Shown here: piece by piece, positions 1 through 64,000 of the stretch
How the letters are laid out: each line of letters starts with the position of its first letter
Position numbering within the stretch: the stretch's first letter is position 1
Assembly: GCF_000069185.1 (NCBI RefSeq)
Contig: NC_010397.1
Coordinates: 434,001 to 498,000, forward strand
From: Mycobacteroides abscessus ATCC 19977
Lineage (GTDB): Bacteria; Actinomycetota; Actinomycetes; Mycobacteriales; Mycobacteriaceae
DNA: 64,000 nucleotides
Direction: 5' to 3'
The notes under the pieces: generated by a model
Seen by the model: only the letters and a program-made list of their open reading frames with translations
Told to the model about the DNA's origin: nothing
Databases searched by the model: none
Made by a program: the position numbers and the translations under genes

Positions 1-650
1 GTGCGGCGATCGGTCTTCGCGCCCCGAGTGGGGCAATGATCGTGGATGCCGACCCCTATGGCGGCGGTATGGATCTGCTGCTCGGCTGGGAGGACATTCC
101 GGGTCTGCGCTGGCCGGACGTAGATATGCGCGGCGGCAGGGTGAGCTTCGATGCCCTTCGCCGTGCGTTACCGCACCGGCGCGGACTTGTTGTCTTATCC
201 GGGGATAGGACAGGCGGCGGGGGCAACGTTGAGACGATTGCGGGGGTAATCGACAGCGCGCGTGAGGCCGGAGTTGCGGTCGTCGTGGATCTCCCGCGGC
301 GTCTAGGGGCAAGCGGTGTGGCAGCGCTGGAACGCGCCGACCTGGTGGTGGTCGTGACCACCGCTGAGGTACGTGCGTGTGCAGCGTCGGCACTTGTGGC
401 GCGTGCGGTGCGGACCACCAATCCGAATGTCGGTGTTGTGGTGCGTGGTCCGGCCCCTAGTGGGTTGCGTGCACCAGAGGTCGCCGAAATCGTCGGAGTT
501 CCGCTCATAGCGGCGATGCGGCCGGAACCAAATCTGGCCAGTCGCCTGGACAAAGGCGGCCTGCGACTGTCACGCCGCTCACCCTTGGCGGCCGCCGCGC
601 AGTCCGTGTTGTCGCTGGTGTCGCAGGATGGGAAGGCGTCGGCGGCATGA
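1..650 (+). CDS. ssd: Ssd, septum-site-determining MinD-like protein (5' end outside window)
   Basis: The reading frame is open from the first bases of the window, so the N-terminus lies upstream. The visible part resembles the C-terminal two thirds of mycobacterial Ssd (Rv3660c), a MinD/CpaE-like P-loop relative that sits at the head of the tad/flp locus. The segment VDADPYGGGMDLLLG matches the switch-like DxDPxGGG motif of this family, and the hydrophobic VVVDLPR strand (roughly residue 85 after the first ATG at 36) fits the MinD fold. The stop codon overlaps the tadA start (ATGA at 647-650), which indicates translational coupling. In M. tuberculosis Ssd affects septum formation; CpaE homologues position pilus machines. 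Family call is firm, exact role here is inference. Confidence 0.85.
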   Translation, partial: AAIGLRAPSGAMIVDADPYGGGMDLLLGWEDIPGLRWPDVDMRGGRVSFDALRRALPHRRGLVVLSGDRTGGGGNVETIAGVIDSAREAGVAVVVDLPRRLGASGVAALERADLVVVVTTAEVRACAASALVARAVRTTNPNVGVVVRGPAPSGLRAPEVAEIVGVPLIAAMRPEPNLASRLDKGGLRLSRRSPLAAAAQSVLSLVSQDGKASAA

Positions 651-1723
651 CCGGATCATTGATCGATCGGGTACGTGAGCGCCTTGCCGCGGACAACGTG
701 GCGCTGCGCCCCACCGCGGTCGCGGCCGCGATACGCGCCGAATCCGGTGGAGTGCTTGGTGATAGCGATGTGTTGCACAACATAAAAGAACTGCAGAGTG
801 AGCTGTCCGGTGCGGGCATTCTGGAACCATTGTTGTGCGCCGACGACACAACGGACGTGTTGGTCACCGCGCCGGATCGTGTCTGGGTCGATGACGGCCA
901 CGGATTGCGTCTCACCGCGGTGCGCTTCACCGACGAGGCCGCGGTACGCCGACTGGCACAGCGATTGGCGCTCGCGGTGGGACGCCGTCTCGACGACGCG
1001 CAGCCTTTTGTCGACGGGCAGCTGCTGGACGTGGGTCCGCCGCGCTCGGTGGTGCGCCTTCACGCGGTGCTCGCCCCCATCGCCGCAGCTGGCACATGTA
1101 TCTCGCTACGTGTGTTGCGCCCCATGGCCAAAGGCCTGGACCAGCTGATCGCCGACGGCACCGTCCCCGAGGATGCCGGCAGATTACTGCGCGGGATGCT
1201 GGCGGCCCGGCTGGCCTTTCTTGTCACGGGCGGCACGGGCGCGGGCAAGACTACGTTGTTGTCCGCGCTACTCGGGGCGGTCGACCCGACCGAGCGCATT
1301 ATCTGTGCCGAGGATGCCGCAGAGCTCGCGCCGCGTCACCCGCATGTGGTCAGCCTGGCCGCGCGCGCTGTCAACATCGAGGGTGTTGGCGAGGTGACGT
1401 TGCGTCAGTTGGTGCGTCAGGCATTGCGGATGCGTCCGGACCGAATTGTGGTGGGTGAGGTGCGTGGTGCCGAGGTGGTTGAGCTGCTCACCGCACTCAA
1501 CACCGGCCACGACGGTGGCGCGGGCACCGTTCACGCGAACGCCCCCGCGGAGGTGCCGGCGCGGTTGGAGGCCCTCGGAGCGCTCGGTGGGCTCGACCGC
1601 GCCGCACTGCACTCGCAGTTCGCCGCGGCCATTTTATCTGTAACAGATGCCAGGGTGTGTATGACTGTCACCGACGTGACCTATCGGGTCGGCAAGGACC
1701 GTTGTTCACATGGTTATCTGTAG
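647..1723 (+). pseudogene. tadA: TadA/CpaF secretion ATPase, 3' end replaced by inserted element
   Basis: This is the type IV pilus/Flp secretion ATPase. Walker A GGTGAGKTT lies at residues 195-203, the Walker B-like region RIVVGEVRG follows, and the HAN motif is in GTVHANAP. The homologous sequence stops after HSQFAAAI at about residue 329; the remaining 28 residues (to GYL) do not resemble TadA and come from the inserted DNA. The expected tail (RRLTEIAVVR...) is found 33 kb away at 34723-34889. The core ATPase motifs are intact, so a shortened protein could be made, but it lacks about 55 C-terminal residues. The gene overlaps ssd by 4 bp. Loss or reduction of Flp pilus assembly is inferred, not shown. 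Confidence 0.9.
1637..1648. other. Left junction (putative attL core)
   Basis: TCTGTAACAGAT at the point where TadA homology ends. The bases TCTGT-n-ACA recur at the right junction (34723-34731). This is the likely strand-exchange region of the element. Confidence 0.5.
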
Positions 1724-2072
1724 TGGTGTTACTAGTGGTAACGGCCGTTTATCAGTTGGCGTGATGAAGTGTTGAGTATCTATGTATTTCAGGGTTTTTG
1801 AGCACATGCCGCCAGCGGAAGTACGTTTGTGGCGGTCATTTGATTCGGCCGCCGACTTCAATCCGGTGTGGTGGTGCGGTCAGACGTACACGAGTGCGGG
1901 CTGCCGGGATCTTCGGTACTCACTGATTCTGTGATGGGTGGCGCGCATTGATCATTGAGGTCGGGCCACAGCATCGGTTGCCGGATTTGGGACTGGGGTG
2001 CCGCTGTTTGTTCGGCCAGTCTAGTTTTGGGCAGTTCGAGGAGTCGGCGGCATTGGTTGTTGCGGTGAGCGG
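1724..2072. other. Left end of element, non-coding
   Basis: No convincing gene. The stretch is lower in GC than the flanking chromosome and holds an inverted repeat GTTAC-tagtg-GTAAC near 1728-1742 followed by GGCC; a related string (TTACTGATAACGGCC) occurs close to the right junction at 34700-34714. These could be recombinase-binding sites at the two element ends, but the match is short. Confidence 0.4.
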
Positions 2073-3515
2073 TTAGCGGTGTGCTGCGCTGCTGTCGGCA
2101 GATGCGGGAGCATCGGTTGCGGTTTGTGCGTAGGGCCCGCCGATGAGGAGGTTTCGTGTGTTTGCGAGGTGGAGGTTGTACTGCGACGACAGTTCGTATG
2201 CCTCTCGTAAAGTTGCGGGGTCGAATCCGGCCCGCGCTAGCAGGACAGTCCTGAGTACCCAGGGTATCGAGTAGCTCAGCGCGATGAGCACATCGTGGAA
2301 CTGGTCTAGGGTTTCACTGTGTGGCTCAGTTCCCTGATGAGCCAATATGTTTCGTATATCCTTTACTGCAGCTGGCCAGTCGTTGAACGCCCCGACGATA
2401 CCGGGGATGATGCTTTGAGCTTCAGCGACGAAGTCCGCCATTCTGGATCGATACGTGGGTTTGTTGATGAAACTGAAGCTGTCATTCATGGCTTGGCCGA
2501 ATTCGGTGAGATCTGCTGGCGATAGCGGCTCTCGGCCGGTTCGGTCTATCTGGCGGACTTTTTCCAAGGCGGCTTTGCGTGCTGCGCGGCGGGCCTGTTG
2601 CATGTCGCTGCGCGAAAGGGCCGGAATCCTACTGTCTGCGTCGTAGATTCGCTGATGGAGGCCTTCTGCGATCGCTGCCAGGGCGAGTACTTCTGTTTGG
2701 ATGGCGACACCGGGCAGCCGGTCGATGGCCGCGGTGTCCAGGCCGTCGGTGATTCGCTGGAAGTCGATCCAGGCGGCGTATTGCTGCGGGCTGATGAGCC
2801 GGGCGGGTAGAAGTTCATGGGATCGTGCCGTTGGCGCTGATTCTCTTCGGTGCACCGCCATCCATGGTGACTTTTCGGTGCGGCGAACTCGAAGCTGAAT
2901 CGCACCAGTGGGGTTATGCGTTGCAAGCGAGACCAGGCTAGCCACAGGAGAAAGCACCTGCCAGTCCAGTTCTCTGATCGTTTGGGGCTCCGCTGGCGTG
3001 TAATGAAACGTGAGTTGGTCACCGTCGGTCTCCAGGATCAGAGTTCCGCCGCACTGGGCCTGTGCCTGACCGCCGGTGGTGCCCCACCAATTCGCGCCGG
3101 CAATCTGGAATCGACAGTCCTGGTATGTCTGTCGATCTCCCTCGACATGCTCGCCGACAAGGACGTGACGAGTCGAACGGAACTGCTGGCGATACTTCCA
3201 GTCATAGAAGCTGCCAGCATGCTTCTTTCCGCCTTGCGCGCCAACGATTGACACCGCAGTTCCATCCTCCAGCACGCCGTGGATGTCCCGGGGCTCAAAA
3301 TCGGCCACCGAATCTTCGGGATCGCCCGTATAGGAGATTGTTGTGCCCCCGTGTTCGGATATCGTCACCCGGTTCGAACGCTCATCAAAGATGCGGCCCA
3401 GGATCTCCAGAATCGGACTATCGGTGAGCATCAACTCTCCTGGCACCCGACGATGGGGTGTATCTGCCTGCCAGAAAGTGCCCTTCACGGGTTGGATCTG
3501 GTCTGCTGCGCTCAT
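2073..3515 (-). CDS. apeA: ApeA-like HEPN anti-phage protein
   Basis: A 480-residue protein resembling ApeA, a single-gene defence protein with an N-terminal sensing domain (here about 1-240) and a C-terminal HEPN ribonuclease domain. The HEPN catalytic motif RxxxxH is present as RNILAH at about 388-393, preceded by a helical segment as in other HEPN nucleases. Known ApeA proteins are thought to stop infection by cleaving RNA in the host cell. The start has a GGAG ribosome site 5 bases upstream. A small XRE regulator gene lies 137 bp upstream on the same strand and may control it. The position just inside the left end of a mobile element is typical for defence cargo. Function is inferred from the family. 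Confidence 0.75.
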   Translation of the reverse strand: MSAADQIQPVKGTFWQADTPHRRVPGELMLTDSPILEILGRIFDERSNRVTISEHGGTTISYTGDPEDSVADFEPRDIHGVLEDGTAVSIVGAQGGKKHAGSFYDWKYRQQFRSTRHVLVGEHVEGDRQTYQDCRFQIAGANWWGTTGGQAQAQCGGTLILETDGDQLTFHYTPAEPQTIRELDWQVLSPVASLVSLATHNPTGAIQLRVRRTEKSPWMAVHRRESAPTARSHELLPARLISPQQYAAWIDFQRITDGLDTAAIDRLPGVAIQTEVLALAAIAEGLHQRIYDADSRIPALSRSDMQQARRAARKAALEKVRQIDRTGREPLSPADLTEFGQAMNDSFSFINKPTYRSRMADFVAEAQSIIPGIVGAFNDWPAAVKDIRNILAHQGTEPHSETLDQFHDVLIALSYSIPWVLRTVLLARAGFDPATLREAYELSSQYNLHLANTRNLLIGGPYAQTATDAPASADSSAAHR

Positions 3516-3652
3516 GCGGTCTCCATTCCGTGGGCCGAATGGGTCTCGACACTAGCCGAAGCTGTCAACGAAAACCTGGTATCCAGCGCGCGCACGTCGC
3601 GGCGGCTGCTCGGCAGAGAAACTGGGGAACACCATGTCCTGCAACTGCTTTG

Positions 3653-3910
3653 TCAGTCCTCGTGCAGGAGTGCGCCAACGGTGACCTCGAGTGCCGCGGC
3701 GATGTCGAAGAGCCGTTCGTAGAGCAGCCCGCGCCGACCATGCTCGACATCGATCAGCACATTGCGGGTCACCCCCGAACGAAGGGCCAGCTGCTCTTGC
3801 GTCATGTCCTGAGAGGTACGGATCTGCCGAATGCGAGCACCCACCGTCTGCCGAATACGATTCCATGCCACCACACGCTCGGGATCGTTCTGACTCGGTC
3901 GCGTGGGCAC
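3653..3910 (-). CDS. Small XRE-family HTH regulator
   Basis: An 85-residue protein that is almost entirely a Cro/C1-type helix-turn-helix: RIRQIRTSQDMTQEQLALRSGV followed by a recognition helix and the usual LFDIAAALEVTVGALL end. There is no room for a ligand domain. It is encoded on the same strand as, and upstream of, the ApeA-like gene, and divergently from the gene at 3973, so it could repress either or both. The alternative, a stand-alone phage-type repressor, cannot be excluded. Confidence 0.75.
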   Translation of the reverse strand: MPTRPSQNDPERVVAWNRIRQTVGARIRQIRTSQDMTQEQLALRSGVTRNVLIDVEHGRRGLLYERLFDIAAALEVTVGALLHED

Positions 3911-3972
3911 GCACCCAAGTAATGAGGCGCCCGTACCAAAAGTCTGCCCTACTAGTAGTACATTGCTGCATC

Positions 3973-4659
3973 GTGTTCGAAACTGATTCTGACTTTGATC
4001 CCGATGAGACGGTGTCCACGCTTGCCCTGGATGTCATTGATGAGCTGCGCATGAAAATGCTCGAATGCCTCCTGGTATTGCACACCTTGCCTGATGAGGC
4101 TGATCTGAATTTCACGGATTTAGCCAACGACATCTTGGCCGCGCACCGCGGCAGCCTGGAGGCCTACCAGGCGGCCAGCATCGTGCATCAGGGCGCCGAA
4201 CTCGATGAGCGGTGGGGCAACAGTTTGTCGAGGCCGAAGGCTATTTTTGCACGGCACAACGCCGCGGTACGGCGCGGTGCCGTGCAAGTGGCGCCGCTGC
4301 CGGCGTTATGCGATCGGCTAGAGCGTCACCTGTATCAGCTGCCGCGACCCGACCGGACCCAGACAGTGGCTGGGCAGCGTCCCAAATGCGCGGCCGTGGT
4401 CAAGACAACGGGCCAGGACTGCACCAACTCGGCGATCTACCTTGGTTCGGGAATGTTTGGCGCACATTGTTATTCGCACGCCACTGCTGCCGAGCGTGAG
4501 CAGTATCGGGATCACCACGAGCGAAACGACGCCCTGCAGGCCCGCTCCCACACCGACCTGCGCAACCTGCAGCGCGCGGTCGGCCAGAAGATCGCTGCTC
4601 ACTGGATTGCTACCCGCGAGCAACGCGTGCAATGGATCAACGATATCGTGCTCAACTGA
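3973..4659 (+). CDS. Hypothetical protein with Cys/His cluster
   Basis: About 228 residues from a GTG at 3973. A TACATT -10 box ends 8 bases upstream of the GTG, which would give a leaderless mRNA, common in mycobacteria; an ATG-less upstream extension exists but looks non-coding. The N-terminal half is acidic and helical. The C-terminal half carries a possible zinc cluster: CAAVVKTTGQDC with a later CYSH, a C-x10-C...C-x2-H pattern similar to short knuckles in phage and plasmid proteins. Family not recognised. It is divergent from the XRE gene, so they may share an operator in the TACTAGTA palindrome near 3952. Confidence 0.55.
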   Translation: MFETDSDFDPDETVSTLALDVIDELRMKMLECLLVLHTLPDEADLNFTDLANDILAAHRGSLEAYQAASIVHQGAELDERWGNSLSRPKAIFARHNAAVRRGAVQVAPLPALCDRLERHLYQLPRPDRTQTVAGQRPKCAAVVKTTGQDCTNSAIYLGSGMFGAHCYSHATAAEREQYRDHHERNDALQARSHTDLRNLQRAVGQKIAAHWIATREQRVQWINDIVLN

Positions 4660-4799
4660 ATAGCTATCCCAATGCTGCTGGCCTGCAGCCACTTCGGGCA
4701 GCAGCGGGCACGCCCCTAGCGATCTGGCTAACGTGGTCGAGCCCGGATAAGCAGTGGCGGGAAGGCCCTGGCCGAGCCTTCCCGCCACTGTAGGGTTTG

Positions 4800-5081
4800 T
4801 TAGCGCTTGGGCAGCGCCAACAAATTGTTAGTCCACACACCGTCGGCGTAGGTACGCAGATACTTCGGACCGGACGCGGGCGTCACGATGCCCACATCGA
4901 CCCGATTACCCGCGGCGTCCTCCACGTAGACCTTGCCGTGCTGGGTTTCCATCCAGGCAATGATCTCCGCGCGAGAGTTGTCGCCGGTATCACCGCTGGA
5001 CGGATCGGTCCACCACAAGCGCACGATGTGCTGATGAGAGTTGCCACCGGACAAGCGGATGGCAGTAATACGAATAGACAC
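4800..5081 (-). CDS. DUF3892 domain protein
   Basis: A 93-residue protein matching the DUF3892 family, with ITAIRLSGG near the start, a central IVRLWW strand and the closing PKYLRTYADGVWTNNLLALP motif. The family occurs often in phages and mobile elements; no biochemical role is known to me. The start is GTG with a GAAAGG ribosome site about 9 bases upstream. It lies downstream of the DUF5343 gene (134 bp gap) on the same strand and the two may form an operon. Confidence 0.75.
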   Translation of the reverse strand: MSIRITAIRLSGGNSHQHIVRLWWTDPSSGDTGDNSRAEIIAWMETQHGKVYVEDAAGNRVDVGIVTPASGPKYLRTYADGVWTNNLLALPKR

Positions 5082-5215
5082 TTTTGTAAGGCCTTTCTAT
5101 CGATGAGGGTTTTCTCGTCAGAAGGCGGGCCGTACACTGATGTCTGTAGGACGGGTTGCGCAGCGGCCCGCGGCGGGGCAGGTATTGACGTACCTGTCCC
5201 GCCATTTTGGTCTCT

Positions 5216-5995
5216 CTAGTCGGTGTTCTCCTCACTGTCGTCGCCGGAATCGTCACCGTCGGCAGCCGAGGCCGCCGGCGGAGTCTGAGGATGCGCCGCG
5301 CTGTACTCGGTAAGTAGATCGAGGACCTTGAAGAAGAACTCGCGGTCTTCGCCGACCAGCGTGATCGGGTTGACATCAACGAGCAGCTGCAAGGTGCCAC
5401 CGGTCTGTAGCCGCACGTTCACCGCAGGGTTCGCCGTCGGCGGGGGCGCCGGCGGTACGACAGGGGTTGCCGGCGCCTTCTTGCGGGGCTTGGCCCTGGC
5501 CTTGGCCCGCGCCTGCCCGGGCGCACCCGACCCGGACCGGGTGTTCGGGAAATGCTGGCTCAGCGCTATCCCCGCTTCGCGCGAGGCATGCAAAAAGAAT
5601 GTCACCGATTTGCGCAGCGTATCTGCGCCCACAATGCCGTAACCGTTACGGAAACTGTCGTTGAGCTGCTGCTCAGTGCCATTTTGGGCCGAGACCGCCA
5701 ACTGCGGCTGGTAGTACGTCTGAACCAGCTCGCGCAGCAGTTGCTTGCGTTCCTCGCCAGAGGCGGTTACCAACGCGTTGAATGTCGCATTGACGGTGTT
5801 GTCGTCATTGATGAGATTGAACGACCGCAACGCCGTCACGAGATTGGCCTGATCGGTGCCCGACTTACTGCTCATCAGCGACCGGTCGATTACCGGTGGC
5901 AGACCCGGACCGGACAGCTCGTCGATGAACCGCCAGAAGGTCTGAAATGCCATATAGGGAGGCTTAAAACCACTCACCTCGTCGACGCCTGCCAT
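5216..5995 (-). CDS. DUF5343 domain protein
   Basis: A 259-residue protein whose first 150 residues resemble DUF5343: a WRFIDELSG-type helix, then LVTALRSFNLI and the pattern around LRKSVTFFLHASREAGI. A basic, proline-rich linker (about 160-195, KARAKPRKKAP) follows, then an acidic tail rich in Asp and Ser. The family is small and helical, with a winged-helix flavour, and is frequent in actinobacterial mobile elements; the basic linker suggests contact with nucleic acid, but that is inference. It is transcribed away from the gene at 6129 and towards the DUF3892 gene. Confidence 0.7.
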   Translation of the reverse strand: MAGVDEVSGFKPPYMAFQTFWRFIDELSGPGLPPVIDRSLMSSKSGTDQANLVTALRSFNLINDDNTVNATFNALVTASGEERKQLLRELVQTYYQPQLAVSAQNGTEQQLNDSFRNGYGIVGADTLRKSVTFFLHASREAGIALSQHFPNTRSGSGAPGQARAKARAKPRKKAPATPVVPPAPPPTANPAVNVRLQTGGTLQLLVDVNPITLVGEDREFFFKVLDLLTEYSAAHPQTPPAASAADGDDSGDDSEENTD

Positions 5996-6128
5996 AACGG
6001 TCTCCTACTTGCCATAGTGAGGCTGGCCTGTTTCTGTTGTGGACAGTACGCTGCCGCAGGCGCTTGCGGCAAGGCATGCCATAAAGATTTTTCTTTACCA
6101 GCCTTGTGGCAGGGATCAGGCTAGAGGT

Positions 6129-6347
6129 GTGGAGATACATGAGGGAACGCCGGTGGAGGTGACGACGGCCGGTGGCGATCAGGTGTCGATGGTCGCGCTC
6201 ACCGCCGTGGTGGCGGGCCGGGACATGCCCGTGATCTGGGTGGCTACAATCGACGAATACAAGCGTAAAGGTAGTGCAGCACACCGCATTCCGTGGCCCG
6301 CGCAGTACGTGCGCGTGCCCACCTCGGCGTCGACGCGGGATCGCTAA
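6129..6347 (+). CDS. Small hypothetical protein
   Basis: About 72 residues from GTG 6129. The sequence EGTPVEVTTAGG ... VSMVALTAVVAGRDMPVIWVATIDEY ... IPWPAQYVR reads like a small beta-barrel domain seen as an uncharacterised short protein in actinobacteria. Upstream codons in the same frame look unlike protein, which favours the GTG. It is divergent from the DUF5343 gene. No function is assigned. Confidence 0.5.
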   Translation: MEIHEGTPVEVTTAGGDQVSMVALTAVVAGRDMPVIWVATIDEYKRKGSAAHRIPWPAQYVRVPTSASTRDR

Positions 6348-6878
6348 AACGAGCCCACACCCCCCTGTGGATGCGTGCGGAACCGCCCTATGGGGACAGC
6401 TCGGCACCCAGTTCAGATGCAGTAACCGCAAAGCAAATGGTGCGCAGATTCTTACGCATCTGCCACAAGACGATAGGGACGGCAGATGTTGGGTATGTGG
6501 CCAGTGATGCTGACGGTACGCAGGAGAACGAAGATGTCGAGACATCCTCACACCGCCGCCGCGAGGAAGGTATGCCGCCTTGCCCTACACGGAACACCGG
6601 GCAGCGATCCGGTGCACCGCGAGCCTTTTGTCGGGGCCGGCGGGTATTCCTGCTGCAGACCCACGCAACGCCCGGGGCCGCTCCGAAGCAGTGCGGCCGG
6701 GCCGGCATCAACCACACCACCGCGACACACCCCATTCACCTCACCAATCACACCGGAATCAGACACCACAATAGGAACATCCGTTCGAGTTGCTGCGCGG
6801 CAAGAATTTTCTGGGCGTGACAGCGGAAGAAAGACGCGAAACACGTTTGTGTATAAAGATTTTGACGCATTACACATG

Positions 6879-6884
6879 TATAAT
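6879..6884 (+). promoter_or_regulatory. TATAAT -10 box of the 6972-8985 operon
   Basis: A perfect TATAAT in an AT-rich stretch, with TTGACG only 11 bases upstream (too close for a standard -35). The next ATG is 6 bases downstream at 6891. Confidence 0.6.
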
Positions 6885-6890
6885 TTTTGT

Positions 6891-6947
6891 ATGACTAAGG
6901 GTTTGATAAGGCTGCCCGACACACCGTCCAGATACGTGATGTTGTAG
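6891..6947 (+). CDS. Possible leaderless 18-residue leader peptide
   Basis: The frame MTKGLIRLPDTPSRYVML begins 6 bases after TATAAT, so transcription would start at or very near the ATG. Such leaderless mini-genes are common in mycobacteria and can control the downstream gene, here the one at 6972. Too short to judge by composition. Confidence 0.35.
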   Translation: MTKGLIRLPDTPSRYVML

Positions 6948-6971
6948 GAATAACCGTGCAACATTTCTTGC

Positions 6972-7691
6972 ATGCTTCAGGAGTTGGTCGAGCGGCTGGT
7001 AGCGCAGCATCGCGTTGCGCTGGCGCTGCTGCACGGCGAGATTCAAGTGGCCTTCGAGGAAGCCGCCGCAGCACTGGCCGCACGGTTTCCCGATCTGCGG
7101 CAGGTCCATGGCGGGGTGTTCAGCGGACACCTGCGTGCAGTGCTGCTGGCCATGAACGGGGTCGACAGGCTCACCCGGCGGGGAGAATCGACACGCAAAG
7201 TGCCCGAGGGCGCCTCCTGCGGCCCGCAGTCCACCTTGCGTATGTCCATGGGCCTGAACTCGTCGGTGCGGCTGGGCGACCCGTCGATGATGTGGACACG
7301 GGTGCGCAAGCTCACCCCGCAGATCGTCGAGACGCTGGCCTCGCTGACACCTCAACCGATGCCCGCGCCGAAGGCGGGCGCGCAGATGACCTTGGATGCC
7401 GGCCAGCAGGATCGGGTGTTTGGGCCCGAGGGCATCGGGGAGCAGTACGAGCTGGTGCTGTATTGGTGGCCGCGGGCCGATCTGTCGGGAGTGGAGAACG
7501 CGATCCTGGCGGCGGTGGCCGATCTAGGGGTGTCCGGAGAAGAACGGATTTTGGCTTTCGCCCCGCTGCCGGCGGCCGTGCGGCCCGAGAGGGTTTCGGA
7601 TGTGGACACCGGCGAGGACTACGAGCCAGCCGGCGACTACGAACAGTTCCTGCCCAAGAAGTCTTCCGATACTGGGGATCCGGGAGCGTAG
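6972..7691 (+). CDS. Hypothetical protein paired with XRE-ImmA protease
   Basis: A 239-residue protein of unknown family. The N-terminal 60 residues are a helical, Ala/Leu-rich segment (LVERLVAQHRVALALLHGEIQ...), the middle is mixed, and the C-terminus is acidic (DTGEDYEPAGDYE). No catalytic motif or membrane segment is evident. The ribosome site is weak. It ends 52 bp before the XRE-ImmA gene and shares its strand and probably its promoter, so the two likely act together, in the manner of a substrate or partner with its ImmA-type protease. That pairing is inferred from position only. Confidence 0.6.
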   Translation: MLQELVERLVAQHRVALALLHGEIQVAFEEAAAALAARFPDLRQVHGGVFSGHLRAVLLAMNGVDRLTRRGESTRKVPEGASCGPQSTLRMSMGLNSSVRLGDPSMMWTRVRKLTPQIVETLASLTPQPMPAPKAGAQMTLDAGQQDRVFGPEGIGEQYELVLYWWPRADLSGVENAILAAVADLGVSGEERILAFAPLPAAVRPERVSDVDTGEDYEPAGDYEQFLPKKSSDTGDPGA

Positions 7692-7743
7692 GCAGTGATG
7701 TCGGGGTACATGCCGGGGGTCGCCGGGAACGAGGTGACCGGTA

Positions 7744-8985
7744 ATGGCGACGGTAGAAGTGTTCGGAGCCCGGGTCCGTCAGGCCCGGGTGCTGCGCAGG
7801 ATGTCCAGTACCGCGGTGATGGAACATATGGGTTGGCGATCGCCCCGCCAGACCCGGCTGGAGCAATCCGAGACCGCCGAGCTGGACACCGCGGAATTCT
7901 CTCGCCTGGTTGCGCTGCTGCGTTTCCCGGCAAGGTTTTTCACCAGCGCGCCGATCTCGCGAGTCAGCGCCCAGGACTTACTGTTCCGGGCACCCAAGTC
8001 CACGACCGTCTCCGAGAAGGAGTACTTGGCGATGTTCGCCAACGTGGCCGGTGACCTGCTCGATGAGCTGAACAAGCACACCAAGTTGCCCGGTGTGCAG
8101 CTCGAACCGGTCCCAGTGGGCACCGATGTGGTGACTGCCGCGGCCAAGGCCCGCAGCTGGCTGGCCCTGGAACCGAGTGCACCGGTCAGGTATCTGACCT
8201 ATGACCTCGAATGTGCCGGGGTACCGGTCATCATGCGCTCGCGCCATAGCCGATCCTCGCGGTATGTGAACTGGGACAATGAGATCGATGACGAACCGGC
8301 AGGCCTGCTAACTGAAAGGCACCTGGGATGTTCGGCCCGCACCGGAGAGTTCCGGCAGCGGCCGCTGGTGCTGGTGCGTGGCATGGACTCGTGGGAACGC
8401 ACCCGGTGGACCATCGCCCACGAGATCGGGCATCTGGTGTTGCATCGTTACGGAGCTGTCAGCGATGAGGAGGAACGGGCGGCATCACGGTTCGCCTCGG
8501 AGTTCCTGGCGCCCGCGGCGGTGATCGCCGATGAGCTGCCGGCGGCGGTGACACTGAACAGCCTGATTCCACTGAAACTGCGTTGGGGAATCTCCCTGGG
8601 TGCGCTGATCATGCATCTGCGCCAATCTGCTCTCATCGACCAAGACCGGGCCGAAACCCTGCAGCGCCAGCTCTACACCCGCATCAACACCGAGACAGGC
8701 TGCACGTGGGGAAAAACCGAACCTGGCTGGGATGCAAGGAAACCCGAACGGCCCCGGCTGCTGCTGAAATGGATCGAGGAATGCTTCGGGGCGAGCTCTG
8801 CGGTGGAGTTGGCTGTCCATGACCTGATTTTCCCGACCGACTTGCTCGCCGATTTCCTCACCGGCCAGCGCGGAACACCACCGAAATCGGCGGCGCAGTC
8901 TGCGCGCGAGCGTGATCTTGTCAACGCCGGCGCGCGCGGTCAGGTCCTCAAGCTGGATCGAGCCCGATCCTGCCGGCAGGCATAA
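7744..8985 (+). CDS. XRE HTH plus ImmA/IrrE metallo-endopeptidase
   Basis: A 413-residue fusion. Residues 1-65 form an XRE-type helix-turn-helix (FGARVRQARVLRRMSSTAVMEHMGW), and a zinc protease domain carries the HExxH motif in IAHEIGHLVLH at about 224-234, with the third-ligand region EERAASRFASEFLAP about 15 residues later. ImmA proteases cleave partner repressors, often to induce mobile elements; IrrE-type fusions like this one also answer DNA damage. The gene sits directly before the recombinase operon, so control of transposition is a reasonable guess. Its stop lies inside the loop of a 15-bp hairpin. Confidence 0.85.
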   Translation: MATVEVFGARVRQARVLRRMSSTAVMEHMGWRSPRQTRLEQSETAELDTAEFSRLVALLRFPARFFTSAPISRVSAQDLLFRAPKSTTVSEKEYLAMFANVAGDLLDELNKHTKLPGVQLEPVPVGTDVVTAAAKARSWLALEPSAPVRYLTYDLECAGVPVIMRSRHSRSSRYVNWDNEIDDEPAGLLTERHLGCSARTGEFRQRPLVLVRGMDSWERTRWTIAHEIGHLVLHRYGAVSDEEERAASRFASEFLAPAAVIADELPAAVTLNSLIPLKLRWGISLGALIMHLRQSALIDQDRAETLQRQLYTRINTETGCTWGKTEPGWDARKPERPRLLLKWIEECFGASSAVELAVHDLIFPTDLLADFLTGQRGTPPKSAAQSARERDLVNAGARGQVLKLDRARSCRQA

Positions 8986-9003
8986 GCAGGCAGGATCGGG
9001 CTC
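8960..9003. terminator. Perfect 15-bp hairpin between XRE-ImmA gene and tnpA
   Basis: GAGCCCGATCCTGCC at 8960-8974 pairs with GGCAGGATCGGGCTC at 8989-9003 around a 14-base loop. There is no T-run, so it may act as a weak terminator, as a block to tnpA translation (its GTG is 4 bases after the stem), or as a protein-binding site. Confidence 0.6.
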
Positions 9004-9007
9004 GGCG

Positions 9008-10213
9008 GTGGCACGCACTCAACGGATCACCCTGACCGGCCGCGCGCACACCTACACCGTCCTGGGACAAGACCACCTGCCGATCGCGCCGGTGACCGAG
9101 TACCTGCAGTTCCTGCGCGATGATCAAGCATCCCCGAACACCTTGCGTGCCTACGCCGCAGGCTTAGCGGCGTGGTGGAATCTGCTGGAAGAGACCAACA
9201 CCGGGTGGACCGACGTTACGACCGCACTGTTCGGAGAATTCCTCACTTATCTACGTACCGGGGACCTGCCGGGCACCAGCCGCATCGGGCCACCAGCGGT
9301 GTGGCTATCGGCAGCCTCAGTGCAGCAGCGGGCCGCGGCGGTGCTTTCGTTCTACCGCTACCACGCGCATGCGCACAATCTGGACGCTCCGTATCAACGC
9401 CTGTACGGCACCTTGGGTAAGCCGGGACGCGCGCGATATATCCCGCTGCTGGCCGGGGTGGGACGCCCCGTGCGCAAACCACGGCCGATCTACCGGGTAC
9501 GAGGCGGAAACACCAGCCGCACACCGGTGCTGCTACCAGAGCAGGTACGCACAATTTTGGACTTGTGTGCTGTGCAGGACCGCAGTGGGCAATGGAGCGG
9601 GTCACCGGCGGCGCTGCGCGATCGGCTGCTGTTCGCGCTGCTGGCCGAGACCGGGATGCGAATGGGTGAGGCATTGACATTGCGGCACCACGACGTACAT
9701 ATCGGTGCCGGCGGCACCCCCTGGGTGGAAGTCGTTCCCCGTCAAGACCATCCGGCCGGGGTGCGGGTCAAAGGCGGACACCGCCGTATCTACGTGGGTG
9801 ATGATCTGGAAGCGCTGTATTCGGCGTACGTGTGGCATCTGGTCGACACCGGCGCCCATGAGCACGTGCCGGACCTTGATACGCACTTCGTGTTCGTCAA
9901 CCTCGCCGGCGGCCAACTGTACGCGCCGACACGCCCCGAGACCGTGTACGCCAAGGTCCGCAGCATCAGCCACAACGCCAAAGGCGCCGTGCCGAAGGAC
10001 TGGTCTCCGCACTGGATGCGCCACACCCATGCCACCGCGCTGCTGTTATCAGGTGTGCCACCGCACGTGGTGATGCGCCGGCTCGGGCACCAAGACATCC
10101 AAACCACCTTGTCCACCTACGGCTGGGTGACCGAGGACGCCGAAATGCGCAGCGTGGCCGAATGGAGAAACTTCGTCGCCGGATGGAAGGGCCTGCACGA
10201 TGACCCCCACTAA
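9008..10213 (+). CDS. tnpA: TnpA-type tyrosine recombinase (Tn554 family)
   Basis: A 401-residue tyrosine recombinase from GTG 9008; an in-frame upstream extension overlaps the hairpin and the ImmA gene and is less likely. The catalytic residues are visible: Arg I in GMRMGEAL (~217), HxxR as HWMRHTHAT (~334), the second His region LGHQD and the tyrosine in TLSTYGW (~370). A SAM-like N-terminal domain covers about 25-115 (YLQFLRDDQASPNTLRAYAAGL). It overlaps tnpB by 14 bp. With tnpB and tnpC it forms the three-gene Tn554-type transposition set and is the best candidate for moving the element. Confidence 0.88.
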   Translation: MARTQRITLTGRAHTYTVLGQDHLPIAPVTEYLQFLRDDQASPNTLRAYAAGLAAWWNLLEETNTGWTDVTTALFGEFLTYLRTGDLPGTSRIGPPAVWLSAASVQQRAAAVLSFYRYHAHAHNLDAPYQRLYGTLGKPGRARYIPLLAGVGRPVRKPRPIYRVRGGNTSRTPVLLPEQVRTILDLCAVQDRSGQWSGSPAALRDRLLFALLAETGMRMGEALTLRHHDVHIGAGGTPWVEVVPRQDHPAGVRVKGGHRRIYVGDDLEALYSAYVWHLVDTGAHEHVPDLDTHFVFVNLAGGQLYAPTRPETVYAKVRSISHNAKGAVPKDWSPHWMRHTHATALLLSGVPPHVVMRRLGHQDIQTTLSTYGWVTEDAEMRSVAEWRNFVAGWKGLHDDPH

Positions 10214-12431
10214 CCCTCCAGAAGACCTCACACCGAAATCGGCGGGACCAGATACATCCTGGGCTCACCAATGGGCACAAGTGCCCCCGCGATGGCGCAC
10301 GCCGATCTACCGGATCGATACAGCGCCAGCCTCTGAAGTCTTCACACTCAACAACTACTACCGCACCCGCAGCAACGGGCAGGGCTATGACTTCACCCCG
10401 GCAGGCCCGCCCAGATTCGCCGACGAGCTGGCCTGGTGGGTGTACATCTGTTGGCGAGAAGGGTTGTGCCGCATCGATCCCGGAGATCTCAAATGGTTCC
10501 TGCGGGCCCTGCCGGCAGTCATCGAGGACTACCAGCGCCGACATGGCCGCCCCCCGCACAGCTTGCTCGATTTGACCGCCTCCGAGATCATGCGACACGC
10601 CGTCGTGTCGTTTGAGCGCCGCAACGGCCGTCTACCCACCGCCGGCTACCGCCGCAACCTGGGCTACACGATCGACAAATTGTTCGTGCTACTGGCCGTG
10701 CGCTGCAGCGAGGCACCCTGGTGGTCCCGTGATCTGTGGGACCTGCGTATCGACCCGCGTATCCCGCAACGCGAACATGAACCACGCCACGAACAAGCAC
10801 TCAAACTCGCCGGAATAGAACCTGATTGGCTGCGGGAAGGGGTGCGCTTTTGGATGCGTACCGCCTTGACACATCAACTGTTCACCTGGACAACGGTCAT
10901 CAGCCGCAGCGGCAACCTGGGCCGGCAACTGGGCACCTTCTGTGTCGCACGCGGCCACCTGCACGATCCGCTGATCAGCACCGACCCCGACACGCTGCGC
11001 GATGTGTTTCTCGATTTCCTGGACCACCTGCGCAGCCCGCAAGCCTCAGCCAACAAACGCGGATTGACCGACTACATGGTCGCCGAGATCCAATACGAGG
11101 TGCAGTCCTTCTACACCTTCATGTACGACCATGCCGCCGAAGCTGCCGCCGCAACCTCAAACATGCGCTGGAAAGACATCACCGTCGGGCACACCCGCCT
11201 ATGGGCTCCGGCCTACCAACCCCGTAGAGCCAAGAAATACCGCGAACTAACGTGGTACAGCACCGCCGATCTGCAACGGATGCTCACCTATTTGGATGTG
11301 CTGGCCGCACGCACCAGCCAGAGGATCATTCTCAATCAGCCCGACGGCACCATCACCGTAGCGCCAGGTCTGGGCGATCCGCAGGCGGCGCGAATATGGC
11401 TGCTGCAAGCCATGACCGGGCGCCGGGCCTCGGAAATCTTGATGCTTGATCATGATCCGCTCTCAGCCATTCCCGGAGTGGATCGGCCACCGGATTCTGA
11501 CAACGAGACATTCGTGGCCCGGCTGCGTTACCAGCAGACCAAAGTCGAGGGCGTCGACCCCACGATCTTGGTCGAACAGCCCGTGGTCGACATCATCACC
11601 GAACAGCAGCGCTGGCTCGCCGAACACCACCCGGACATACGTCCCAAGTACCTGTTCGTCGGAATGCTGCATCAGCATCAAGGCCAACGGCCCCGCGCCT
11701 ACAGTTCCTATCTAAACGCGCTGCGCAGACTCGATGCCATCCACGCGTTGACCGACTCAGCCGGACACAAGCTGCGGTTCACCCAAACCCACCGGCTCCG
11801 GCACACCCGTGCCACCGAACTACTCAACGACGGAGTGCCCTTTCACGTCGTGCAGCGCTACATGGGGCACAAGAGCCCCGAGATGACCGCCCGCTATGCC
11901 GCCACCCTTGCCGCGACCGCCGAAGCAGAATTCCTCAAACACAAGAAGATCGGTGCCCACGGCGCCGACATAGCGATCAGCCCCAATGACATCTACGACA
12001 TGACCCAACTCGGCAAGCGTACCGACCGAATTTTGCCGAACGGGGTGTGCCTGCTGCCGCCGCTAAAATCATGCGACAAGGGCAACGCCTGTTTGTCCTG
12101 CGGGCATTTCGCCACCGACCGTACGCATCTTGAGGAACTTGTCGCTCAGCGTGCCGCAACCCACACACTGCTGGAGCAACGCCGGGCGCAGGTACTTGCC
12201 CGAACCGGACGTGAGCTGACCGATGAGAACGTTTGGGTTGCCGAACGACTCCGCGAAATCACGTCCCTGAATGCGATTATCGGCCGCCTGAGCTCAAAGG
12301 AACTAGGTGAGGCCCAGGCCGTTGGCGGGCCAGCCACTGCCGAGCGGATACCGCTGTTGCCCATAGTCACTCGCGGGTCCCATCAGTCAGCACTCGACAA
12401 AGCCCGCCGACCGGACCACCCGACCGGATGA
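10200..12431 (+). CDS. tnpB: TnpB-type large tyrosine recombinase (Tn554 family)
   Basis: A 743-residue tyrosine recombinase. The catalytic core is in the second half: Arg I in MTGRRASEIL (~405), HRLRHTRATELL (~530) and YMGHKSPEMTARYA with the tyrosine near 563. After the catalytic domain comes a cysteine cluster (CLLPPLKSCDKGNACLSCGHF, split here as C-x8-C-x5-C-x2-C, about 620-640) and a coiled tail, both typical of Tn554 TnpB. It overlaps its neighbours on both sides (14 bp with tnpA, ATGA with tnpC). In Tn554 TnpA and TnpB are both required for transposition. Confidence 0.88.
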   Translation: MTPTNPPEDLTPKSAGPDTSWAHQWAQVPPRWRTPIYRIDTAPASEVFTLNNYYRTRSNGQGYDFTPAGPPRFADELAWWVYICWREGLCRIDPGDLKWFLRALPAVIEDYQRRHGRPPHSLLDLTASEIMRHAVVSFERRNGRLPTAGYRRNLGYTIDKLFVLLAVRCSEAPWWSRDLWDLRIDPRIPQREHEPRHEQALKLAGIEPDWLREGVRFWMRTALTHQLFTWTTVISRSGNLGRQLGTFCVARGHLHDPLISTDPDTLRDVFLDFLDHLRSPQASANKRGLTDYMVAEIQYEVQSFYTFMYDHAAEAAAATSNMRWKDITVGHTRLWAPAYQPRRAKKYRELTWYSTADLQRMLTYLDVLAARTSQRIILNQPDGTITVAPGLGDPQAARIWLLQAMTGRRASEILMLDHDPLSAIPGVDRPPDSDNETFVARLRYQQTKVEGVDPTILVEQPVVDIITEQQRWLAEHHPDIRPKYLFVGMLHQHQGQRPRAYSSYLNALRRLDAIHALTDSAGHKLRFTQTHRLRHTRATELLNDGVPFHVVQRYMGHKSPEMTARYAATLAATAEAEFLKHKKIGAHGADIAISPNDIYDMTQLGKRTDRILPNGVCLLPPLKSCDKGNACLSCGHFATDRTHLEELVAQRAATHTLLEQRRAQVLARTGRELTDENVWVAERLREITSLNAIIGRLSSKELGEAQAVGGPATAERIPLLPIVTRGSHQSALDKARRPDHPTG

Positions 12432-12895
12432 GCACACCGCGTTCCACCGAAGGCCTGCGACGGCACACCACTCAACTACGGGCCAGCACCGCCCGAAAGA
12501 TCAAACAAGCGATCCGGGAGATGAAGAAGAAGGGGTTGCCTATAAACCCCAACAGCGTGTCCCGCTACTCGGGGGTGTCCCGCAAAACCATCTACAACCA
12601 CACCGACCTGCTCACCCAAATCCGTGCCGCCGCAAATAAACCCGTCATCCGGCCAGCCGATCAAGGCGAGGGTCCGCCCACAACTGAATCGGGGATAATC
12701 GCGGCGCTGCGCAATCAGATCACGGCCCTCAAGACCGGCCATCGGGCCGACATCGCTGAACTGAAAGCAACCATCAAAGGGCTCAACGAGGACCTGGCTG
12801 CAGCTCACGGTGAGATCTACACGCTCGCAGAGCAGCTCCGCCATCGTGGCAAGTCCTCCATTGACAAAGGTTCAGGTACGGCATCGCCGGGGTAG
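12428..12895 (+). CDS. tnpC: TnpC-like accessory protein (DUF6262 type)
   Basis: A 155-residue protein with an HTH-like front half (GLPINPNSVSRYSGVSRKTIYNH, about 37-60) and a coiled-coil back half (ITALKTGHRADIAELKATIK and LNEDLAAAHGEIYTLAEQL). Size, domain order and the ATGA overlap with tnpB match TnpC of Tn554, which affects the orientation and frequency of insertion. The last codons (GTASPG) lie in a 41-bp sequence that occurs again at 16854. Confidence 0.82.
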   Translation: MSTPRSTEGLRRHTTQLRASTARKIKQAIREMKKKGLPINPNSVSRYSGVSRKTIYNHTDLLTQIRAAANKPVIRPADQGEGPPTTESGIIAALRNQITALKTGHRADIAELKATIKGLNEDLAAAHGEIYTLAEQLRHRGKSSIDKGSGTASPG

Positions 12896-12915
12896 TCGTC
12901 GAATGTGGGTGCTCA
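12875..12915. repeat. Direct repeat copy 1 (41 bp)
   Basis: GGTACGGCATCGCCGGGGT and the following 22 bases recur at 16854-16893 in the same orientation with one substitution and one single-base gap. This copy overlaps the tnpC stop codon. The two copies bracket the TcmP/Gp37-like/AbrB cassette, the mddA remnant and one hypothetical gene. Confidence 0.85.
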
Positions 12916-13129
12916 GCCCTGGTGCCAAAAGTCCGCCGCACAGGTGTGGCCTGGCTTTCGGATTCGCGGTGCTGTGTTCGAGCAGGAGCGGGTTGACATC
13001 GGGGCTCGCAGTCGTGTGCGCGCCGAAAAACTGTATGTCACGCGCACCCGCACAATCCGGGAGTCTTTTGGTGTAGCGGCGTAACATTGCTGGTCAAATC
13101 GAATACCGGCACCACCGAATCGGAGGGTA

Positions 13130-14278
13130 GTGGTGGCCAAAGGCACATCAGCGGGGCTTCTTGATGAAGCGCGGTCTCAGTCAGTCTTCAAGCATGCGAT
13201 TCTGCAAAGCTATCTTCCGCGCTTCGCTGCGATGACCGGTAAGTGGGCGCAAGGCAATCGTGTGGTGCTGCTCGATGGTTTCGCCGGGCGTGGCCGGTAT
13301 CCAGATGGAAAGCCAGCATCAGGCGAGCAGATGTTACTGGCTGCCCGCAAGATTCAGCGGACCACACACGTGGAAGTGATGCTCGTCGAGCGCGAGCACA
13401 AAGACTTTCTCACCCTCTCCGACGTCGCCGCCGAATACAGCCGTCTGGGCATCACCGCCGAGGCGTTCCACGGCGAAGTCGAGAACTACCTCGATGAGGT
13501 CGTTCATCGAGCTACCGGGGTACCCCTGTTCCTTTTCCTGGATCCGTGCGGCGCTAACGTGCAATATGAAGCGATCACCAAGACCCTCAGTCAGGATCGC
13601 AGGCTTCGGCGGCCCGCGACCGAGGCACTGATGAACATCAGCGCGGATCTGATCCGCCGCGCCGCTGGATGTGTCTCCAAAGGGCAGTTACACAACGGCT
13701 CGATCACCAAACTCGACAACATGTGCGGTGGGCGGTGGTGGCAGCCGATCGCCTTGGCGGCTTACGAACAGAACCCGAAAAGAACATGGGAAGCAGCCGC
13801 CGACGCGGTGGTAAACCAACATGCGCAGCGACTTGCCGAACAGTCCGGTATGCGCCCCGTCGTGGTACCGGTGCGCCGCAAGATTCATCACCAGCCCGTC
13901 TACTACTTGGTCTTTCTAACCCGCGCGCCGCACGGCCGGTGGATCTTCGGTGATGCACTAGCACATGCTCGTCAACAGTGGCTTCGGGTACTTGGGCCCG
14001 ACGACGAAGAAGCCGAAGGGATGCTGTTCAACTTCGTTGAGGATCAGATCGAATCGGAGAGTCAGCGTGCATATGCACAGCTCAAGGAGAACATCACCGC
14101 ACTGGCAGACAGGGGCAGAGCCAAGTTGGTTGATCATCCCGAAGCGGTCTTCGGTTCAGCGTTTGGCCTAGCCCAAGAAAAACAGGTCCGTCAGGCTGTG
14201 CGGGAACTGAACAAAGCCAACGAGGTCCAGCTAGACGATACTGCCCCACAACCCAGAGACTGGATTATTTGGCGCTAG
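13130..14278 (+). CDS. tcmP: Three-Cys-motif partner protein TcmP
   Basis: A 382-residue protein resembling TcmP. It begins with the family pattern SVFKHAILQSYLPRFA, then VVLLDGFAGRGRY (about 45-57) and LFLFLDPCGA (about 135-144), and ends in a helical region. The DGFAGRG and DPxG motifs recall methyltransferase-like folds, but activity is not known. GGAGG precedes the second of two adjacent GTG codons (13130, 13133), so 13133 may be the true start. It converges on and overlaps by 14 bp the gene for its usual partner, the three-Cys protein, in an unusual tail-to-tail arrangement. Confidence 0.8.
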   Translation: MVAKGTSAGLLDEARSQSVFKHAILQSYLPRFAAMTGKWAQGNRVVLLDGFAGRGRYPDGKPASGEQMLLAARKIQRTTHVEVMLVEREHKDFLTLSDVAAEYSRLGITAEAFHGEVENYLDEVVHRATGVPLFLFLDPCGANVQYEAITKTLSQDRRLRRPATEALMNISADLIRRAAGCVSKGQLHNGSITKLDNMCGGRWWQPIALAAYEQNPKRTWEAAADAVVNQHAQRLAEQSGMRPVVVPVRRKIHHQPVYYLVFLTRAPHGRWIFGDALAHARQQWLRVLGPDDEEAEGMLFNFVEDQIESESQRAYAQLKENITALADRGRAKLVDHPEAVFGSAFGLAQEKQVRQAVRELNKANEVQLDDTAPQPRDWIIWR

Positions 14279-15038
14279 CGAGCTTCCCTGGAACCTTTCC
14301 ACCCGAAGGCATTTCGTCCCACCGACGCCCATCGAGTTCACGGCCCAAAGCTTTAGGCGTCCTGCCTCCCCACTGTTTGAAGAAGAACGGCACATCGGCC
14401 TGCACGCAAGCATCGCGGATCTCACGAGCCCACGCCAACTGCATCGGCCGATAGCGCGGGCCAGACTCGCCACCGGCAATTACCCACGAAATATCCTGTA
14501 AATCAATGCCTTTGAGTGTTCCTAAAAGCGGCTCGCAAGACAGGAACCGAACCGCAGCAGGTACAGATCGCAGATCGTCAACTCGCGATAGCGCATCGGA
14601 GTTCTCGACAGACACGCCCATCCATAGGTTTGGCGGCCAGTCCAGCTTGTCGGCGACCCGCCGCAGCCGTACCGACCGTTTCGTCAGAATCTGGTAAGTG
14701 TGCCGTGGCGTGTCGGCGATAACAGCGAAGACATCGCGCACGAATTCCACGGGCACCTTCGCATGGAACAGATCGGACATTGAATTCACGAACACCACCC
14801 GCGGGTTACGCCACCGATAAGGCTCATCGAGCGAATCAGGGTGAAGACTGAGCCCGAACCCGGGCCCAGAGGTCGCTGGGTGGCCATCTTGTTGATACTT
14901 CGGCGAGCCCATCGCTTTGAGCCGCGCCGCCAGCGCCAGCGCGTAACACGAGTCGCAGCCCGCCGAGACACGGTCACACCCCGTCGTGGGGTTCCATGTC
15001 ACCTCGGTCCACTCGATCGCCGAATTTTGTTTAGCCAT
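14265..15038 (-). CDS. Phage Gp37/Gp68-like three-Cys-motif protein (DUF5131 type)
   Basis: A 257-residue protein of the phage Gp37/Gp68 family. The three-cysteine motif is at the front: TTGCDRVSAGCDSCYA (C-x6-C-x2-C), followed by RVVFVNSMSDLFH, YQILTKRS, LWMGVSVEN and WVIAGGESG, all family landmarks. The arrangement recalls a radical-SAM-like iron-sulfur site, though the spacing differs from CxxxCxxC; function is unknown. The ATG at 15038 is preferred over an upstream in-frame start because family similarity begins there and it overlaps the abrB stop by 8 bp, showing translational coupling. Confidence 0.85.
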   Translation of the reverse strand: MAKQNSAIEWTEVTWNPTTGCDRVSAGCDSCYALALAARLKAMGSPKYQQDGHPATSGPGFGLSLHPDSLDEPYRWRNPRVVFVNSMSDLFHAKVPVEFVRDVFAVIADTPRHTYQILTKRSVRLRRVADKLDWPPNLWMGVSVENSDALSRVDDLRSVPAAVRFLSCEPLLGTLKGIDLQDISWVIAGGESGPRYRPMQLAWAREIRDACVQADVPFFFKQWGGRTPKALGRELDGRRWDEMPSGGKVPGKLASAK

Positions 15039-15261
15039 CGTGCTCGATCCTTTCGCGCTCGGCTGCCTCCTGGGCCCTGCCGAGGCGCTGCCATTCGGTG
15101 ACCCGCTCAACAGGCACGATCAACAAGGCGCCTTCCACGTGATCGTCAGCGAGTGCATACACCGAGTCGTCGGGCCGCAGACTAAGCCGCTCCATCAGCG
15201 CCTTCGGCAAGGCGATCTGCCGGTTGCCGCTGATCTTGATCGGACCGTGCGGTTCAGACAT
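15031..15261 (-). CDS. AbrB/MazE-type DNA-binding protein
   Basis: About 76 residues (ATG 15261; an in-frame GTG lies 6 bases upstream). The core ISGNRQIALPKALMERLSLRPDDSVYAL is a swapped-hairpin AbrB domain, as in SpoVT/MazE antitoxins. It precedes and overlaps the Gp37-like gene, so it probably represses its own operon. A cluster of TTGTA half-sites lies in its promoter at 15271-15297. No toxin of the usual kind is adjacent, so it is either a plain repressor or an antitoxin for the cassette. Confidence 0.8.
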   Translation of the reverse strand: MSEPHGPIKISGNRQIALPKALMERLSLRPDDSVYALADDHVEGALLIVPVERVTEWQRLGRAQEAAERERIEHDG

Positions 15262-15270
15262 TCTCACTCC

Positions 15271-15297
15271 AGTACAAGTATTTGTATTAATTGTACT
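15271..15297. promoter_or_regulatory. Operator with three TTGTA half-sites upstream of abrB
   Basis: AGTACAA at 15271 and TTGTACT at 15291 form a perfect 7-bp inverted repeat; an extra TTGTA at 15282 makes a second palindrome TACAA-gtat-TTGTA and a 9-bp direct repeat. It is the only AT-rich stretch nearby and the likely autoregulatory site of the AbrB protein. Confidence 0.65.
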
Positions 15298-15540
15298 CAG
15301 TAGTCACAAGGATTGACCAGGGCTTCTGCAGGGACGGGACCACGGTCGTGGTGCGAGCCGATCGCAGTATTTGCCGCAACATGGGGTCACTGAGCGCAAG
15401 CCCACAGCTTTTGCCGATTATGACTCGATTGCCAACCCCGCAACACATGCTCAGCGCCTGTCATCTGCCGGGTCGGGGAAATGCCCGTTGGACACCAACT
15501 CGGCACCGCCTGGAACCAACAGCGCTGAAAGGGGTACGTG

Positions 15541-15831
15541 ATGAGAGGAGTAGTGGCCATCGCTTACGCGGTGATCAGCTACGTGCTCTTTCTGGCATCG
15601 TTCCTTTATCTCATTGCATTCGTGGGGAACATGATGGTGCCGTGCACCATCGACAACGGCCTACCCGCACCGACTCTAGAAGCCCTTGTAGTCGACGGGG
15701 TCTTGCTGTCGTTGTTCCTTGCGGTCCATAGTGTGATGGCCAGAACCTGGTTTCAAGTGTTGGTGGACCCAGTTTGTGTCGCAGGCAATCGAACGCAGTA
15801 CCTATGTGCTGGCGTCGATATCGCCTCAGCC
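15541..15831 (+). pseudogene. Methanethiol S-methyltransferase (MddA-like) remnant
   Basis: The start is good (AAAGGGG then ATG) and the first 70 residues match the MddA/NnrU-type membrane methyltransferase front: YLIAFVGN, VPCTIDNG and LFLAVHSVMAR, with two hydrophobic segments. Near 15755-15761 one extra base shifts the frame: in the next frame the expected continuation WWTQFVSQAIERSTYVLAS is readable and ends at about 15831, after which homology stops. The gene is therefore both frameshifted and cut short to about a third of the normal length, lacking the catalytic C-terminal part. Confidence 0.7.
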
Positions 15832-15972
15832 AAAGCCCAAGAGCTGCGCCGTATAGCTAAAGAAGCCCAACAGTTTTCGGAACAGCAGGACCAAAGCTGC
15901 ACGAAGCCCTGGCCTCTATCGCGCATCACAGCCGTAGCGAGCTTCAATGGCGCCACGGACGAGAACTGCCCG

Positions 15973-16638
15973 TTAGGCCGTCTCCACCACCCAACGCACG
16001 TCTGCGTGCCCTGGTCCGCGCCCGATCTGAAAGGGCGTGACCACCGGATGACATTCGCGGCCCACGGTCACACCGACAACAACACGCGGATCCACATCGG
16101 CCACCATCAGCACGTATGCGGGGTCGTCCTCATCGTGGCGAATCATGTGGGCACGATTCCATGAGACCGAGGACACCGGCTTGACGCGATGCTCGATCTG
16201 CTGTGCGGCACGATCGGCGCGGAGCCTGCGCCACACCCGAATTGACTTTATTCCCAGCGAATTTGCCAGCCGCCCGAAAGCCTCGCTGTACAGGTGCATT
16301 CCGCGCAACAGCACCTCGGGGACATCCTCAATGCGCCAGCGGTGATCATGCCCCTGGTACGGAAATTCGGGAAATGCCTTCTGCACAGCCCCATCCCAGC
16401 TGTACATCCCGCCGCCCTCGTAGTGGGTCAAAAACACACCCTGCCGCTCGATGGCGTCATAGTCGGCCGCCACCAGCATGTCCGGAACGACCCTCCGAAA
16501 CCAGCGACCCAGATGCTCGGCAACCACCTCCGGTTCGTAAAACGAATGATCATAAGGATCATCGACGCCGCAGGCCGTCAGAACCTCAAAACGCAGCCTC
16601 GCCACAACCGGATCGGTTGGATGCCAGTCCTGGATCAA
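15973..16638 (-). CDS. Hypothetical protein
   Basis: A 221-residue soluble protein of no family I recognise. The front (WHPTDPVVARLRFEVLTACGVDDPYDHSFYEP) and the middle (QGVFLTHYEGGGMYSWDGAVQKAFPEF) look like real protein, with many aromatic and acidic residues, and the tail contains several short beta strands (YVLMVADVDPRVVVGVTVG). The start follows no clear ribosome site. The 3' end lies next to the broken mddA gene. Confidence 0.5.
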   Translation of the reverse strand: MIQDWHPTDPVVARLRFEVLTACGVDDPYDHSFYEPEVVAEHLGRWFRRVVPDMLVAADYDAIERQGVFLTHYEGGGMYSWDGAVQKAFPEFPYQGHDHRWRIEDVPEVLLRGMHLYSEAFGRLANSLGIKSIRVWRRLRADRAAQQIEHRVKPVSSVSWNRAHMIRHDEDDPAYVLMVADVDPRVVVGVTVGRECHPVVTPFQIGRGPGHADVRWVVETA

Positions 16639-17073
16639 GGACGCCCCTCTAATGCGTATTTGGGGACAGCTAACTCAGGTGCATACATGTCAATGTCTGG
16701 CCATCCTTTGTCCTTTTCGCTTTGCCTACCGAGACACCGCTGACATGGACCGACTTCGGCGACCGTGTCGCCGGGGTGCATTTTGTCGACCAAGATGAAG
16801 TGCGGACCAGCCATGCCGGCCCCGAGCACTGGAGTACCAGCATCGACCACGGCGGTACGGCATCGCCGGGGTGGTCGTCGAATGTGGTGCTCAACTCTCT
16901 CGGTCGATATTGGGAGCCCTGACCCAGATCCAGCGAACAAGCAAATCGGTGTGTGGTCGTATTCCCACCCTAGTCCGTCGCGCGGGCAGGACACCCGATC
17001 GATGGGATCGACAGTGACAGATGTTGTAGAGCTGTACTTGCCGTACCGGTGAGCAAGGAGCACACGACACTTG
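16639..17073. other. Intergenic region with repeat copy 2
   Basis: No gene that I can support. Open frames on both strands (16722-16922 plus; 16635-17078 minus) include partly protein-like pieces such as HFILVDKMHPGDTVAEV on the minus strand, suggesting a decayed gene. Copy 2 of the 41-bp repeat lies inside. Confidence 0.5.
16854..16893. repeat. Direct repeat copy 2 (40 bp)
   Basis: Near-identical to 12875-12915. It marks the right side of a segment of about 4 kb and comes just before the copper island, so it may be the scar of an earlier insertion or recombination. Confidence 0.85.
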
Positions 17074-17100
17074 AACATATACCCCCTAGGGGTATATGTT
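17074..17100. promoter_or_regulatory. RicR/CsoR-type copper operator in front of copB-like gene
   Basis: AACATATACCCC-CTA-GGGGTATATGTT, perfect 12-bp arms. TATGTT at its right end serves as a -10 box, and the GTG start codon follows after 6 bases, so a bound repressor would cover the promoter. Confidence 0.85.
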
Positions 17101-17106
17101 GGGTGG

Positions 17107-19260
17107 GTGGATACCGTACCGAAGCATTCCGGGCACCATCAGGAACACCCGTCGGGCATGCCCGGCCATACCGAGCATGAGGCAGCCGCACATCAGTGTG
17201 ATCAGCATGCGGGCCATCAGGAAGGCCACCGCGATCACAGCCAGGATCATGGTCAGGGCCATGGGGGCCATCACGGCCACGGCGATCATGTTGGGCAGTT
17301 CCGCAGATTGTTTTGGATCATGTTGGTTGTCGCGGTCCCGGTGGTGGTTTTCGATCCTATGTTCGCGATGCTTCTCGGCTATCAGTTACCTGACGCCGGC
17401 TGGGCGCGGTGGGTCTTTCCGGTGCTGGGCACGGTGGTGTATTTGTGGGGTGGCAAGCCGTTTCTTGTGGGTGCGGTCAGCGAGATCCGTAGCCGCACAC
17501 CGGGAATGATGCTGCTGATCGGTTTGGCTATTACGGTGGCTTTCACCGCCTCCTGGGGTGCAAGTATCGGGGTGCTCGACCATCAGCTCAGTTTCTGGTG
17601 GGAGCTGGCGCTGTTGGTGGTGATCATGCTGGCCGGGCACTGGATCGAGATGCGGTCTTTGGCGCAGACGACCTCGGCGCTCGATTCGCTGGCTGCGCTG
17701 CTCCCGGATACCGCTGAGCGTGTCCAAGGCCAGCAGGTAGTGACCGTACCGCTGGCTGATTTGCGTGTTGGTGACATTGTGGTGGTCCGCCCCGGCGGGT
17801 CGGTGCCAGCCGATGGCCGGGTCGTCGAGGGCAGTGCCAGCCTGGACGAGTCGATGGTGACTGGTGAGTCAGCGCCCGTGCGCCGTGGGGTCGGTGAGCA
17901 GGTAGTAGCCGGTACGGTGGCCACAGATTCTGGGTTGCGCGTGCAGGTCAGTGCCGTGGGCGCCGACACTGCGTTGGCCGGTATCCAACGGCTGGTTGCC
18001 GATGCACAGGCCTCCACGTCGCGGGCTCAGCGGGTCGCTGACACCGCGGCCGGCTGGCTGTTCTGGTTCGCGCTGGCAGCGGCCATCATCACCGCAGTTA
18101 CCTGGACGGCGCTGGGGCACCCCGATGCCGCGGTGGTGCGAGCCATTACAGTGCTGGTCATCGCCTGCCCACACGCGCTGGGGCTGGCCATCCCGCTGGT
18201 GGTTTCGATCGCCACTGAGCGCGCCGCCCGCGGCGGCGTTCTGGTCAAAGACCGCCTGGCCCTGGAACAGATGCGCACCGTCGATGTGGTGCTCTTCGAT
18301 AAGACTGGCACCTTGACCAAGGGCACCCCGACCCTGACCGGCATCGAAGCGGCCCCCGGACATGACGGCGATGCGGTGCTGGCCCTGGCCGCAGCCGCCG
18401 AGACCGACAGTGAACACCCGCTGGCGCGCGCCATCGTGGCCGCCGCCAGGCAACGCGGCCTGGATATCCCGGCAGCCAGCGGGTTCACCTCCGAACCGGC
18501 ACTGGGGGTCAGCGCGCAGGTCGCCGAGACCCGCGTGCAGGTAGGTGGTCCGGCGCTGCTGGATGCTCGCGGCAGCCGTGAGCTGGCGGTGGCCGCGCAA
18601 TGGCGCACCGAGGGCGCCATCATCTTGCATGTGCTGCTCGATGGGCAGGTCGCCGCGGCGCTGCGCCTGGCCGACGATATCCGCCCCGAATCCGCCGACA
18701 CCGTCAAAGCCCTGCATAAGCTTGGGGTCAGGGTCGTGATGATCACCGGCGACGCTCAAGCGGTGGCCGATACCGTGGCGGGCCGGCTAGGGGTGGACCG
18801 TGTTTTTGCGCAGGTGCGCCCGCAGGACAAGGCGGCGGCCGTGGCCCAATTGCAACAGGAAGGCCACACCGTGGCGATGGTCGGCGACGGCGTCAACGAT
18901 GCCCCGGCCCTGGCCCAAGCCGATGTGGGTATCGCCATCGGCGCCGGAACCGACGTGGCCATCGCCTCGGCCGGGGTCATCTTGGCCAGCTCGGATCCCC
19001 GCTCGGTGCTCTCGGTCATCGAGCTCTCCCGCGCCAGCTACCGCAAGATGAAGCAAAACCTCTGGTGGGCCGCCGGATACAACCTCATTTCGGTGCCCTT
19101 GGCTGCAGGAGTGGCAGCCCCGATCGGCTTCGTCATGCCCATGAGCGCAGGAGCGGTCCTGATGTCGCTATCGACAGTGGTGGTCGCCTTAAACTCCCAG
19201 CTGCTGCGCCGCCTGGACCTGCGCCCACAAACCAGCGCCCGTAACATGCTGAACTCCTAA
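17107..19260 (+). CDS. His-rich CPH-type copper P-type ATPase (CopB-like)
   Basis: A 717-residue P1B ATPase. The N-terminal 70 residues are His-rich (HHQEHPSG, GHGGHHGHGDH) in place of a CxxC domain. The ion-binding motif is CPH (ACPHALGLAIP, ~353) rather than CPC, which defines the CopB-like P1B-3 group. The other landmarks are TGES, DKTGTLTKG (~397), the SEHPLARAI nucleotide-site motif and GDGVNDAPAL (~593). It should export copper from the cytoplasm. The GTG at 17107 is chosen because it follows TATGTT by 6 bases, giving a leaderless mRNA; an upstream TTG would lie on the far side of the operator. Confidence 0.92.
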   Translation: MDTVPKHSGHHQEHPSGMPGHTEHEAAAHQCDQHAGHQEGHRDHSQDHGQGHGGHHGHGDHVGQFRRLFWIMLVVAVPVVVFDPMFAMLLGYQLPDAGWARWVFPVLGTVVYLWGGKPFLVGAVSEIRSRTPGMMLLIGLAITVAFTASWGASIGVLDHQLSFWWELALLVVIMLAGHWIEMRSLAQTTSALDSLAALLPDTAERVQGQQVVTVPLADLRVGDIVVVRPGGSVPADGRVVEGSASLDESMVTGESAPVRRGVGEQVVAGTVATDSGLRVQVSAVGADTALAGIQRLVADAQASTSRAQRVADTAAGWLFWFALAAAIITAVTWTALGHPDAAVVRAITVLVIACPHALGLAIPLVVSIATERAARGGVLVKDRLALEQMRTVDVVLFDKTGTLTKGTPTLTGIEAAPGHDGDAVLALAAAAETDSEHPLARAIVAAARQRGLDIPAASGFTSEPALGVSAQVAETRVQVGGPALLDARGSRELAVAAQWRTEGAIILHVLLDGQVAAALRLADDIRPESADTVKALHKLGVRVVMITGDAQAVADTVAGRLGVDRVFAQVRPQDKAAAVAQLQQEGHTVAMVGDGVNDAPALAQADVGIAIGAGTDVAIASAGVILASSDPRSVLSVIELSRASYRKMKQNLWWAAGYNLISVPLAAGVAAPIGFVMPMSAGAVLMSLSTVVVALNSQLLRRLDLRPQTSARNMLNS

Positions 19261-19418
19261 CCCGGCCGGGGCATTGACGGGCCGACAGCACGTGGGGCCA
19301 ACGGATTCAGGCGCTTGCCTAAACGGGTCCAGCACCTGCGGCGGCGCCGACATGCGGCCCGGCAGCGGTTGCGTTAGCGCGCAGCTGCCGCGCCGCCTGC
19401 CGATCACCGCAGCAGCGC

Positions 19419-20726
19419 TCATCGGTCCCCGCCGACACCGCTTGCCCGGCCCGGGTCCAGGAGCCCGGCGCGCCGCAACGCCAAGAGCGCGGCAGCACAC
19501 ACCAGCGCGACAACCTCCAGTGACACCCACAATAACGAGGGCACACCGTGCTGCTGGCTGTAGCCGAACACCGAGCCGGTCAGCAGATTCCCCGCGAGAA
19601 TGCCGATACCGACGATGGTGTTGTACAGCCCGTAGTGGGTGGCCACCAACCGGTTGTCGGCCAGCCTGACCACGGTGTCCATCTCGAAGGGAAAAGTCGC
19701 GATGGTCCCCACGGCCAGCAGCGCCGCCGAGAACAGCAGCGCGGCGATCGCGGCGAGTTGCCCTGCCGACGCCGCTGTGGGCAGCAGCGCCAGCGGTACG
19801 AACGCCGTTCCGATGACCAGCATCCCGAGTACCAGACTGCGACTGGGACCAAAGCGTGCGGAAAGCCAGCCGGTCAGGCGCACCTGACCCGCGATGGCCA
19901 CCAGCCCCGACACCACGAAGATGCTTGTCACCAACGCTGTTTCGGATTTCTTGTCGTCGGTGAGCAGCGCCGCCTGCAGCGGAAGTGCGAGGTACACCTG
20001 GAACGTCAGCACATACGAACCGATCATGGCTCCCGAGAACAACAGGAAGGCCTTGTTGGACACCACCGAACGCCAGCTGGTCAGCACCGGAGCACGGTCG
20101 GCGTTGCGCTCCGACTCTGCCCGGTTCGGCGGCAACGCCATCAACTGAATCACCGTCAGGAATGCGAAAACCGCCGCGGCGACAGCGCAGGTGATCCGGA
20201 AGTCCCAGGCCGTCAACGCCAAGCCGACGATCGGTCCGAAAAGGATGCCCGCCTGGTAGAAGACGTTGAACACCGCGAAGGCCTCTACCCGGCGCTCACC
20301 GGAGTCGGCGGCCAGGTAGGCACGCACCGCCGGGTTGAAGAGAGCACCGGCGAAACCCGTTGCCGCCGAGGCGATCAATATCGCCGGAAGAGTACCGACG
20401 AACGCCAGCATCGCAAATCCGGCGGTCCGCAAGAAGCATCCGGCGACAATCAGCGGCTTGTACCCGAACCTGTCGGCCAGCGTGCCACCAACCAGAAACA
20501 TGCCCTGCTGAGAGAAGTTGCGGACCCCGAGCACCAGTCCCACCATCCACGCGGCCAAGCCCAAGGGCCCGGCCAGATATCCGGCGAGATACGGCATCAG
20601 CATGTAGAAGCCGACATTGATGGCGAACTGGTTCACCATCAATATCTGGCTGGGCCGATCGAAAGACCGGAACTGGCCAAACACGGTCTGGCCAGTTCCG
20701 GGTGCTCTCAGGTGCGCATCGGTCAC
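19419..20726 (-). CDS. MFS transporter (Rv0849-like)
   Basis: A 435-residue major facilitator protein with about 12 hydrophobic segments and the loop 2-3 motif [13 protein letters not shown]. Its place as last gene of an lpqS-cysK2-MFS unit is the same as Rv0849 in the M. tuberculosis RicR regulon, which supports orthology. GTG 20726 overlaps the cysK2 stop (GTGA). The substrate is unknown; a link with cysteine or a copper-binding thiol is inferred from the operon only. Confidence 0.85.
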
Positions 20727-21823
20727 GCCGTGCGTCCGAGCGGGTCGATCACATGGGTGAGCCTGGTCCATCGGTCCACCACCCGCTGCGACGGATCGTC
20801 AATCACGTCGGGATCTTGCGCCGGCGGGCGGTCCAGCAGATCGTGGCTGCGGCAGTAATCGTCATCGTAGATCGTGCCGTGATAGCGCATCGGGCCGTCG
20901 GGGAAGATGGCGGCCACCCGGGTACCGGGCTCTGAGGTGCGTGCCACCCAGCCCGCCACCAACGCGACTGCTCCGACGCTCCATCCGCCGCTGGCGTGAT
21001 AACTGGCGGCCAGCGTGCGGGCGGCCCAGACAGCCTCATTGGGCGCAACCCAATGGGCTTCGTCGAACGCCCGATAGTCGACATTGCCCGGGTAGATGCT
21101 CGAACCGAGCCCGCGCATCAGCCGGGTGCTGGCAGGCTGCCCGAATATCGTCGACCCGATGGTGTCGACACCCACCAGCCGCAGGTTCGGATTATGTTCG
21201 CGCAGTACCCGTCCCACCCCCGACGAGTGTCCACCGGTACCCACCGAGCACACCAGCGTGTCGACGGTGCCGAGCTGGTCGATCAGCTCCTCGGCCACGC
21301 CGCGGTAGGCGTCGACGTTATCGGGATTCTGATACTGATCGGGGCACCACGAATCCGGTTCGGCGGCTAGTATTTCGGCGACGCGATCCTTGCGTGCCTG
21401 CTGCCAGCCCCCGATCGGGTGCGGTTCGGTCACGATGTCCACCACGGCGCCGTAGGCGGTGAGCATCTGCACGATGATCGGTTCTAGTCCCGGGTCGGTG
21501 ACGAGTGTGACCGGGTGACGGTAGATGATGCCGGCCAGCGCCAGCCCCAAACCCAATGTTCCGCTGGTTGATTCGACAATCATGGCGCCGGGCTTGAGGT
21601 CGCCGCGCTCGCGGGCACGCTCGACCATGTAGAGGGCGGGCCGGTCTTTCATGCCGTTGGGGTTATGGGCTTCGAGTTTGGCCCAAAAACCGGTCCCTGG
21701 GCCCGAGAAGGGTTCGGACACCCACAGCACCGGGGTGTTGCCCACCAAGGTGTTGGGGTCGTGAAACTTCGGGCCCAGGTGGGTGCAGCTACGGCGAGAG
21801 GACAGCGCAATGTTGTTGTTCAT
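20723..21823 (-). CDS. cysK2: CysK2-like PLP-dependent cysteine synthase homologue
   Basis: A fold-type II PLP enzyme. The PLP lysine is in [11 protein letters not shown], and [13 protein letters not shown] and [13 protein letters not shown] are the substrate and phosphate loops of the cysteine synthase family. ATG 21823 is used; an in-frame GTG at 21904 would add 27 residues with no family similarity. In M. tuberculosis CysK2 makes S-sulfocysteine and belongs to the RicR operon with lpqS and an MFS gene, the same order as here. The 3' end overlaps the MFS gene. Confidence 0.85.
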
Positions 21824-21934
21824 GAAGGAAAAGTCCCTGCGTGAGGGGCCACCAGGAAGCGGCCGCAAGATGGTCACGGGCGTATGGGCAGCCCTCAGCG
21901 ACACAGGTCGCTGCGCCAGCCCAGCAGGTGATCC

Positions 21935-22384
21935 TCAGCGGCGGATAATGCACAGATCGGTCAAAAGGATCCGCCCGAAGCGCGGGGTTATGCGGTGGCT
22001 GCGCTGCGGAGGCCCCCGTCCGGTATGGGTGGACCACCACATCGCGCCAACACCGGCGCCCAGAACGACAGCGACCACCCACAACGCACGCAGCGGATTA
22101 TCGGCGCGGGCGCTGATCGCCGCGGCCAGGTCCATAACCGAGCACCACGCGGCGTGGATGGCAGTACCGGCGTGCGGATGAGCCGATATCGCAGCAGGAT
22201 TGGGTGCGGCAATGCCCGAGACGGTGATCAGTACCTGATGGTGATGTTCGGGACGCACGTGTTGGTTGGCATCGGCAAGACAATGCGCCACTGGCACACC
22301 CAGGGCCACCGCGATACCGGCCAGCAGCGCCACCAGCCCCAGCCGTACCCGGCCAGAGCGAGGGCGCCGGCCCCAGATCCTCAT
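21935..22384 (-). CDS. lpqS: LpqS-like protein 1
   Basis: A 149-residue exported protein. After an N-terminal hydrophobic segment it has a lipobox-like AHC, a His cluster (QHVRPEHHHQ), a central HAAWCSV, a second membrane segment and the ending GRGPP...LLTDLCIIRR. The RGPP motif and a final C-x2-RR tail are shared with Rv0847 (LpqS) and with four more proteins in this window. The three cysteines and the His cluster suggest metal binding at the cell surface. It heads the cysK2-MFS operon. ATG 22384 follows TAGGTT by 6 bases: leaderless. Confidence 0.82.
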   Translation of the reverse strand: MRIWGRRPRSGRVRLGLVALLAGIAVALGVPVAHCLADANQHVRPEHHHQVLITVSGIAAPNPAAISAHPHAGTAIHAAWCSVMDLAAAISARADNPLRALWVVAVVLGAGVGAMWWSTHTGRGPPQRSHRITPRFGRILLTDLCIIRR

Positions 22385-22405
22385 AGCATCAACCTACCAC
22401 AGCAA

Positions 22406-22430
22406 TCATATACCCCTACCGGGTATGTGA
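22406..22430. promoter_or_regulatory. RicR/CsoR-type operator of lpqS1-cysK2-MFS
   Basis: TCATATACCC-CTACC-GGGTATGTGA, 9 of 10 arm positions paired, just upstream of the -10 box of lpqS1 on the minus strand. Confidence 0.8.
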
Positions 22431-22454
22431 TCAGATCGTGATGCGTCGGGGCCG

Positions 22455-23009
22455 CTAGGGAGTCTCGGCGGGGGCAGGGGGCTGCCCGTGCGGGTCTTCC
22501 AGGACGGGTGGCGTCGGTGCGCCGGGCATGACAGTGGGTGCGACGGCCTCGGTACCGGCGATGCTCTGTGGGGGGCGCCCGTAGGGATCTTCCAGCGCGG
22601 GGTTTTCATTGCCTGCCGCGAACTGCACACCGGTGGTGCTCGGCGCCGAGGCCGGCCGCACGCCCCCGGCGATTCCATATCGGGTGCTGGAGGAGGTTTG
22701 GATGTTCGGCGGATGCGCGGCATTGCCGAGCTTGCTGCCTGGAAGCCCTGCAGCGGTGGCCGCCGGATCGGCGTTGGTGGAGATCTTGATCCCGCGCGCG
22801 TCCACCGCGGCTGGCGCCACCGCCGGGAAGTTGTAGTAGCTGTAGGTGTAGCTGCCCGGAACAGCCGGCAGCGGCGCGGGCACCGCCGGGATGAACGGGA
22901 TCGGCGGTGCCGGGTCTGCCGCGGCCACGGAGGCGGTGAGCGCGGCCAGCACGCCGGCCAGGATGCTTGCTGCGCCCACCGCGGGCGCCAGGAGGCGTGT
23001 CGTAATCAT
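22455..23009 (-). CDS. Secreted Pro/Ala-rich hypothetical protein
   Basis: A 184-residue protein with an N-terminal signal peptide (ASILAGVLAALTASVAAA|DP) and a low-complexity Pro/Ala body. The tail has a repeated motif, LEDPYGRPP and LEDPHGQPP. It has no enzyme motif and no cysteine in the mature part. The start has a GAAGGAC site. It lies 46 bp downstream of copZ and shares its operator, so it belongs to the copper response; a role at the cell wall is a guess. Confidence 0.7.
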   Translation of the reverse strand: MITTRLLAPAVGAASILAGVLAALTASVAAADPAPPIPFIPAVPAPLPAVPGSYTYSYYNFPAVAPAAVDARGIKISTNADPAATAAGLPGSKLGNAAHPPNIQTSSSTRYGIAGGVRPASAPSTTGVQFAAGNENPALEDPYGRPPQSIAGTEAVAPTVMPGAPTPPVLEDPHGQPPAPAETP

Positions 23010-23055
23010 CTAGATGTCCTTCACAGGTTTCGGGGATTGACAGGGGTGGCGGCCT

Positions 23056-23262
23056 TTAGCTGGCCAGTGCGTAGCCGGCGGCGCGGATCGCGGCGTGCAC
23101 CGCCTCGGCGGGCAGCGGCCCGCTACTGGTCACGGTGACGGTGCCGGTAGCCACGTCCACCTGCACGCCGGTGACACCGGGCACGGCAGCCACCTGTTCA
23201 CGCACCGCCGCCACGCAGTGCCCACAAGTCATGCCCGAGACCTTCAGCGCCGTCGTACTCAT
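23056..23262 (-). CDS. CopZ-type copper chaperone (HMA domain)
   Basis: A 68-residue ferredoxin-like HMA protein with the metal motif MTCGHC at residues 11-16 and the usual VPGVTGVQVDVATGTVTV strand pair. It should bind Cu(I) in the cytosol and hand it to an exporter such as the ATPase at 17107. A clear AAGGAGGT site precedes the ATG. The promoter has a TACGTT -10 box about 15 bases from the RicR-like palindrome, so unlike the lpqS genes it has a leader of about 30 bases. Confidence 0.92.
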   Translation of the reverse strand: MSTTALKVSGMTCGHCVAAVREQVAAVPGVTGVQVDVATGTVTVTSSGPLPAEAVHAAIRAAGYALAS

Positions 23263-23298
23263 TGAGAGACCTCCTTGCTCGCGCCAACGTATCGACAG

Positions 23299-23317
23299 GC
23301 TACCCCCGTAGGGTTAT
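23299..23317. promoter_or_regulatory. RicR/CsoR-type operator of copZ
   Basis: GCTACCCCCGTAGGGTTAT, imperfect TACCC...GGGTTA palindrome upstream of copZ; another copy for the divergent lpqS2 begins 86 bases further on. Confidence 0.7.
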
Positions 23318-23402
23318 GACTGCAGGGCGTAGAGGAACAATCCGGTCCGGTCTTGTGCGCCAACAGTGATCCGGATGACCGAGCCTCTGTTCATCTTCTG
23401 GC

Positions 23403-23422
23403 CATATACCCCCTACGGGTAG
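23403..23422. promoter_or_regulatory. RicR/CsoR-type operator of lpqS2
   Basis: ATATACCCCCTACGGGTAGC, placed 12 bases before the TACGGT -10 box (23435-23440) of lpqS2. Confidence 0.8.
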
Positions 23423-23446
23423 CGCGCTGGGGTGTACGGTGGGGTG

Positions 23447-23923
23447 ATGGCGCTCACCGGCGATCGTGCCCGCGCCCGCAGCGGCCGCGCCGCGGCGGCG
23501 CGATGGGTGGTGCCGTTGACGCTGCTGTTGACACTGGCTGCCGCACTCTTCCCGGCGCTGCGGTGCTCCCCGGCGCTCGATGCGCACGACCCATACGGTG
23601 CGGGTGTATCGGCGGCGCGCGCCGCGGCGGCGGCCCAGGCCGTGCGGGCCCCGCAGATCGCGGTACACGCGATGCACAGCACCGCGGCACAGGGCGTGAA
23701 TGTTCACTCCGGGTGCCAGCTGCCGGCGGCGGTCCTTGCGACCATGGCCGCCGCCGGCCCCGGCCACGGGTGGTGGACCCTGGTGGTTGCGGCCACCGCA
23801 CTGCTGGCTGCTGCCGCCGCGGCATGGGTGCCCGCCTCGCGCGGACCACCCGAGCGTGGCCAACTCGGCTCTTTGTGCAGTGGACGTGCACGTTTGCACC
23901 ATTTCTGCGTGCTGCGGCGCTGA
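23447..23923 (+). CDS. LpqS-like protein 2
   Basis: A 158-residue member of the LpqS-like set: N-terminal membrane segment ending in ALRC, a central cysteine (VHSGCQLP), a second membrane segment, then SRGPP and the tail LHHFCVLRR. ATG 23447 comes 6 bases after TACGGT, so the mRNA is leaderless. It heads the longest unit of the island: small His/Gly-rich peptide, (V/I)QC peptide and YoaK-like protein follow on the same strand. Confidence 0.8.
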   Translation: MALTGDRARARSGRAAAARWVVPLTLLLTLAAALFPALRCSPALDAHDPYGAGVSAARAAAAAQAVRAPQIAVHAMHSTAAQGVNVHSGCQLPAAVLATMAAAGPGHGWWTLVVAATALLAAAAAAWVPASRGPPERGQLGSLCSGRARLHHFCVLRR

Positions 23924-24018
23924 CCAGCTGTCCGCCGGTGCCAACGCGGCTCCGGCGCACGGTCAACGCATCCACTCGTGGCCACCGTGCGGTGGCCCCT
24001 TCACGCAAGGAATCACCC

Positions 24019-24303
24019 ATGCTCATCAACTCTGTTCACCGCGTACCTGTTCGCCGTGCCCTGGCGGCAATGGCCGCACCCCTGGCCGCCGCCGCGCTGA
24101 CCCTGTCAACTCCGGCACTCGGCTACGCCGCTGGCCCGGACCCGGCATCGCCGGCAACGATCAGCGCCGCCGGGCCCGCACCGGCCGGCCCCGGCTGCCG
24201 GCACCACAACTGCTGGCCCCGCCCTGGCTGGGGCGGCGGACACGGCGGCGGCTGGGGCCACGGCAGCTGGGGCGGACACGGCGGCTTCGGCGGGCACCGC
24301 TAA
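24019..24303 (+). CDS. Small secreted Gly/His-rich protein
   Basis: A 94-residue protein with a signal peptide (AAMAAPLAAAALTLSTPALGYAA, cut near residue 38) and a mature part ending in a Gly/His/Trp-rich stretch (CRHHNCW, then GGGHGGGWGHGSWGGHGG). The His and CxHHxC-like residues could hold copper. The start has an AAGGAA site. Known relatives are not recalled; function is inferred from composition and place. Confidence 0.65.
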   Translation: MLINSVHRVPVRRALAAMAAPLAAAALTLSTPALGYAAGPDPASPATISAAGPAPAGPGCRHHNCWPRPGWGGGHGGGWGHGSWGGHGGFGGHR

Positions 24304-24466
24304 CCCCCGAACCGGTGCCGCCCCCGCCAACTTGCGTCCACGCGGGGGCGGCACCTCCTCACCGACATCCGCCAGCGGCCCCGCCGACGGCGTGTCCCTG
24401 ACCTTCGCAGGCCTACCGACACCACCCCGTACCACCAATGCTGCTGCAATCCAAGGACATTCACTC

Positions 24467-24868
24467 ATGACGCCAGCTCTCAGAGCATCCACGATCGGAC
24501 CCATGGCGACCGCGCTGAGCGCACCGCCGCGAACATCACGGCGCTCACTCAAGGCGCCCCCTAGGCACCTGGCCGTAGGAGCGCTGTCCGCGGCCGTGAG
24601 CGCGGTGATGCTGGCCGCCCCGGCCGCTGCCGGGCCAGGCGAACCTGGACCGCAAGCCCCTGGCAACGCGCAGATCATCATCACTGAGTTGAAGACCCGC
24701 GGCGATCAGGTCATCATCAACGGCGATACCACCGGTAAACCGTTAGCCAAGTGCACCGCCACCGCGGTGCGGGTCGGGCGGCACATCTACAACCAGGTGC
24801 CGCAACGCAAAGGCCCACCGACGCGCACCCTGGCCGCGCACGTCATGTACGTCACGGTGCAGTGCTAG
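24467..24868 (+). CDS. Small secreted (V/I)QC protein A
   Basis: A 133-residue exported protein with an extended signal region (hydrophobic core VGALSAAVSAVMLAAPAAAG); ATG 24503 is another possible start. The mature part carries a motif shared with the proteins at 27243 and 30652: a helix, RGDQVIINGDTTGKPLAKC, a T-x-VR strand and the C-terminal YVTVQC. Two cysteines are invariant, one central and one as last residue, fit for a disulfide or metal site. Its stop overlaps the start of the YoaK-like gene (GTGCTAG). Confidence 0.72.
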   Translation: MTPALRASTIGPMATALSAPPRTSRRSLKAPPRHLAVGALSAAVSAVMLAAPAAAGPGEPGPQAPGNAQIIITELKTRGDQVIINGDTTGKPLAKCTATAVRVGRHIYNQVPQRKGPPTRTLAAHVMYVTVQC

Positions 24869-25635
24869 ACGCCGCCTGCGGGGGCCGCGGGCGGCTACTT
24901 GCGTTGGGCTACAACGGGTCTTTGGCCGCGGTGGCCGGCTACGTCAATTCGGTGGCGCTGTTGGTGTGGGTGTTTCCGGTGGGCAATCTGACCGCGCTGA
25001 CCACCCGGGTGGGTATGCATGCGAGCAATCCGCTGCTGGATTCGGGCCGCATGATCGCGGCGATCGTGGCTGGCTTTGGTGCCGGTGTCATCGCCGCCGG
25101 TGCGGTGCTGGCCCCAACGCGGACCCACACCGGCTCACGCCAGGCTGCGGTGCTGGTGGCTGAGGCGGCGCTGCTGGTGGCGGCTGCGGGAATCGAGCAC
25201 CCGCTGATCCGGGCGCCGCTGGCCGCCGCCGCATGCGGATTGCAGAACGGGATGACGTCGGGATTTCCGTCGATGGCCGTGCGGACCACACATTTCACCG
25301 GGACGCTTACTGATCTGGGGCTGCTGCTGGCCCGCAGCTACCACCACGGAGTGGATCGGTGGCGGGCCGCGATCCTTACGGCCACGGTGTCAGCCTTCAT
25401 CGCCGGTGCGGCTGTAGGGGTGATCATCGCCGGACGCATCGGTGATCACGCGCTGATCCCAGCCGCCGCGGTCTGTGCCGCGCTGGCCGCCGCCAATCTG
25501 CATCACCACCGCGGCCGGCCGCGACGGGCGGCGTCAGCCAGCCAACGCGGCGAACCCGAGAACACCGGTGAGGACACCGGTGCGGACACCTTGGTGGCGC
25601 CCGGGGGCGCGGCCGGCCGCAGCGAGCAGCCATGA
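24862..25635 (+). CDS. YoaK-like membrane protein (DUF1275)
   Basis: About 257 residues with six or so hydrophobic segments. The pattern AVAGYVNSVALL ... GNLTALTT at the front and GLQNGMTSGFPSMAVRTTHFTGTLTDLG in the middle are DUF1275 (YoaK) hallmarks. GTG 24862 overlaps the previous stop by 7 bp, so translation is coupled to the secreted peptide. The C-terminal tail is hydrophilic and repetitive (GEDTGADT). The transport role of this family is unproven. Confidence 0.75.
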   Translation: MLDAACGGRGRLLALGYNGSLAAVAGYVNSVALLVWVFPVGNLTALTTRVGMHASNPLLDSGRMIAAIVAGFGAGVIAAGAVLAPTRTHTGSRQAAVLVAEAALLVAAAGIEHPLIRAPLAAAACGLQNGMTSGFPSMAVRTTHFTGTLTDLGLLLARSYHHGVDRWRAAILTATVSAFIAGAAVGVIIAGRIGDHALIPAAAVCAALAAANLHHHRGRPRRAASASQRGEPENTGEDTGADTLVAPGGAAGRSEQP

Positions 25636-25666
25636 GGACTGCCGAATCAGCTGGTTTACGCCCCGA

Positions 25667-26533
25667 TCATTGGGGCCCGCCGGGGTTTTGGCCTGCGATG
25701 TCGGTGATCGGCAGATTGGGTGCTGGTTGGGGTGAGGGCGTGGCCGGCAGAACAGGGATCTGGGCGGGCGGAATGTCGTGAATGTCGTTGACGGGCGGAC
25801 CGTTTTCGCGGCCCCCGTAACTGGTGCCGGGAGCGCGGTCGCCGAGCAGGTGGCTGACGGTGACCATGTGGTAGCCATTGGCAATCAGCACCGGCAGGAA
25901 CTGGTAGACGATATCGACGGTGCTCGAGTAGGTGTCGTGCAGCAGCACCACCGAACCGGGTTTGATCTGGGTTTTGAGCATGTACACGGTGGCGGCGGTA
26001 TCGGCGTCATTGATCCAGTCGAACGGTATGACATCCCACAAGATTTCGGCCAAATGCTGACGGCCCGCCTCGGCGCGCACCGCCGCATTCGATACTCCCC
26101 CAGCAGGCCGGTACAGATGCGGGGCGATCCCGGTGGCCGCCGCGATCGCCTCGACACCTTTGCTGAGCTGGGCGCCGATATCGGCGGTGGGGATGGTGGC
26201 CATATTGGGGTGCTCCCAGGTGTGGTTGGCCACCTCCATCCCCGCCGCGGCGATGCGCCGGGCCGCAGCAGGGTCAGCGGCGACCTTGTTACCGATCAGG
26301 AAAAACGTGGCCTTGGCGCCGCGGTCAGTCAGCGTCTGCAACAACCGGTCGGTAAACGGCGTGGGGCCATCGTCGAACGTCAGTGCCACACATTTGTAAC
26401 GGGAGCAGTCCACCGTGTCCGGGCCCAGCAACAACCGGTGGCGCACCCCGATGCCGACCACCCCGGCCGCGGCCACCAGCACCACCGCGACCGCCGCTAT
26501 CTGAAATCGCACCGAATCGAGCACTGTACCCAC
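25667..26533 (-). CDS. Polysaccharide deacetylase (NodB domain)
   Basis: A 288-residue protein with an N-terminal membrane anchor (residues 9-30) and a NodB catalytic domain: motif 1 TFDDGP (~50), motif 2 HTWEHPN with metal His residues, motif 3 RPAGG, and later VVLLHD. It should remove acetyl groups from a cell-wall polysaccharide or peptidoglycan outside the membrane. GGAGGTG precedes GTG 26533; a longer frame upstream overlaps lpqS3 and is discarded. The Pro-rich tail is unusual. It is divergent from lpqS3, with a copper operator between them that may serve both. Confidence 0.88.
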   Translation of the reverse strand: MGTVLDSVRFQIAAVAVVLVAAAGVVGIGVRHRLLLGPDTVDCSRYKCVALTFDDGPTPFTDRLLQTLTDRGAKATFFLIGNKVAADPAAARRIAAAGMEVANHTWEHPNMATIPTADIGAQLSKGVEAIAAATGIAPHLYRPAGGVSNAAVRAEAGRQHLAEILWDVIPFDWINDADTAATVYMLKTQIKPGSVVLLHDTYSSTVDIVYQFLPVLIANGYHMVTVSHLLGDRAPGTSYGGRENGPPVNDIHDIPPAQIPVLPATPSPQPAPNLPITDIAGQNPGGPQ

Positions 26534-26660
26534 AGATCCACCTCCTGCACCTATTCGGCAAGCGCCGGCCGCGCCCTGTGCACCGCAACCGGGCCATACC
26601 CGTGGGGGGCATCCTTGCACGCGTTCCTGGACATCATCTGCCCACCCGCCAATAAGCCAG

Positions 26661-26675
26661 TACCCGGTAGGGGTA
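26661..26675. promoter_or_regulatory. RicR/CsoR-type operator of lpqS3
   Basis: TACCCGGTAGGGGTA, directly before the TAGGAT -10 box at 26681-26686. Confidence 0.8.
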
Positions 26676-26693
26676 GTGGCTAGGATGGGGTGC

Positions 26694-27134
26694 ATGCGGA
26701 TGCGCCCGGTCCGGGGGTATCGTCGCCGCCGCCAACGGGGTGCGGCAGCGTTGGTGCTCGTGGCCGCCGTGGCGGTGGTCGCCGCCCTGGGGTGCCTGAC
26801 CGGTGCGCCCCGTTCCTGGTCAACTGCGGGCCCAGGCGGGACGGCCCATGTCGCCCGAGGCCCCGTCAGCGAGATGGCGCTGCCATTTTTGCGTGCGGCG
26901 GCTGACCCGGTGGGGGCAGATCTGCACGCGCCGTGCCCGCACGCGCAGCTGAGCGCGACGACGCGTGCCGGGGGCAACATGCCTTTGATGGGGGCCGTGC
27001 CGATGGTGCTCGGCGCCTTGGCCGCCGCAGACGCGGAGGCCGGGGCACTCGTGCGGGGGCCGCCGCCCCGGGCCCGCGTGGCAGCCGCCGGCGGCCCGAT
27101 GTCTTTACATCAGCTCTGCGTTATTCGGCGCTGA
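26694..27134 (+). CDS. LpqS-like protein 3
   Basis: A 146-residue member of the LpqS-like set: a lipobox-like ALGC after the first membrane segment, a central LHAPCPHAQL with His next to Cys, a second hydrophobic segment, VRGPP and the tail LHQLCVIRR. ATG 26694 follows TAGGAT by 7 bases (leaderless). The (V/I)QC protein B follows 108 bp downstream. Confidence 0.8.
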   Translation: MRMRPVRGYRRRRQRGAAALVLVAAVAVVAALGCLTGAPRSWSTAGPGGTAHVARGPVSEMALPFLRAAADPVGADLHAPCPHAQLSATTRAGGNMPLMGAVPMVLGALAAADAEAGALVRGPPPRARVAAAGGPMSLHQLCVIRR

Positions 27135-27242
27135 GGAAACACCTGCCGATGTCTGGCCATTGTGGCCGCGAGGCATCGGCTTTCTGGTGTCCTTCGACAG
27201 CTCCTGCCGCCTGCGTGCGGCACCCCAACGTAGGGAATTCTC

Positions 27243-27578
27243 ATGGGCAACAAACGTTTTCTTCGCCGCACCGGGACCGCTGTCGTGGCCGCTGTTGCTG
27301 CGGCGACTGTGGCCGGGGCCGGTAGCGCCTGGGCGGGACCTGCTGCCCCCAATGCGCTGCAGGTCATCATGGCGCTGCAGCGCCAAGGCGACAAGGTCAT
27401 CGTCAACCGCCGCGGGGGCAAGCCGCTGCAACTGTGCACCGTGACCTCGGTACGCCAAGGCAGAGCCGAGTATTGGTGGACCCATCCGCAGGTGGTGGAT
27501 CCCAACCGTGCCAAACGCGCTAACGGGGTGGGCACGCAACTGCTGTACCGCACCATGTACGTCGACGTGCAGTGCTGA
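27243..27578 (+). CDS. Small secreted (V/I)QC protein B
   Basis: A 111-residue exported protein with signal peptide (VVAAVAAATVAGAGSAWA|GP). The mature part matches protein A: LQRQGDKVIVNRRGGKPLQLC, TSVR, an aromatic loop and C-terminal YVDVQC. Two cysteines only. GTAGGGAA ribosome site. Only a 31-codon frame starts at the overlapping GTG after it, so unlike proteins A and C it has no coupled downstream gene. Confidence 0.75.
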   Translation: MGNKRFLRRTGTAVVAAVAAATVAGAGSAWAGPAAPNALQVIMALQRQGDKVIVNRRGGKPLQLCTVTSVRQGRAEYWWTHPQVVDPNRAKRANGVGTQLLYRTMYVDVQC

Positions 27579-27663
27579 TCGGCCGCTGCCGCCACCGACT
27601 GCCAGCGGCGTGTAGCGGGGCCGGCCGGTGGCGGCAGCGGGTTCTCGGGCTTGCGGTGCTGGG

Positions 27664-28305
27664 TTAGGCTCCGGCAGGGGTTGGCCCGCAGCACGGGCAG
27701 TCGGTGCCGGGTGCGGCGGCGGGCAGGTCCTTACAGCACGGGCAGTCGGCCTTCATGGCCTTCATGTTGGCTTGCATCTTGGCTTTCATCGCCGGGTCCA
27801 TGGCCGTGTTCGCAGACGTTCCCATCGCGGCCTCGCAGCACCACATCATCGCCGGCGCACCGGCGCCCACGGTGTAGACCACGGCCACCGGATCTGGCCC
27901 GGTGACATCAAAATATATGGTGCCCGAAGATGATTGGCCCTCAGCGAGCGTGGTGGCGGGCAGGCCTTGATCGGTGGCCACTTGCCAGAGCACCGGGTAG
28001 TGCCCGCCCATGGCGTGGGCGGCCAGATTAGGGATGAGTGGGGTGATGGTGCCCCGCTCGGCGCGCACGGTTGCCGAGGCTTCCCACAGCTGACCGGCCG
28101 GGGCGTAGCCGGGCAAGACGGCGGCCGACTTCTTCAGGCCGGTGACGGTCCATTCCTGGCTGCCGCCGGCGTCGGCCAGTTGTTGGGCGGCCCCGAAGCG
28201 GTGCGGACAGGACCCGGCGGCATGCCCTAACGGTGGGGCCAGCAGCCCACCGAGGAAAAACCCGGCCGTGGCCAGGGCCAGTGCGAGGGGACGCAGTGCA
28301 CCCAT
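27664..28305 (-). CDS. MPT63-like secreted protein (DUF1942) with Cys/Met-rich tail
   Basis: A 213-residue protein with a signal peptide (to about residue 30) and a DUF1942/MPT63 beta-sandwich: EWTVTGLKKSAAVLPGYAPAGQLWEA, the TPLIPNLAAHA strand and SSGTIYFDVTGPDPVAVVY. After the normal end of the domain it carries an added tail with CC, a run of Met and Lys residues and two CPCC motifs, like a metal-binding arm. It lies 91 bp downstream of mmcO with its own AAGGAG site, so the pair probably forms an operon. Copper capture outside the cell is inferred from the tail. Confidence 0.8.
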   Translation of the reverse strand: MGALRPLALALATAGFFLGGLLAPPLGHAAGSCPHRFGAAQQLADAGGSQEWTVTGLKKSAAVLPGYAPAGQLWEASATVRAERGTITPLIPNLAAHAMGGHYPVLWQVATDQGLPATTLAEGQSSSGTIYFDVTGPDPVAVVYTVGAGAPAMMWCCEAAMGTSANTAMDPAMKAKMQANMKAMKADCPCCKDLPAAAPGTDCPCCGPTPAGA

Positions 28306-28396
28306 GGTGATCTCCTTATGCGTAGTCGTGTAGTCGATGGCACTTTCCCGCTGATCGACACCGATGGCCGGGCAGCGACACCTTTGGTGTTCAGGG

Positions 28397-29935
28397 CTAT
28401 TGGCGGTAGGAGACGACGGTCATCATTCCGGCTTCGCCGTGATAAATGTTGTGGCAGTGGGTCAGCCACTGGCCCGGGTTATCCGCATCGAAGTCGACTT
28501 CGACGGTCTGCATGGGTGCCACCAGCACGGTGTCTTTGCGGGCGCCGTAGGCCCCGGATGCGGTCCGCACGGCGAAGGTGTGCCCGTGCAGGTGCATCGG
28601 GTGAAACATCATGGAGTTGTTGATGAAGCGCAGCCGCACCCGCTGGCCCTCGCGCACCGGCAGCCCCTCGGCCGGGTTGTAGGTTTTCTCGTTGATCGTC
28701 CAGGAGTATTTGTTGCCCGGCCCCGCCAGGCGCAGATCGTAGGTGATGTCGGGTTCACCGACAGCCAGCGTGACCTCCTCAGTGGCGCTCAGGGACGCGG
28801 TGTCTAATGCCGCCAGCTTCGGTAGCGCCGCGGCCGCCTCGGCGGCCGAACCGGACACGGGTGTGCCGCTCGAGCGCAGGACCAACTGGGCGTAGCCGTC
28901 CTTGCCGTAGGGGGCTGCCAGCAGCGGCACCGAGACCTCACCGACAGTGATGATGGCATCGATGCGCTCACCCATACCGATCAGCAGTGCATCGGTTTGC
29001 CGCGGCTGCACGGGGAAGCCGTCGGTGTGAGTCACCGTCAGCGGTGTCCCGGGGATCGCGACCCGAAATGCGCTGTCGCCGGCGGCGTTGATGATCCGCA
29101 GCCGCACCCGGGTCCCGGGCCGGTAGTCGACGCTCTGCGGATCGGCGGCCACCCGCCCGTTGATCAGGTAGTACGGGTAGGTGACGTCGCCGCCGTCGGC
29201 CCCGAGAGGCGCCTGCGCACTGACGCCCATCGAACCAATCGACATCCCCGGCATATCGCCCATCGAGTGCCCCATCCCGGGCATGCCTTTGTCCCGGAGC
29301 CCGGCCAATACTTTGTCGGGGTCGGTGCCGGTGCCATCGATCCAGTCATCGAGTGCCACGACCAGTTCGGTGTCGTAGTCGGCGCGCTCATCGGGGTCTT
29401 CCACGATCAGCGGCGCATACAGACCCCGATCCAGCTGGGTGCCCACATGCGGATGAAACCAGTACGTGCCCGCGTGGGCCAGGGCGAATTCGTAGGTGAA
29501 CGATCCCGCTGCCGCGATCTGCGGCTGCGTCAGATCCGGCACCCCGTCCATGTCGTTGCGCAACGCGATCCCATGCCAGTGCACCGTGGTGGGCGCCGGC
29601 AGCCCATTGGCCACGGCCACCCGCAGCACCTCGCCCTTGCGGGCCCGGATCGTGGGCCCGGGAATCTGGTCGCCATAACCCCACGTGGAAACGGTCGTGC
29701 CGGCCAGATCCAGCTGCAGCGGCCGCGCGGCCAAATTCACCGGCACCAATCGGCCGCCCCCGTCGCGGCGGACCGCTTCGAGCGCGCCCACTCTCGGTGA
29801 GCTCGGCCCCACCGGCTGCCCGCTGGGCCCGCGCACCGGCCGCGTGCCGCAGGCGGCCAGCACCCCGGCCGCCGCGGTGGCCGCACCCAGCTGCAAGAAC
29901 CCGCGCCGACCCCATTGCGATCGCGACACCGCCAT
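28397..29935 (-). CDS. mmcO: Multicopper oxidase MmcO
   Basis: A 512-residue multicopper oxidase. A twin-arginine signal (GRRGFLQLG) is followed by a lipobox (LAAC), so it should be an exported lipoprotein. All copper-site motifs are present: HWHG (~119), HPH, HPMHLHGHTF and HCHNIYHGEAGMM near the end. A Met-rich stretch (GMPGMGHSMGDMPGM) in the middle is like that of CueO-type oxidases. It should oxidise Cu(I) to the less toxic Cu(II). GAAAGGAG precedes the ATG. It is divergent from lpqS4 across one shared operator, as Rv0846c is from Rv0847 in M. tuberculosis. Confidence 0.95.
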   Translation of the reverse strand: MAVSRSQWGRRGFLQLGAATAAAGVLAACGTRPVRGPSGQPVGPSSPRVGALEAVRRDGGGRLVPVNLAARPLQLDLAGTTVSTWGYGDQIPGPTIRARKGEVLRVAVANGLPAPTTVHWHGIALRNDMDGVPDLTQPQIAAAGSFTYEFALAHAGTYWFHPHVGTQLDRGLYAPLIVEDPDERADYDTELVVALDDWIDGTGTDPDKVLAGLRDKGMPGMGHSMGDMPGMSIGSMGVSAQAPLGADGGDVTYPYYLINGRVAADPQSVDYRPGTRVRLRIINAAGDSAFRVAIPGTPLTVTHTDGFPVQPRQTDALLIGMGERIDAIITVGEVSVPLLAAPYGKDGYAQLVLRSSGTPVSGSAAEAAAALPKLAALDTASLSATEEVTLAVGEPDITYDLRLAGPGNKYSWTINEKTYNPAEGLPVREGQRVRLRFINNSMMFHPMHLHGHTFAVRTASGAYGARKDTVLVAPMQTVEVDFDADNPGQWLTHCHNIYHGEAGMMTVVSYRQ

Positions 29936-29995
29936 GAACCGCTCCTTTCATGTCCTTTCATGCCGCCTGAGTCAGCTGCGGAAAACACATGTCAA

Positions 29996-30012
29996 ATACC
30001 GGGTAAGGGTAT
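29996..30012. promoter_or_regulatory. RicR/CsoR-type operator shared by mmcO and lpqS4
   Basis: ATACCGGGTAAGGGTAT between the divergent mmcO and lpqS4 genes, 13 bases before the TATGGT -10 box (30026-30031) of lpqS4. Confidence 0.8.
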
Positions 30013-30037
30013 GCGCACATCATGTTATGGTGAACCT

Positions 30038-30532
30038 GTGTTGCCGTCCACAGGCGAGCTGCAACCTGGCGGGAAACCCTCGCTCAGGTGGCGGGCGATG
30101 ATCGCCACCGGTGCCAGCACCCGGCAGGGTGCGTCGTGGCTCGGTGCCCTGATGGTGGCCGCGATGATCGCCTTGGTGCTGCTGGTGCAGTGCGTGGGGG
30201 CCGGCCACCACAACACCACGGTGGCCGCGCCGCCGCACCACGCGGTGGCCGCCGGATCGCCGGTGCAGCGCAGCGCGGCCGTGATCGCGCCGCACGACCA
30301 CCTCTCTGCCCCGGTTGCCGCCGTGTGCGCCGCGGCGGACGTTGTTGTCGCACAGTTGTCGGCGCCTACCGCGGCCCGCGTGCTGTGGATCGCCGCGGTC
30401 GCCGCGCTGGCCTGGACGGCGATGATCGCACTGGCCCCGGCGTTGACGCGGGGCCCGCCGCCACATACCCGGCCGGCGGTCATCACTGCTGGCGCCACCC
30501 TCGTACATCGCCTCGGCGTGCTGCGTCGCTGA
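30038..30532 (+). CDS. LpqS-like protein 4
   Basis: A 164-residue member of the LpqS-like set from GTG 30038, 6 bases after TATGGT (leaderless). It has LLVQC after the first membrane segment, a His-rich part (GHHNTTVAAPPHHAV), central VAAVCAAADVV, a second membrane segment and TRGPP. The tail reads LVHRLGVLRR: the last cysteine of the family is replaced by glycine, the only such case of the five. It is followed by (V/I)QC protein C and an ABM protein. Confidence 0.8.
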   Translation: MLPSTGELQPGGKPSLRWRAMIATGASTRQGASWLGALMVAAMIALVLLVQCVGAGHHNTTVAAPPHHAVAAGSPVQRSAAVIAPHDHLSAPVAAVCAAADVVVAQLSAPTAARVLWIAAVAALAWTAMIALAPALTRGPPPHTRPAVITAGATLVHRLGVLRR

Positions 30533-30651
30533 TCGCGGCTTGGCCCGGTGTATCGCGCTGCCGTGCGCGGGCTCGGGTCGTTTTTGCCGACCGTCAGCTA
30601 TTGCTGCGCCCTGTCAGGGGTGTGGCCTCGCACGTACAGAGGTTCTTTACC

Positions 30652-30993
30652 ATGAACAACATTTTGCGCGGCCGTGTCACGGGATTGGCCGTGGCCGCTA
30701 GTGCCGTAACCGCTGCTGTGACAGTGCTGTTGGCTCCGGCCGCTCATGCCGGGCCTGGTGGTCTCGGGGACGCCGATGATGTCATTAACAGTCTTAAAGC
30801 CCAGGGCAACAAGGTTATTGTCACCAAGACTGGCAACAAGCCGATGCCGCAATGTGTGGCCACCCGGGTCCGCAAGGACCTGGATGTCTACGGCGGTACC
30901 CCTTCGACGAACTGTCCCAACTGCAATGGGGCATCGCGCCGAAATCAAGTTGTGCGGCTCTACAGCGTTTACCACGTGGACATTCAGTGCTGA
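30652..30993 (+). CDS. Small secreted (V/I)QC protein C
   Basis: A 113-residue exported protein with signal peptide (LAVAASAVTAAVTVLLAPAAHA|GP). It shares with proteins A and B the block LKAQGNKVIVTKTGNKPMPQC, TRVR, and ends YHVDIQC. It also has an inserted CPNC, so four cysteines in all. The stop overlaps the GTG of the next gene (GTGCTGA). Confidence 0.75.
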   Translation: MNNILRGRVTGLAVAASAVTAAVTVLLAPAAHAGPGGLGDADDVINSLKAQGNKVIVTKTGNKPMPQCVATRVRKDLDVYGGTPSTNCPNCNGASRRNQVVRLYSVYHVDIQC

Positions 30994-31391
30994 CCGGCGC
31001 CGCCGGGGCCTGCGCGCCGGTGTATGTCTGTGGTGAGGTCACCGCGACACTGGGCGCTGAGGACACGGTGTGGGGTCTGCTCAATGTGCTGCTGGAACGC
31101 ACCCGTTACGACCCGGGCAATCTGGGCTACGAAATTTTCCGGGACGCCGGGGACCTCGGCCATTTCCTGATACAGCAGACCTGGAAAACACCGCAGCTGG
31201 CCGAGCGTCACCTGCGTTCGGCGGCGGTGAGCTGGTGCATCACCAGAATCCAAGAGGCGGCCCACATCCCGCTGCGCCTGACGGTCTGCGATGTGCATCG
31301 GGGACACAGCAAGCCGGCGCCGCCGCCACTGCGGTCACCCTTGAGCACCCCTGCCGGTGTGTGGGCACCCTCCCCGGGCTCCTCGTGTTGA
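30987..31391 (+). CDS. ABM-type (quinol) monooxygenase-like protein
   Basis: About 134 residues from GTG 30987, overlapping the previous stop by 7 bp. The central part follows the antibiotic-biosynthesis monooxygenase fold: TATLGAEDTVWGLLNVLLERTR, then PGNLGYEIFRDAGDLGHFLIQQTWKTPQLAERHLRS (pattern split by helix and strand), as in small dimeric quinol monooxygenases. The tail is Pro-rich and atypical. The role in copper stress is unknown; a redox function would fit. Confidence 0.65.
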   Translation: MLTGAAGACAPVYVCGEVTATLGAEDTVWGLLNVLLERTRYDPGNLGYEIFRDAGDLGHFLIQQTWKTPQLAERHLRSAAVSWCITRIQEAAHIPLRLTVCDVHRGHSKPAPPPLRSPLSTPAGVWAPSPGSSC

Positions 31392-31424
31392 ACTGCACCG
31401 CCCGCGGGCACACCCCGAACGTGT

Positions 31425-31439
31425 ACCGGCTAGGGGTAC
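31425..31439. promoter_or_regulatory. RicR/CsoR-type operator of lpqS5
   Basis: TACCGGCTAGGGGTA, 13 bases before the TAGCGT -10 box (31453-31458). Confidence 0.75.
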
Positions 31440-31465
31440 CCGTGGCCGGTGATAGCGTGCCGGCC

Positions 31466-31900
31466 ATGACAACCGGCAGGCCCCGGGCCCGCCGGCGGGT
31501 GCTGGTGGCGCTGCTGATCGGTGTGCTCGCTGCGCTTCCCGCAGGAATGCATTGCCTGCACGGGCCGGGCCAGCCCGGCCGCAGCCCTGTCGTTCAGGGG
31601 CGCCCCAGCATCACCTCGGCAGCGGCACCGCAGGTCGGCGCCAACGGCGGGGTCCTGACGCATCGACGCGCCGATAACGCCAGGCATACCGCGCTGTGCC
31701 ACAGCGTCGAGGTGCTCGTTGCCACGGTGCGCGCCGACCCCGGGCTCGGACTGCTGGCCGCGTTGACTGCGGCGATCGCGGCCGCCGCAGTCGCGGCGCC
31801 GCTGTGGGCCCGCGTCGATCGGGGCCCTCCCGTGCGCGCCGCGGCGAGACCGCGGTCAGGGCGTGTCCTACTCAACGATTTGTGCATCATCCGGCGGTGA
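31466..31900 (+). CDS. LpqS-like protein 5
   Basis: A 144-residue member of the LpqS-like set. It has AGMHC after the first membrane segment, central HTALCHSVEV, a second hydrophobic segment, DRGPP and the tail LLNDLCIIRR, closest to LpqS-like protein 1. ATG 31466 follows TAGCGT by 7 bases: leaderless. A carbonic-anhydrase-like gene follows 195 bp downstream on the same strand. Confidence 0.8.
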   Translation: MTTGRPRARRRVLVALLIGVLAALPAGMHCLHGPGQPGRSPVVQGRPSITSAAAPQVGANGGVLTHRRADNARHTALCHSVEVLVATVRADPGLGLLAALTAAIAAAAVAAPLWARVDRGPPVRAAARPRSGRVLLNDLCIIRR

Positions 31901-32095
31901 CCGGCCGGTGCAACCTGGTGATGGCGTCATCGGACACCGGATGTGCAGCGCTGTGATCGACCCGTCGGGTCGGGTGCCTCGCTGTGTCTGCGTGTCATGG
32001 GCCGCCGCCGGGCTTGTTTGCCGATTCGCCAACCTTCCATCCGGCCCGGCATGCCACCGGTGTGCTGTGTGCTGCTTCCCGATTGGGGCACCTTT

Positions 32096-32656
32096 ATGAA
32101 CTCGTTCCTGGCCACCGACACCACGGCCTACCCTGACGCGCTGTACCTGACCTGCTCGGATTGGCCTGTGGGACCACCGGCCGACGGCTGCGCACCGCTG
32201 TACACAGTCCGTAATGCCGGCAACCTGGTACCCACCGACCCGGCCGAAGGATCAGTGGATGCCGCACTGGATTTCGCGCTCAACCACCTGCACGTGCGTT
32301 CGGTAGTGGTGTGCGGACATTCGGGCTGCGGCGCGATGGGAGCGTTGCTGTCCGAACCGATCGATGCGCCCACCAGCGCGGTGGGCCGCTGGCTCGACAA
32401 TGCCCGCGACACCCTGGCTGCCTATCACGAGCATCACCTGGCCCGCGTGGGCGCCGCAGCCAGCGGCTTTAACCAGGTCGACCAGCTCGCGGTGGTCAAC
32501 GTCGCGATTCAAAGCCAGCGCCTGGTGCGCCATCCGCTTCTGGCCGCCGCGGCACACTCGGGGCGCCTGCGGGTGGCGGGCACCTTCTACAGCCTCGGTG
32601 CCCAGCTCCTGTATGAAGTCACCGCGACCGGTCTCCCCGCGCCAGGAGCCCGCTGA
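32096..32656 (+). CDS. Beta-carbonic anhydrase homologue with altered dyad
   Basis: A 186-residue beta-class carbonic anhydrase-like protein. The zinc ligands are in place: Cys in LYLTCSDW (~20), His and Cys in VVCGHSGCGAM (~75-82), and the AGNLV loop is normal. The usual CSDSR motif reads CSDWP, so the arginine that pairs with the catalytic aspartate is missing. The N-terminal helix that packs the dimer is short. It may be a weak enzyme or a metal-binding protein. Start ATG 32096; no strong ribosome site. It probably belongs to the lpqS5 unit. Confidence 0.8.
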   Translation: MNSFLATDTTAYPDALYLTCSDWPVGPPADGCAPLYTVRNAGNLVPTDPAEGSVDAALDFALNHLHVRSVVVCGHSGCGAMGALLSEPIDAPTSAVGRWLDNARDTLAAYHEHHLARVGAAASGFNQVDQLAVVNVAIQSQRLVRHPLLAAAAHSGRLRVAGTFYSLGAQLLYEVTATGLPAPGAR

Positions 32657-32710
32657 ACGCCGCAGCGTCTGGCAGGTTGTTGCGGCGCAGGGAAACAAAG
32701 GTGGCTTGGC

Positions 32711-32995
32711 CTAGCCCGCGTTGTTTTGGTTCGTGCCGTACGGCACCAGTGGATTGGTGCCGTACGGGACCAGCGGATTGGCTCCGCCGTAGGTCGGCTG
32801 ATGTATTCCTTGCGAGTACCGCACTGAGCCGGGGGCTACGCACGGGGTCTGCTCGATCGCATTCACGCTTGGCCTGTTCGCATAGCAAACCGGAGGCGGC
32901 GGCGGATCTGCGGCCGCGGTCGCGGCCGGCGACACGCCGAGGGCACCGGCGACGCTGAATGCAGCGGCTGCCGCCAACATCGCTATCTTCGTCAT
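32711..32995 (-). CDS. Small secreted protein with NPLVPYGT repeat
   Basis: A 94-residue protein with a signal peptide (MLAAAAAFSVAGALGVSPAATA|AA), two cysteines (PPVCYANRPS...QTPCVAPG) and a C-terminal tandem repeat NPLVPYGT-NPLVPYGT, also seen as a DNA repeat near 32736-32780. AAGGAGGT precedes ATG 32995. No copper operator lies upstream. Function unknown. Confidence 0.7.
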   Translation of the reverse strand: MTKIAMLAAAAAFSVAGALGVSPAATAAADPPPPPVCYANRPSVNAIEQTPCVAPGSVRYSQGIHQPTYGGANPLVPYGTNPLVPYGTNQNNAG

Positions 32996-33405
32996 ATCGC
33001 AACCTCCTTGCCGCACGCCAGGGCAGCGCGACAGCTTTCCTTGGAAGCGGTGTGGCATATACATAGTCCAACGAAAACTGCGATGTATAAGTTCACGGAT
33101 GAGACGGCTATCAGCAAACTTTAAGCCAAATCTTCTCAGTTTCACAGCGGTGCTGCTCGACGAGAGTGATGCACTGTGGTGCAGTGCGTGCGGGCAACTC
33201 TGCGTACCGCTGCTGGCAGCTAAGTTTCTGTCGAGTGGCGTCGGTGGCGCGTGTGAGGGCTGCGGCCGGGAGGATGTGCAGGTGCGTGGCGGGTGTCGGC
33301 GTAGCCGCCACGCGGGCCGAATGTGGTTGCTGCACCAGCGAACTGGGTGGCACGGTGGCGGGCAGGGGCGGGCTGAGTTGATTGGTCGCGGGCTCGGTGT
33401 CGGCG
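32996..33405. other. Intergenic region
   Basis: Holds the promoter of the small secreted gene at 32711-32995 (AT-rich near 33056-33130). An open frame at 33099-33473 has cysteine pairs but overlaps the hydrolase and lacks a ribosome site; I see no supported gene. Confidence 0.5.
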
Positions 33406-34275
33406 TTAGGCTGCGGCCGCGATACGCTCAGCGATACGCCGGATTTCGTCGGCCACCAGTTGCGGTTCGGTGAAAACCACGAGGTGCCCGGATTTTTGGG
33501 CCAGCACGTGCCGGGCACCCAGACGTTGGGCGGAGCGGCGGTGGGCGGCCAGGAACGCGGCGCGGATCGAGCGGTCCAATAGCGTGGTCTTGACACCGGA
33601 GATCACGGTGACCGGGATGTTCCCGAGATCGCGGCGATGTTGGCGCATGCTGGCCAACCCGGACAGAAAGAACCGTTCTTCGGCATCGGCGGCCTGCTGA
33701 GCACTGACGGTCAAGTCCTCGGCGATCAGATCGCCGAGGACGTCGTCGGGGAGCCCCGAAGCGGCCCGGCGTACCACCCATCCGAGTAGATGTAGCCAGC
33801 GCAGCACACTCATCGTCCATCGGCCGGCCAGCACCAGTCGCCGCAAATGTTTGAGCGATGACCCGCAGCACACATCGAGCTGCTCATCGGAATGATCAAC
33901 CAGCACCAATCCGGCAATACAGGACTGGTCGCGGTTGGCGGCGGCCAGCGCGATCGTGCCCCCGTAGCTGTGACCGACCAGGATGTATGGGCCGGCATCA
34001 AGAGCTGCCAACAACTCACCCAGATCGCCCGCCAGATGCTCCAAGGTGCGGGGGGCCGGGTCTGGGTCGCTGCGCCCCAGATTGGCCCGGTCATAGACGA
34101 CTGTCGGGAAATGTTGCGCTACCAGCGGCGCCACCAAGCCCCATTCCGAGCGGGAAGCCCCCAAACCCGACTCGAACACCACCGTCGGACCCGGACCGCC
34201 CCCGGCGCGCATGTAGTGCAATGCCCGCCCATCGGGCAAACCCAACATCGCGCTTGCACCCAAAGTGTGTGCCAT
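33406..34275 (-). CDS. Alpha/beta hydrolase
   Basis: A 289-residue alpha/beta hydrolase: oxyanion region FESGLGASRSEW, nucleophile elbow GHSYGG (~110), and the catalytic His in QKSGHLVVFTEP near the end. It looks like the esterase/haloperoxidase-type group; substrate unknown. ATG 34275 has an AAGGGG site. A frame extending upstream to 34377 runs through the copper operator and is rejected. The operator and a TATAGT -10 box upstream place the gene in the copper regulon. Confidence 0.82.
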   Translation of the reverse strand: MAHTLGASAMLGLPDGRALHYMRAGGGPGPTVVFESGLGASRSEWGLVAPLVAQHFPTVVYDRANLGRSDPDPAPRTLEHLAGDLGELLAALDAGPYILVGHSYGGTIALAAANRDQSCIAGLVLVDHSDEQLDVCCGSSLKHLRRLVLAGRWTMSVLRWLHLLGWVVRRAASGLPDDVLGDLIAEDLTVSAQQAADAEERFFLSGLASMRQHRRDLGNIPVTVISGVKTTLLDRSIRAAFLAAHRRSAQRLGARHVLAQKSGHLVVFTEPQLVADEIRRIAERIAAAA

Positions 34276-34354
34276 CTGCGCCCCTTCGTATCCCAGAACG
34301 ATGCTCGTTATCTTCTGACCTTCTTGCTGCGACGAGACCCTGCCACAGACGACT

Positions 34355-34371
34355 ATACCCCTACGGGGTAT
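34355..34371. promoter_or_regulatory. RicR/CsoR-type operator of the hydrolase gene
   Basis: ATACCCC-TAC-GGGGTAT, perfect arms; outermost copy on the right of the island. Confidence 0.82.
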
Positions 34372-34375
34372 ATGC

Positions 34376-34722
34376 ATAAAGTCGTTCAGGCCATCTTCGC
34401 AGGCACCGTGGAGCCGCTCCGGCCGCGCAGTTGGCCCATCAGTTAACGGATTTTGCCCCTATGCCGCCGTCAGCGCGGCACCGCGTTAGCGGATCGTGCC
34501 AGGCAATTCAGTGATCTGTGCACCTTCACACCCACTGCACGGGGCGATGTGTGCCTCGATCTAAGCGAGACATGACATCGGTATCCCCGTGGCCTAACCC
34601 ACGTCAGTGACATGTGTAGAACACCGGATTAGTTGGGCCACACCGTATACATGTAGCGAATGTGCCGAAGTGGAATCTCCAGAGATTCGCAGAAACTTAT
34701 TACTGATAACGGCCACAATGTG
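34376..34722. other. Right end of element, non-coding
   Basis: No gene seen. GC falls towards the right junction. TTACTGATAACGGCC at 34700-34714 resembles part of the left end (1728-1747). Confidence 0.5.
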
Positions 34723-34731
34723 TCTGTCACA
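34723..34731. other. Right junction (putative attR core)
   Basis: TCTGTCACA, sharing TCTGT-n-ACA with the left junction at 1637. TadA-like codons resume here. Confidence 0.5.
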
Positions 34732-34889
34732 TCAGGAGATTCACAAACTTCCGAAGACTGACCGAAATCGCGGTGGTGCGCAAGGGCGATGACGGGATCG
34801 CGCGAGTGATACCTGCGTGGAATATCGACGGCGGGCGCTGCCCCGGTGCGGAGCAGTTGGACGGATTGATCGCTCGGGGTGCGGTATGA
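34723..34889 (+). pseudogene. tadA: 3' remnant of tadA
   Basis: In frame with the tadB overlap, this stretch reads CHIRR...FRRLTEIAVVRKGDDGIARV and continues to a TGA at 34887, which matches the C-terminal end of mycobacterial TadA that is missing from the gene at 647. It has no start of its own. The tadA stop and tadB start share ATGA, showing that the original operon continued without a break. Confidence 0.88.
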
Positions 34890-35662
34890 CGCCGCAGGCC
34901 TTAGTGCTGCTCGCCGCCGCGTTGCTTCTGGTGCCGCAAAGGTATCGGCGGCTGGACCAGCCCGGGATGAGTCCGGTGCGCTGGACGGGGAAGCTGGTGG
35001 CGGCACCGCTGAGTGCGCTGGTGCTGACGGCTCTGTGGCTACTGCCACTGTCGGTGGTCGTGTCGGCTGTCGTGGTGGCCGGGACCGGTGCCCTGCGGTG
35101 GCGTAGGCGCCGCAGATCTCGCGTCGAATCGGAGGAGTTGGACTGCACGGCGTCCGGGCTCGATGTAGTTGTCGGCGAACTCAGGGTCGGGGCGCATCCT
35201 GTGCGGGCCTTTGAGATCGCCGCGGTCGAGCTGAACGGCGCGGCCGGCGAGGCATTCGCGGCGATCGCGGCACGAGCCCGCTTGGGAGTGAACGTAGATC
35301 GGGCCCTGCCGAGATCCGTTCCGGCGAGAGCGCAATGGAATCGGATCACCCGTAGCTGGTCACTGGCCCAGCGTCATGGTCTCGCGGTTGCCGACCTCCT
35401 CGACGCGTGCAGGGCGGATTTGCAGGAAAGACAGCAGTTCACCGCGCGCGTGAACGCCGGACTCGCCGGTCCCCGTGCGACCGCGGTCGTGCTGACGGGT
35501 CTACCGGTCGCGGGAATCGGGCTGGGACAGATGATCGGAGCCAGACCCCTCAGCGTGCTGTGCGCGGGTGGCGTGGGCGGCGCGTTGCTCGTTGTAGGGG
35601 TGACGCTGGCGTGTGCCGGCCTGCTGTGGGCCGACGCGATCACCGGGAAGGCGTTGCGGTGA
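34886..35662 (+). CDS. tadB: TadB-like Flp pilus membrane protein
   Basis: A 258-residue protein with hydrophobic segments near 1-20, 35-60 and two at the C-terminus, around a cytoplasmic T2SSF-like domain (ASGLDVVVGELRVGAHPVRAFEIAA). It forms the inner-membrane platform of the Flp pilus with TadC. ATG 34886 overlaps the tadA tail; its own stop overlaps tadC (GTGA). Because the operon promoter lies upstream of ssd/tadA, transcription into tadB must now cross 33 kb of foreign DNA or start in the element. Confidence 0.87.
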   Translation: MTPQALVLLAAALLLVPQRYRRLDQPGMSPVRWTGKLVAAPLSALVLTALWLLPLSVVVSAVVVAGTGALRWRRRRRSRVESEELDCTASGLDVVVGELRVGAHPVRAFEIAAVELNGAAGEAFAAIAARARLGVNVDRALPRSVPARAQWNRITRSWSLAQRHGLAVADLLDACRADLQERQQFTARVNAGLAGPRATAVVLTGLPVAGIGLGQMIGARPLSVLCAGGVGGALLVVGVTLACAGLLWADAITGKALR

Positions 35663-36243
35663 TCGCCGCGCTGCTGATGCTTGCCGCGGCGGTCTTGACC
35701 GCGCCCGGGGCATTGCGGGCCCGGGCGAGGATGTCACCCCATCGGCTTCCTGCTTCTTTCGAGCGGGACGACATCGAAAAGGGTTTGTTGGGAATGGCAT
35801 TCAGCCTCGACATGTTCGGTGTGTGTCTGCGGTCCGGGATGCCCGTCGCGACCGCGGCACTGGTGGTGGCTGCCGCGGCACCGGTGGAGCTGGCCCGAAT
35901 CCTCCGTCGAGCGGGGGAGATGCTTGCGCTGGGTGCACCGGCATCGACGGCATGGATGGACGCGGGCTCACCCGATGATCCGGGATACGAACAGCGCCAG
36001 GCGCTGACCAGACTGGCGCGGCGATCCGCCGACTCGGGAGTGGTCATGGCCGACGGCATCGCCTCATTGGCGGTGCAATGTCGTCGAGACGCGCTGGATT
36101 CCGCGGTGGCGACCGCGGAACGAGCCGGTGTGCTCATCGGGGCGCCACTGGGGCTGTGCTTTCTGCCATCTTTCATCTGCCTGGGCATCGTGCCTGTCGT
36201 CATGGGCTTGGCACGCGATGTGTTCCACAGCGGTGTGCTGTGA
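35659..36243 (+). CDS. tadC: TadC-like Flp pilus membrane protein
   Basis: A 194-residue T2SSF-domain protein from GTG 35659. The motif AFSLDMFGVCLRSGMPVATAALVVA and the paired C-terminal membrane helices (PLGLCFLPSFICLGIVPVVMGL) are typical of actinobacterial TadC. It overlaps tadB by 4 bp and works as its partner in the membrane platform. Confidence 0.87.
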   Translation: MIAALLMLAAAVLTAPGALRARARMSPHRLPASFERDDIEKGLLGMAFSLDMFGVCLRSGMPVATAALVVAAAAPVELARILRRAGEMLALGAPASTAWMDAGSPDDPGYEQRQALTRLARRSADSGVVMADGIASLAVQCRRDALDSAVATAERAGVLIGAPLGLCFLPSFICLGIVPVVMGLARDVFHSGVL

Positions 36244-36282
36244 CCTGCGGAGGGGCCGCAGGCCAACAAGGGAGGGAATCCA

Positions 36283-36489
36283 TTGATACACAACGGTATG
36301 TTGACCAAGGTGCGTCGGCGGCTCGTGGTAGTCGTCGAGTCAGAGGATGGCATGTCCACGGTCGAGTACGCGATCGGGACTATCGCGGCCGCGGCCTTCG
36401 GGGCAATTCTCTACACGGTGGTCACCGGAGACTCGATCGTCAGTGCGCTCACCAACATCATTGCGCGTGCACTCAACACCAGCGTCTAG
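36283..36489 (+). CDS. Flp-type pilin (DUF4244)
   Basis: A 68-residue small pilin. The prepilin site is EDG|MSTVEYAIG, with Glu at +5 of the mature protein, followed by a hydrophobic helix (GTIAAAAFGAILYTVV). TTG 36283 is 7 bases after GGGAGGG; ATG 36298 is an alternative. It corresponds to Rv3656c and would be the major pilus subunit. Confidence 0.85.
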   Translation: MIHNGMLTKVRRRLVVVVESEDGMSTVEYAIGTIAAAAFGAILYTVVTGDSIVSALTNIIARALNTSV

Positions 36490-36815
36490 ACGGAGATGCG
36501 GGAGCCGTCACGGTCGAGGCCGCGTTCGGCGTCGCGGCGTTGGTGGCGGTGCTGGTGATGTGTGCAGCCGGAATTCAGGCGGTGTCGATGCAGGTGCACT
36601 GTGTGGATGCTTCTCGTGAGGCAGCGCGACTGGCTGCGCGTGGTGACGACGCCGATGCGCGAACGGTGGCGCGTCGCCTCGCGCCACCGGGGGCGACGGT
36701 TGAGGTTCGCCGCGACGGCGGCTATGTGGTGGCACGGGTTGCGGCGACGAGCAGGTTGCTCCCTGCTATTGCGATTGCCGCCGAGTCAATTTCGGCGATG
36801 GAACCCGAGGGCTGA
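36489..36815 (+). CDS. TadE-like minor pilin, no normal start codon
   Basis: The frame DGDAGAVTVEAAFGVAALVAVLVMC is a clear TadE pilin-like start: the Gly-Ala-x-Thr-Val-Glu site and a membrane helix. The rest (about 70 residues, MQVHCVDASREAARLAARGDD...) fits Rv3655c. Yet between 36243 and the helix no ATG, GTG or TTG occurs in this frame. An ATG with GGAG just before it lies at 36496 in another frame, so a one-base loss near the start, a rare start codon or frameshifting from the pilin gene must be considered. The true start is unknown. Confidence 0.75.
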   Translation, partial: DGDAGAVTVEAAFGVAALVAVLVMCAAGIQAVSMQVHCVDASREAARLAARGDDADARTVARRLAPPGATVEVRRDGGYVVARVAATSRLLPAIAIAAESISAMEPEG

Positions 36816-37158
36816 CGGCGGCGCGGCGACCATCATCGCGGTGGCGATGATTGCGGTGCTGTTGGCGCTGACCGCCGGGGGTGCCGCGGTGGGATCGGCC
36901 GTGGTGGCGCGGCACCGGGCTCAGGCCGCCGCAGACCTGTCGGCGCTGGCGGGGGCGCAGCACGCCCTCTACGGCGTCACGCCCGCGTGCGCGGAGGCCG
37001 GTGCGGTGGCCCGGCGGATGGGCGCGGTGGTGGCCGGCTGCACGGTCGAAGACCTGGATGTTGTTGTTGCCGTCAGTGTTCCGGTGATGCTGGGCCGTTT
37101 CGGCGCACGACCTGCCCGGGCGGCAGCCCGCGCGGGGCCGATCGGCGAGGGTGGGTGA
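36775..37158 (+). CDS. TadE-like pseudopilin (Rv3654c type)
   Basis: About 127 residues. DGGAATIIAVAMIAVLLALTAGGAAVGSAVVARHRAQAAADLSALAGAQ is the conserved front of Rv3654c-type proteins (quoted in parts: GGAATII, then RHRAQAAADLSALA). One membrane helix and three cysteines. TTG 36775 is a possible start inside the tadE gene; a later one cannot be ruled out. Last gene of the tad/flp operon. Confidence 0.78.
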   Translation: MPPSQFRRWNPRADGGAATIIAVAMIAVLLALTAGGAAVGSAVVARHRAQAAADLSALAGAQHALYGVTPACAEAGAVARRMGAVVAGCTVEDLDVVVAVSVPVMLGRFGARPARAAARAGPIGEGG

Positions 37159-37185
37159 CGGTAGTACCGATCAGCGCTTGGCTGT

Positions 37186-37803
37186 CTACCGCGAGTCTAG
37201 ATAAGGAGCTACCGCGGCGTAGAAGATCTCGACGTGGATATCGACCATGTGCTGGCGGTCCAGATCGGGGCGGGAGCGCCACCAATGTCCCAGCCGTTCG
37301 GCTGCCCCGGACATTGCATGCGAGAGTCCTTCGGCGAAAAGCTTGGGTATGTCGGGATGATCCTTGGTGATCAGTGCGTAGGTCGTCTCGATGTTGCCCA
37401 GGCGCAGCGCGGACAGTTCGTCACGTGACTCGGCGGGCAGCACCGCGGCGCTGCCGTAAATAAGCTCCCAGCGCTCGGGATGAGTCTCCAAGAGTTCATA
37501 GAACAGGTCGGCGGCGGCGGCGAACTGCTCACGCACGGCCTGCGTCGGATCCGCTCGCTGCACCAGGGCCTGCGCGAAGTCGGCTTGGGCTCGCCGGGCA
37601 CAGGCCAGATAGGCCCCGTCCTTGGTTTTGAAGTGGCGGTAGGCGATGGGCTTGGTGACGCCCGCGGCTTGAGCAATGTCACTCAACGACACTGCGGCGA
37701 AGCCGCGTTCAAAGAACAGCTGCTCAGCGGCGTCCAGCAAGTGCGCGTGGCGCTCTGCCCACGGTCGGCGCGATGCCGCGCCGGACGTTGGGCCTTTCTG
37801 CAT
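37186..37803 (-). CDS. TetR-family regulator of the mmpS-mmpL pair
   Basis: A 205-residue TetR protein. The HTH is at 29-58: SLSDIAQAAGVTKPIAYRHFKTKDG. The ligand domain has a TetR_C-like helical make-up. It is divergent from mmpS-mmpL with two palindromes in between, as in other mycobacterial TetR-MmpL pairs, where the regulator represses the exporter until a ligand or drug binds. Confidence 0.88.
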   Translation of the reverse strand: MQKGPTSGAASRRPWAERHAHLLDAAEQLFFERGFAAVSLSDIAQAAGVTKPIAYRHFKTKDGAYLACARRAQADFAQALVQRADPTQAVREQFAAAADLFYELLETHPERWELIYGSAAVLPAESRDELSALRLGNIETTYALITKDHPDIPKLFAEGLSHAMSGAAERLGHWWRSRPDLDRQHMVDIHVEIFYAAVAPYLDSR

Positions 37804-37823
37804 GAGTCAACATCCTAGCCGAC

Positions 37824-37865
37824 TTGTTACTTCGGGTAACAAGAGCTATGTTACCGAAGGTAACA
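37824..37865. promoter_or_regulatory. Twin TetR operator
   Basis: TTGTTAC-ttcgg-GTAACAA (37824-37842) and TGTTACC-gaa-GGTAACA (37849-37865). The two palindromes are themselves mirror-related, and lie between the TetR gene and mmpS. Confidence 0.82.
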
Positions 37866-37901
37866 ACGAGATGTGTGCCGTTCAACCCTGAGGAGCCTGC
37901 G

Positions 37902-38012
37902 ATGAGTGGGGGATTCCGTGTACGGGGATACCTCCCCGGGCAGGTAACGAGCGCCGAGGAGGATTGCGTGTCCGCTGTTCTTACCGTCCCGGCCGGAGGT
38001 GCTCAGCGATGA
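37902..38012 (+). CDS. Possible 36-residue leader ORF of mmpS
   Basis: ATG 37902 has a GAGGAG site and the frame (MSGGFRVRGYLPGQ...) ends in TGA overlapping the mmpS ATG (ATGA at 38009). Position and coupling suggest a leader peptide or a small real protein; composition cannot decide. Confidence 0.4.
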   Translation: MSGGFRVRGYLPGQVTSAEEDCVSAVLTVPAGGAQR

Positions 38013-38470
38013 GCCGACGCAAGCGATCAAAAGGTCAAGCCGGCCGAATTCTGGGCGCGTTGTGGATGCCCCTGGTGGCAGTGATCGTCATCGCGGTCGT
38101 GGGTTTCGGGGTCAACCGGATTCGGGAGAAGTCGCAGGCCATAAGCCATCCGCCGACGACGCGTCCGATTCCGGCCACGGTGGTCCAGATCAATCCCAAG
38201 AACGTCACCTATGAGGTGTTCGGCAATCTGGGAACTAGCGGGAAAGTGTCCTATGCCAATCTCAATAGCGAACCCGTCGACGTCGTGCTGACGTCACTGC
38301 CATGGTCGGTTTCGGAGACCACGATGTCGTCGGCGGCTTCATTGAGCCTGGTCGCACAGGTGGATGGGGATTCGCTGGGATGCCGTATCCGCGTCAACGG
38401 TGAGGTCCGTGAGGAACAGGTCGTCAACCACACCGGCGCCGCGGTCGCATGCACGGTGACGGCAGCATGA
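38009..38470 (+). CDS. MmpS-family accessory protein
   Basis: A 153-residue MmpS protein: a membrane helix (LWMPLVAVIVIAVVGFGV, about 15-33) and an outer beta-sandwich with VTYEVFGNLGTSGKVSYANLNSEP and the paired-Cys end (LGCRIRVNGEVREEQVVNHTGAAVACTV). GGAGG precedes the ATG. It overlaps the mmpL gene (ATGA) and works as the periplasmic partner of the transporter. Confidence 0.92.
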   Translation: MSRRKRSKGQAGRILGALWMPLVAVIVIAVVGFGVNRIREKSQAISHPPTTRPIPATVVQINPKNVTYEVFGNLGTSGKVSYANLNSEPVDVVLTSLPWSVSETTMSSAASLSLVAQVDGDSLGCRIRVNGEVREEQVVNHTGAAVACTVTAA

Positions 38471-41397
38471 CCTCGGGACAGCAGCCGCCGCAGGATGCGG
38501 ACACCGGGCCGGTGCTGGTGCCGCCCACCCCGCCGGTAGTGAAGGAACCTGAAAAGCGCCCTGGGCCAGCGCGATTGCTACGTGTACTGGCGATCCCGGT
38601 GGTGATCTTCTGGGTCGCCGCCGCCGCTGCCCTGAATATTTTTGTGCCCACCCTGGAAGAGACGACCGCGGCCAACGCCAAAGCGATGATTCCGCGGGAT
38701 GCGCCCTCGTCTGCCGCCGCCATCACGCAGGGGCAAGACTTCCAGGAGTCCGATTACACCAGCATGGCCGTGGTGGTACTGGAGGCGCAGGGTCGTCAGC
38801 TCGGCGAGCAGGACCACAAGTATTACGACGAGATGGTTCGTCGGCTGCTGGACGACAAAGAGCACGTGCAATCGCTGATGAACCTGTGGGGTGACCCCGT
38901 CACCAGGTCGGGCCAGCAGAGCGCGGACGCACAGGCCGCAACGCTGACAGTGCGGCCCACCGGCGATCTGGGGGACGCCGACTCGAACAGGTCCATCAAG
39001 GCCATCCGCGGCATTATCGAGAAGCTCGACAAGGACAAGCCCGAGGGACTCACGGTCTACGTGAGCGGCCCGGCGCCCCTGGCCTCCGACACGCTCAACG
39101 CCGCCGACGAGAGCATGGTCACGCTGACCATCGTCACCATCGTCGTGATCATCGCGATGCTGTTGATCGCATATCGCTCTATCACCCGGGCGATCATTCC
39201 GCTGTTCGGTGTGTTGATCACGCTGGCCACCGCTCGTGGCGTGGTCTCGCTGCTGGTCGAAAACCACGTCATCGGCATCTCGTCGTTCGCCATGAATATG
39301 GCGGTGTCTTTGGTTCTCGGTGTGGCTACCGATTACGGCATCTTCTATCTCGGCCGCTTTCAGGAGGCCCGGCGTGCCGGAGAGGACCGCGAGTCCGCGT
39401 ACTACACCTCGGTGCGCAGTGTGGCCCACGTTGTGCTGGGGTCGGGCATCGCGATATCCGGTGCGTGCTTGTGCCTGAGCCTGACCACTCTGGACTACTT
39501 CCGGACCTTGGGCCCACCGTGTTTCGTGGCAATGGTTGTCGCCGTGATCGCGGCGCTTACGCTGGGTCCGGCACTGCTGACACTGGGTAGCAAGGTGCCC
39601 TGGCTGTCGGAGCCGGCCAAGACCAGTCCGGCCTGGCGCAAGTTGGGTACGGCGATCGCCAAGTGGCCGGCGGCGATGATCGCGGTTGCGGCCCTGGTGA
39701 TCCCGCTGTGCATCGCCAACCTGGCCAACTACACGGTGAGCTACAACGATCGCGATTACGCGCCCAAGAGCGTCGAGTCGTCTCGTGGGTATGACGCAGC
39801 GGATCGCCATTTCCAGCCGAGTCAGCTCTCCATCGATACGCTGTACATCAAGGCCGACCACGATATGCGCAACACCACCGACATGATCAGCCTGGATCGC
39901 GTCGCCAAAAATATCGTGCGCACACCGGGTATTTCGATGGTGCAGAGCATCACCCGACCCAATGGCCGGCCCTTGGAACACGCCTCACTGCCGTATGCGA
40001 TGGGTTCGATGGGAACCAAGATCGGTCAGAACCTGGGATTTTTGAAGGACCGTGTGGCCGATATCGACACCATGGCTGCCCGGATGGGCGACATGATGGA
40101 GTCGAGCAAGAAGATGGCGGACATCACCGGTCAGCTTTCCGCGGGAACGCAGATGTCCGTTGAAGCGTCCAGGGGCCTGAAGGCCGCGATGGAGAAGACG
40201 CGCGACAACTTGGCCAACTTCGACGACTTCTTCCGTCCGATACGTAATTACTTGTATTGGGAGCCGCACTGCTTCGATATCCCGATGTGTTGGGCCATGC
40301 GCTCATTGAACGAATCGGTCGACAATATCGATGAGGCGACCTCGCAGCTGGGACCGATGGTCGATGGTTTGAGCATGGTCGATGCGGCCACTCCGCAGAT
40401 GATTACTCAGCTCAACGCGATGGTGCAGAACATGGCCGTCATGCAGCAGCTGACGCTGACCATGCAGAGCCTATTTCATGCCACCATCGCGCAGCTCGAG
40501 CCGATGATCAATCCGATGGTCGACATGGGCAAGGCCTTCGACAACGCCAAGAACGACGATTTCTTCTTCATGCCCCCGGAGTCCTTCAACACCAAGGACT
40601 TTCAGACTGGAATGAAGTTCATGATGACGCCTGACGGCAAGGGCGCCCGCATCTTGATCTACCACCAGGGCGAGGCCATGAGCCCGGAAGGCATCGATCA
40701 GATCCAGCGTGCCGAGGCCGCCGCACACGAGGCAATCAAGGGGACGTCGCTGTCGAATGTCGATCTGCTGGTGGCTGGCGCGTCTGCGAATTACCGTGAT
40801 GTTCAAGCTTTTTCCATGAATGACATCCTCACCATGATGCTGGCCACATTCGGGCTGGTGTTCCTGATCGTCATGGTCATCACGCGGACCCTGGCCGGTT
40901 CGGTGATCGTGCTGATCACTGTGGTGCTGTCCTTCCTCGGGTCGCTCGGGCTGGCAGCGTTCATCTGGGAAACCCTGATCGGCATCGAGTTGCATTGGCT
41001 CACACTGCCCATCGCATTCATCGTGCTCGTCGGGGTGGGGTGCGACTACAACCTGCTGCTGCTCTCCCGGTATCGCGAGGAGCTATCTGCGGGTATTCGT
41101 ACGGGCCTGATCCGCACCATCGCCGGATCCGGCAACGTCGCCGTCACCGCCGCGTTCGTACTCGCCGGAACCATGCTCGCGATGCTCTCCAGCGATGTGG
41201 TCAACATCGGGCAAGCCGGATCCACCATCTGCATCGGACTGATCTTCGACATGATGATCGTGCGACTGTTCTTGGTCATGCCGTTGGCCCGAATCCTCGG
41301 CCCGTGGTTCTGGTGGCCGCAAAAGCTGCCCACTCCCAAACGTGCCACGTTCAGGGATAAGCCCGAAGCCGGCGAGCCGGTGACCACACGGATCTGA
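38467..41397 (+). CDS. MmpL-family RND transporter
   Basis: A 976-residue MmpL protein with two halves, each a membrane helix, a large outer loop and five more helices. The proton-relay Asp-Tyr pairs are in GVATDYGIFYLGRFQEAR (first half) and GVGCDYNLLLLSRYREE (second half). The second loop is long and Met-rich with a helical hairpin (AARMGDMMESSKKMADITGQL), as in MmpL4/5-type siderophore or drug exporters. Substrate unknown; lipids, siderophores or drugs are possible. Control by the divergent TetR is likely. Confidence 0.93.
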   Translation: MTSGQQPPQDADTGPVLVPPTPPVVKEPEKRPGPARLLRVLAIPVVIFWVAAAAALNIFVPTLEETTAANAKAMIPRDAPSSAAAITQGQDFQESDYTSMAVVVLEAQGRQLGEQDHKYYDEMVRRLLDDKEHVQSLMNLWGDPVTRSGQQSADAQAATLTVRPTGDLGDADSNRSIKAIRGIIEKLDKDKPEGLTVYVSGPAPLASDTLNAADESMVTLTIVTIVVIIAMLLIAYRSITRAIIPLFGVLITLATARGVVSLLVENHVIGISSFAMNMAVSLVLGVATDYGIFYLGRFQEARRAGEDRESAYYTSVRSVAHVVLGSGIAISGACLCLSLTTLDYFRTLGPPCFVAMVVAVIAALTLGPALLTLGSKVPWLSEPAKTSPAWRKLGTAIAKWPAAMIAVAALVIPLCIANLANYTVSYNDRDYAPKSVESSRGYDAADRHFQPSQLSIDTLYIKADHDMRNTTDMISLDRVAKNIVRTPGISMVQSITRPNGRPLEHASLPYAMGSMGTKIGQNLGFLKDRVADIDTMAARMGDMMESSKKMADITGQLSAGTQMSVEASRGLKAAMEKTRDNLANFDDFFRPIRNYLYWEPHCFDIPMCWAMRSLNESVDNIDEATSQLGPMVDGLSMVDAATPQMITQLNAMVQNMAVMQQLTLTMQSLFHATIAQLEPMINPMVDMGKAFDNAKNDDFFFMPPESFNTKDFQTGMKFMMTPDGKGARILIYHQGEAMSPEGIDQIQRAEAAAHEAIKGTSLSNVDLLVAGASANYRDVQAFSMNDILTMMLATFGLVFLIVMVITRTLAGSVIVLITVVLSFLGSLGLAAFIWETLIGIELHWLTLPIAFIVLVGVGCDYNLLLLSRYREELSAGIRTGLIRTIAGSGNVAVTAAFVLAGTMLAMLSSDVVNIGQAGSTICIGLIFDMMIVRLFLVMPLARILGPWFWWPQKLPTPKRATFRDKPEAGEPVTTRI

Positions 41398-41494
41398 CGG
41401 ACCATCAGTCGCGGGCCACGGCAGAAAGTGGTCCGCGACTGGGGCGTTTGCGATCACCCCGCAGCACCTTTCGGCGCCATTGCCGGGACGGTGA

Positions 41495-41504
41495 TGTATA
41501 TGCA
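41495..41504. promoter_or_regulatory. MarR operator, site 1
   Basis: TGTATATGCA (extended TGTATATGCAACA) 11 bases upstream of the MarR gene; the reverse complement of the longer form differs by one base from the site before the next gene at 41993. Confidence 0.65.
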
Positions 41505-41515
41505 ACAATAGTTCC

Positions 41516-41956
41516 ATGGTCACTGACGCCGTCGATGAGATCGTGAGCAACTGCCTGGCGGTTCGGGTCCGGCTGCTCGGCCGGGCCATCACGAGTGTCT
41601 ATGACCACGCCCTCGAGGGTCATGGTGTGAGCATTGCCCAGATCAATCTGATGGCCGCTCTGGGCAGGATCGGCCCCTGCTCACCGGCGCGCATCGGCGA
41701 GGTTTTACAGCTGGAGCGGTCGACGGTCAGTCGCAACGTGGGTCTGTTGATCAGGCGCGGTTGGGTGGAGGCCGTGGCATCGGATGCCAAGGGAGTCCGC
41801 GAGGTAGCGCTGACCTCGTCGGGGGGCGAAAAGATCGAGACCGTGATGCCCGAGTGGCGGCGAGCGCAGGAAGAGGCCGCCCTGATCCTCGGGTCCGGTG
41901 GTATCAAATCCGTCCGGACTCTGGCGGCCAATTTCGGACTACCGTCCGGCGATTAG
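41516..41956 (+). CDS. MarR-family regulator
   Basis: A 146-residue winged-helix protein: SPARIGEVLQLERSTVSRNVGLLIRRGWVEAVASDAKGVREVALTSSG is the MarR HTH and wing (about 62-108). Long dimer helices flank it. It is followed by an NmrA-like gene on the same strand, and matching TGTATA palindromes before both genes suggest it controls itself and that gene. Confidence 0.87.
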   Translation: MVTDAVDEIVSNCLAVRVRLLGRAITSVYDHALEGHGVSIAQINLMAALGRIGPCSPARIGEVLQLERSTVSRNVGLLIRRGWVEAVASDAKGVREVALTSSGGEKIETVMPEWRRAQEEAALILGSGGIKSVRTLAANFGLPSGD

Positions 41957-41992
41957 TGGTCAACAGGGGCCGCCCCTGCTGCCGCATCTAAA

Positions 41993-42005
41993 TGTTGTAT
42001 ATACA
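41993..42005. promoter_or_regulatory. MarR operator, site 2
   Basis: TGTTGTATATACA, with the perfect palindrome TGTATATACA at its end, 18 bases before the NmrA-like gene; pairs with site 1 at 41495. Confidence 0.65.
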
Positions 42006-42023
42006 CCTTAGGAGCACACCGCA

Positions 42024-43118
42024 ATGTCATCACATGCCACCTCAAAGATCTTCATGATCGGTGCCACGGGTGCCCAGGGCATTCCCGTCACACGGTCGCT
42101 GGTTGCCGATGGGAAGTACTCCGTCCGATTCCTCACTCGCGATGCCACCGGTGCGCGGGCGAGAGCGCTGCTCGAACTGGGTAACACGTCGGCCCTGGAA
42201 GGCACTTTCACTGACGAAACCATTCTGCGCGAAGGGTTTCGGAGATGTGACGGTGCCTTCATCAATATCGATGGATTCAATACCGGTGAGAAGACCGAGA
42301 TGTACTGGGCCATCCGCGCGTACGAGATCGCAATGGAAGAGGGGATCAGATTTCTCGTATACGGAAATCTCGACTACGGGCTCAAGAAGGCTGGTTACGA
42401 CTCCAGGTACCGTGTCGGCCACTATGACGGCAAGGGGCGTGTCGCCGAATGGATCCTGCTTCAGAATCAGTCAAACGCGGAGCGGATGGGTGCGGCGATC
42501 TTCACATCCGGCCCGTACATTGAGATGACAATCTCGCCGCTGACTCCGATGGCGCCCACCGTCGAGGAGGGCGTCGTCACCTGGCGGGTTCCGCTGGGAG
42601 GCGGAGCTGTACCCCATGTGTCCCTTGAGGATTGCGGTTACTACGTCAGGTGGCTCTTCGACAACACCGATCGGTCCAACGGCATGGACCTCGAAGTGGC
42701 TATCGACCACATTCCGTACAGTGAGCTCGCCCGGGCGTTCGAGAAGGTCACCGGGCATCCCGCGCAGTACATAGACACGGACGTGGACACCTACTGGCAG
42801 GGGCCACTTGGGGGGATCGCCGATAGGCCGGCCGGATATAACGCGGCCCCGGATGACCCCAGCACCATGACATTTCGAGACAACTTCACGGGTTTTTGGA
42901 ACTTGTGGAAAGACGGAATCGTCAAACGTGATTACGTACTGCTGGATGAAATCCATCCGAACAGGATCCGTACGGCCGAGCAATGGTTCAGGCGCGAGGA
43001 GGAACTGGGCAGGAAGCGCGGGAGAGGCGGCCTGTGGGAGCGGGTCCAACCGGAAAACTGGAGTCTCGACGCGGCTGTTCTGAAGAGTAGCCAAGACCTG
43101 CGGACCGGAAAGCTATGA
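42024..43118 (+). CDS. NmrA-like NAD(P)-binding protein
   Basis: A 364-residue Rossmann-fold protein. GATGAQG at residues 13-19 is the dinucleotide loop, followed by RFLTRDATGARARAL (NADP-type arginines) and the Phe/Ile core of the NmrA/HSCARG group. The active-site Tyr-Lys of SDR enzymes is not obvious, so it may sense redox state or reduce an unknown substrate. TTAGGAG precedes the ATG. Controlled by the MarR gene upstream, judging by operators. Confidence 0.82.
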   Translation: MSSHATSKIFMIGATGAQGIPVTRSLVADGKYSVRFLTRDATGARARALLELGNTSALEGTFTDETILREGFRRCDGAFINIDGFNTGEKTEMYWAIRAYEIAMEEGIRFLVYGNLDYGLKKAGYDSRYRVGHYDGKGRVAEWILLQNQSNAERMGAAIFTSGPYIEMTISPLTPMAPTVEEGVVTWRVPLGGGAVPHVSLEDCGYYVRWLFDNTDRSNGMDLEVAIDHIPYSELARAFEKVTGHPAQYIDTDVDTYWQGPLGGIADRPAGYNAAPDDPSTMTFRDNFTGFWNLWKDGIVKRDYVLLDEIHPNRIRTAEQWFRREEELGRKRGRGGLWERVQPENWSLDAAVLKSSQDLRTGKL

Positions 43119-43130
43119 GCAAAGGCGAAC

Positions 43131-43499
43131 CTATTGGACCGCGACCAGTACCAGGCTGCCGCTCATCGCCACGAATGAGGTGAAGGTGGCAACCTTGAAA
43201 CTGGTGTTGGAGGTGACGTTCTGCTTGAACGCCATCGGAAGGAACAAGGTGGGGTTCAGGAGCGCGCCATAGACCACCACGGCGGCCAGCCAACCGGGCA
43301 GATCGGGTACCGCAAGGCCCACCGCGATCAGCAGTATCCCCATGATGATGTAGTCGAGATGGGCCTGCAGAAACCTGCGCCCATTTGTCACGCCAGCCCT
43401 CCTGAGTAATTGTGGCGCAAGAAAGTTGGCTGCTACTACCCATCCCAAGAGCGCGCCGAGAGCCAGCTCGGCCAACCCGATGCGGACGACGATGCTCAT
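43131..43499 (-). CDS. Small four-helix membrane protein
   Basis: A 122-residue protein with about four hydrophobic segments: LALGALLGWVVAANF, YIIMGILLIAVGLAV, WLAAVVVYGALL and VATFTSFVAMSGSLVLVAV. The pattern GRRFLQAHLDYIIMG resembles hydroxylaminobenzene mutase-type membrane proteins; I am not sure of the family. ATG 43499 overlaps the nitrilase stop (ATGA), so both are one operon. Confidence 0.65.
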   Translation of the reverse strand: MSIVVRIGLAELALGALLGWVVAANFLAPQLLRRAGVTNGRRFLQAHLDYIIMGILLIAVGLAVPDLPGWLAAVVVYGALLNPTLFLPMAFKQNVTSNTSFKVATFTSFVAMSGSLVLVAVQ

Positions 43500-44416
43500 G
43501 TGGTCACCATGTTTCTGCGATACCACCTACGGCCGTGCCACCTTTGGTAATGCCATGCCGCGGTGGGTAATGCGCCCCGGCTGTGTAGCCAGAATCGGTC
43601 GGGAACCTCGGCCGCGGGTGGCAGGCGCCCAAGGTGGATATCGCCGAGAACGATGCCTGGGCCTTCTTCGGGGCGGCGTTCGGCGACGATGCTGCCGGTA
43701 CCGTCGGTGATGAGGGTGGAGCCTTCAAAGTGGCCGCGATATTTGAGGGGGATCCAGGGCATGGCACAGTGGAATTCGCCGACGTGCGCGGCGTGAACAA
43801 CCGGGGCACCAACATATTTGGCGAACGTGGCGGCCGCCGCCCTGGCGGTTTGGTGATTGCGGCGCTCCATGGCCGCGAAGGTGGCGCGTGGCCGCCATGG
43901 AGGTATCGACCACCAACCGGAGCCCGCCATCACCAGATCGACGTGAGCGCGCATGCGCCGCGCCGTGCGGGTACGCATCAGCTCCCAGCACACCGCCGCA
44001 CCGACGTTGAGTGTGCCGGCGCGAAATACCCCGTCGTCCTGACCTCCGATGTAGAAGGCGTTCTCCCACATGGTCGGTAGATCCTTGTCGTGCCGGCCGA
44101 CCATCCCGGTCGCGTCCGCGGCGAAATAGGCGTTGCGGACATGCCCATCTTTGTCGCGGCACAGGAACGAGCCGCCGACCAGCGCGTCGTAGTGGTGAGC
44201 CAGGGTCCGCAACAGCTCGGTGGCAGCTCCTTCGGGAGGTAGTGCGGCGTCTCGGAGTGCCGGGTCGAACGCGATCCCGGTGGTGAAGAACTCGGGGAGC
44301 GCGATGATTTTTGCGCCGGCACGCCCGGCCTCCGCGGCCAGTTGTGCGCACTTGCCCAGATTCGCGGCCACATCGCCGATGACTGCCTCGAGTTGGATCG
44401 CAGCTGCCAGCACCAT
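43496..44416 (-). CDS. Carbon-nitrogen hydrolase (nitrilase superfamily)
   Basis: A 306-residue nitrilase-superfamily enzyme. The triad is Glu in ALPEFF (~46), Lys in RHDKDLPT (~115) and Cys in AAVCWELMR (~149). It should hydrolyse an amide or nitrile through a cysteine thioester. ATG 44416 is the natural start. A TetR gene lies upstream on the same strand, and an 18-bp repeat pair sits in the gap, likely its operator. Confidence 0.87.
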   Translation of the reverse strand: MVLAAAIQLEAVIGDVAANLGKCAQLAAEAGRAGAKIIALPEFFTTGIAFDPALRDAALPPEGAATELLRTLAHHYDALVGGSFLCRDKDGHVRNAYFAADATGMVGRHDKDLPTMWENAFYIGGQDDGVFRAGTLNVGAAVCWELMRTRTARRMRAHVDLVMAGSGWWSIPPWRPRATFAAMERRNHQTARAAAATFAKYVGAPVVHAAHVGEFHCAMPWIPLKYRGHFEGSTLITDGTGSIVAERRPEEGPGIVLGDIHLGRLPPAAEVPDRFWLHSRGALPTAAWHYQRWHGRRWYRRNMVTT

Positions 44417-44422
44417 AAACCG

Positions 44423-44453
44423 AACGCTACTATAAAACTGAGCGCTACTACAA
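44423..44453. promoter_or_regulatory. Tandem repeat in nitrilase promoter
   Basis: ACGCTACTATAA and GCGCTACTACAA repeat with an 18-bp period between the TetR gene and the nitrilase gene; a possible TetR site. Confidence 0.5.
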
Positions 44454-44457
44454 GACT

Positions 44458-45093
44458 TTATGTGCGGACGAGCCCGCGCTCGATGATGTCGCGGCCCAAC
44501 TCCAGTACGCGCTGCATTTCGGCGGGTTCCAGCCGCAGCCGGTCGGGGCGCAAGTTGAGCGACAGCACGCCATTCCACGCGCCCCACAAGAAGATTGATA
44601 CGCGTACCGGATCTGGGCAGTGCACTTCACCTGCTGCGTCGGCCCGGCGCAGCACATCGGCGATGTCGCCGACCAGAGCCTCGACCTTGTCCGCGATGCG
44701 CCGCTCGACCTCGTCGGCCATATCGCCGGGAGGTACGTCCAGGGTGCGCAACGCGATCATTCGGAAGTACCCGGGATTCTGTAGGTGGAAATCGCAATAG
44801 GCGTCGCTGGCTGCGCGCAGTTCCTCCATGGGGGTGCGCCCCTGGCCAAATGCCACGGCCATCGCCTGCTCATTGACCGACAAGGCCCGCTCGACGAGTG
44901 CGAGGTATAGGCGTTCCTTGTTCTTGAAGTGGTGATAGATGGAACCCACCGCGAGGCCGGCGGCCTCGGCGATGGCATCCACCGTGACCGCGTGGAACCC
45001 GCGTTCCGCGAAAAGGCCTTCGGCCGCGTCGAGTATGGCCGCGGTGGTGACAGCCGTGCGACGGTCTTGACGGCGGGCCTTGGTCTCAGACAC
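44458..45093 (-). CDS. TetR-family regulator
   Basis: A 211-residue TetR protein. HTH at about 37-66: TVDAIAEAAGLAVGSIYHHFKNKERLYLAL. The C-terminal part resembles TetR_C_11-like domains with FLWGAWNGVLSL. It lies 41 bp upstream of the nitrilase gene on the same strand and probably controls that operon. Confidence 0.87.
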   Translation of the reverse strand: MSETKARRQDRRTAVTTAAILDAAEGLFAERGFHAVTVDAIAEAAGLAVGSIYHHFKNKERLYLALVERALSVNEQAMAVAFGQGRTPMEELRAASDAYCDFHLQNPGYFRMIALRTLDVPPGDMADEVERRIADKVEALVGDIADVLRRADAAGEVHCPDPVRVSIFLWGAWNGVLSLNLRPDRLRLEPAEMQRVLELGRDIIERGLVRT

Positions 45094-45242
45094 CCACCGA
45101 GGTTACGGGTTTTTTGCCGCGGTGAAGGCGAACGCCTCGGACCTGGTCACCGGAGAGGTATGTCCCGGCACCCCGCGCCGACGATGCGTGCCAACCGGCA
45201 GCCCCGCAGTCGACGGCAAGTGCCTGGTTGTAGCGTGATCTG

Positions 45243-46202
45243 ATGGTCGTCACGCTGCACCCAAAGTCGGGTCTCAAGGCACGCTTGTCGTTTCTGCTAG
45301 TGATGCTTTTCGTCAAGCCATTGCTGATCTTGTTCCCGATCTTCGACGCAGGCCTGCGGCAGCTCAAGTGGCTGGATCGCGGGGCGCAGCGCGGACCCGA
45401 CGCACCAGGCATCCAACGGTCTCGGGTCAGCCTGGCCAACAGGCCCACCGACCTCATGATTCCGGCAGGCACGACAGTCGCGGAAGCCGATACCGCCATC
45501 CTTTACCTGCATGGCGGCGCTTTCATCGCGTGCGGTCCGGCCACGCACCGCAAGATCACCGGCCTGCTGGCCCGCCAGCTCCGGGTACCCGTCTACGTGC
45601 TCGACTACCGGCAGCTGCCGGAGGTCGGCGTGGGCTCCTCGGTCGCCGACGCGGTGCAAGCCTATCGTGAACTACTCCAGGACTACGCGCGCGTGATTGT
45701 CGTCGGCGACTCGGCCGGCGGGTTCCTGAGTGGCAAGGTCATCGAATACGCACACACCCATGGGTTGCCGAAACCGGTTGCCTATGTGGGTTATTCGCCG
45801 TTGCTGGATCTGGACTTGGCTGCCAATCCGGCCAGTACCAGCCGCCACGACGCGTACCTGCCCAAGGGCAAATTGAGGAAGCTGGCCCCCAAGTTCGACA
45901 GGGGGCCAGTGGAATTCGCCGGAGAGCGTCGCGTGGTTGCCGTGCCGGTCGAGGCGTACCCGCCCACATTGCTCATTACCGCGCAGGATGAATTCCTGGA
46001 GCCGGACGCCATCGCACTTGCCGAGAAGCTCTCCGCGGCGGGTGTGGTGGCCAAGGTGCACAGCTACTCATGGCAGCTGCATGCCTTCCCGGCCATAGCC
46101 GTCTCGCGTGATACCGCAGAGGCTGTGGTGCTGTCTGCCGACTTCATCAACGAGGCGCTTTCCGCCGCTGAGCAAGGCCCGGCGACAGAGCAGGCTGGCT
46201 GA
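45243..46202 (+). CDS. HSL-family esterase/lipase
   Basis: A 319-residue alpha/beta hydrolase of the hormone-sensitive lipase group. It has an N-terminal hydrophobic helix (LSFLLVMLFVKPLLILFPIF), the oxyanion motif YLHGGAF, the nucleophile elbow GDSAGG (~160), Asp in AQDEFLEP and His in SWQLHAFP. It may act at the membrane on short or medium acyl esters. The next gene (Old Yellow Enzyme) is 91 bp downstream. Confidence 0.88.
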   Translation: MVVTLHPKSGLKARLSFLLVMLFVKPLLILFPIFDAGLRQLKWLDRGAQRGPDAPGIQRSRVSLANRPTDLMIPAGTTVAEADTAILYLHGGAFIACGPATHRKITGLLARQLRVPVYVLDYRQLPEVGVGSSVADAVQAYRELLQDYARVIVVGDSAGGFLSGKVIEYAHTHGLPKPVAYVGYSPLLDLDLAANPASTSRHDAYLPKGKLRKLAPKFDRGPVEFAGERRVVAVPVEAYPPTLLITAQDEFLEPDAIALAEKLSAAGVVAKVHSYSWQLHAFPAIAVSRDTAEAVVLSADFINEALSAAEQGPATEQAG

Positions 46203-46293
46203 CCAGCCGGGGAAGCATCCCGGCGATATCTGCGTTGGACTGTGCCGGGCCAGCCATGCTGGCCATCGACCCGACGCGAGGAGCCATCGCACC

Positions 46294-47397
46294 ATGAGTC
46301 TGTTGTTCGAGCCGTACCGGCTGCGCGACATCACCGTTCCCAATCGGATCTGGATGTCGCCGATGTGTCAATATTCGGCGGCCCCGGCCGGGCCGCTGCT
46401 CGGCACCCCGAACGATTGGCATCGCACCCACCTGATCAGCCGCGCGATCGGCGGCGCCGGATTGGTGTTCACCGAGGCCACCTCCGTGAATGCGCAAGGG
46501 CGGCTTTCCCCATACGACACCGGTCTCTGGAACGACACCCAGGAGCAGGCCTGGGCAGCCATCGTGGACGGTATCAAGCACTTTGGCGCCGTCCCCGCGA
46601 TACAGCTCGGGCATGCCGGGCGCAAGGCATCCACCGTCGCTCCGTGGGACGGGCACCGCTCGCTGGAGCCCACGGACCCGTTGAGTTGGGGGACCGTCGG
46701 GCCCACCGATGCGCCATACGGTGATTTTGTACCACCCGTGGCCGCCACCACCGCCGACCTCACCGCGATCATCGAGGACTATGTCAGCGCCGCCCAGCGT
46801 GCCCTACGCGCAGGTTTCCAAGTGCTCGAGGTGCACGCTGCCCATGGATACATCCAGCACCAGTTCCTTTCTCCGGCAAGCAATACCCGCACCGACGAGT
46901 ACGGCGGCTCGTTCTCCGGACGGGCCAAACTCACTCTCGACACCGTCACGGCGGTCCGCACCGTCTGGCCCGAACACCTACCGTTGTTTGTCAGGGTTTC
47001 GGCGACCGATTGGCTGTCCGAGGAACCGGGACACGAGGCGGACAGCTGGACACCCGATCAGACAGTCGAGCTGGCCAGAATGCTGCAGCCGCGTGGCGTA
47101 GACCTCGTGGACGTGTCGACGGGGGGCAATGTGCCGCACGTGCACATACCCACCGGGCCCGGATACCAGGTGCGTTTCGCTCGGCGCATTCAGACCGAAA
47201 CACCGCTTCCCGCAGCGGCAGTGGGCATGATCACGGAGCCGCATCAGGCCGAATCCATCCTCGCCGCGGGCGATGCCTCCGCGGTGCTCTTGGGCCGTGA
47301 ACTATTGCGCGATCCGTACTGGCCGCGGCGGGCGGCGCGCGAGCTGGGTGCGGATCTGAGCCCCGCGGTGCCCAAGCAGTACGCGCGGGCGTTCTAG
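46294..47397 (+). CDS. Old Yellow Enzyme, YqjM-type NADPH dehydrogenase
   Basis: A 367-residue flavin enzyme of the YqjM class: NRIWMSPMCQYSA at the front, QLGHAGRKAS, VHAAHGYIQHQFLSP with the substrate-binding His pair, and the FMN phosphate site AVGMITEP...VLLGRELLRDPYW. It reduces activated double bonds such as enones. GAGGAG lies 10 bases before ATG 46294. Its stop overlaps the convergent helicase gene by 4 bp. Confidence 0.93.
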   Translation: MSLLFEPYRLRDITVPNRIWMSPMCQYSAAPAGPLLGTPNDWHRTHLISRAIGGAGLVFTEATSVNAQGRLSPYDTGLWNDTQEQAWAAIVDGIKHFGAVPAIQLGHAGRKASTVAPWDGHRSLEPTDPLSWGTVGPTDAPYGDFVPPVAATTADLTAIIEDYVSAAQRALRAGFQVLEVHAAHGYIQHQFLSPASNTRTDEYGGSFSGRAKLTLDTVTAVRTVWPEHLPLFVRVSATDWLSEEPGHEADSWTPDQTVELARMLQPRGVDLVDVSTGGNVPHVHIPTGPGYQVRFARRIQTETPLPAAAVGMITEPHQAESILAAGDASAVLLGRELLRDPYWPRRAARELGADLSPAVPKQYARAF

Positions 47398-49727
47398 CCC
47401 GGCAGTCGCGAGAGCACCAGCCGTAGTACCTTGACGGCAGCGCGCTTGTCCAACGGGGAATTTCCGTTGCCGCACTTGGGTGATTGCACACATGATGGGC
47501 ATCCCGCATCGCATTCGCAGGCGTCGATGGCGTCGGCCGTGGCGCCCAGCCAGGTCGCGAGTTTGTGGTATCCCCGCGCGGCGAAGCCCGCACCGCCGGG
47601 GTGGCCGTCGTACACGAATACCGTCGGCAGACCGGTCTCCGGTTGAAGCGCGGTAGACACACCGCCGATATCGCCGCGGTCGCAGCTAGCTACCAACGGC
47701 AGCAGTCCGATCGCGGCGTGCTCAGCAGCGTGTAGGGCGCCGGGGGTCGAGAGCGGATCGATATCGATGCCCGCCAATGCTTCCGGCGTGACGGTGTACA
47801 TCACCGCCTTGGTGCTCAGCGTCGACGAGGGCATGTCGAGCTCGACGAAGTCGAGGATCTCCCCGGTTGTCAGCGTGCGTAGATAGCCGATCACCTGATG
47901 GGTGACGTCCACGGGAACCAGCCCAATCTGTATGTCACCCAGGTCGATCCGCTCGCCCTCGCCGGTGATGGCAATATCGATGGTGGAGCGCGCGAACGTC
48001 GAATAGTCGGGCCGGTCGTTGTGCACCAGGGCGATTCCGTCGCCGAAGTCCAGTGAATCGACGACGTATGTCTCGCCGGAATGCAGGTAGACCGCACCCG
48101 GATGCACTGTCGCCGGAGCGCGTCCGGTGTCGACCGTGCCCAGCACCCGTCCGGTGTCGGCTTCGAGGATCATGACCTGCCCGCCGATCGACCCTCGGAT
48201 GTCCACCGCGGCATATGGGTTGAGGCCCGGTGCTGCGAAATACCCGCCGGGCCGCTTGCGGAGCAGCCCGTCGTCGACCAGATCGGATACCACCTGCCCG
48301 GCGTCGAGAGAGCGTACATCATCCTCGGTGAGTGGGAGTTCTGTTGCCGCACAAAGCAGATGAGGACGCAGCACATGTGGATTGGTAGGGTCGATCACCA
48401 CCGCTTCGATCGGTTTGTCCAGCAGGGCTTCTGGATGGTGCACCAGGTAGGTGTCCAGTGGATCGTCGCGTGCCACCAGCACCACCAACGAGCCCTGTCC
48501 ACGACGCCCGGAGCGCCCGGCCTGCTGCCAGAATGACGCCACGGTACCCGGGAACCCCGCCACCACCACGGCATCAAGCCCGGCGATATCGACGCCCAGC
48601 TCAAGGGCATTCGTCGTCGCCGCACCGGTCAACGTGCCGCTCGACAGCGCCTGCTCCAGCGCACGCCGGTCCTCCGGTAGGTAACCGGCCCGGTACGCCG
48701 CCACCTGCGATACGAGGCCCGGATCGACCTCGGACAGCCGATGCGCGGCGCCTAGTGCTGTCATCTCCGCGCCACGCCGCGACCTGACGAAGGCAAGCGT
48801 GCGCGCGCCCTCCTGGACAAGGTCGGCCAACAGCCGCGACGTCTCGGTACTGACTGGGCGGCGCACCGGTGCCCCGTTCTCGCCGGTAATCGGCAGCAGG
48901 GGTGGCTCCCACAGGGCGACCGTGCGCATCCCGTGCGGTGATCCATCCGCGACTACCTCTTCAACGGGCTGACCGATCAAGGCCTGCGCCGCCGCACCAG
49001 GATTGGCAGTCGTGGCACTGGCGAACACCACCGTCGGATGTGAACCGTAGCGCTCGCATAGGCGTAGCAGACGTTGCAGTATCAGTGCTACGTTTGACCC
49101 GAAAACGCCACGGTAGTAATGGCATTCGTCCACCACGAGATAGCGCAGGCCGCGTAGGAAGGCCGACCAGCGGGTGTGGTTGTGCAGTAACGAGACATGG
49201 ATCATGTCGGGATTGGTGAAAATCCAGCGGGAGCTTTCCCGGGCGAACCGTCGCAACTCGTTGGAGCTATCGCCGTCGTACGTGCACGGCTGTACTCGCT
49301 CGAAATTGTCAACCCCCGTGATTAATTCGCGCACTGCGCGCAACTGGTCGTGACCGAGAGCCTTGGTGGGCGCCAGATACAGCGCCCGTGCGCGCGGTTC
49401 TGAGGCCAGGGCGGTGAGGATCGGTAGTTGGTACGCGACCGACTTGCCAGATGCGGTTCCGGTGGCCACCACCACGTGGCGACCCGCGAAGGCCAGGGTG
49501 GCGGCGGCGACCTGGTGTGACCACGGCGCCGTCACACCTTGAGCCGCGAATGCGGCTATCGCGTCGGGATGTGCCCACTGCGGCCAGCTGGTCACCTCGG
49601 CGTTTCGGGCAGGGATATCGCAAATATGCCGCACCGGAGTCTCGCCGCTCGGCGTGCCGGCGACAATAAGATCCAGCAGTTCACGGCCGTAACCAACGGT
49701 CACCGCAAAACCCCTTGTGACCTGCAC
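47394..49727 (-). CDS. MrfA/SftH-type superfamily 2 helicase (Rv3649-like)
   Basis: A 777-residue DNA helicase: Walker A GTASGKSVAYQLP, DEAH-box variant VVDECHYYRG, motif VI QQAGRSGRRGQGS and a DUF1998 C-terminus with the four-cysteine cluster CECDAGCPSCVQSPKC. That cluster is the mark of the MrfA (mitomycin repair)/SftH clade of 3'-5' translocases, so a role in DNA-damage repair is likely. The start is uncertain: ATG 49727, or a GTG about 8 codons later in front of GYGRELLD. Corresponds to Rv3649 next to cspA. Confidence 0.9.
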   Translation of the reverse strand: MQVTRGFAVTVGYGRELLDLIVAGTPSGETPVRHICDIPARNAEVTSWPQWAHPDAIAAFAAQGVTAPWSHQVAAATLAFAGRHVVVATGTASGKSVAYQLPILTALASEPRARALYLAPTKALGHDQLRAVRELITGVDNFERVQPCTYDGDSSNELRRFARESSRWIFTNPDMIHVSLLHNHTRWSAFLRGLRYLVVDECHYYRGVFGSNVALILQRLLRLCERYGSHPTVVFASATTANPGAAAQALIGQPVEEVVADGSPHGMRTVALWEPPLLPITGENGAPVRRPVSTETSRLLADLVQEGARTLAFVRSRRGAEMTALGAAHRLSEVDPGLVSQVAAYRAGYLPEDRRALEQALSSGTLTGAATTNALELGVDIAGLDAVVVAGFPGTVASFWQQAGRSGRRGQGSLVVLVARDDPLDTYLVHHPEALLDKPIEAVVIDPTNPHVLRPHLLCAATELPLTEDDVRSLDAGQVVSDLVDDGLLRKRPGGYFAAPGLNPYAAVDIRGSIGGQVMILEADTGRVLGTVDTGRAPATVHPGAVYLHSGETYVVDSLDFGDGIALVHNDRPDYSTFARSTIDIAITGEGERIDLGDIQIGLVPVDVTHQVIGYLRTLTTGEILDFVELDMPSSTLSTKAVMYTVTPEALAGIDIDPLSTPGALHAAEHAAIGLLPLVASCDRGDIGGVSTALQPETGLPTVFVYDGHPGGAGFAARGYHKLATWLGATADAIDACECDAGCPSCVQSPKCGNGNSPLDKRAAVKVLRLVLSRLPG

Positions 49728-50044
49728 ACTTGTGCCAAAACGGTGTCGATCCCGCTACCGTAAATGGCCATAATGCCAGGGTAAGGCAGGGCTGAAGGGG
49801 GCCGAAGTTTCGCCACTGTTCACCGAACTTCCTATCAATTATGTGGCACACCGCTATCGCCAACGGCCCAAACATGCTCTACTTAGGGCGGTCGCAGCTT
49901 CTGTGTTCGTGTTTTGCACTCGCAGGATCGACGTTGCGGTCGCGGTTCCTGCGAGGGTCATCTTCACGGGGTATGGCGGTCGGAACGGGGCCCGACGTAC
50001 CGAACGGCGCGTCGCACCCGGTGTAAGAGAAGGAAAATCAAGAA
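49728..50044. other. Intergenic region with cspA leader
   Basis: Divergent promoters for the helicase gene and cspA. The last ~150 bases are probably a long 5' leader of cspA, as in many cold-shock genes; AAGGAAAATCAAG precedes the ATG. Confidence 0.55.
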
Positions 50045-50248
50045 ATGCCACAGGGAACTGTGAAGTGGTTCAACGCGGAAAAGGGCTTCGGGTTCATTGC
50101 GCCCGAGGACGGCTCCGCTGACGTCTTCGTCCACTACACGGAGATTCAGGGCAACGGATTCCGTACCCTGGAAGAGAACCAGAAGGTTGAGTTCGAGGTA
50201 GGCCAGAGCCCCAAGGGCCCGCAGGCTACCGGCGTCCGCGCCGTCTGA
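50045..50248 (+). CDS. cspA: Cold-shock protein CspA
   Basis: A 67-residue OB-fold protein with both RNA-binding motifs: KGFGFI (RNP1, 13-18) and VFVHY (RNP2, 27-31). It binds single-stranded RNA and DNA and acts as an RNA chaperone. Full family length. A terminator follows 18 bp after the stop. Confidence 0.96.
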
Positions 50249-50265
50249 CCCACATCCGTCGTAGG

Positions 50266-50294
50266 AACGCCCCTGGCCCTGTGCCGGGGGCGTT
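50266..50294 (+). terminator. Terminator of cspA
   Basis: AACGCCCC and GGGGCGTT form an 8-bp stem around a 13-base loop, followed by TTCTCGT. Confidence 0.82.
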
Positions 50295-50353
50295 TCTCGT
50301 CTCCAACAGCCCCGCGGGCAGGCATACATGTCTCTCGACACGCGGGTGATCGG

Positions 50354-50992
50354 GTGCTTTTGCGTCTGCTCGCGGAGGAACCCGAGAAAGTACTGTCAGT
50401 GACTGTGAGCCAGCTGTCCTTCTTTTCCGCCGAGTCGGTGCCTCCCGAGGTCACCGATCTGGCGGGACTGCTGGCCGGGCCTGGTCAGGTGGTGGTCAGC
50501 GGAGCGGGCGCGCGCATCTCGGTGGTCGTGGATCAGCCGTGGCGAGCCCTGGCGCTGGCCGAGATGATCACCGAGACCGGTCTGCAGGCCGAGATCGGTC
50601 ATACCGAGACCGGCACAGAGAATCATCCGCTGGTGCGCACCGCCATAGATCCGGCGATACTGCCGATCGCGCGTGAGTGGACCCGAGGTGCGGTGAAAAC
50701 CGTTCCCGCGCAGTGGCTACCCGGTGCGCGCGAGCTGCGGGCGTGGGTGCTCGCCGCGGGCTCACCGGAGGCGGACCGGTACCTGCTGGGTTTGGACCCG
50801 CACGCCCCCGATACACATTCGCCCTTGGCAGCGGCGCTTATGCGGGTGGGCATCGCTCCGACACTGATCGGAACACGCGGTGCCAATCCCGCGTTACGGA
50901 TCAGTGGACGTCGCCGATTGGGGCGGCTATTGGAGAACATCGGAGAACCACCCGGCGACACCGATGCATTCCGGGTCTGGCCGAGGGTTTAA
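50354..50992 (+). CDS. Conserved hypothetical protein (Rv3647c-like)
   Basis: Up to 212 residues; GTG 50399 (VSQLSFFSAESVPP shortly after) is a likely start as the front codons look weak. The protein is soluble and helical with WRALALAEMITETGL and a C-terminal basic patch (RISGRRRLGRLLENIG). Its place between cspA and topA matches Rv3647c, which has no known role. Confidence 0.8.
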   Translation: MLLRLLAEEPEKVLSVTVSQLSFFSAESVPPEVTDLAGLLAGPGQVVVSGAGARISVVVDQPWRALALAEMITETGLQAEIGHTETGTENHPLVRTAIDPAILPIAREWTRGAVKTVPAQWLPGARELRAWVLAAGSPEADRYLLGLDPHAPDTHSPLAAALMRVGIAPTLIGTRGANPALRISGRRRLGRLLENIGEPPGDTDAFRVWPRV

Positions 50993-51178
50993 GAGGCATT
51001 CGGCAGCGGGTAGGCGAGGACTCGGACATGCTTTTGGACACCCTGACATCCGGAATACCCGCGCCTATATGCAAGGCTAGGTTTGCGCAATTGGCGCGGG
51101 GGTGTCATCTTGTGACCACGGTGGACCGCCCGTACACCGTACATATGCGGCTGAATGCGCAGGTAAGGAGACGAAGCA

Positions 51179-53967
<2,789 letters not shown>

Positions 53968-53971
<4 letters not shown>

Positions 53972-55527
53972 CCGTGACGCGGGCGCGCAACCTGCGTTGA
54001 GACCGTGCGGCCGCGCAGTTCGACGGTCTCGCCGACATCCCAGCGCAGTGCCTCCTCGTCGCGCGCCTCCATGACTGCGGAGGCCGACGCGAGCACGTTG
54101 CCCGGCTCGTTCTTAGCCAGCTCGGTGAGTCGGGCCGCTTCGTTCACCGGGTCGCCGATCACGGTGTACTCGAATCGGGCCTGTGCGCCGATATGCCCGG
54201 CGATCGCCCGTCCGGCGGAGACTCCTATGCCGAAGTCATTGGAGCCCAACACATTGGTCAGCTCGCCCGACAGCTCACGAGCGGCCGCAAGTGCCGCTGC
54301 GGCGCCGTCCGGGTGGTCGATCGGGGCACCAAAAATCGCCAGCGCCGCGTCACCCTGGAACTTGTTCACGAAGCCGCCGTGCTTGTTGACGGTGTCGACG
54401 ATGACCCGGAAGAACTCGTTGAGCACCCGTACGACCACCGCAGGCCCCCGAGTGGACGCCAACTGGGTGGACCCCACCAGGTCGACGAAGAGCACCGCGA
54501 CGCTGCGCTCCTGGCCTCCCAGTTCGGTGCCGTATTCGAGCGCCCGGCGCGCCACGTCCTCGCCGACGTAGCGGCCGAACAGGTCGCGTAGGCGTTGCCG
54601 TTCACCGAGATCGCGCACCATGTCGTTGAACCCGGCTTGCAGCAGTCCGAGCTCGCTGGCGTCGTAGATGGGCACGTGGGCGTTGTAGTTGCCGCGCTGC
54701 ACTTCGCTGAGAGCCCAACGCAACTGGCGCAGCGGATCGGCGATCGAGGTCGCCACCAGCAGGGTGCCCATGAGTCCGATGGCCAGCGCGATGATGGCCA
54801 GGATCAGTATCGACCCGGTGAGGTTGTCGGCATTGGATTTCAGGTACCCCGCCCGCTGCCCCACCACGGTCAGCACGATCGCCAGGATCGGCACGCCGGT
54901 GCTCAGTGCCCAGGTGAGAATCTGGCGGACGATAACGCCTGGGGCGGTGACGTTTTCGGGAACACCGCGACGCAGGGCCTGAATGGCGACCGGGCGCAGC
55001 ACGCGCTCGGACTGCAGATAGCCGATGATGCTGGTCGTGGTCGCGCCGAGCACGGTCGCGAATGCCGCGACCAGCACCGAGCTGTGGGTGGATGACCAGG
55101 TGACCGCGACGAAGATGGCCCCTCCGACGAGCCACGTCGCGACACTGATGACGGTCCGATAGAACGGCATCTGCAAGGCTCGTACCCGGACCGCTTCGGA
55201 GCCTTCGGACTCGAAGTCGGGGGACCGATACTGCCAGCGCAGCACCGGCAGGAGCAGATAGGTGCTGACGATGGCCCCCACGACGAACAGGATGAACAAC
55301 GAGAAGCCCAGGATGATGAGCCGCGTCGGGCCAAGTTCGGTGAGTTCGACACGATCACTCGGTGGCAGACCGAACCGCAGGAACCCCAGTACGAACAGGG
55401 CTCCGACCAGGTTCGACTGGGCAATACCCATGATGAAGAGGGGCCATGGCGTCCGCATGACCCACCGCGAATACCGGGCTGCGCGTGCGAGCGGGCGCCG
55501 ATCGGGCCTACCCTCCGCGCCAGTCAC
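53968..55527 (-). CDS. Membrane class III adenylate cyclase (Rv3645-like)
   Basis: A 519-residue protein: six hydrophobic segments (about 25-235), a HAMP domain (LRQLRWALSEVQRGNYNAHVPIYDASELGLLQ) and a class III cyclase domain. Metal Asp residues lie in VLFVDLVGST and KFQGDAALAIFG; the closing motif is FEYTVIGDPVNEAARL. It makes cAMP at the inner membrane; the HAMP suggests control by a signal sensed in the membrane. Same place and order as Rv3645 beside topA and holB. Confidence 0.93.
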
Positions 55528-55620
55528 CCGTTAACCGTAGCTGTCGGCGGTGACGGAGGCGTTTCACACGCCTGTGTGGAGGCGGTTGGAGTCGGTGCCG
55601 GCGACTAGGGTTGGTAGGCG

Positions 55621-56826
55621 ATGAGCGGGGTTTTCGGGCGCCTGGTGGATCAGGGAGCGGTGGTTTCCACGCTCTCGTCCTCGGCATTGGCTGCACGCGG
55701 TGACGATGCGGGGCGAATGACGCACGCATGGTTGTTTACCGGTCCGCCCGGTTCGGGCAGGTCGGTGGCGGCTTTGTGTTTTGCCGCCGCACTTCAGTGC
55801 GAATCGGAGGACGTCGCCGGCTGCGGTGCGTGCCGTCCATGCACGACCACGATGGCGGGCACCCATGCTGACGTGCGCAGAGTGGTGCCGGAGGGGCTCT
55901 CGATCGGTGTGGACGAGATGCGTGCCATCGTGCAGGCGGCGTGGCGCAGACCGAGCACGGGACGTTGGTTGGTGGTGCTCATCGAGGACGCCGACCGGTT
56001 GACCGAGGGCGCCGGCAATGTGCTGCTGAAGGTCGTCGAGGAGCCGCCGCCTCGGACGGTGTTCCTGTTGTGCGCACCGTCGGTGGACCCCGAGGACATC
56101 TCGATTACCCTGCGGTCGCGCTGCCGTCATGTGGCACTCGTCACTCCTTCGGTCGCGGCCATCGCGCAGGTGTTGGTGGACCGCGATGGCATCGATGCCG
56201 AGCAGGCCCAGTGGGCGGCCTCGGTCAGTGGTGGCCACGTGGGCCGGGCCCGCAGACTCGCCACCGATGAGCAGGCGCGTGCGCGTCGGCTTAAGGCGTT
56301 GGGGCTGGCGCGGGAGGCAGCCACTCCGAGCCGGGCCTACGCGGCCGCCGAAGAGCTGGTCACCAGTGCCGATGCCGAGGCCAAGGAGCTGACGGCCGCG
56401 CGTAACGAGGCCGAAGAGGAAGAGCTGAAAACCGCGCTGGGGGCGGGCGGCACCGGGAAGGGCGCGGCGACGGCGCTGCGCGGATCCGCCGGCGTCTTGA
56501 AAGATCTTGAGCGGAAGCAAAAATCTCGCCAGACCCGGGCCTCACGAGACGCGCTGGACCGTACGCTCATCGATCTGGCGACCTACTTCCGGGACGCCTT
56601 GGTGTTGTCTTTCGGCGCCGCAGGCCAGGGTCGGGTGGCCCTGCATCATCCCGATATGGCCGACAGGCTCGGTCCGATGGTGGACAGAGTGCCGCCCGAG
56701 CAGCTGCTGAAGTGCATCGAGGCGGTCCTGGAATGCCGAGAAGCGCTGGCCGTCAATGTGAAGCCCAAGTTCGCGATCGACGCACTGGTCGCGACGGCAG
56801 GTCAGGCGTTGCGGCCTTCGGAGTAG
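55621..56826 (+). CDS. holB: DNA polymerase III delta' subunit
   Basis: A 401-residue clamp-loader subunit. The P-loop is GPPGSGRS, with Arg in place of the usual Lys, as expected for delta', which does not hydrolyse ATP. A zinc module follows (CESEDVAGCGACRPC), then the sensor region LLKVVEEPPPRTVFLLCA and SRC-type LRSRCRH. It loads the sliding clamp with delta and gamma/tau. Gene order with tRNA-Thr downstream is as in M. tuberculosis. Confidence 0.95.
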   Translation: MSGVFGRLVDQGAVVSTLSSSALAARGDDAGRMTHAWLFTGPPGSGRSVAALCFAAALQCESEDVAGCGACRPCTTTMAGTHADVRRVVPEGLSIGVDEMRAIVQAAWRRPSTGRWLVVLIEDADRLTEGAGNVLLKVVEEPPPRTVFLLCAPSVDPEDISITLRSRCRHVALVTPSVAAIAQVLVDRDGIDAEQAQWAASVSGGHVGRARRLATDEQARARRLKALGLAREAATPSRAYAAAEELVTSADAEAKELTAARNEAEEEELKTALGAGGTGKGAATALRGSAGVLKDLERKQKSRQTRASRDALDRTLIDLATYFRDALVLSFGAAGQGRVALHHPDMADRLGPMVDRVPPEQLLKCIEAVLECREALAVNVKPKFAIDALVATAGQALRPSE

Positions 56827-56890
56827 GTAACGCGATTGGGTCTGCCAGGGTGTCTGCCGTAGACTCTCGGGCGCCGGGTTCGCCCGGCGC

Positions 56891-56963
56891 GCCACCCTAG
56901 CTCAGTCGGTAGAGCAATTCACTCGTAATGAATAGGTCAGGGGTTCGATTCCCCTGGGTGGCT
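56891..56963 (+). tRNA. tRNA-Thr (CGT)
   Basis: Acceptor arms GCCACCC/GGGTGGC, D-loop CTCAGTCGGTAGAG, anticodon arm ATTCA-CTCGTAA-TGAAT with anticodon CGT, T-arm GGGGTTCGATTCCCC. No CCA encoded. Confidence 0.96.
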
Positions 56964-57094
56964 CCATCCCTTCGCCGTGGCCACGTTCACCCCTGCTGCG
57001 GTGGTCAGCCCTTTGACATAGATCACTCTGTCGCGGGGCTCGCGGGCGCTGCTTCTGCTGTGCGTGGAGGACCCGGTCGCTAGCATTACCGGTC

Positions 57095-57610
57095 ATGTGG
57101 TTTGCGCGACGCGATGCCAGTGGTCATGGCGCAGTCGTCGCTGCCGTGGACCAGGTGCTCACTATTAGCGGTCAGGGATCGGTGGTCGAGGTCGCGCGCA
57201 ATTGGGCGCAGGCGAACGGCCGGGTGATGGAGATCGAAGACGCGCCGCTGGCGGCCGGCGTTTTTGGCCAGTGGATCTCGTTCCCGGATCGCGACCTTGT
57301 GCAAATCGGCCAGGGAGTCGTGGGCAGGGACCGCACGATCGCTCACGAGCTCGGGCATATGGTGTTGGGTCACCGCGGACTGCCCATCGCAGAGTTCGCC
57401 GCAGAACATGTCCAGGTGGTGACCCCCGACCTCGTCGCCCGCATGCTGCAGCGTAGTTGTGGCAGTGATGATTTGGCTCATGCCGAGAACGGCTGGCCCG
57501 AAGACGAGCTTGCGGCCGAGCGGTTCGCGGGAATGCTACTTCGCCGTCTGGGGTCGGGACGAGGAACCCGCTCGCGGTGGAGCCACTACTTGGACGACGC
57601 GCTGGGGTGA
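57095..57610 (+). CDS. ImmA/IrrE-type metallopeptidase
   Basis: A 171-residue zinc protease with HExxH in TIAHELGHMVLGH (~84-96) and a later ELAAERFAGMLLRRL helix with the third-ligand Glu. There is no HTH domain. It lies upstream of the two MAB_1171c-type membrane genes, and an EspR-like XRE gene follows; this grouping recurs in actinobacteria in my recollection. It may cleave the XRE regulator, as ImmA does. Confidence 0.8.
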   Translation: MWFARRDASGHGAVVAAVDQVLTISGQGSVVEVARNWAQANGRVMEIEDAPLAAGVFGQWISFPDRDLVQIGQGVVGRDRTIAHELGHMVLGHRGLPIAEFAAEHVQVVTPDLVARMLQRSCGSDDLAHAENGWPEDELAAERFAGMLLRRLGSGRGTRSRWSHYLDDALG

Positions 57611-57749
57611 CCATCCCCGCCGCGTGGGAACGTCAGGCAGTCGGCGCTGAAGTCGGCATTATGGCCATCGTCGACGGATGCGGACGACAGAAGGCCCCAT
57701 CGGTCCTCGATTCCGGCGCCATGGGGACTCTCACGGGGTATGCCGCCGC

Positions 57750-58895
57750 ATGATCACCCATGCGGAATGGCAGAGCATGCAGACCGTACGCGTTGCGGTC
57801 TTGGTGTGCTTCGTTCCTGTTCTTCTGTACCGGATTTGGCGGCTGTGGCGATACCCCTCGCTGCTTCCGGGCAAGGCGGTCACGGGCTTCGGGGTGTTGC
57901 TGTGGTTGTGGTTGCTGGCCTTCACCGACTCCGTGTGGTCGGTTTTACCCACGTGGCTGCGGGCTGTCAGCGCGGGCGGGTGGGCTGCGGTAACCCTGGC
58001 TGCCTGCCTACAGGCTTTCGTCCTGGGCATCAGCGGCCACACCACACCCGCACGGGTTCGGCGCCACCTCTGGATCACATTCACGACGGCAGGCTGTGTG
58101 CTTGTCGTGGTCGCCACTGCCACCCTCGTCAGCGATACCTCGGCTGTGCTGCAAGACCCGTACGTATTCACCAATTCATTGATGGAGGGCAGAGACCCCG
58201 GCCTGCTCGTGTCTTCGGTGACGAGCACGGCCTATGTTGCTTTGATACTCGTGCAACTGATCTGGACCGGGGCGCGGAACGTCAGCCGGACCCCGGTGGG
58301 GATCGGTTTGGGTCTGTTGGCAGCGGCGTCGGCGGTAGAACTCGTGGTGCTGGTCTCTGGCGGTATCTGGGCACCGCTTGCTCATGGAGAGGTGTGGGAG
58401 GGGCGCCGTTTCGGGCCCTGGTTTTTCATTGTTCCGGCGTTTGGAGTGACCGCGCTCGTGATGGTGGGCTTTCTCTATCCGCCGGTATCACTGCATCTTC
58501 AGGCGCGGCGAGCTGTGCATGCGCTCACACCGCTGCGTGATGCGCTCGCCGCGCAATTCCCGGGGTTGGGGCCACCTGTCGATCCCGCGACGCGACTTCC
58601 CGATCTGGCTTTTGAATGGACCACGCACATTCAAGATGGGCTTACCTTGCTGGCGCAGGCCCGTGGCGTGCCGCTGAGTACGTATGCCCCCATCCCGGCT
58701 GATGCCGCAGCACGGTCCGCTTCGGTGGCCAATTGGATTACGGATCAGGTTGTTCCGGGATTCAGTTGTGAGTGGCTACAACCGCCGGCGTCCACGAGCG
58801 ACGAGAGGTGGGTGCATGAGTTAGCCAAGGCGTATCGGGTGCGTCAGGAAATGTCGGGGCATCACTTCAGTGGGCAGGTGGTGGCGAACGGGTGA
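57750..58895 (+). CDS. MAB_1171c-type membrane protein, copy 1
   Basis: A 381-residue protein with about seven hydrophobic segments in the first 250 residues (VRVAVLVCFVPVLLYRIWRL first) and a soluble C-terminal part of about 120 residues starting RAVHALTPLRDALAAQFPGLGPP. The C-terminal motif FEWTTHIQDGLTLLAQ is shared with the next gene. The family is called a putative transporter but no substrate is known; the layout also suits a sensor. Stop overlaps copy 2 (GTGA). Confidence 0.78.
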   Translation: MITHAEWQSMQTVRVAVLVCFVPVLLYRIWRLWRYPSLLPGKAVTGFGVLLWLWLLAFTDSVWSVLPTWLRAVSAGGWAAVTLAACLQAFVLGISGHTTPARVRRHLWITFTTAGCVLVVVATATLVSDTSAVLQDPYVFTNSLMEGRDPGLLVSSVTSTAYVALILVQLIWTGARNVSRTPVGIGLGLLAAASAVELVVLVSGGIWAPLAHGEVWEGRRFGPWFFIVPAFGVTALVMVGFLYPPVSLHLQARRAVHALTPLRDALAAQFPGLGPPVDPATRLPDLAFEWTTHIQDGLTLLAQARGVPLSTYAPIPADAAARSASVANWITDQVVPGFSCEWLQPPASTSDERWVHELAKAYRVRQEMSGHHFSGQVVANG

Positions 58896-60049
58896 GTGCC
58901 GCCGCAGAGGCATGGGGGAACCTGCAAGCCATCCGGGTGGCGGTGCTGGTTGGCTTCATGCCGGTATTGCTCTACCGGATCTGGCGAGTCGCGCGATTCC
59001 CGGCGTCTGTGCCGGCCCTTGCCGCAACGGCTTTCGGAGCATCGGCCTGGTTCTGGCTCCTGATTTACTCCGACTGGGTGTGGCCCTCGTTGCCGCCCGT
59101 GGTGCACGCTGTCAGCGTGGCGGGCTGGCCGCCCATCACGATCGCTGCCTGTTTGCAGGTCTTTGTGGTGGGCATCGCCGGGGATGCGTCGCCGGCGCGG
59201 ATCCGACGTGCGTTACGTACGGCTTCCGTGATGGCTGTTCTCGCGCTGATAGCGGTCACGGTGCTGGTAACCCGCAGTCGGCTGCCCATGAGCTCAGATG
59301 ACGTGTACGTGCTTGCCGAGGCGGTCTTCACCGAGGGCGATCCGGCAGCGGTCACGGCGGTGGTGATCAGCAGCGCGTACGTGATATTCGTGGCGGTCCA
59401 GTTGGCGTGGCATGGTTTTCGACACATCGACCGCACCCCGGTCGGGGTCGGTCTAGGGCTGATGGCGGTGGCGTCCATCTTTCAGATTGTTGCGTGCGTC
59501 TTCGGGGGTATCTGGCAGCCGCTGTCGCGCGGCCAAGGGGTTATGGGTAGTGCGTATGGAGTGTGGCTCGATACCTGGCCGGGCTGCATCGCGGAGATCT
59601 TGATGTTCACGGGATTCCTGTGGCCTCCCGTGGTATCGCGCGTGCAGGCGCATCGGGACGTACGGCGGCTTCGTCCGCTGCACAACGCCCTCGCGGATCT
59701 CTTTCCGGCGCTTTTTCCGCCAATGGAATCGCGCATAAGGTTGTCCGACAAGGTGTTTGAATGGGGCTTCCATATTCAGGATGGTCTTACCTTGCTGGCA
59801 CAACGGCGCGGTGACCCGCTTGTGGCCGGGCGCCCGGCTGCCGAAGAGTCATCAGCGCGGGCGGGGGTAGTGGCAAAATGGCTTGTCGGCCAACCAGTTC
59901 CGGGGTTCAGCCGTGAATGGCTGCACGCCCCTGATGGCGTCAGTGACGAATCCTGGATGCTCGCGATAGCCGACGCCTATCGGGAGCGTCAGGAAGACGC
60001 GGAGTTCCCGGCTTCCTTGTCGGGTATGCCCTCCACCTTGCGGAGGTGA
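58892..60049 (+). CDS. MAB_1171c-type membrane protein, copy 2
   Basis: A 385-residue paralogue of the preceding protein, with the same front (IRVAVLVGFMPVLLYRIWRVARFP), seven membrane segments and C-terminal FEWGFHIQDGLTLLAQ; GTG 58892 overlaps copy 1. Tandem duplication with divergence suggests a heteromeric complex. The 3' end overlaps the convergent EspR-like gene by 61 bp. Confidence 0.78.
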   Translation: MSAAAEAWGNLQAIRVAVLVGFMPVLLYRIWRVARFPASVPALAATAFGASAWFWLLIYSDWVWPSLPPVVHAVSVAGWPPITIAACLQVFVVGIAGDASPARIRRALRTASVMAVLALIAVTVLVTRSRLPMSSDDVYVLAEAVFTEGDPAAVTAVVISSAYVIFVAVQLAWHGFRHIDRTPVGVGLGLMAVASIFQIVACVFGGIWQPLSRGQGVMGSAYGVWLDTWPGCIAEILMFTGFLWPPVVSRVQAHRDVRRLRPLHNALADLFPALFPPMESRIRLSDKVFEWGFHIQDGLTLLAQRRGDPLVAGRPAAEESSARAGVVAKWLVGQPVPGFSREWLHAPDGVSDESWMLAIADAYRERQEDAEFPASLSGMPSTLRR

Positions 60050-60411
60050 TCGACCATGTCGGCAATCGCCTGCCGGCTGTGCTCGGATAATGCGTAGCTG
60101 CGCTGCGCTATCTCTCGTACCTTCGAGTCGCGCAGCTGCACAAGCCAATCCAGGTCGCGGTTGACCGATTCGGCATAGTCGGCGTCATAGAAGTAGGCGG
60201 GGCTCACTTGGAAGAACTCCGCCAGCGCCGTGACGATTTCCGGTGCGGGGTTGGAACGCTCGCCCTTGCGCAGGAGTGATAGGTACGGTGAGGACACCTC
60301 GACACCGCGCTTACCGAGAGCAGCTACCACTTCGTTCAGTGAGTACGGGCCACGCCCTGCCGGATGCACCGTGGCAAACAGATGGCTCAGTCGTTTCGAA
60401 AAGTCCGGCAT
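59989..60411 (-). CDS. EspR-like XRE regulator
   Basis: A 140-residue protein closely similar in layout to EspR: FSKRLSHLFATVHPAGRGPYSLNEVVAALGKRGVEVSSPYLSLLRKGERSNP is the HTH region (about 4-55), then a dimer helix with DLDWLVQLRDSKVREIAQRSYAL. EspR-type proteins bind DNA at several sites and shape nucleoid structure. The RGPYSLNEV and SSPYLSLLRKG motifs are diagnostic. Its overlap with the membrane gene allows antisense control. Confidence 0.85.
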   Translation of the reverse strand: MPDFSKRLSHLFATVHPAGRGPYSLNEVVAALGKRGVEVSSPYLSLLRKGERSNPAPEIVTALAEFFQVSPAYFYDADYAESVNRDLDWLVQLRDSKVREIAQRSYALSEHSRQAIADMVDHLRKVEGIPDKEAGNSASS

Positions 60412-60521
60412 CGCACCCCCTCACGTACTCCCATTCTGCTGCCCAACCATACACGCCGATGCTGTGCTGCTCATCGTAGGTTCCGGGGCGTCCGGGGGCA
60501 CGTGATCGGGCGAGGAGGTAA

Positions 60522-60713
60522 GTGATTGACAAGCACTATTTACTGACAGTAATGTCATCGGTGTTCGTTCGGCTAATTGCATTCGGACGCGTCAGCTGGT
60601 CAATCGTTGTGCTCATCGTGGGGTTGGGCACAGCGAGCGGTCAGCCGATTTTGTCGGAAGTGCTGTCGCCTAGCGCAGACCCAGTGCGCTGTGGTGCACA
60701 AGCGCACTGGTGA
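60522..60713 (+). CDS. Possible 63-residue membrane peptide
   Basis: GTG 60522 sits 5 bases after GAGGAGGTAA, a very strong ribosome site. The peptide has a hydrophobic stretch (FGRVSWSIVVLIVGLGTASG). It overlaps the end of the GAP-family gene on the other strand. It could be the truncated start of a lost gene. Confidence 0.35.
   Translation: MIDKHYLLTVMSSVFVRLIAFGRVSWSIVVLIVGLGTASGQPILSEVLSPSADPVRCGAQAHW
60540..60552. promoter_or_regulatory. Palindrome TTACTG-A-CAGTAA
   Basis: A perfect 6-bp palindrome with one central base, overlapping a second inverted pair TGACA-gtaa-TGTCA; TTGACA lies 12 bases upstream. Looks like an operator of a TetR-type repressor with no matching gene adjacent. Confidence 0.45.
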
Positions 60714-61404
60714 TGAGAACGACTCCGAGGCAAAGGAAAATTACCCGGATCGCGGTGGGTCCATATCTCGTCACCGTCCGAACCAGGCCGCGTTGCATCC
60801 GGCGTGCGCGCGGAGAGCGCCTCGTCGAGAGCACCAGAATCAGCAGGCTCGGGAGTATGGCGACGACGCCGTAGCCGACCAACAGCAGCGGCCAGAGGGT
60901 AGGCAGCGGGTGGCGGGAGGCGAGCATCGCCAGCGCGCTCAAATACGGCACAGAGGTTGGGGCCTCGGCATATCCGAGTGCGAGGCCGACAAAGGCAAGC
61001 AGCCACGGATGACGCCGCGCCACACTGCGGATCCACGGCGGCGTCACCGGCTCGGAGAACCACGTCAACGCGGCGACCGCGATCAGCAAGACCCCGATAA
61101 CCAGTTGCGCCCAATATCGTGTCGACGGAGTGATCTCGGCTCCCGCGGCCACATCCGTCAGCGAGCGCACGCCGAGCACGGTTGCCACCCCAAACGTGAA
61201 CAGGGCCACAAATAAACCGGTGACGAAGCTCAGGCCCCCGGGGAACACGGATCTGCGTTCCAGGCGTGTCACGTAGACGATCGTGGTGGCGACACCGATG
61301 TTGAGCACGTTGAGGGCATCCAGGCAAGCGAATCCCGCGAACGCCAGCAACAGGGTGAGCACGATTGCAAAACTTACGGGAAGGTCGATCGTGTTCCGTC
61401 TCAC
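60670..61404 (-). CDS. GAP-family membrane protein
   Basis: A 244-residue protein with six hydrophobic segments; the front CLDALNVLNIGVATTIVYVTRL and the central FVGLALGYAEAPTSVPYLSALAML fit the mycobacterial GAP (Sap) family, related to LysE/CcdA-type exporters and linked to glycopeptidolipid or surface-lipid export. Cargo here is unknown. Confidence 0.78.
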   Translation of the reverse strand: MRRNTIDLPVSFAIVLTLLLAFAGFACLDALNVLNIGVATTIVYVTRLERRSVFPGGLSFVTGLFVALFTFGVATVLGVRSLTDVAAGAEITPSTRYWAQLVIGVLLIAVAALTWFSEPVTPPWIRSVARRHPWLLAFVGLALGYAEAPTSVPYLSALAMLASRHPLPTLWPLLLVGYGVVAILPSLLILVLSTRRSPRARRMQRGLVRTVTRYGPTAIRVIFLCLGVVLITSALVHHSALGLR

Positions 61405-61468
61405 GCGGCGTTGTGGGCACTGCCACAGTTGGCTGCTCGCTCGGGCCCAAAACTGCGTCGTGATCGGT

Positions 61469-62275
61469 ATGGATACGACTGGATCACACTCTGAGCTGGG
61501 CCAACAAGACCGCCGGTACTCTGGACCGGTGCCTACTCAGACCCCGGCGGCCGTTGCGCCCCTGCATGGATTGCGAGATGTGCGCACTTATATCGATATC
61601 GCTGTCGTGGTCGCGGTACTTGTTGCCACCAACCTGATCGCCCACTTCACAACGCCGTGGGCCAATTTCGTGGTGGTCCCGATTGCCGCGATCGGCCTGC
61701 TCGCTCTCATCCGCTACCGCGGTCACTCCTGGGCCGAGCTGGGCTTGGGTCGCGACCATTGGCGGTCCGGTGCCAAGTACGCGGCTGTCGCCGTGGTCAT
61801 TGTCGGTGCGGTAATCGGTATCGGCTTGTTGCTGCCGATCACCCGCCCCATGTTCCTGAACAGCAGCTACGCCACCACGGTTTCGGGTGCGCTGCTCGCC
61901 TCCTTCGTGCTGATCCCACTGCAGACGGTGATCCCCGAAGAGCTTGCGTTCCGCGGTGTGCTGCACGGAACCATGGCGCGTGCCTGGGGTTTTCGGGGCG
62001 TGGCGGCAGTCGGCTCCTTGCTGTTCGGTTTCTGGCATATCGCCACCTCGCTGGGGCTGACGACCGGCAATGTCGGCCTTACCCGACTGCTCGGCGTGGG
62101 ATTGTGGGCGCAGATCGCGGGTGTGGCCGGGGCGGTGGTCGCCACCGCGATCGCCGGATTTGTCTTTACCTGGTTGCGCAGGCGTAGCGGCAGCCTCTTG
62201 GCGCCCATCGCGCTGCATTGGTCGCTGAATGGCATGGGTGTGCTGGCCGCCGTCCTGGTCTGGCACTTGATCTAG
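61469..62275 (+). CDS. CPBP-family intramembrane metalloprotease
   Basis: A 268-residue membrane protein. The CPBP motifs are EELAFRGVLHG (~157), the His in FGFWHIATSL (~193) and HWSLNGMG near the end. Eight or so hydrophobic segments. ATG 61469 is used; GTG at 61529 would remove a hydrophilic front. It cleaves membrane-bound substrates, e.g. in peptide maturation or immunity; target unknown. Confidence 0.87.
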   Translation: MDTTGSHSELGQQDRRYSGPVPTQTPAAVAPLHGLRDVRTYIDIAVVVAVLVATNLIAHFTTPWANFVVVPIAAIGLLALIRYRGHSWAELGLGRDHWRSGAKYAAVAVVIVGAVIGIGLLLPITRPMFLNSSYATTVSGALLASFVLIPLQTVIPEELAFRGVLHGTMARAWGFRGVAAVGSLLFGFWHIATSLGLTTGNVGLTRLLGVGLWAQIAGVAGAVVATAIAGFVFTWLRRRSGSLLAPIALHWSLNGMGVLAAVLVWHLI

Positions 62276-62706
62276 CCGCATGCGGCGGTTGCCGCCGCCG
62301 CGAGGAAGAGCAATTGCTCAAGGGTCCTCCATCCCAGCGGAGTCGACAGCGGATTGGACCGCTGGCTCGCGGCATACACATTGGCGGGAAACATCGCCAC
62401 CAACAGGGCGGCCAGACTCGCCGCCGCCACCACTCTGGTTGCGGGAATCAGCACGCCGGCCGCGCCGAGCAGCTCAAGAGCCCCTGTCAGCGCCACCAAG
62501 AACCCGGGCGCCGGGATCCGCGGCGGCACTATCGCGATCATGGCATCACGCATCTTCGGCACGAAATGCGCGATACCGGTCAGCGTGAACATGGCGGCGA
62601 GACCGACTGCCACGGCGGCGGGCCAGGAGTCGGCGGGTGCGAGTCCCAGAATGCCGGCTAGCCGCGCCGACAGGGTTCCGACCACAAGGGCGATGAGCGG
62701 AGCCAT
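62272..62706 (-). CDS. DoxX-family membrane protein
   Basis: A 144-residue protein with four membrane helices. FTLTGIAHFVPKMRDAMIAIVPP and PGFLVALTGALELLGAAGVLIPATR are DoxX hallmarks. Divergent from a TetR gene with a 17-bp inverted repeat between them, so it is probably that regulator's target. Converges with the CPBP gene (4 bp overlap). Confidence 0.87.
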   Translation of the reverse strand: MAPLIALVVGTLSARLAGILGLAPADSWPAAVAVGLAAMFTLTGIAHFVPKMRDAMIAIVPPRIPAPGFLVALTGALELLGAAGVLIPATRVVAAASLAALLVAMFPANVYAASQRSNPLSTPLGWRTLEQLLFLAAAATAACG

Positions 62707-62720
62707 GATTGCCCTCCGAT

Positions 62721-62768
62721 CTTGACAGTGGCTAGATTGACGGTACTCGATATCTAGCCACTGTCAAG
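62721..62768. promoter_or_regulatory. 17-bp inverted repeat, TetR operator
   Basis: CTTGACAGTGGCTAGAT (62721-62737) and its exact reverse complement (62752-62768) around 14 bases. It covers the whole gap between the divergent doxX and tetR genes, so both promoters lie within it. Confidence 0.85.
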
Positions 62769-62788
62769 ATTCTGGTTATGCTGGTGCT

Positions 62789-63349
62789 GTGTCGTATCAC
62801 CATGGCGATCTGCGAGCAGCGATACTGACGAGCGCCGCCGACATGGTGGCCCGGCGCGGCGCCACCGAGTTGTCCCTGCGGGAGTTGGCCCGCGAAGCGG
62901 GTGTCTCGCATGCCGCACCCGCGCACCACTTTGGCGACCGCCGCGGGTTGTTCACGGCATTGGCCGCCGATGGGTTCACGCGACTGGCCGATGCGCTCGA
63001 TGGCGCCCATCCCGACTTTCATGCCGCGGCCCTGGCCTACGTTGAGTTCGCATTGGCCAATCCGGGCCACTATTCCGTGATGTTCGAACCGGCGCTGCTG
63101 GATTTGGCCGATGGACGGCTGGCCGAGGCGCGCGACCGTGCCGCCGCCGCCCTGGACTCCGGGATCGCGACACTGACACCGCAGCAGACATCGGCCGACA
63201 GGATCACCGCCGCGCGTGCGGCGTGGTCCTTGGTGCATGGGTTCGTATCGTTGTGGACCACGGGGGCGCTTGCTGATTCACGCGATGACGCCGATCCGCT
63301 GCGCATCGCGTCGCAGATCGCTTACGTGTTGTTTCCCGAGGCTGGTTAG
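62789..63349 (+). CDS. TetR-family regulator (WHG C-terminal type)
   Basis: A 186-residue TetR protein. HTH at about 27-56: SLRELAREAGVSHAAPAHHFGDRRGLFTAL. The C-terminal LVHGFVSLWTTGAL region is of the WHG/TetR_C_33 kind. GTG start. It likely represses itself and doxX through the inverted repeat. Overlaps the convergent lipoprotein gene by 4 bp. Confidence 0.87.
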   Translation: MSYHHGDLRAAILTSAADMVARRGATELSLRELAREAGVSHAAPAHHFGDRRGLFTALAADGFTRLADALDGAHPDFHAAALAYVEFALANPGHYSVMFEPALLDLADGRLAEARDRAAAALDSGIATLTPQQTSADRITAARAAWSLVHGFVSLWTTGALADSRDDADPLRIASQIAYVLFPEAG

Positions 63350-63909
63350 CCCAGAACGACTTTCGCTCCCTTGGAGCTGTAGCCGCTGTGTAGATCGATT
63401 TCCTTGGGCACAGTGCCCCGCGGCACGTCGTAGACGAGCACCGACCTTTTCTGCGCGCCAGGTCCTAGTTCGGCTCCCGGCTCGAGCTGTTCGGCGTTGC
63501 GGGCCAAGATGTTCGCCATGCTGTCGGGCGTGTACTCCTTGCCCGTCGCGTCCTTGAGCTTCTGTTCGTCGCCGAGGAACGAGCGTGTTGCCTGCCCGAG
63601 GTTGAGCACCTCAAGATGTACGACGACGAATGTCCCGGTCGCCGTTGCCTGCAGCGCCGGATTCGCCACGTCGCCGACGGTTCCGGCGTCGCTTACCCGG
63701 GTGACGACGAAGGCCAGATCGCCGTCGTGTACCTGTTGTCCCACCGCGCCGGGTTTACCGTCCTCCGCCGTTACCACCTTGGTCTCGGCGCCTCCCCCGG
63801 TGCCGCCGACATGGATGAGGGTCGGATGGCTTTCCGATGGGCCGCTGCCTCCGCAGGCGCTGACGAGAGTGCCGATAAGTGCAAGGGGAGTAAGGTATTT
63901 CGTGATCAT
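63346..63909 (-). CDS. DUF4352-type lipoprotein
   Basis: A 187-residue secreted lipoprotein with lipobox LVSACGG (Cys 19) and an Ig-like DUF4352 domain: DLAFVVTRVSDAG, TGTFVVVHLEVLNLGQATRSFLGDEQKLKDATGKEYTPD, RSVLVYDVPRG. Such proteins sit on the outer face of the membrane; function unknown. Confidence 0.85.
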   Translation of the reverse strand: MITKYLTPLALIGTLVSACGGSGPSESHPTLIHVGGTGGGAETKVVTAEDGKPGAVGQQVHDGDLAFVVTRVSDAGTVGDVANPALQATATGTFVVVHLEVLNLGQATRSFLGDEQKLKDATGKEYTPDSMANILARNAEQLEPGAELGPGAQKRSVLVYDVPRGTVPKEIDLHSGYSSKGAKVVLG

Positions 63910-64000
63910 GAAGAGTGCATCACCGGAAGTGTCACCGAGGAGGGGTGTTCCTTGTCGTGGCGCACCTCGAAGTGGATCGGAACGATTCGGCTGGCGGTGG
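63910..64000. other. Window edge
   Basis: Promoter side of the lipoprotein gene and possibly the start of a plus-strand gene; too short to call. Confidence 0.4.

What the first reader, a model, noticed from the sequence alone, without database searches (positions are those of the whole stretch)
21935..31900. Five LpqS-like proteins in one island
Proteins at 21935, 23447, 26694, 30038 and 31466 share: membrane segment, Cys just after it, a central Cys, second membrane segment, RGPP and a final (L/F)C-x2-RR tail. M. tuberculosis has a single LpqS of unknown function. The fixed three-Cys pattern, often with His nearby, points to a surface copper-binding family that has expanded. Protein 4 alone has lost the last Cys (LGVLRR).
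Basis: partly seen in the sequence, partly recalled or inferred. Interest (0 to 1): 0.85.

Follow-up and report, generated by a model that had tools for sequence, protein, structure and literature searches.

The report
LpqS: copper-sensing leader gene cassette
Five related small genes in one likely copper-resistance island of a mycobacterium, members of a family named after an unexplained tuberculosis 'lipoprotein' (LpqS), each carry a ribosome-arrest-type motif near their end and stand just ahead of another gene, so they are likely built-in copper sensors predicted to switch that next gene on while they themselves are being made, rather than copper-binding surface proteins.

Summary
In detail: five LpqS-like ORFs share two hydrophobic segments, Cys, RGPP and an (L/F)C-x-x-RR end; P4 lost the last Cys. 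The genome has one more clear copy and one divergent one. The interpretation should change. In 114 homologues the steady parts are not three Cys but HxH in the exported loop (98), arrest-type R[GAS]PP (113), 20-23 residues from it to the end (113) and a TGA stop (114). A same-strand gene follows. In most homologues examined the gap holds a conserved RNA: the last lpqS codons pair with the stretch before the next AUG, with strong covariation (rows not used in training: 23 of 29 pairs changed on both sides; 0 of 500 shuffles as good). RicR-type operators precede all five ORFs, three weakly. Best reading: a metal-tuned RGPP arrest peptide gating the next gene, like CruR and CutF but outside DUF2946, with its own RNA switch, copied before different targets. 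Arrest, copper binding and direction are untested; the window's own RNAs are divergent and support the helix for P2 and P3 only. The lipoprotein label is unsupported (lipobox-like 7 of 114). My searches of an open-access library found no such account of LpqS.

The parts
21935..22384 (-). P1, LpqS-like leader ORF (ends LCIIRR-TGA)
   Evidence: NF052429 53.6 bits; RGPP 23 residues before the end
21824..21934 (-). gap between P1 stop and cysK2 ATG (111 nt)
   Evidence: ORF-end x pre-AUG pairing not above shuffles here, z +0.3
20723..21823 (-). cysK2-like gene, controlled by P1 (inferred)
   Evidence: PF00291 4.2e-50
19419..20771 (-). MFS transporter, next in the P1 unit
   Evidence: PF07690 1.3e-35
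22409..22427 (.). RicR/CsoR-type operator before P1
   Evidence: 13 of 14 positions
23447..23923 (+). P2, LpqS-like leader ORF (ends FCVLRR-TGA)
   Evidence: NF052429 21.5 bits, under cut-off
23405..23423 (.). RicR-type operator before P2
   Evidence: 12 of 14
23924..24018 (+). P2 gap RNA; lpqS end pairs with the stretch before the next ATG
   Evidence: duplex -19.1 kcal/mol, z -2.7 against shuffles
24019..24303 (+). His/Gly-rich exported-looking protein downstream of P2
   Evidence: sequence
26694..27134 (+). P3, LpqS-like leader ORF (ends LCVIRR-TGA)
   Evidence: NF052429 10.8 bits, under cut-off; RGPP and tail
26595..26613 (.). RicR-type operator before P3 (weak)
   Evidence: 11 of 14
27135..27242 (+). 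P3 gap RNA; Leu-Cys-Val codons CUCUGCGUU pair with AACGUAGGG before the ATG
   Evidence: duplex -19.9, z -3.1; fold
27243..27578 (+). small exported-looking protein downstream of P3
30038..30532 (+). P4, LpqS-like leader ORF, last Cys replaced by Gly (LGVLRR-TGA)
   Evidence: NF052429 22.5 bits, under cut-off; relatives keep Cys
29995..30013 (.). RicR-type operator between P4 and mmcO (weak)
   Evidence: 11 of 14
30533..30651 (+). P4 gap RNA (start of next gene set by hand)
   Evidence: duplex z -1.3
30652..30993 (+). small exported-looking protein downstream of P4
28397..29935 (-). multicopper oxidase (mmcO-like), divergent from P4
   Evidence: Cu-oxidase domains, best 9e-41
31466..31900 (+). 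P5, LpqS-like leader ORF (ends LCIIRR-TGA)
   Evidence: NF052429 36.4 bits
31422..31440 (.). RicR-type operator before P5 (weak)
   Evidence: 10 of 14
31901..32095 (+). P5 gap RNA (195 nt to the ATG I chose; other in-frame starts at 96 and 150 nt)
   Evidence: duplex z -0.7; starts
32096..32656 (+). beta-carbonic anhydrase downstream of P5
   Evidence: PF00484 1.6e-27 for the longer frame 31943-32653
17071..19260 (+). metal (likely Cu) P-type ATPase, perfect RicR-type operator at 17078-17096
   Evidence: PF00122; operator

Best explanation
Each of the five LpqS-like ORFs lies directly upstream of another gene and is most likely a leader protein whose own translation is predicted to sense exported-side copper and to gate translation of that next gene. 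Shown by sequence: an N-terminal hydrophobic segment, a loop with HxH and/or Cys mostly at near-fixed distance from a ribosome-arrest-type R[GAS]PP, a second hydrophobic segment, a tail of near-fixed length, a TGA stop, then a next gene on the same strand; in most homologues examined also a covarying RNA in which the last lpqS codons pair with the stretch just before the next AUG. Inferred: without copper the ribosome would arrest on RGPP, about 60 nt short of the stop; the lpqS end would stay bare, pair with the downstream start region and keep it shut. Copper held by the exported loop would relieve the arrest (by pulling or refolding the nascent chain), the ribosome would run to the stop, melt the helix and let the next gene be translated. 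RicR-type operators would add a transcriptional copper gate. Copies before cysK2, exported proteins and a carbonic anhydrase would give each its own gate.
For: (1) R[GAS]PP in 113 of 114, RGSP in P7; of 3 loci dropped by my filter one has RSPP, two lack the Arg. RGPP/RAPP are proven arrest motifs; RGPP is the strongest tested, the most excluded tetrapeptide in many phyla, and such ORFs stand before Cu-related genes in various lineages (PMC12992588, passages). (2) Rulers: RxPP to C-terminus 20-23 residues in 113 of 114; HxH to RxPP 48-53 in 94 of the 98 with HxH, central Cys to RxPP 37-42 in 41 of the 44 with one (searched 38-75 and 32-56 residues upstream). CruR also needs a near-fixed CXXC-RAPP spacing. 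(3) RNA: RNAalifold, given no structure, found the ORF-end/pre-AUG helix; training rows 10 of 29 pairs, other rows 23 of 29 pairs with both sides changed, 0 of 500 shuffles as good in either; native ORF-end/pre-AUG pairs beat mismatched ones in 66 representatives (0 of 20000 permutations; relatedness not corrected), a mid-gap control does not (p 0.71). (4) CGT at the second-last codon in 61 of 114 against 14% of Arg codons elsewhere in lpqS. (5) Copper: operator score of 10+ upstream of 57 of 114 loci, in 0 of 112 downstream control stretches; both Cys in 29 of 57 loci with operator, 5 of 57 without. (6) CysK2 follows in 91 of 114.
Against: No arrest, metal binding or expression was measured. 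In the window's own genome the RNA model gives no match in the genus scan; locally P6 scores E 0.013, P2 14.2 bits (E 0.26), no better than an unrelated place at 43849-43981 (14.1 bits), P4 11.7 bits out of register. ORF-end/pre-AUG pairing is unusual for P6, P3 and P2, not for P4, P5 or P1; P7 was not tested; 19 own-type copies show no covariation (p 0.55). The stop-codon hairpin shows no covariation. 57 of 114 loci lack a RicR-type operator and 47 of these lack both exported Cys, so the signal may not be copper throughout. P2, P3 and P5 have no HxH in the searched range. The tail is conserved as amino acids with free synonymous change at most positions, which the RNA alone does not explain. 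TGA is also common in downstream ORFs (90 of 107). Five odd loci have lost the full motif: L042, L075, L210, L216, L217. CutF works with the opposite sign (Cu promotes stalling).
Confidence: 0.67

Rival explanations
1. Same leader architecture with the opposite sign: copper (or another exported-side cue) prolongs ribosome occupancy at the end of lpqS, as in CutF, and the parked ribosome itself holds the start region of the next gene open.
For: CutF precedent: Cu delays export and lets a stem-loop on the cutO start unfold (PMC9973294, abstract and passages). In 66 representatives the last ~14 residues are conserved as protein (G 63, L 63, R 63, C 65, R 66) and TGA is the stop in 114 of 114, as if stalling at the stop mattered.
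Against: R[GAS]PP sits 20-23 residues before the end in 113 of 114; a ribosome arrested there would not cover the last codons.
Confidence: 0.15
2. LpqS proteins are true membrane copper-binding proteins; the RNA merely couples their translation to the next gene.
For: HxH in 98 of 114, exported Cys mostly in loci with a copper-type operator; family amplified; NCBI names it putative copper homeostasis (lipo)protein.
Against: Arrest-type motif at a near-fixed distance from the stop, covarying ORF-end/start helix, a same-strand start 95-125 nt after the stop in 103 of 114; lipobox-like motif in 7 of 114.
Confidence: 0.14
3. Cysteine-supply attenuator: the conserved Cys codon near the stop senses tRNA-Cys for cysK2, like polycysteine leader ORFs (recalled; seen here only as a reference title).
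For: Cys at -5 in 111 of 114, CysK2 downstream in 91 of 114.
Against: One conserved Cys codon only; P4 and L049 lost it; P2-P5 precede other targets; HxH and RGPP stay unexplained.
Confidence: 0.04

Closest known systems
CruR (Bp2923, DUF2946) of Bordetella pertussis
   Same: Small protein with an export signal heading a copper operon; Cys motif 45 residues before a C-terminal RAPP motif; Cu relieves arrest (PMC9426467: abstract, sections 9 and 10, passages).
   Different: LpqS is not DUF2946 (1 of 40 at E 0.11), has HxH/single Cys instead of CXXC, 20-23 residues after the motif (CruR three), and an RNA helix on the next start instead of a shown Rho site; output predicted ON, not OFF.
CutF (DUF2946-like) of Rhodobacter capsulatus
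   Same: Exported nascent Cu sensor whose translation opens an mRNA structure hiding the start of a multicopper-oxidase gene (PMC9973294: abstract, passages, section 12).
   Different: CutF has CXXXC and a Pro-rich end; its shielding stem-loop is intergenic, whereas here the last codons of the ORF itself are the anti-start strand.
RAPP/RGPP arrest peptides (ApdA, ApdP, RQH family, seven Streptomyces lividans proteins)
   Same: Small exported proteins with RAPP/RGPP near the end, before same-strand genes, some copper-related (PMC10987492, PMC12992588, PMC10951233, passages).
   Different: 'lpqs' and 'mycobac' do not occur in the main text of PMC12992588; LpqS has a longer conserved tail and a covarying RNA.
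LpqS/Rv0847 of the RicR regulon
   Same: Same family (NF052429); M. canettii LpqS has RGPP and ends GQDLLTRFCLARR; lpqS, cysK2 and mmcO are listed as RicR regulon genes of M. tuberculosis (PMC10470581, passages).
   Different: Here five copies in one island with different downstream genes. DNA of the M. tuberculosis locus was not seen.

Membership tests
LpqS family (NCBIfam NF052429) | profile score over 35 bits | tested here: inconclusive
   P1 53.6 and P5 36.4 bits pass; P4 22.5, P2 21.5 and P3 10.8 bits fail the cut-off though the match runs to the end of the profile
LpqS family (NCBIfam NF052429) | R[GAS]PP and C-x-x-R-R end (my reading of the family) | tested here: met
   all five RGPP; four of five C-x-x-R-R, P4 G-x-x-R-R
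DUF2946 (CruR/CutF) | Pfam PF11162 match | tested here: not met
   0 of 5 own at E <= 10; 1 of 40 family members, at E 0.11
DUF2946 (CruR/CutF) | CXXC/CXXXC metal motif | tested here: not met
   the five have a single central Cys; no Cys pair among the family's main columns
RAPP/RGPP arrest peptides | localization signal, motif near C-terminus, same-strand downstream gene | tested here: met
   two hydrophobic segments in 111 of 114, motif 20-23 from the end in 113, next start 95-125 nt away in 103
RAPP/RGPP arrest peptides | ribosome arrest at RAP/P | not testable with these tools
   needs toeprint or in vitro translation
RicR regulon | RicR-type palindrome upstream | tested here: met
   P1 13, P2 12, P3 11, P4 11, P5 10 of 14 positions; 0 of 112 controls reach 10. 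P3-P5 are weak; the motif was read from such upstream stretches and its RicR name is recalled
bacterial lipoproteins | lipobox-like [LVIFAM][ASTVIG][GAS]C at end of first segment | tested here: not met
   7 of 114, none of the window's five; P3 has a near-match ALGC
polycysteine Cys attenuators (recalled) | run of Cys codons near the end | tested here: not met
   one conserved Cys codon, at -5

The most novel reading that the evidence does not exclude
LpqS, including the M. tuberculosis protein, is not a lipoprotein with a job of its own but the sensor half of a movable two-part cassette: an exported-side metal-sensing RGPP arrest peptide fused, at its very last codons, to an RNA switch on the next gene's start. 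Mycobacteria copy the cassette (up to 11 per genome) to put new genes - cysK2, PE/PPE-like and exported proteins, oxidoreductases, carbonic anhydrase - under translational metal control.
Probability: 0.54. Interest if true: 0.87.

Novelty: new variant of a known kind. Interest (0 to 1): 0.77.

Why it matters
LpqS is a copper-regulated gene of unexplained function in the tubercle bacillus. If it is a nascent-chain sensor, an lpqS knock-out reads effects on cysK2 rather than a lost protein, mycobacteria have a second, translational copper gate behind RicR, and a known idea (CruR, CutF) gains a mycobacterial form in which the coding end of the sensor is itself the lock on the next gene. The RNA model and motif rulers make this directly testable and let new members be found by search.

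Tried and rejected
DUF2946 membership: rejected by Pfam; a scan for PF11162 in 101 genomes of the order gave 10 with a match at E <= 0.01 and 1 at the cut-off, inside a 554-residue frame. Known Rfam element: in ten homologue loci and in window 18000-36000 no match reached its family's gathering score. Stop-codon hairpin CGCUGA/UCAGCG: well paired but no covariation, so not claimed. Lipoprotein reading: lipobox-like 7 of 114. Covariation in own-type copies: not shown. Pfam's Caa3_CtaG hit to P1 (0.0099, under cut-off) is taken as chance. RNAalifold on a first alignment of 66 rows found almost nothing (-3.7); the 28-row set was then chosen by eye for good alignment. A protein search with 40 LpqS (7998 candidates scored, capped) gave 55 hits, 46 of them with precomputed Pfam PF26327, which is not among the 25 of 37 families that the local Pfam scan showed; I did not see that family's name.

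Selection to keep in mind: the 114-ORF set is 107 of 110 fetched homologue loci plus 7 own copies. Of the 110, 30 were best hits of the genus search (153 of 248 genomes match at E <= 0.01) and 80 I picked from its listed hits. The ORF filter required R[GAST]xP plus a C/G/R-x-x-R/H-x end, so motif counts are partly selected. Dropped: L042 (LGPP) and L075 (WGPP), tail kept in both, and L059 (RSPP, no stop after RR). For the RNA work 8 of the 107 were left out on sight for lack of the usual gap and start (L049, L061, L071, L074, L077, L090, L097, L114), 99 gave 66 representatives; some downstream starts were set by hand. Of the 55 loci searched (L207-L217) had been fetched because the model hit them; of the other 44, 42 match at E < 1e-4. 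Of those 11, 8 have an LpqS ORF by the filter; L216 and L217 have RGPA/RAPA with the tail, L210 only the tail.


Full report
Observation. Each has hydrophobic segments on both sides of a loop, RGPP, and a short tail ending in (L/F)(C/G)-x-x-RR directly before TGA. P4 alone has Gly for the last Cys; P4-type copies in four related genomes keep Cys. The genome has one more clear copy, P6, before a second cysK2/MFS pair next to a second multicopper oxidase, and a divergent one, P7.

Copper setting. The island also holds a metal P-type ATPase, a multicopper oxidase, a DUF1942 protein with a CPCC tail, and the cysK2-MFS pair. A TATACCC-N5-GGGTATA palindrome (I recall it as RicR/CsoR type) lies before P1 (13 of 14 positions), P2 (12), P3 (11), P4 (11) and P5 (10); of 114 loci 57 score 10 or more, of 112 control stretches taken downstream none. 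Genome-wide 12 sites have at most two mismatches, against 1 for the reversed control pattern; six of the 12 fall in the two LpqS islands.

Family. In the genus 153 of 248 genomes match at E <= 0.01, up to 11 matches each; in a draw of 298 genomes of the order, same genus included, 35 match at E <= 0.001. In 114 ORFs the constant parts are R[GAS]PP (113, plus RGSP), C at -5 (111), RR (99; RC 10, RI 5) and His columns filled in 90, 96, 104 and 100 sequences; exported Cys columns are filled in 26 and 34. Distances are ruler-like: RxPP to the end 20-23 residues in 113 of 114 (21 in 86), HxH to RxPP 48-53 in 94 of the 98 with HxH, central Cys to RxPP 37-42 in 41 of the 44 with one. Of the window's five, P1 and P4 have HxH in range, P2, P3 and P5 do not; all five have the central Cys at 40-42. 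Both Cys are present in 29 of 57 loci with an operator and 5 of 57 without (phylogeny not corrected).

What follows. The next gene, same strand, is CysK2 in 91 of 114; the start I took lies 95-125 nt after the stop in 103 of 114. In the window the five copies precede cysK2, a His-rich protein, two related small exported-looking proteins and a beta-carbonic anhydrase; for P5 the start is uncertain (96, 150 or 195 nt).

RNA. A first alignment of 66 representatives gave RNAalifold nothing useful. Aligned gap regions of 28 of them, chosen by eye (A1), give, with no structure supplied, three helices: the last codons of lpqS with the stretch before the next AUG, a long hairpin after the stop and a GC hairpin before the start. 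My version of that structure has 90.6% paired cells and 10 of 29 pairs changed on both sides, 0 of 500 shuffles as good. A covariance model from it was run on 55 other loci: 53 match at E < 1e-4, the other two being L101 (0.019) and L198 (0.47). Eleven of the 55 had been fetched as hits of the model; of the 44 chosen without it 42 match, five of them in another genus of the family. On these matches, 56 rows including one chance row, 23 of 29 pairs have both sides changed and the score is 0.222 against 0.133 shuffled, 0 of 500 (the alignment leans to the model). The ORF-end helix alone has both-side changes in 5 of 8 pairs. Without any alignment, native ORF-end/pre-AUG pairs are stronger than mismatched pairs in the 66 representatives (-16.9 against -15.5 kcal/mol, 0 of 20000 permutations); a mid-gap control window is not (p 0.71), and the signal lies in the last 15 nt (relatedness not corrected). 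The second-last codon is CGT in 61 of 114 against 14% of Arg codons elsewhere in lpqS. In the genus the model matches 52 of 118 genomes.

Own copies. Here the RNA is divergent: the model scores P6 at E 0.013 locally; P2 at 14.2 bits does no better than a chance place in the window, P4 is weaker and out of register, and the stricter genus scan finds nothing in the own genome. Folding suggests another register in which the Leu-Cys-Val codons (CUCUGCGU) pair with the SD-like ACGCAGGGA. This is unusual against shuffles for P6 (z -4.2), P3 (-3.1) and P2 (-2.7), not for P4 (-1.3), P5 (-0.7) or P1 (+0.3), and permutation over 19 own-type copies shows no covariation (p 0.55). So for the window's five the RNA part is supported for two and open for three.

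Mechanism. [quoted passage not shown] RGPP is the strongest variant tested and such ORFs stand before copper-related genes in various lineages, with seven S. lividans cases shown to arrest (PMC12992588, passages). In LpqS a ribosome arrested there would be about 60 nt short of the stop, with the second hydrophobic segment in the tunnel and the HxH/Cys loop outside, and the last codons would be free to lock the next start. Relief of arrest would bring the ribosome to the stop and open it. In CruR copper relieves a RAPP arrest (PMC9426467, abstract and section 9); in CutF copper promotes stalling (PMC9973294, abstract). I commit to relief = ON because the targets look like copper-defence genes behind a copper-derepressed type of promoter; the sign is inferred.

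Novelty. Searches for LpqS with leader peptide (0 papers), LpqS alone (45 papers, 25 listed), Rv0847/lpqS/cysK2 (13 papers), uORF/copper/mycobacteria sets and cysK2/leader/attenuation showed no description of LpqS as a leader among the listed titles and abstract starts and the passages I opened; subscription papers and preprints are not covered. NCBI calls it a putative copper homeostasis (lipo)protein. I file it as a new variant of nascent-chain metal sensors, not as a DUF2946 member.

Open. Why the tail is conserved as amino acids, why half the family lacks operator and mostly Cys, and why TGA is invariant (114 of 114; 90 of 107 in downstream ORFs) are not explained.

Noticed in passing
L008:12584-17132: Second locus in the same genome with a multicopper oxidase divergent from LpqS (P6)-cysK2-MFS and two operators; the window's P1-cysK2-MFS looks like a paralogous copy.
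   Followed up: partly
window 34354-34372: Perfect RicR-type palindrome at the listed 5' end of an alpha/beta-hydrolase ORF (33406-34377, -), so its true start is probably further in.
   Followed up: no
window 27664-28305: DUF1942 protein with a CPCC...CPCC tail beside mmcO, a possible metal-binding extension.
   Followed up: no
window 24332-24868, 27243-27578, 30652-30993; L007 1900-2200: Small exported-looking proteins ending V-x-V-x-C or V-D-I-x-C (related by my reading), no Pfam match for the two tested; three in the island, one more beside P7.
   Followed up: no
L047, L052, L074, L077, L090, L097, L114: In other mycobacteria LpqS-like ORFs stand before genes that read like PE or PPE proteins (my reading of their N-termini).
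   Followed up: no
L082, L084, L086, L094, L095: A subclass ending R-I instead of R-R, all five before an FAD-oxidoreductase-like gene (my reading), with a changed pre-AUG stretch.
   Followed up: partly
57 of 114 LpqS loci: Loci without a RicR-type operator mostly lack exported Cys (47 of 57 lack both), hinting at another metal or cue.
   Followed up: partly
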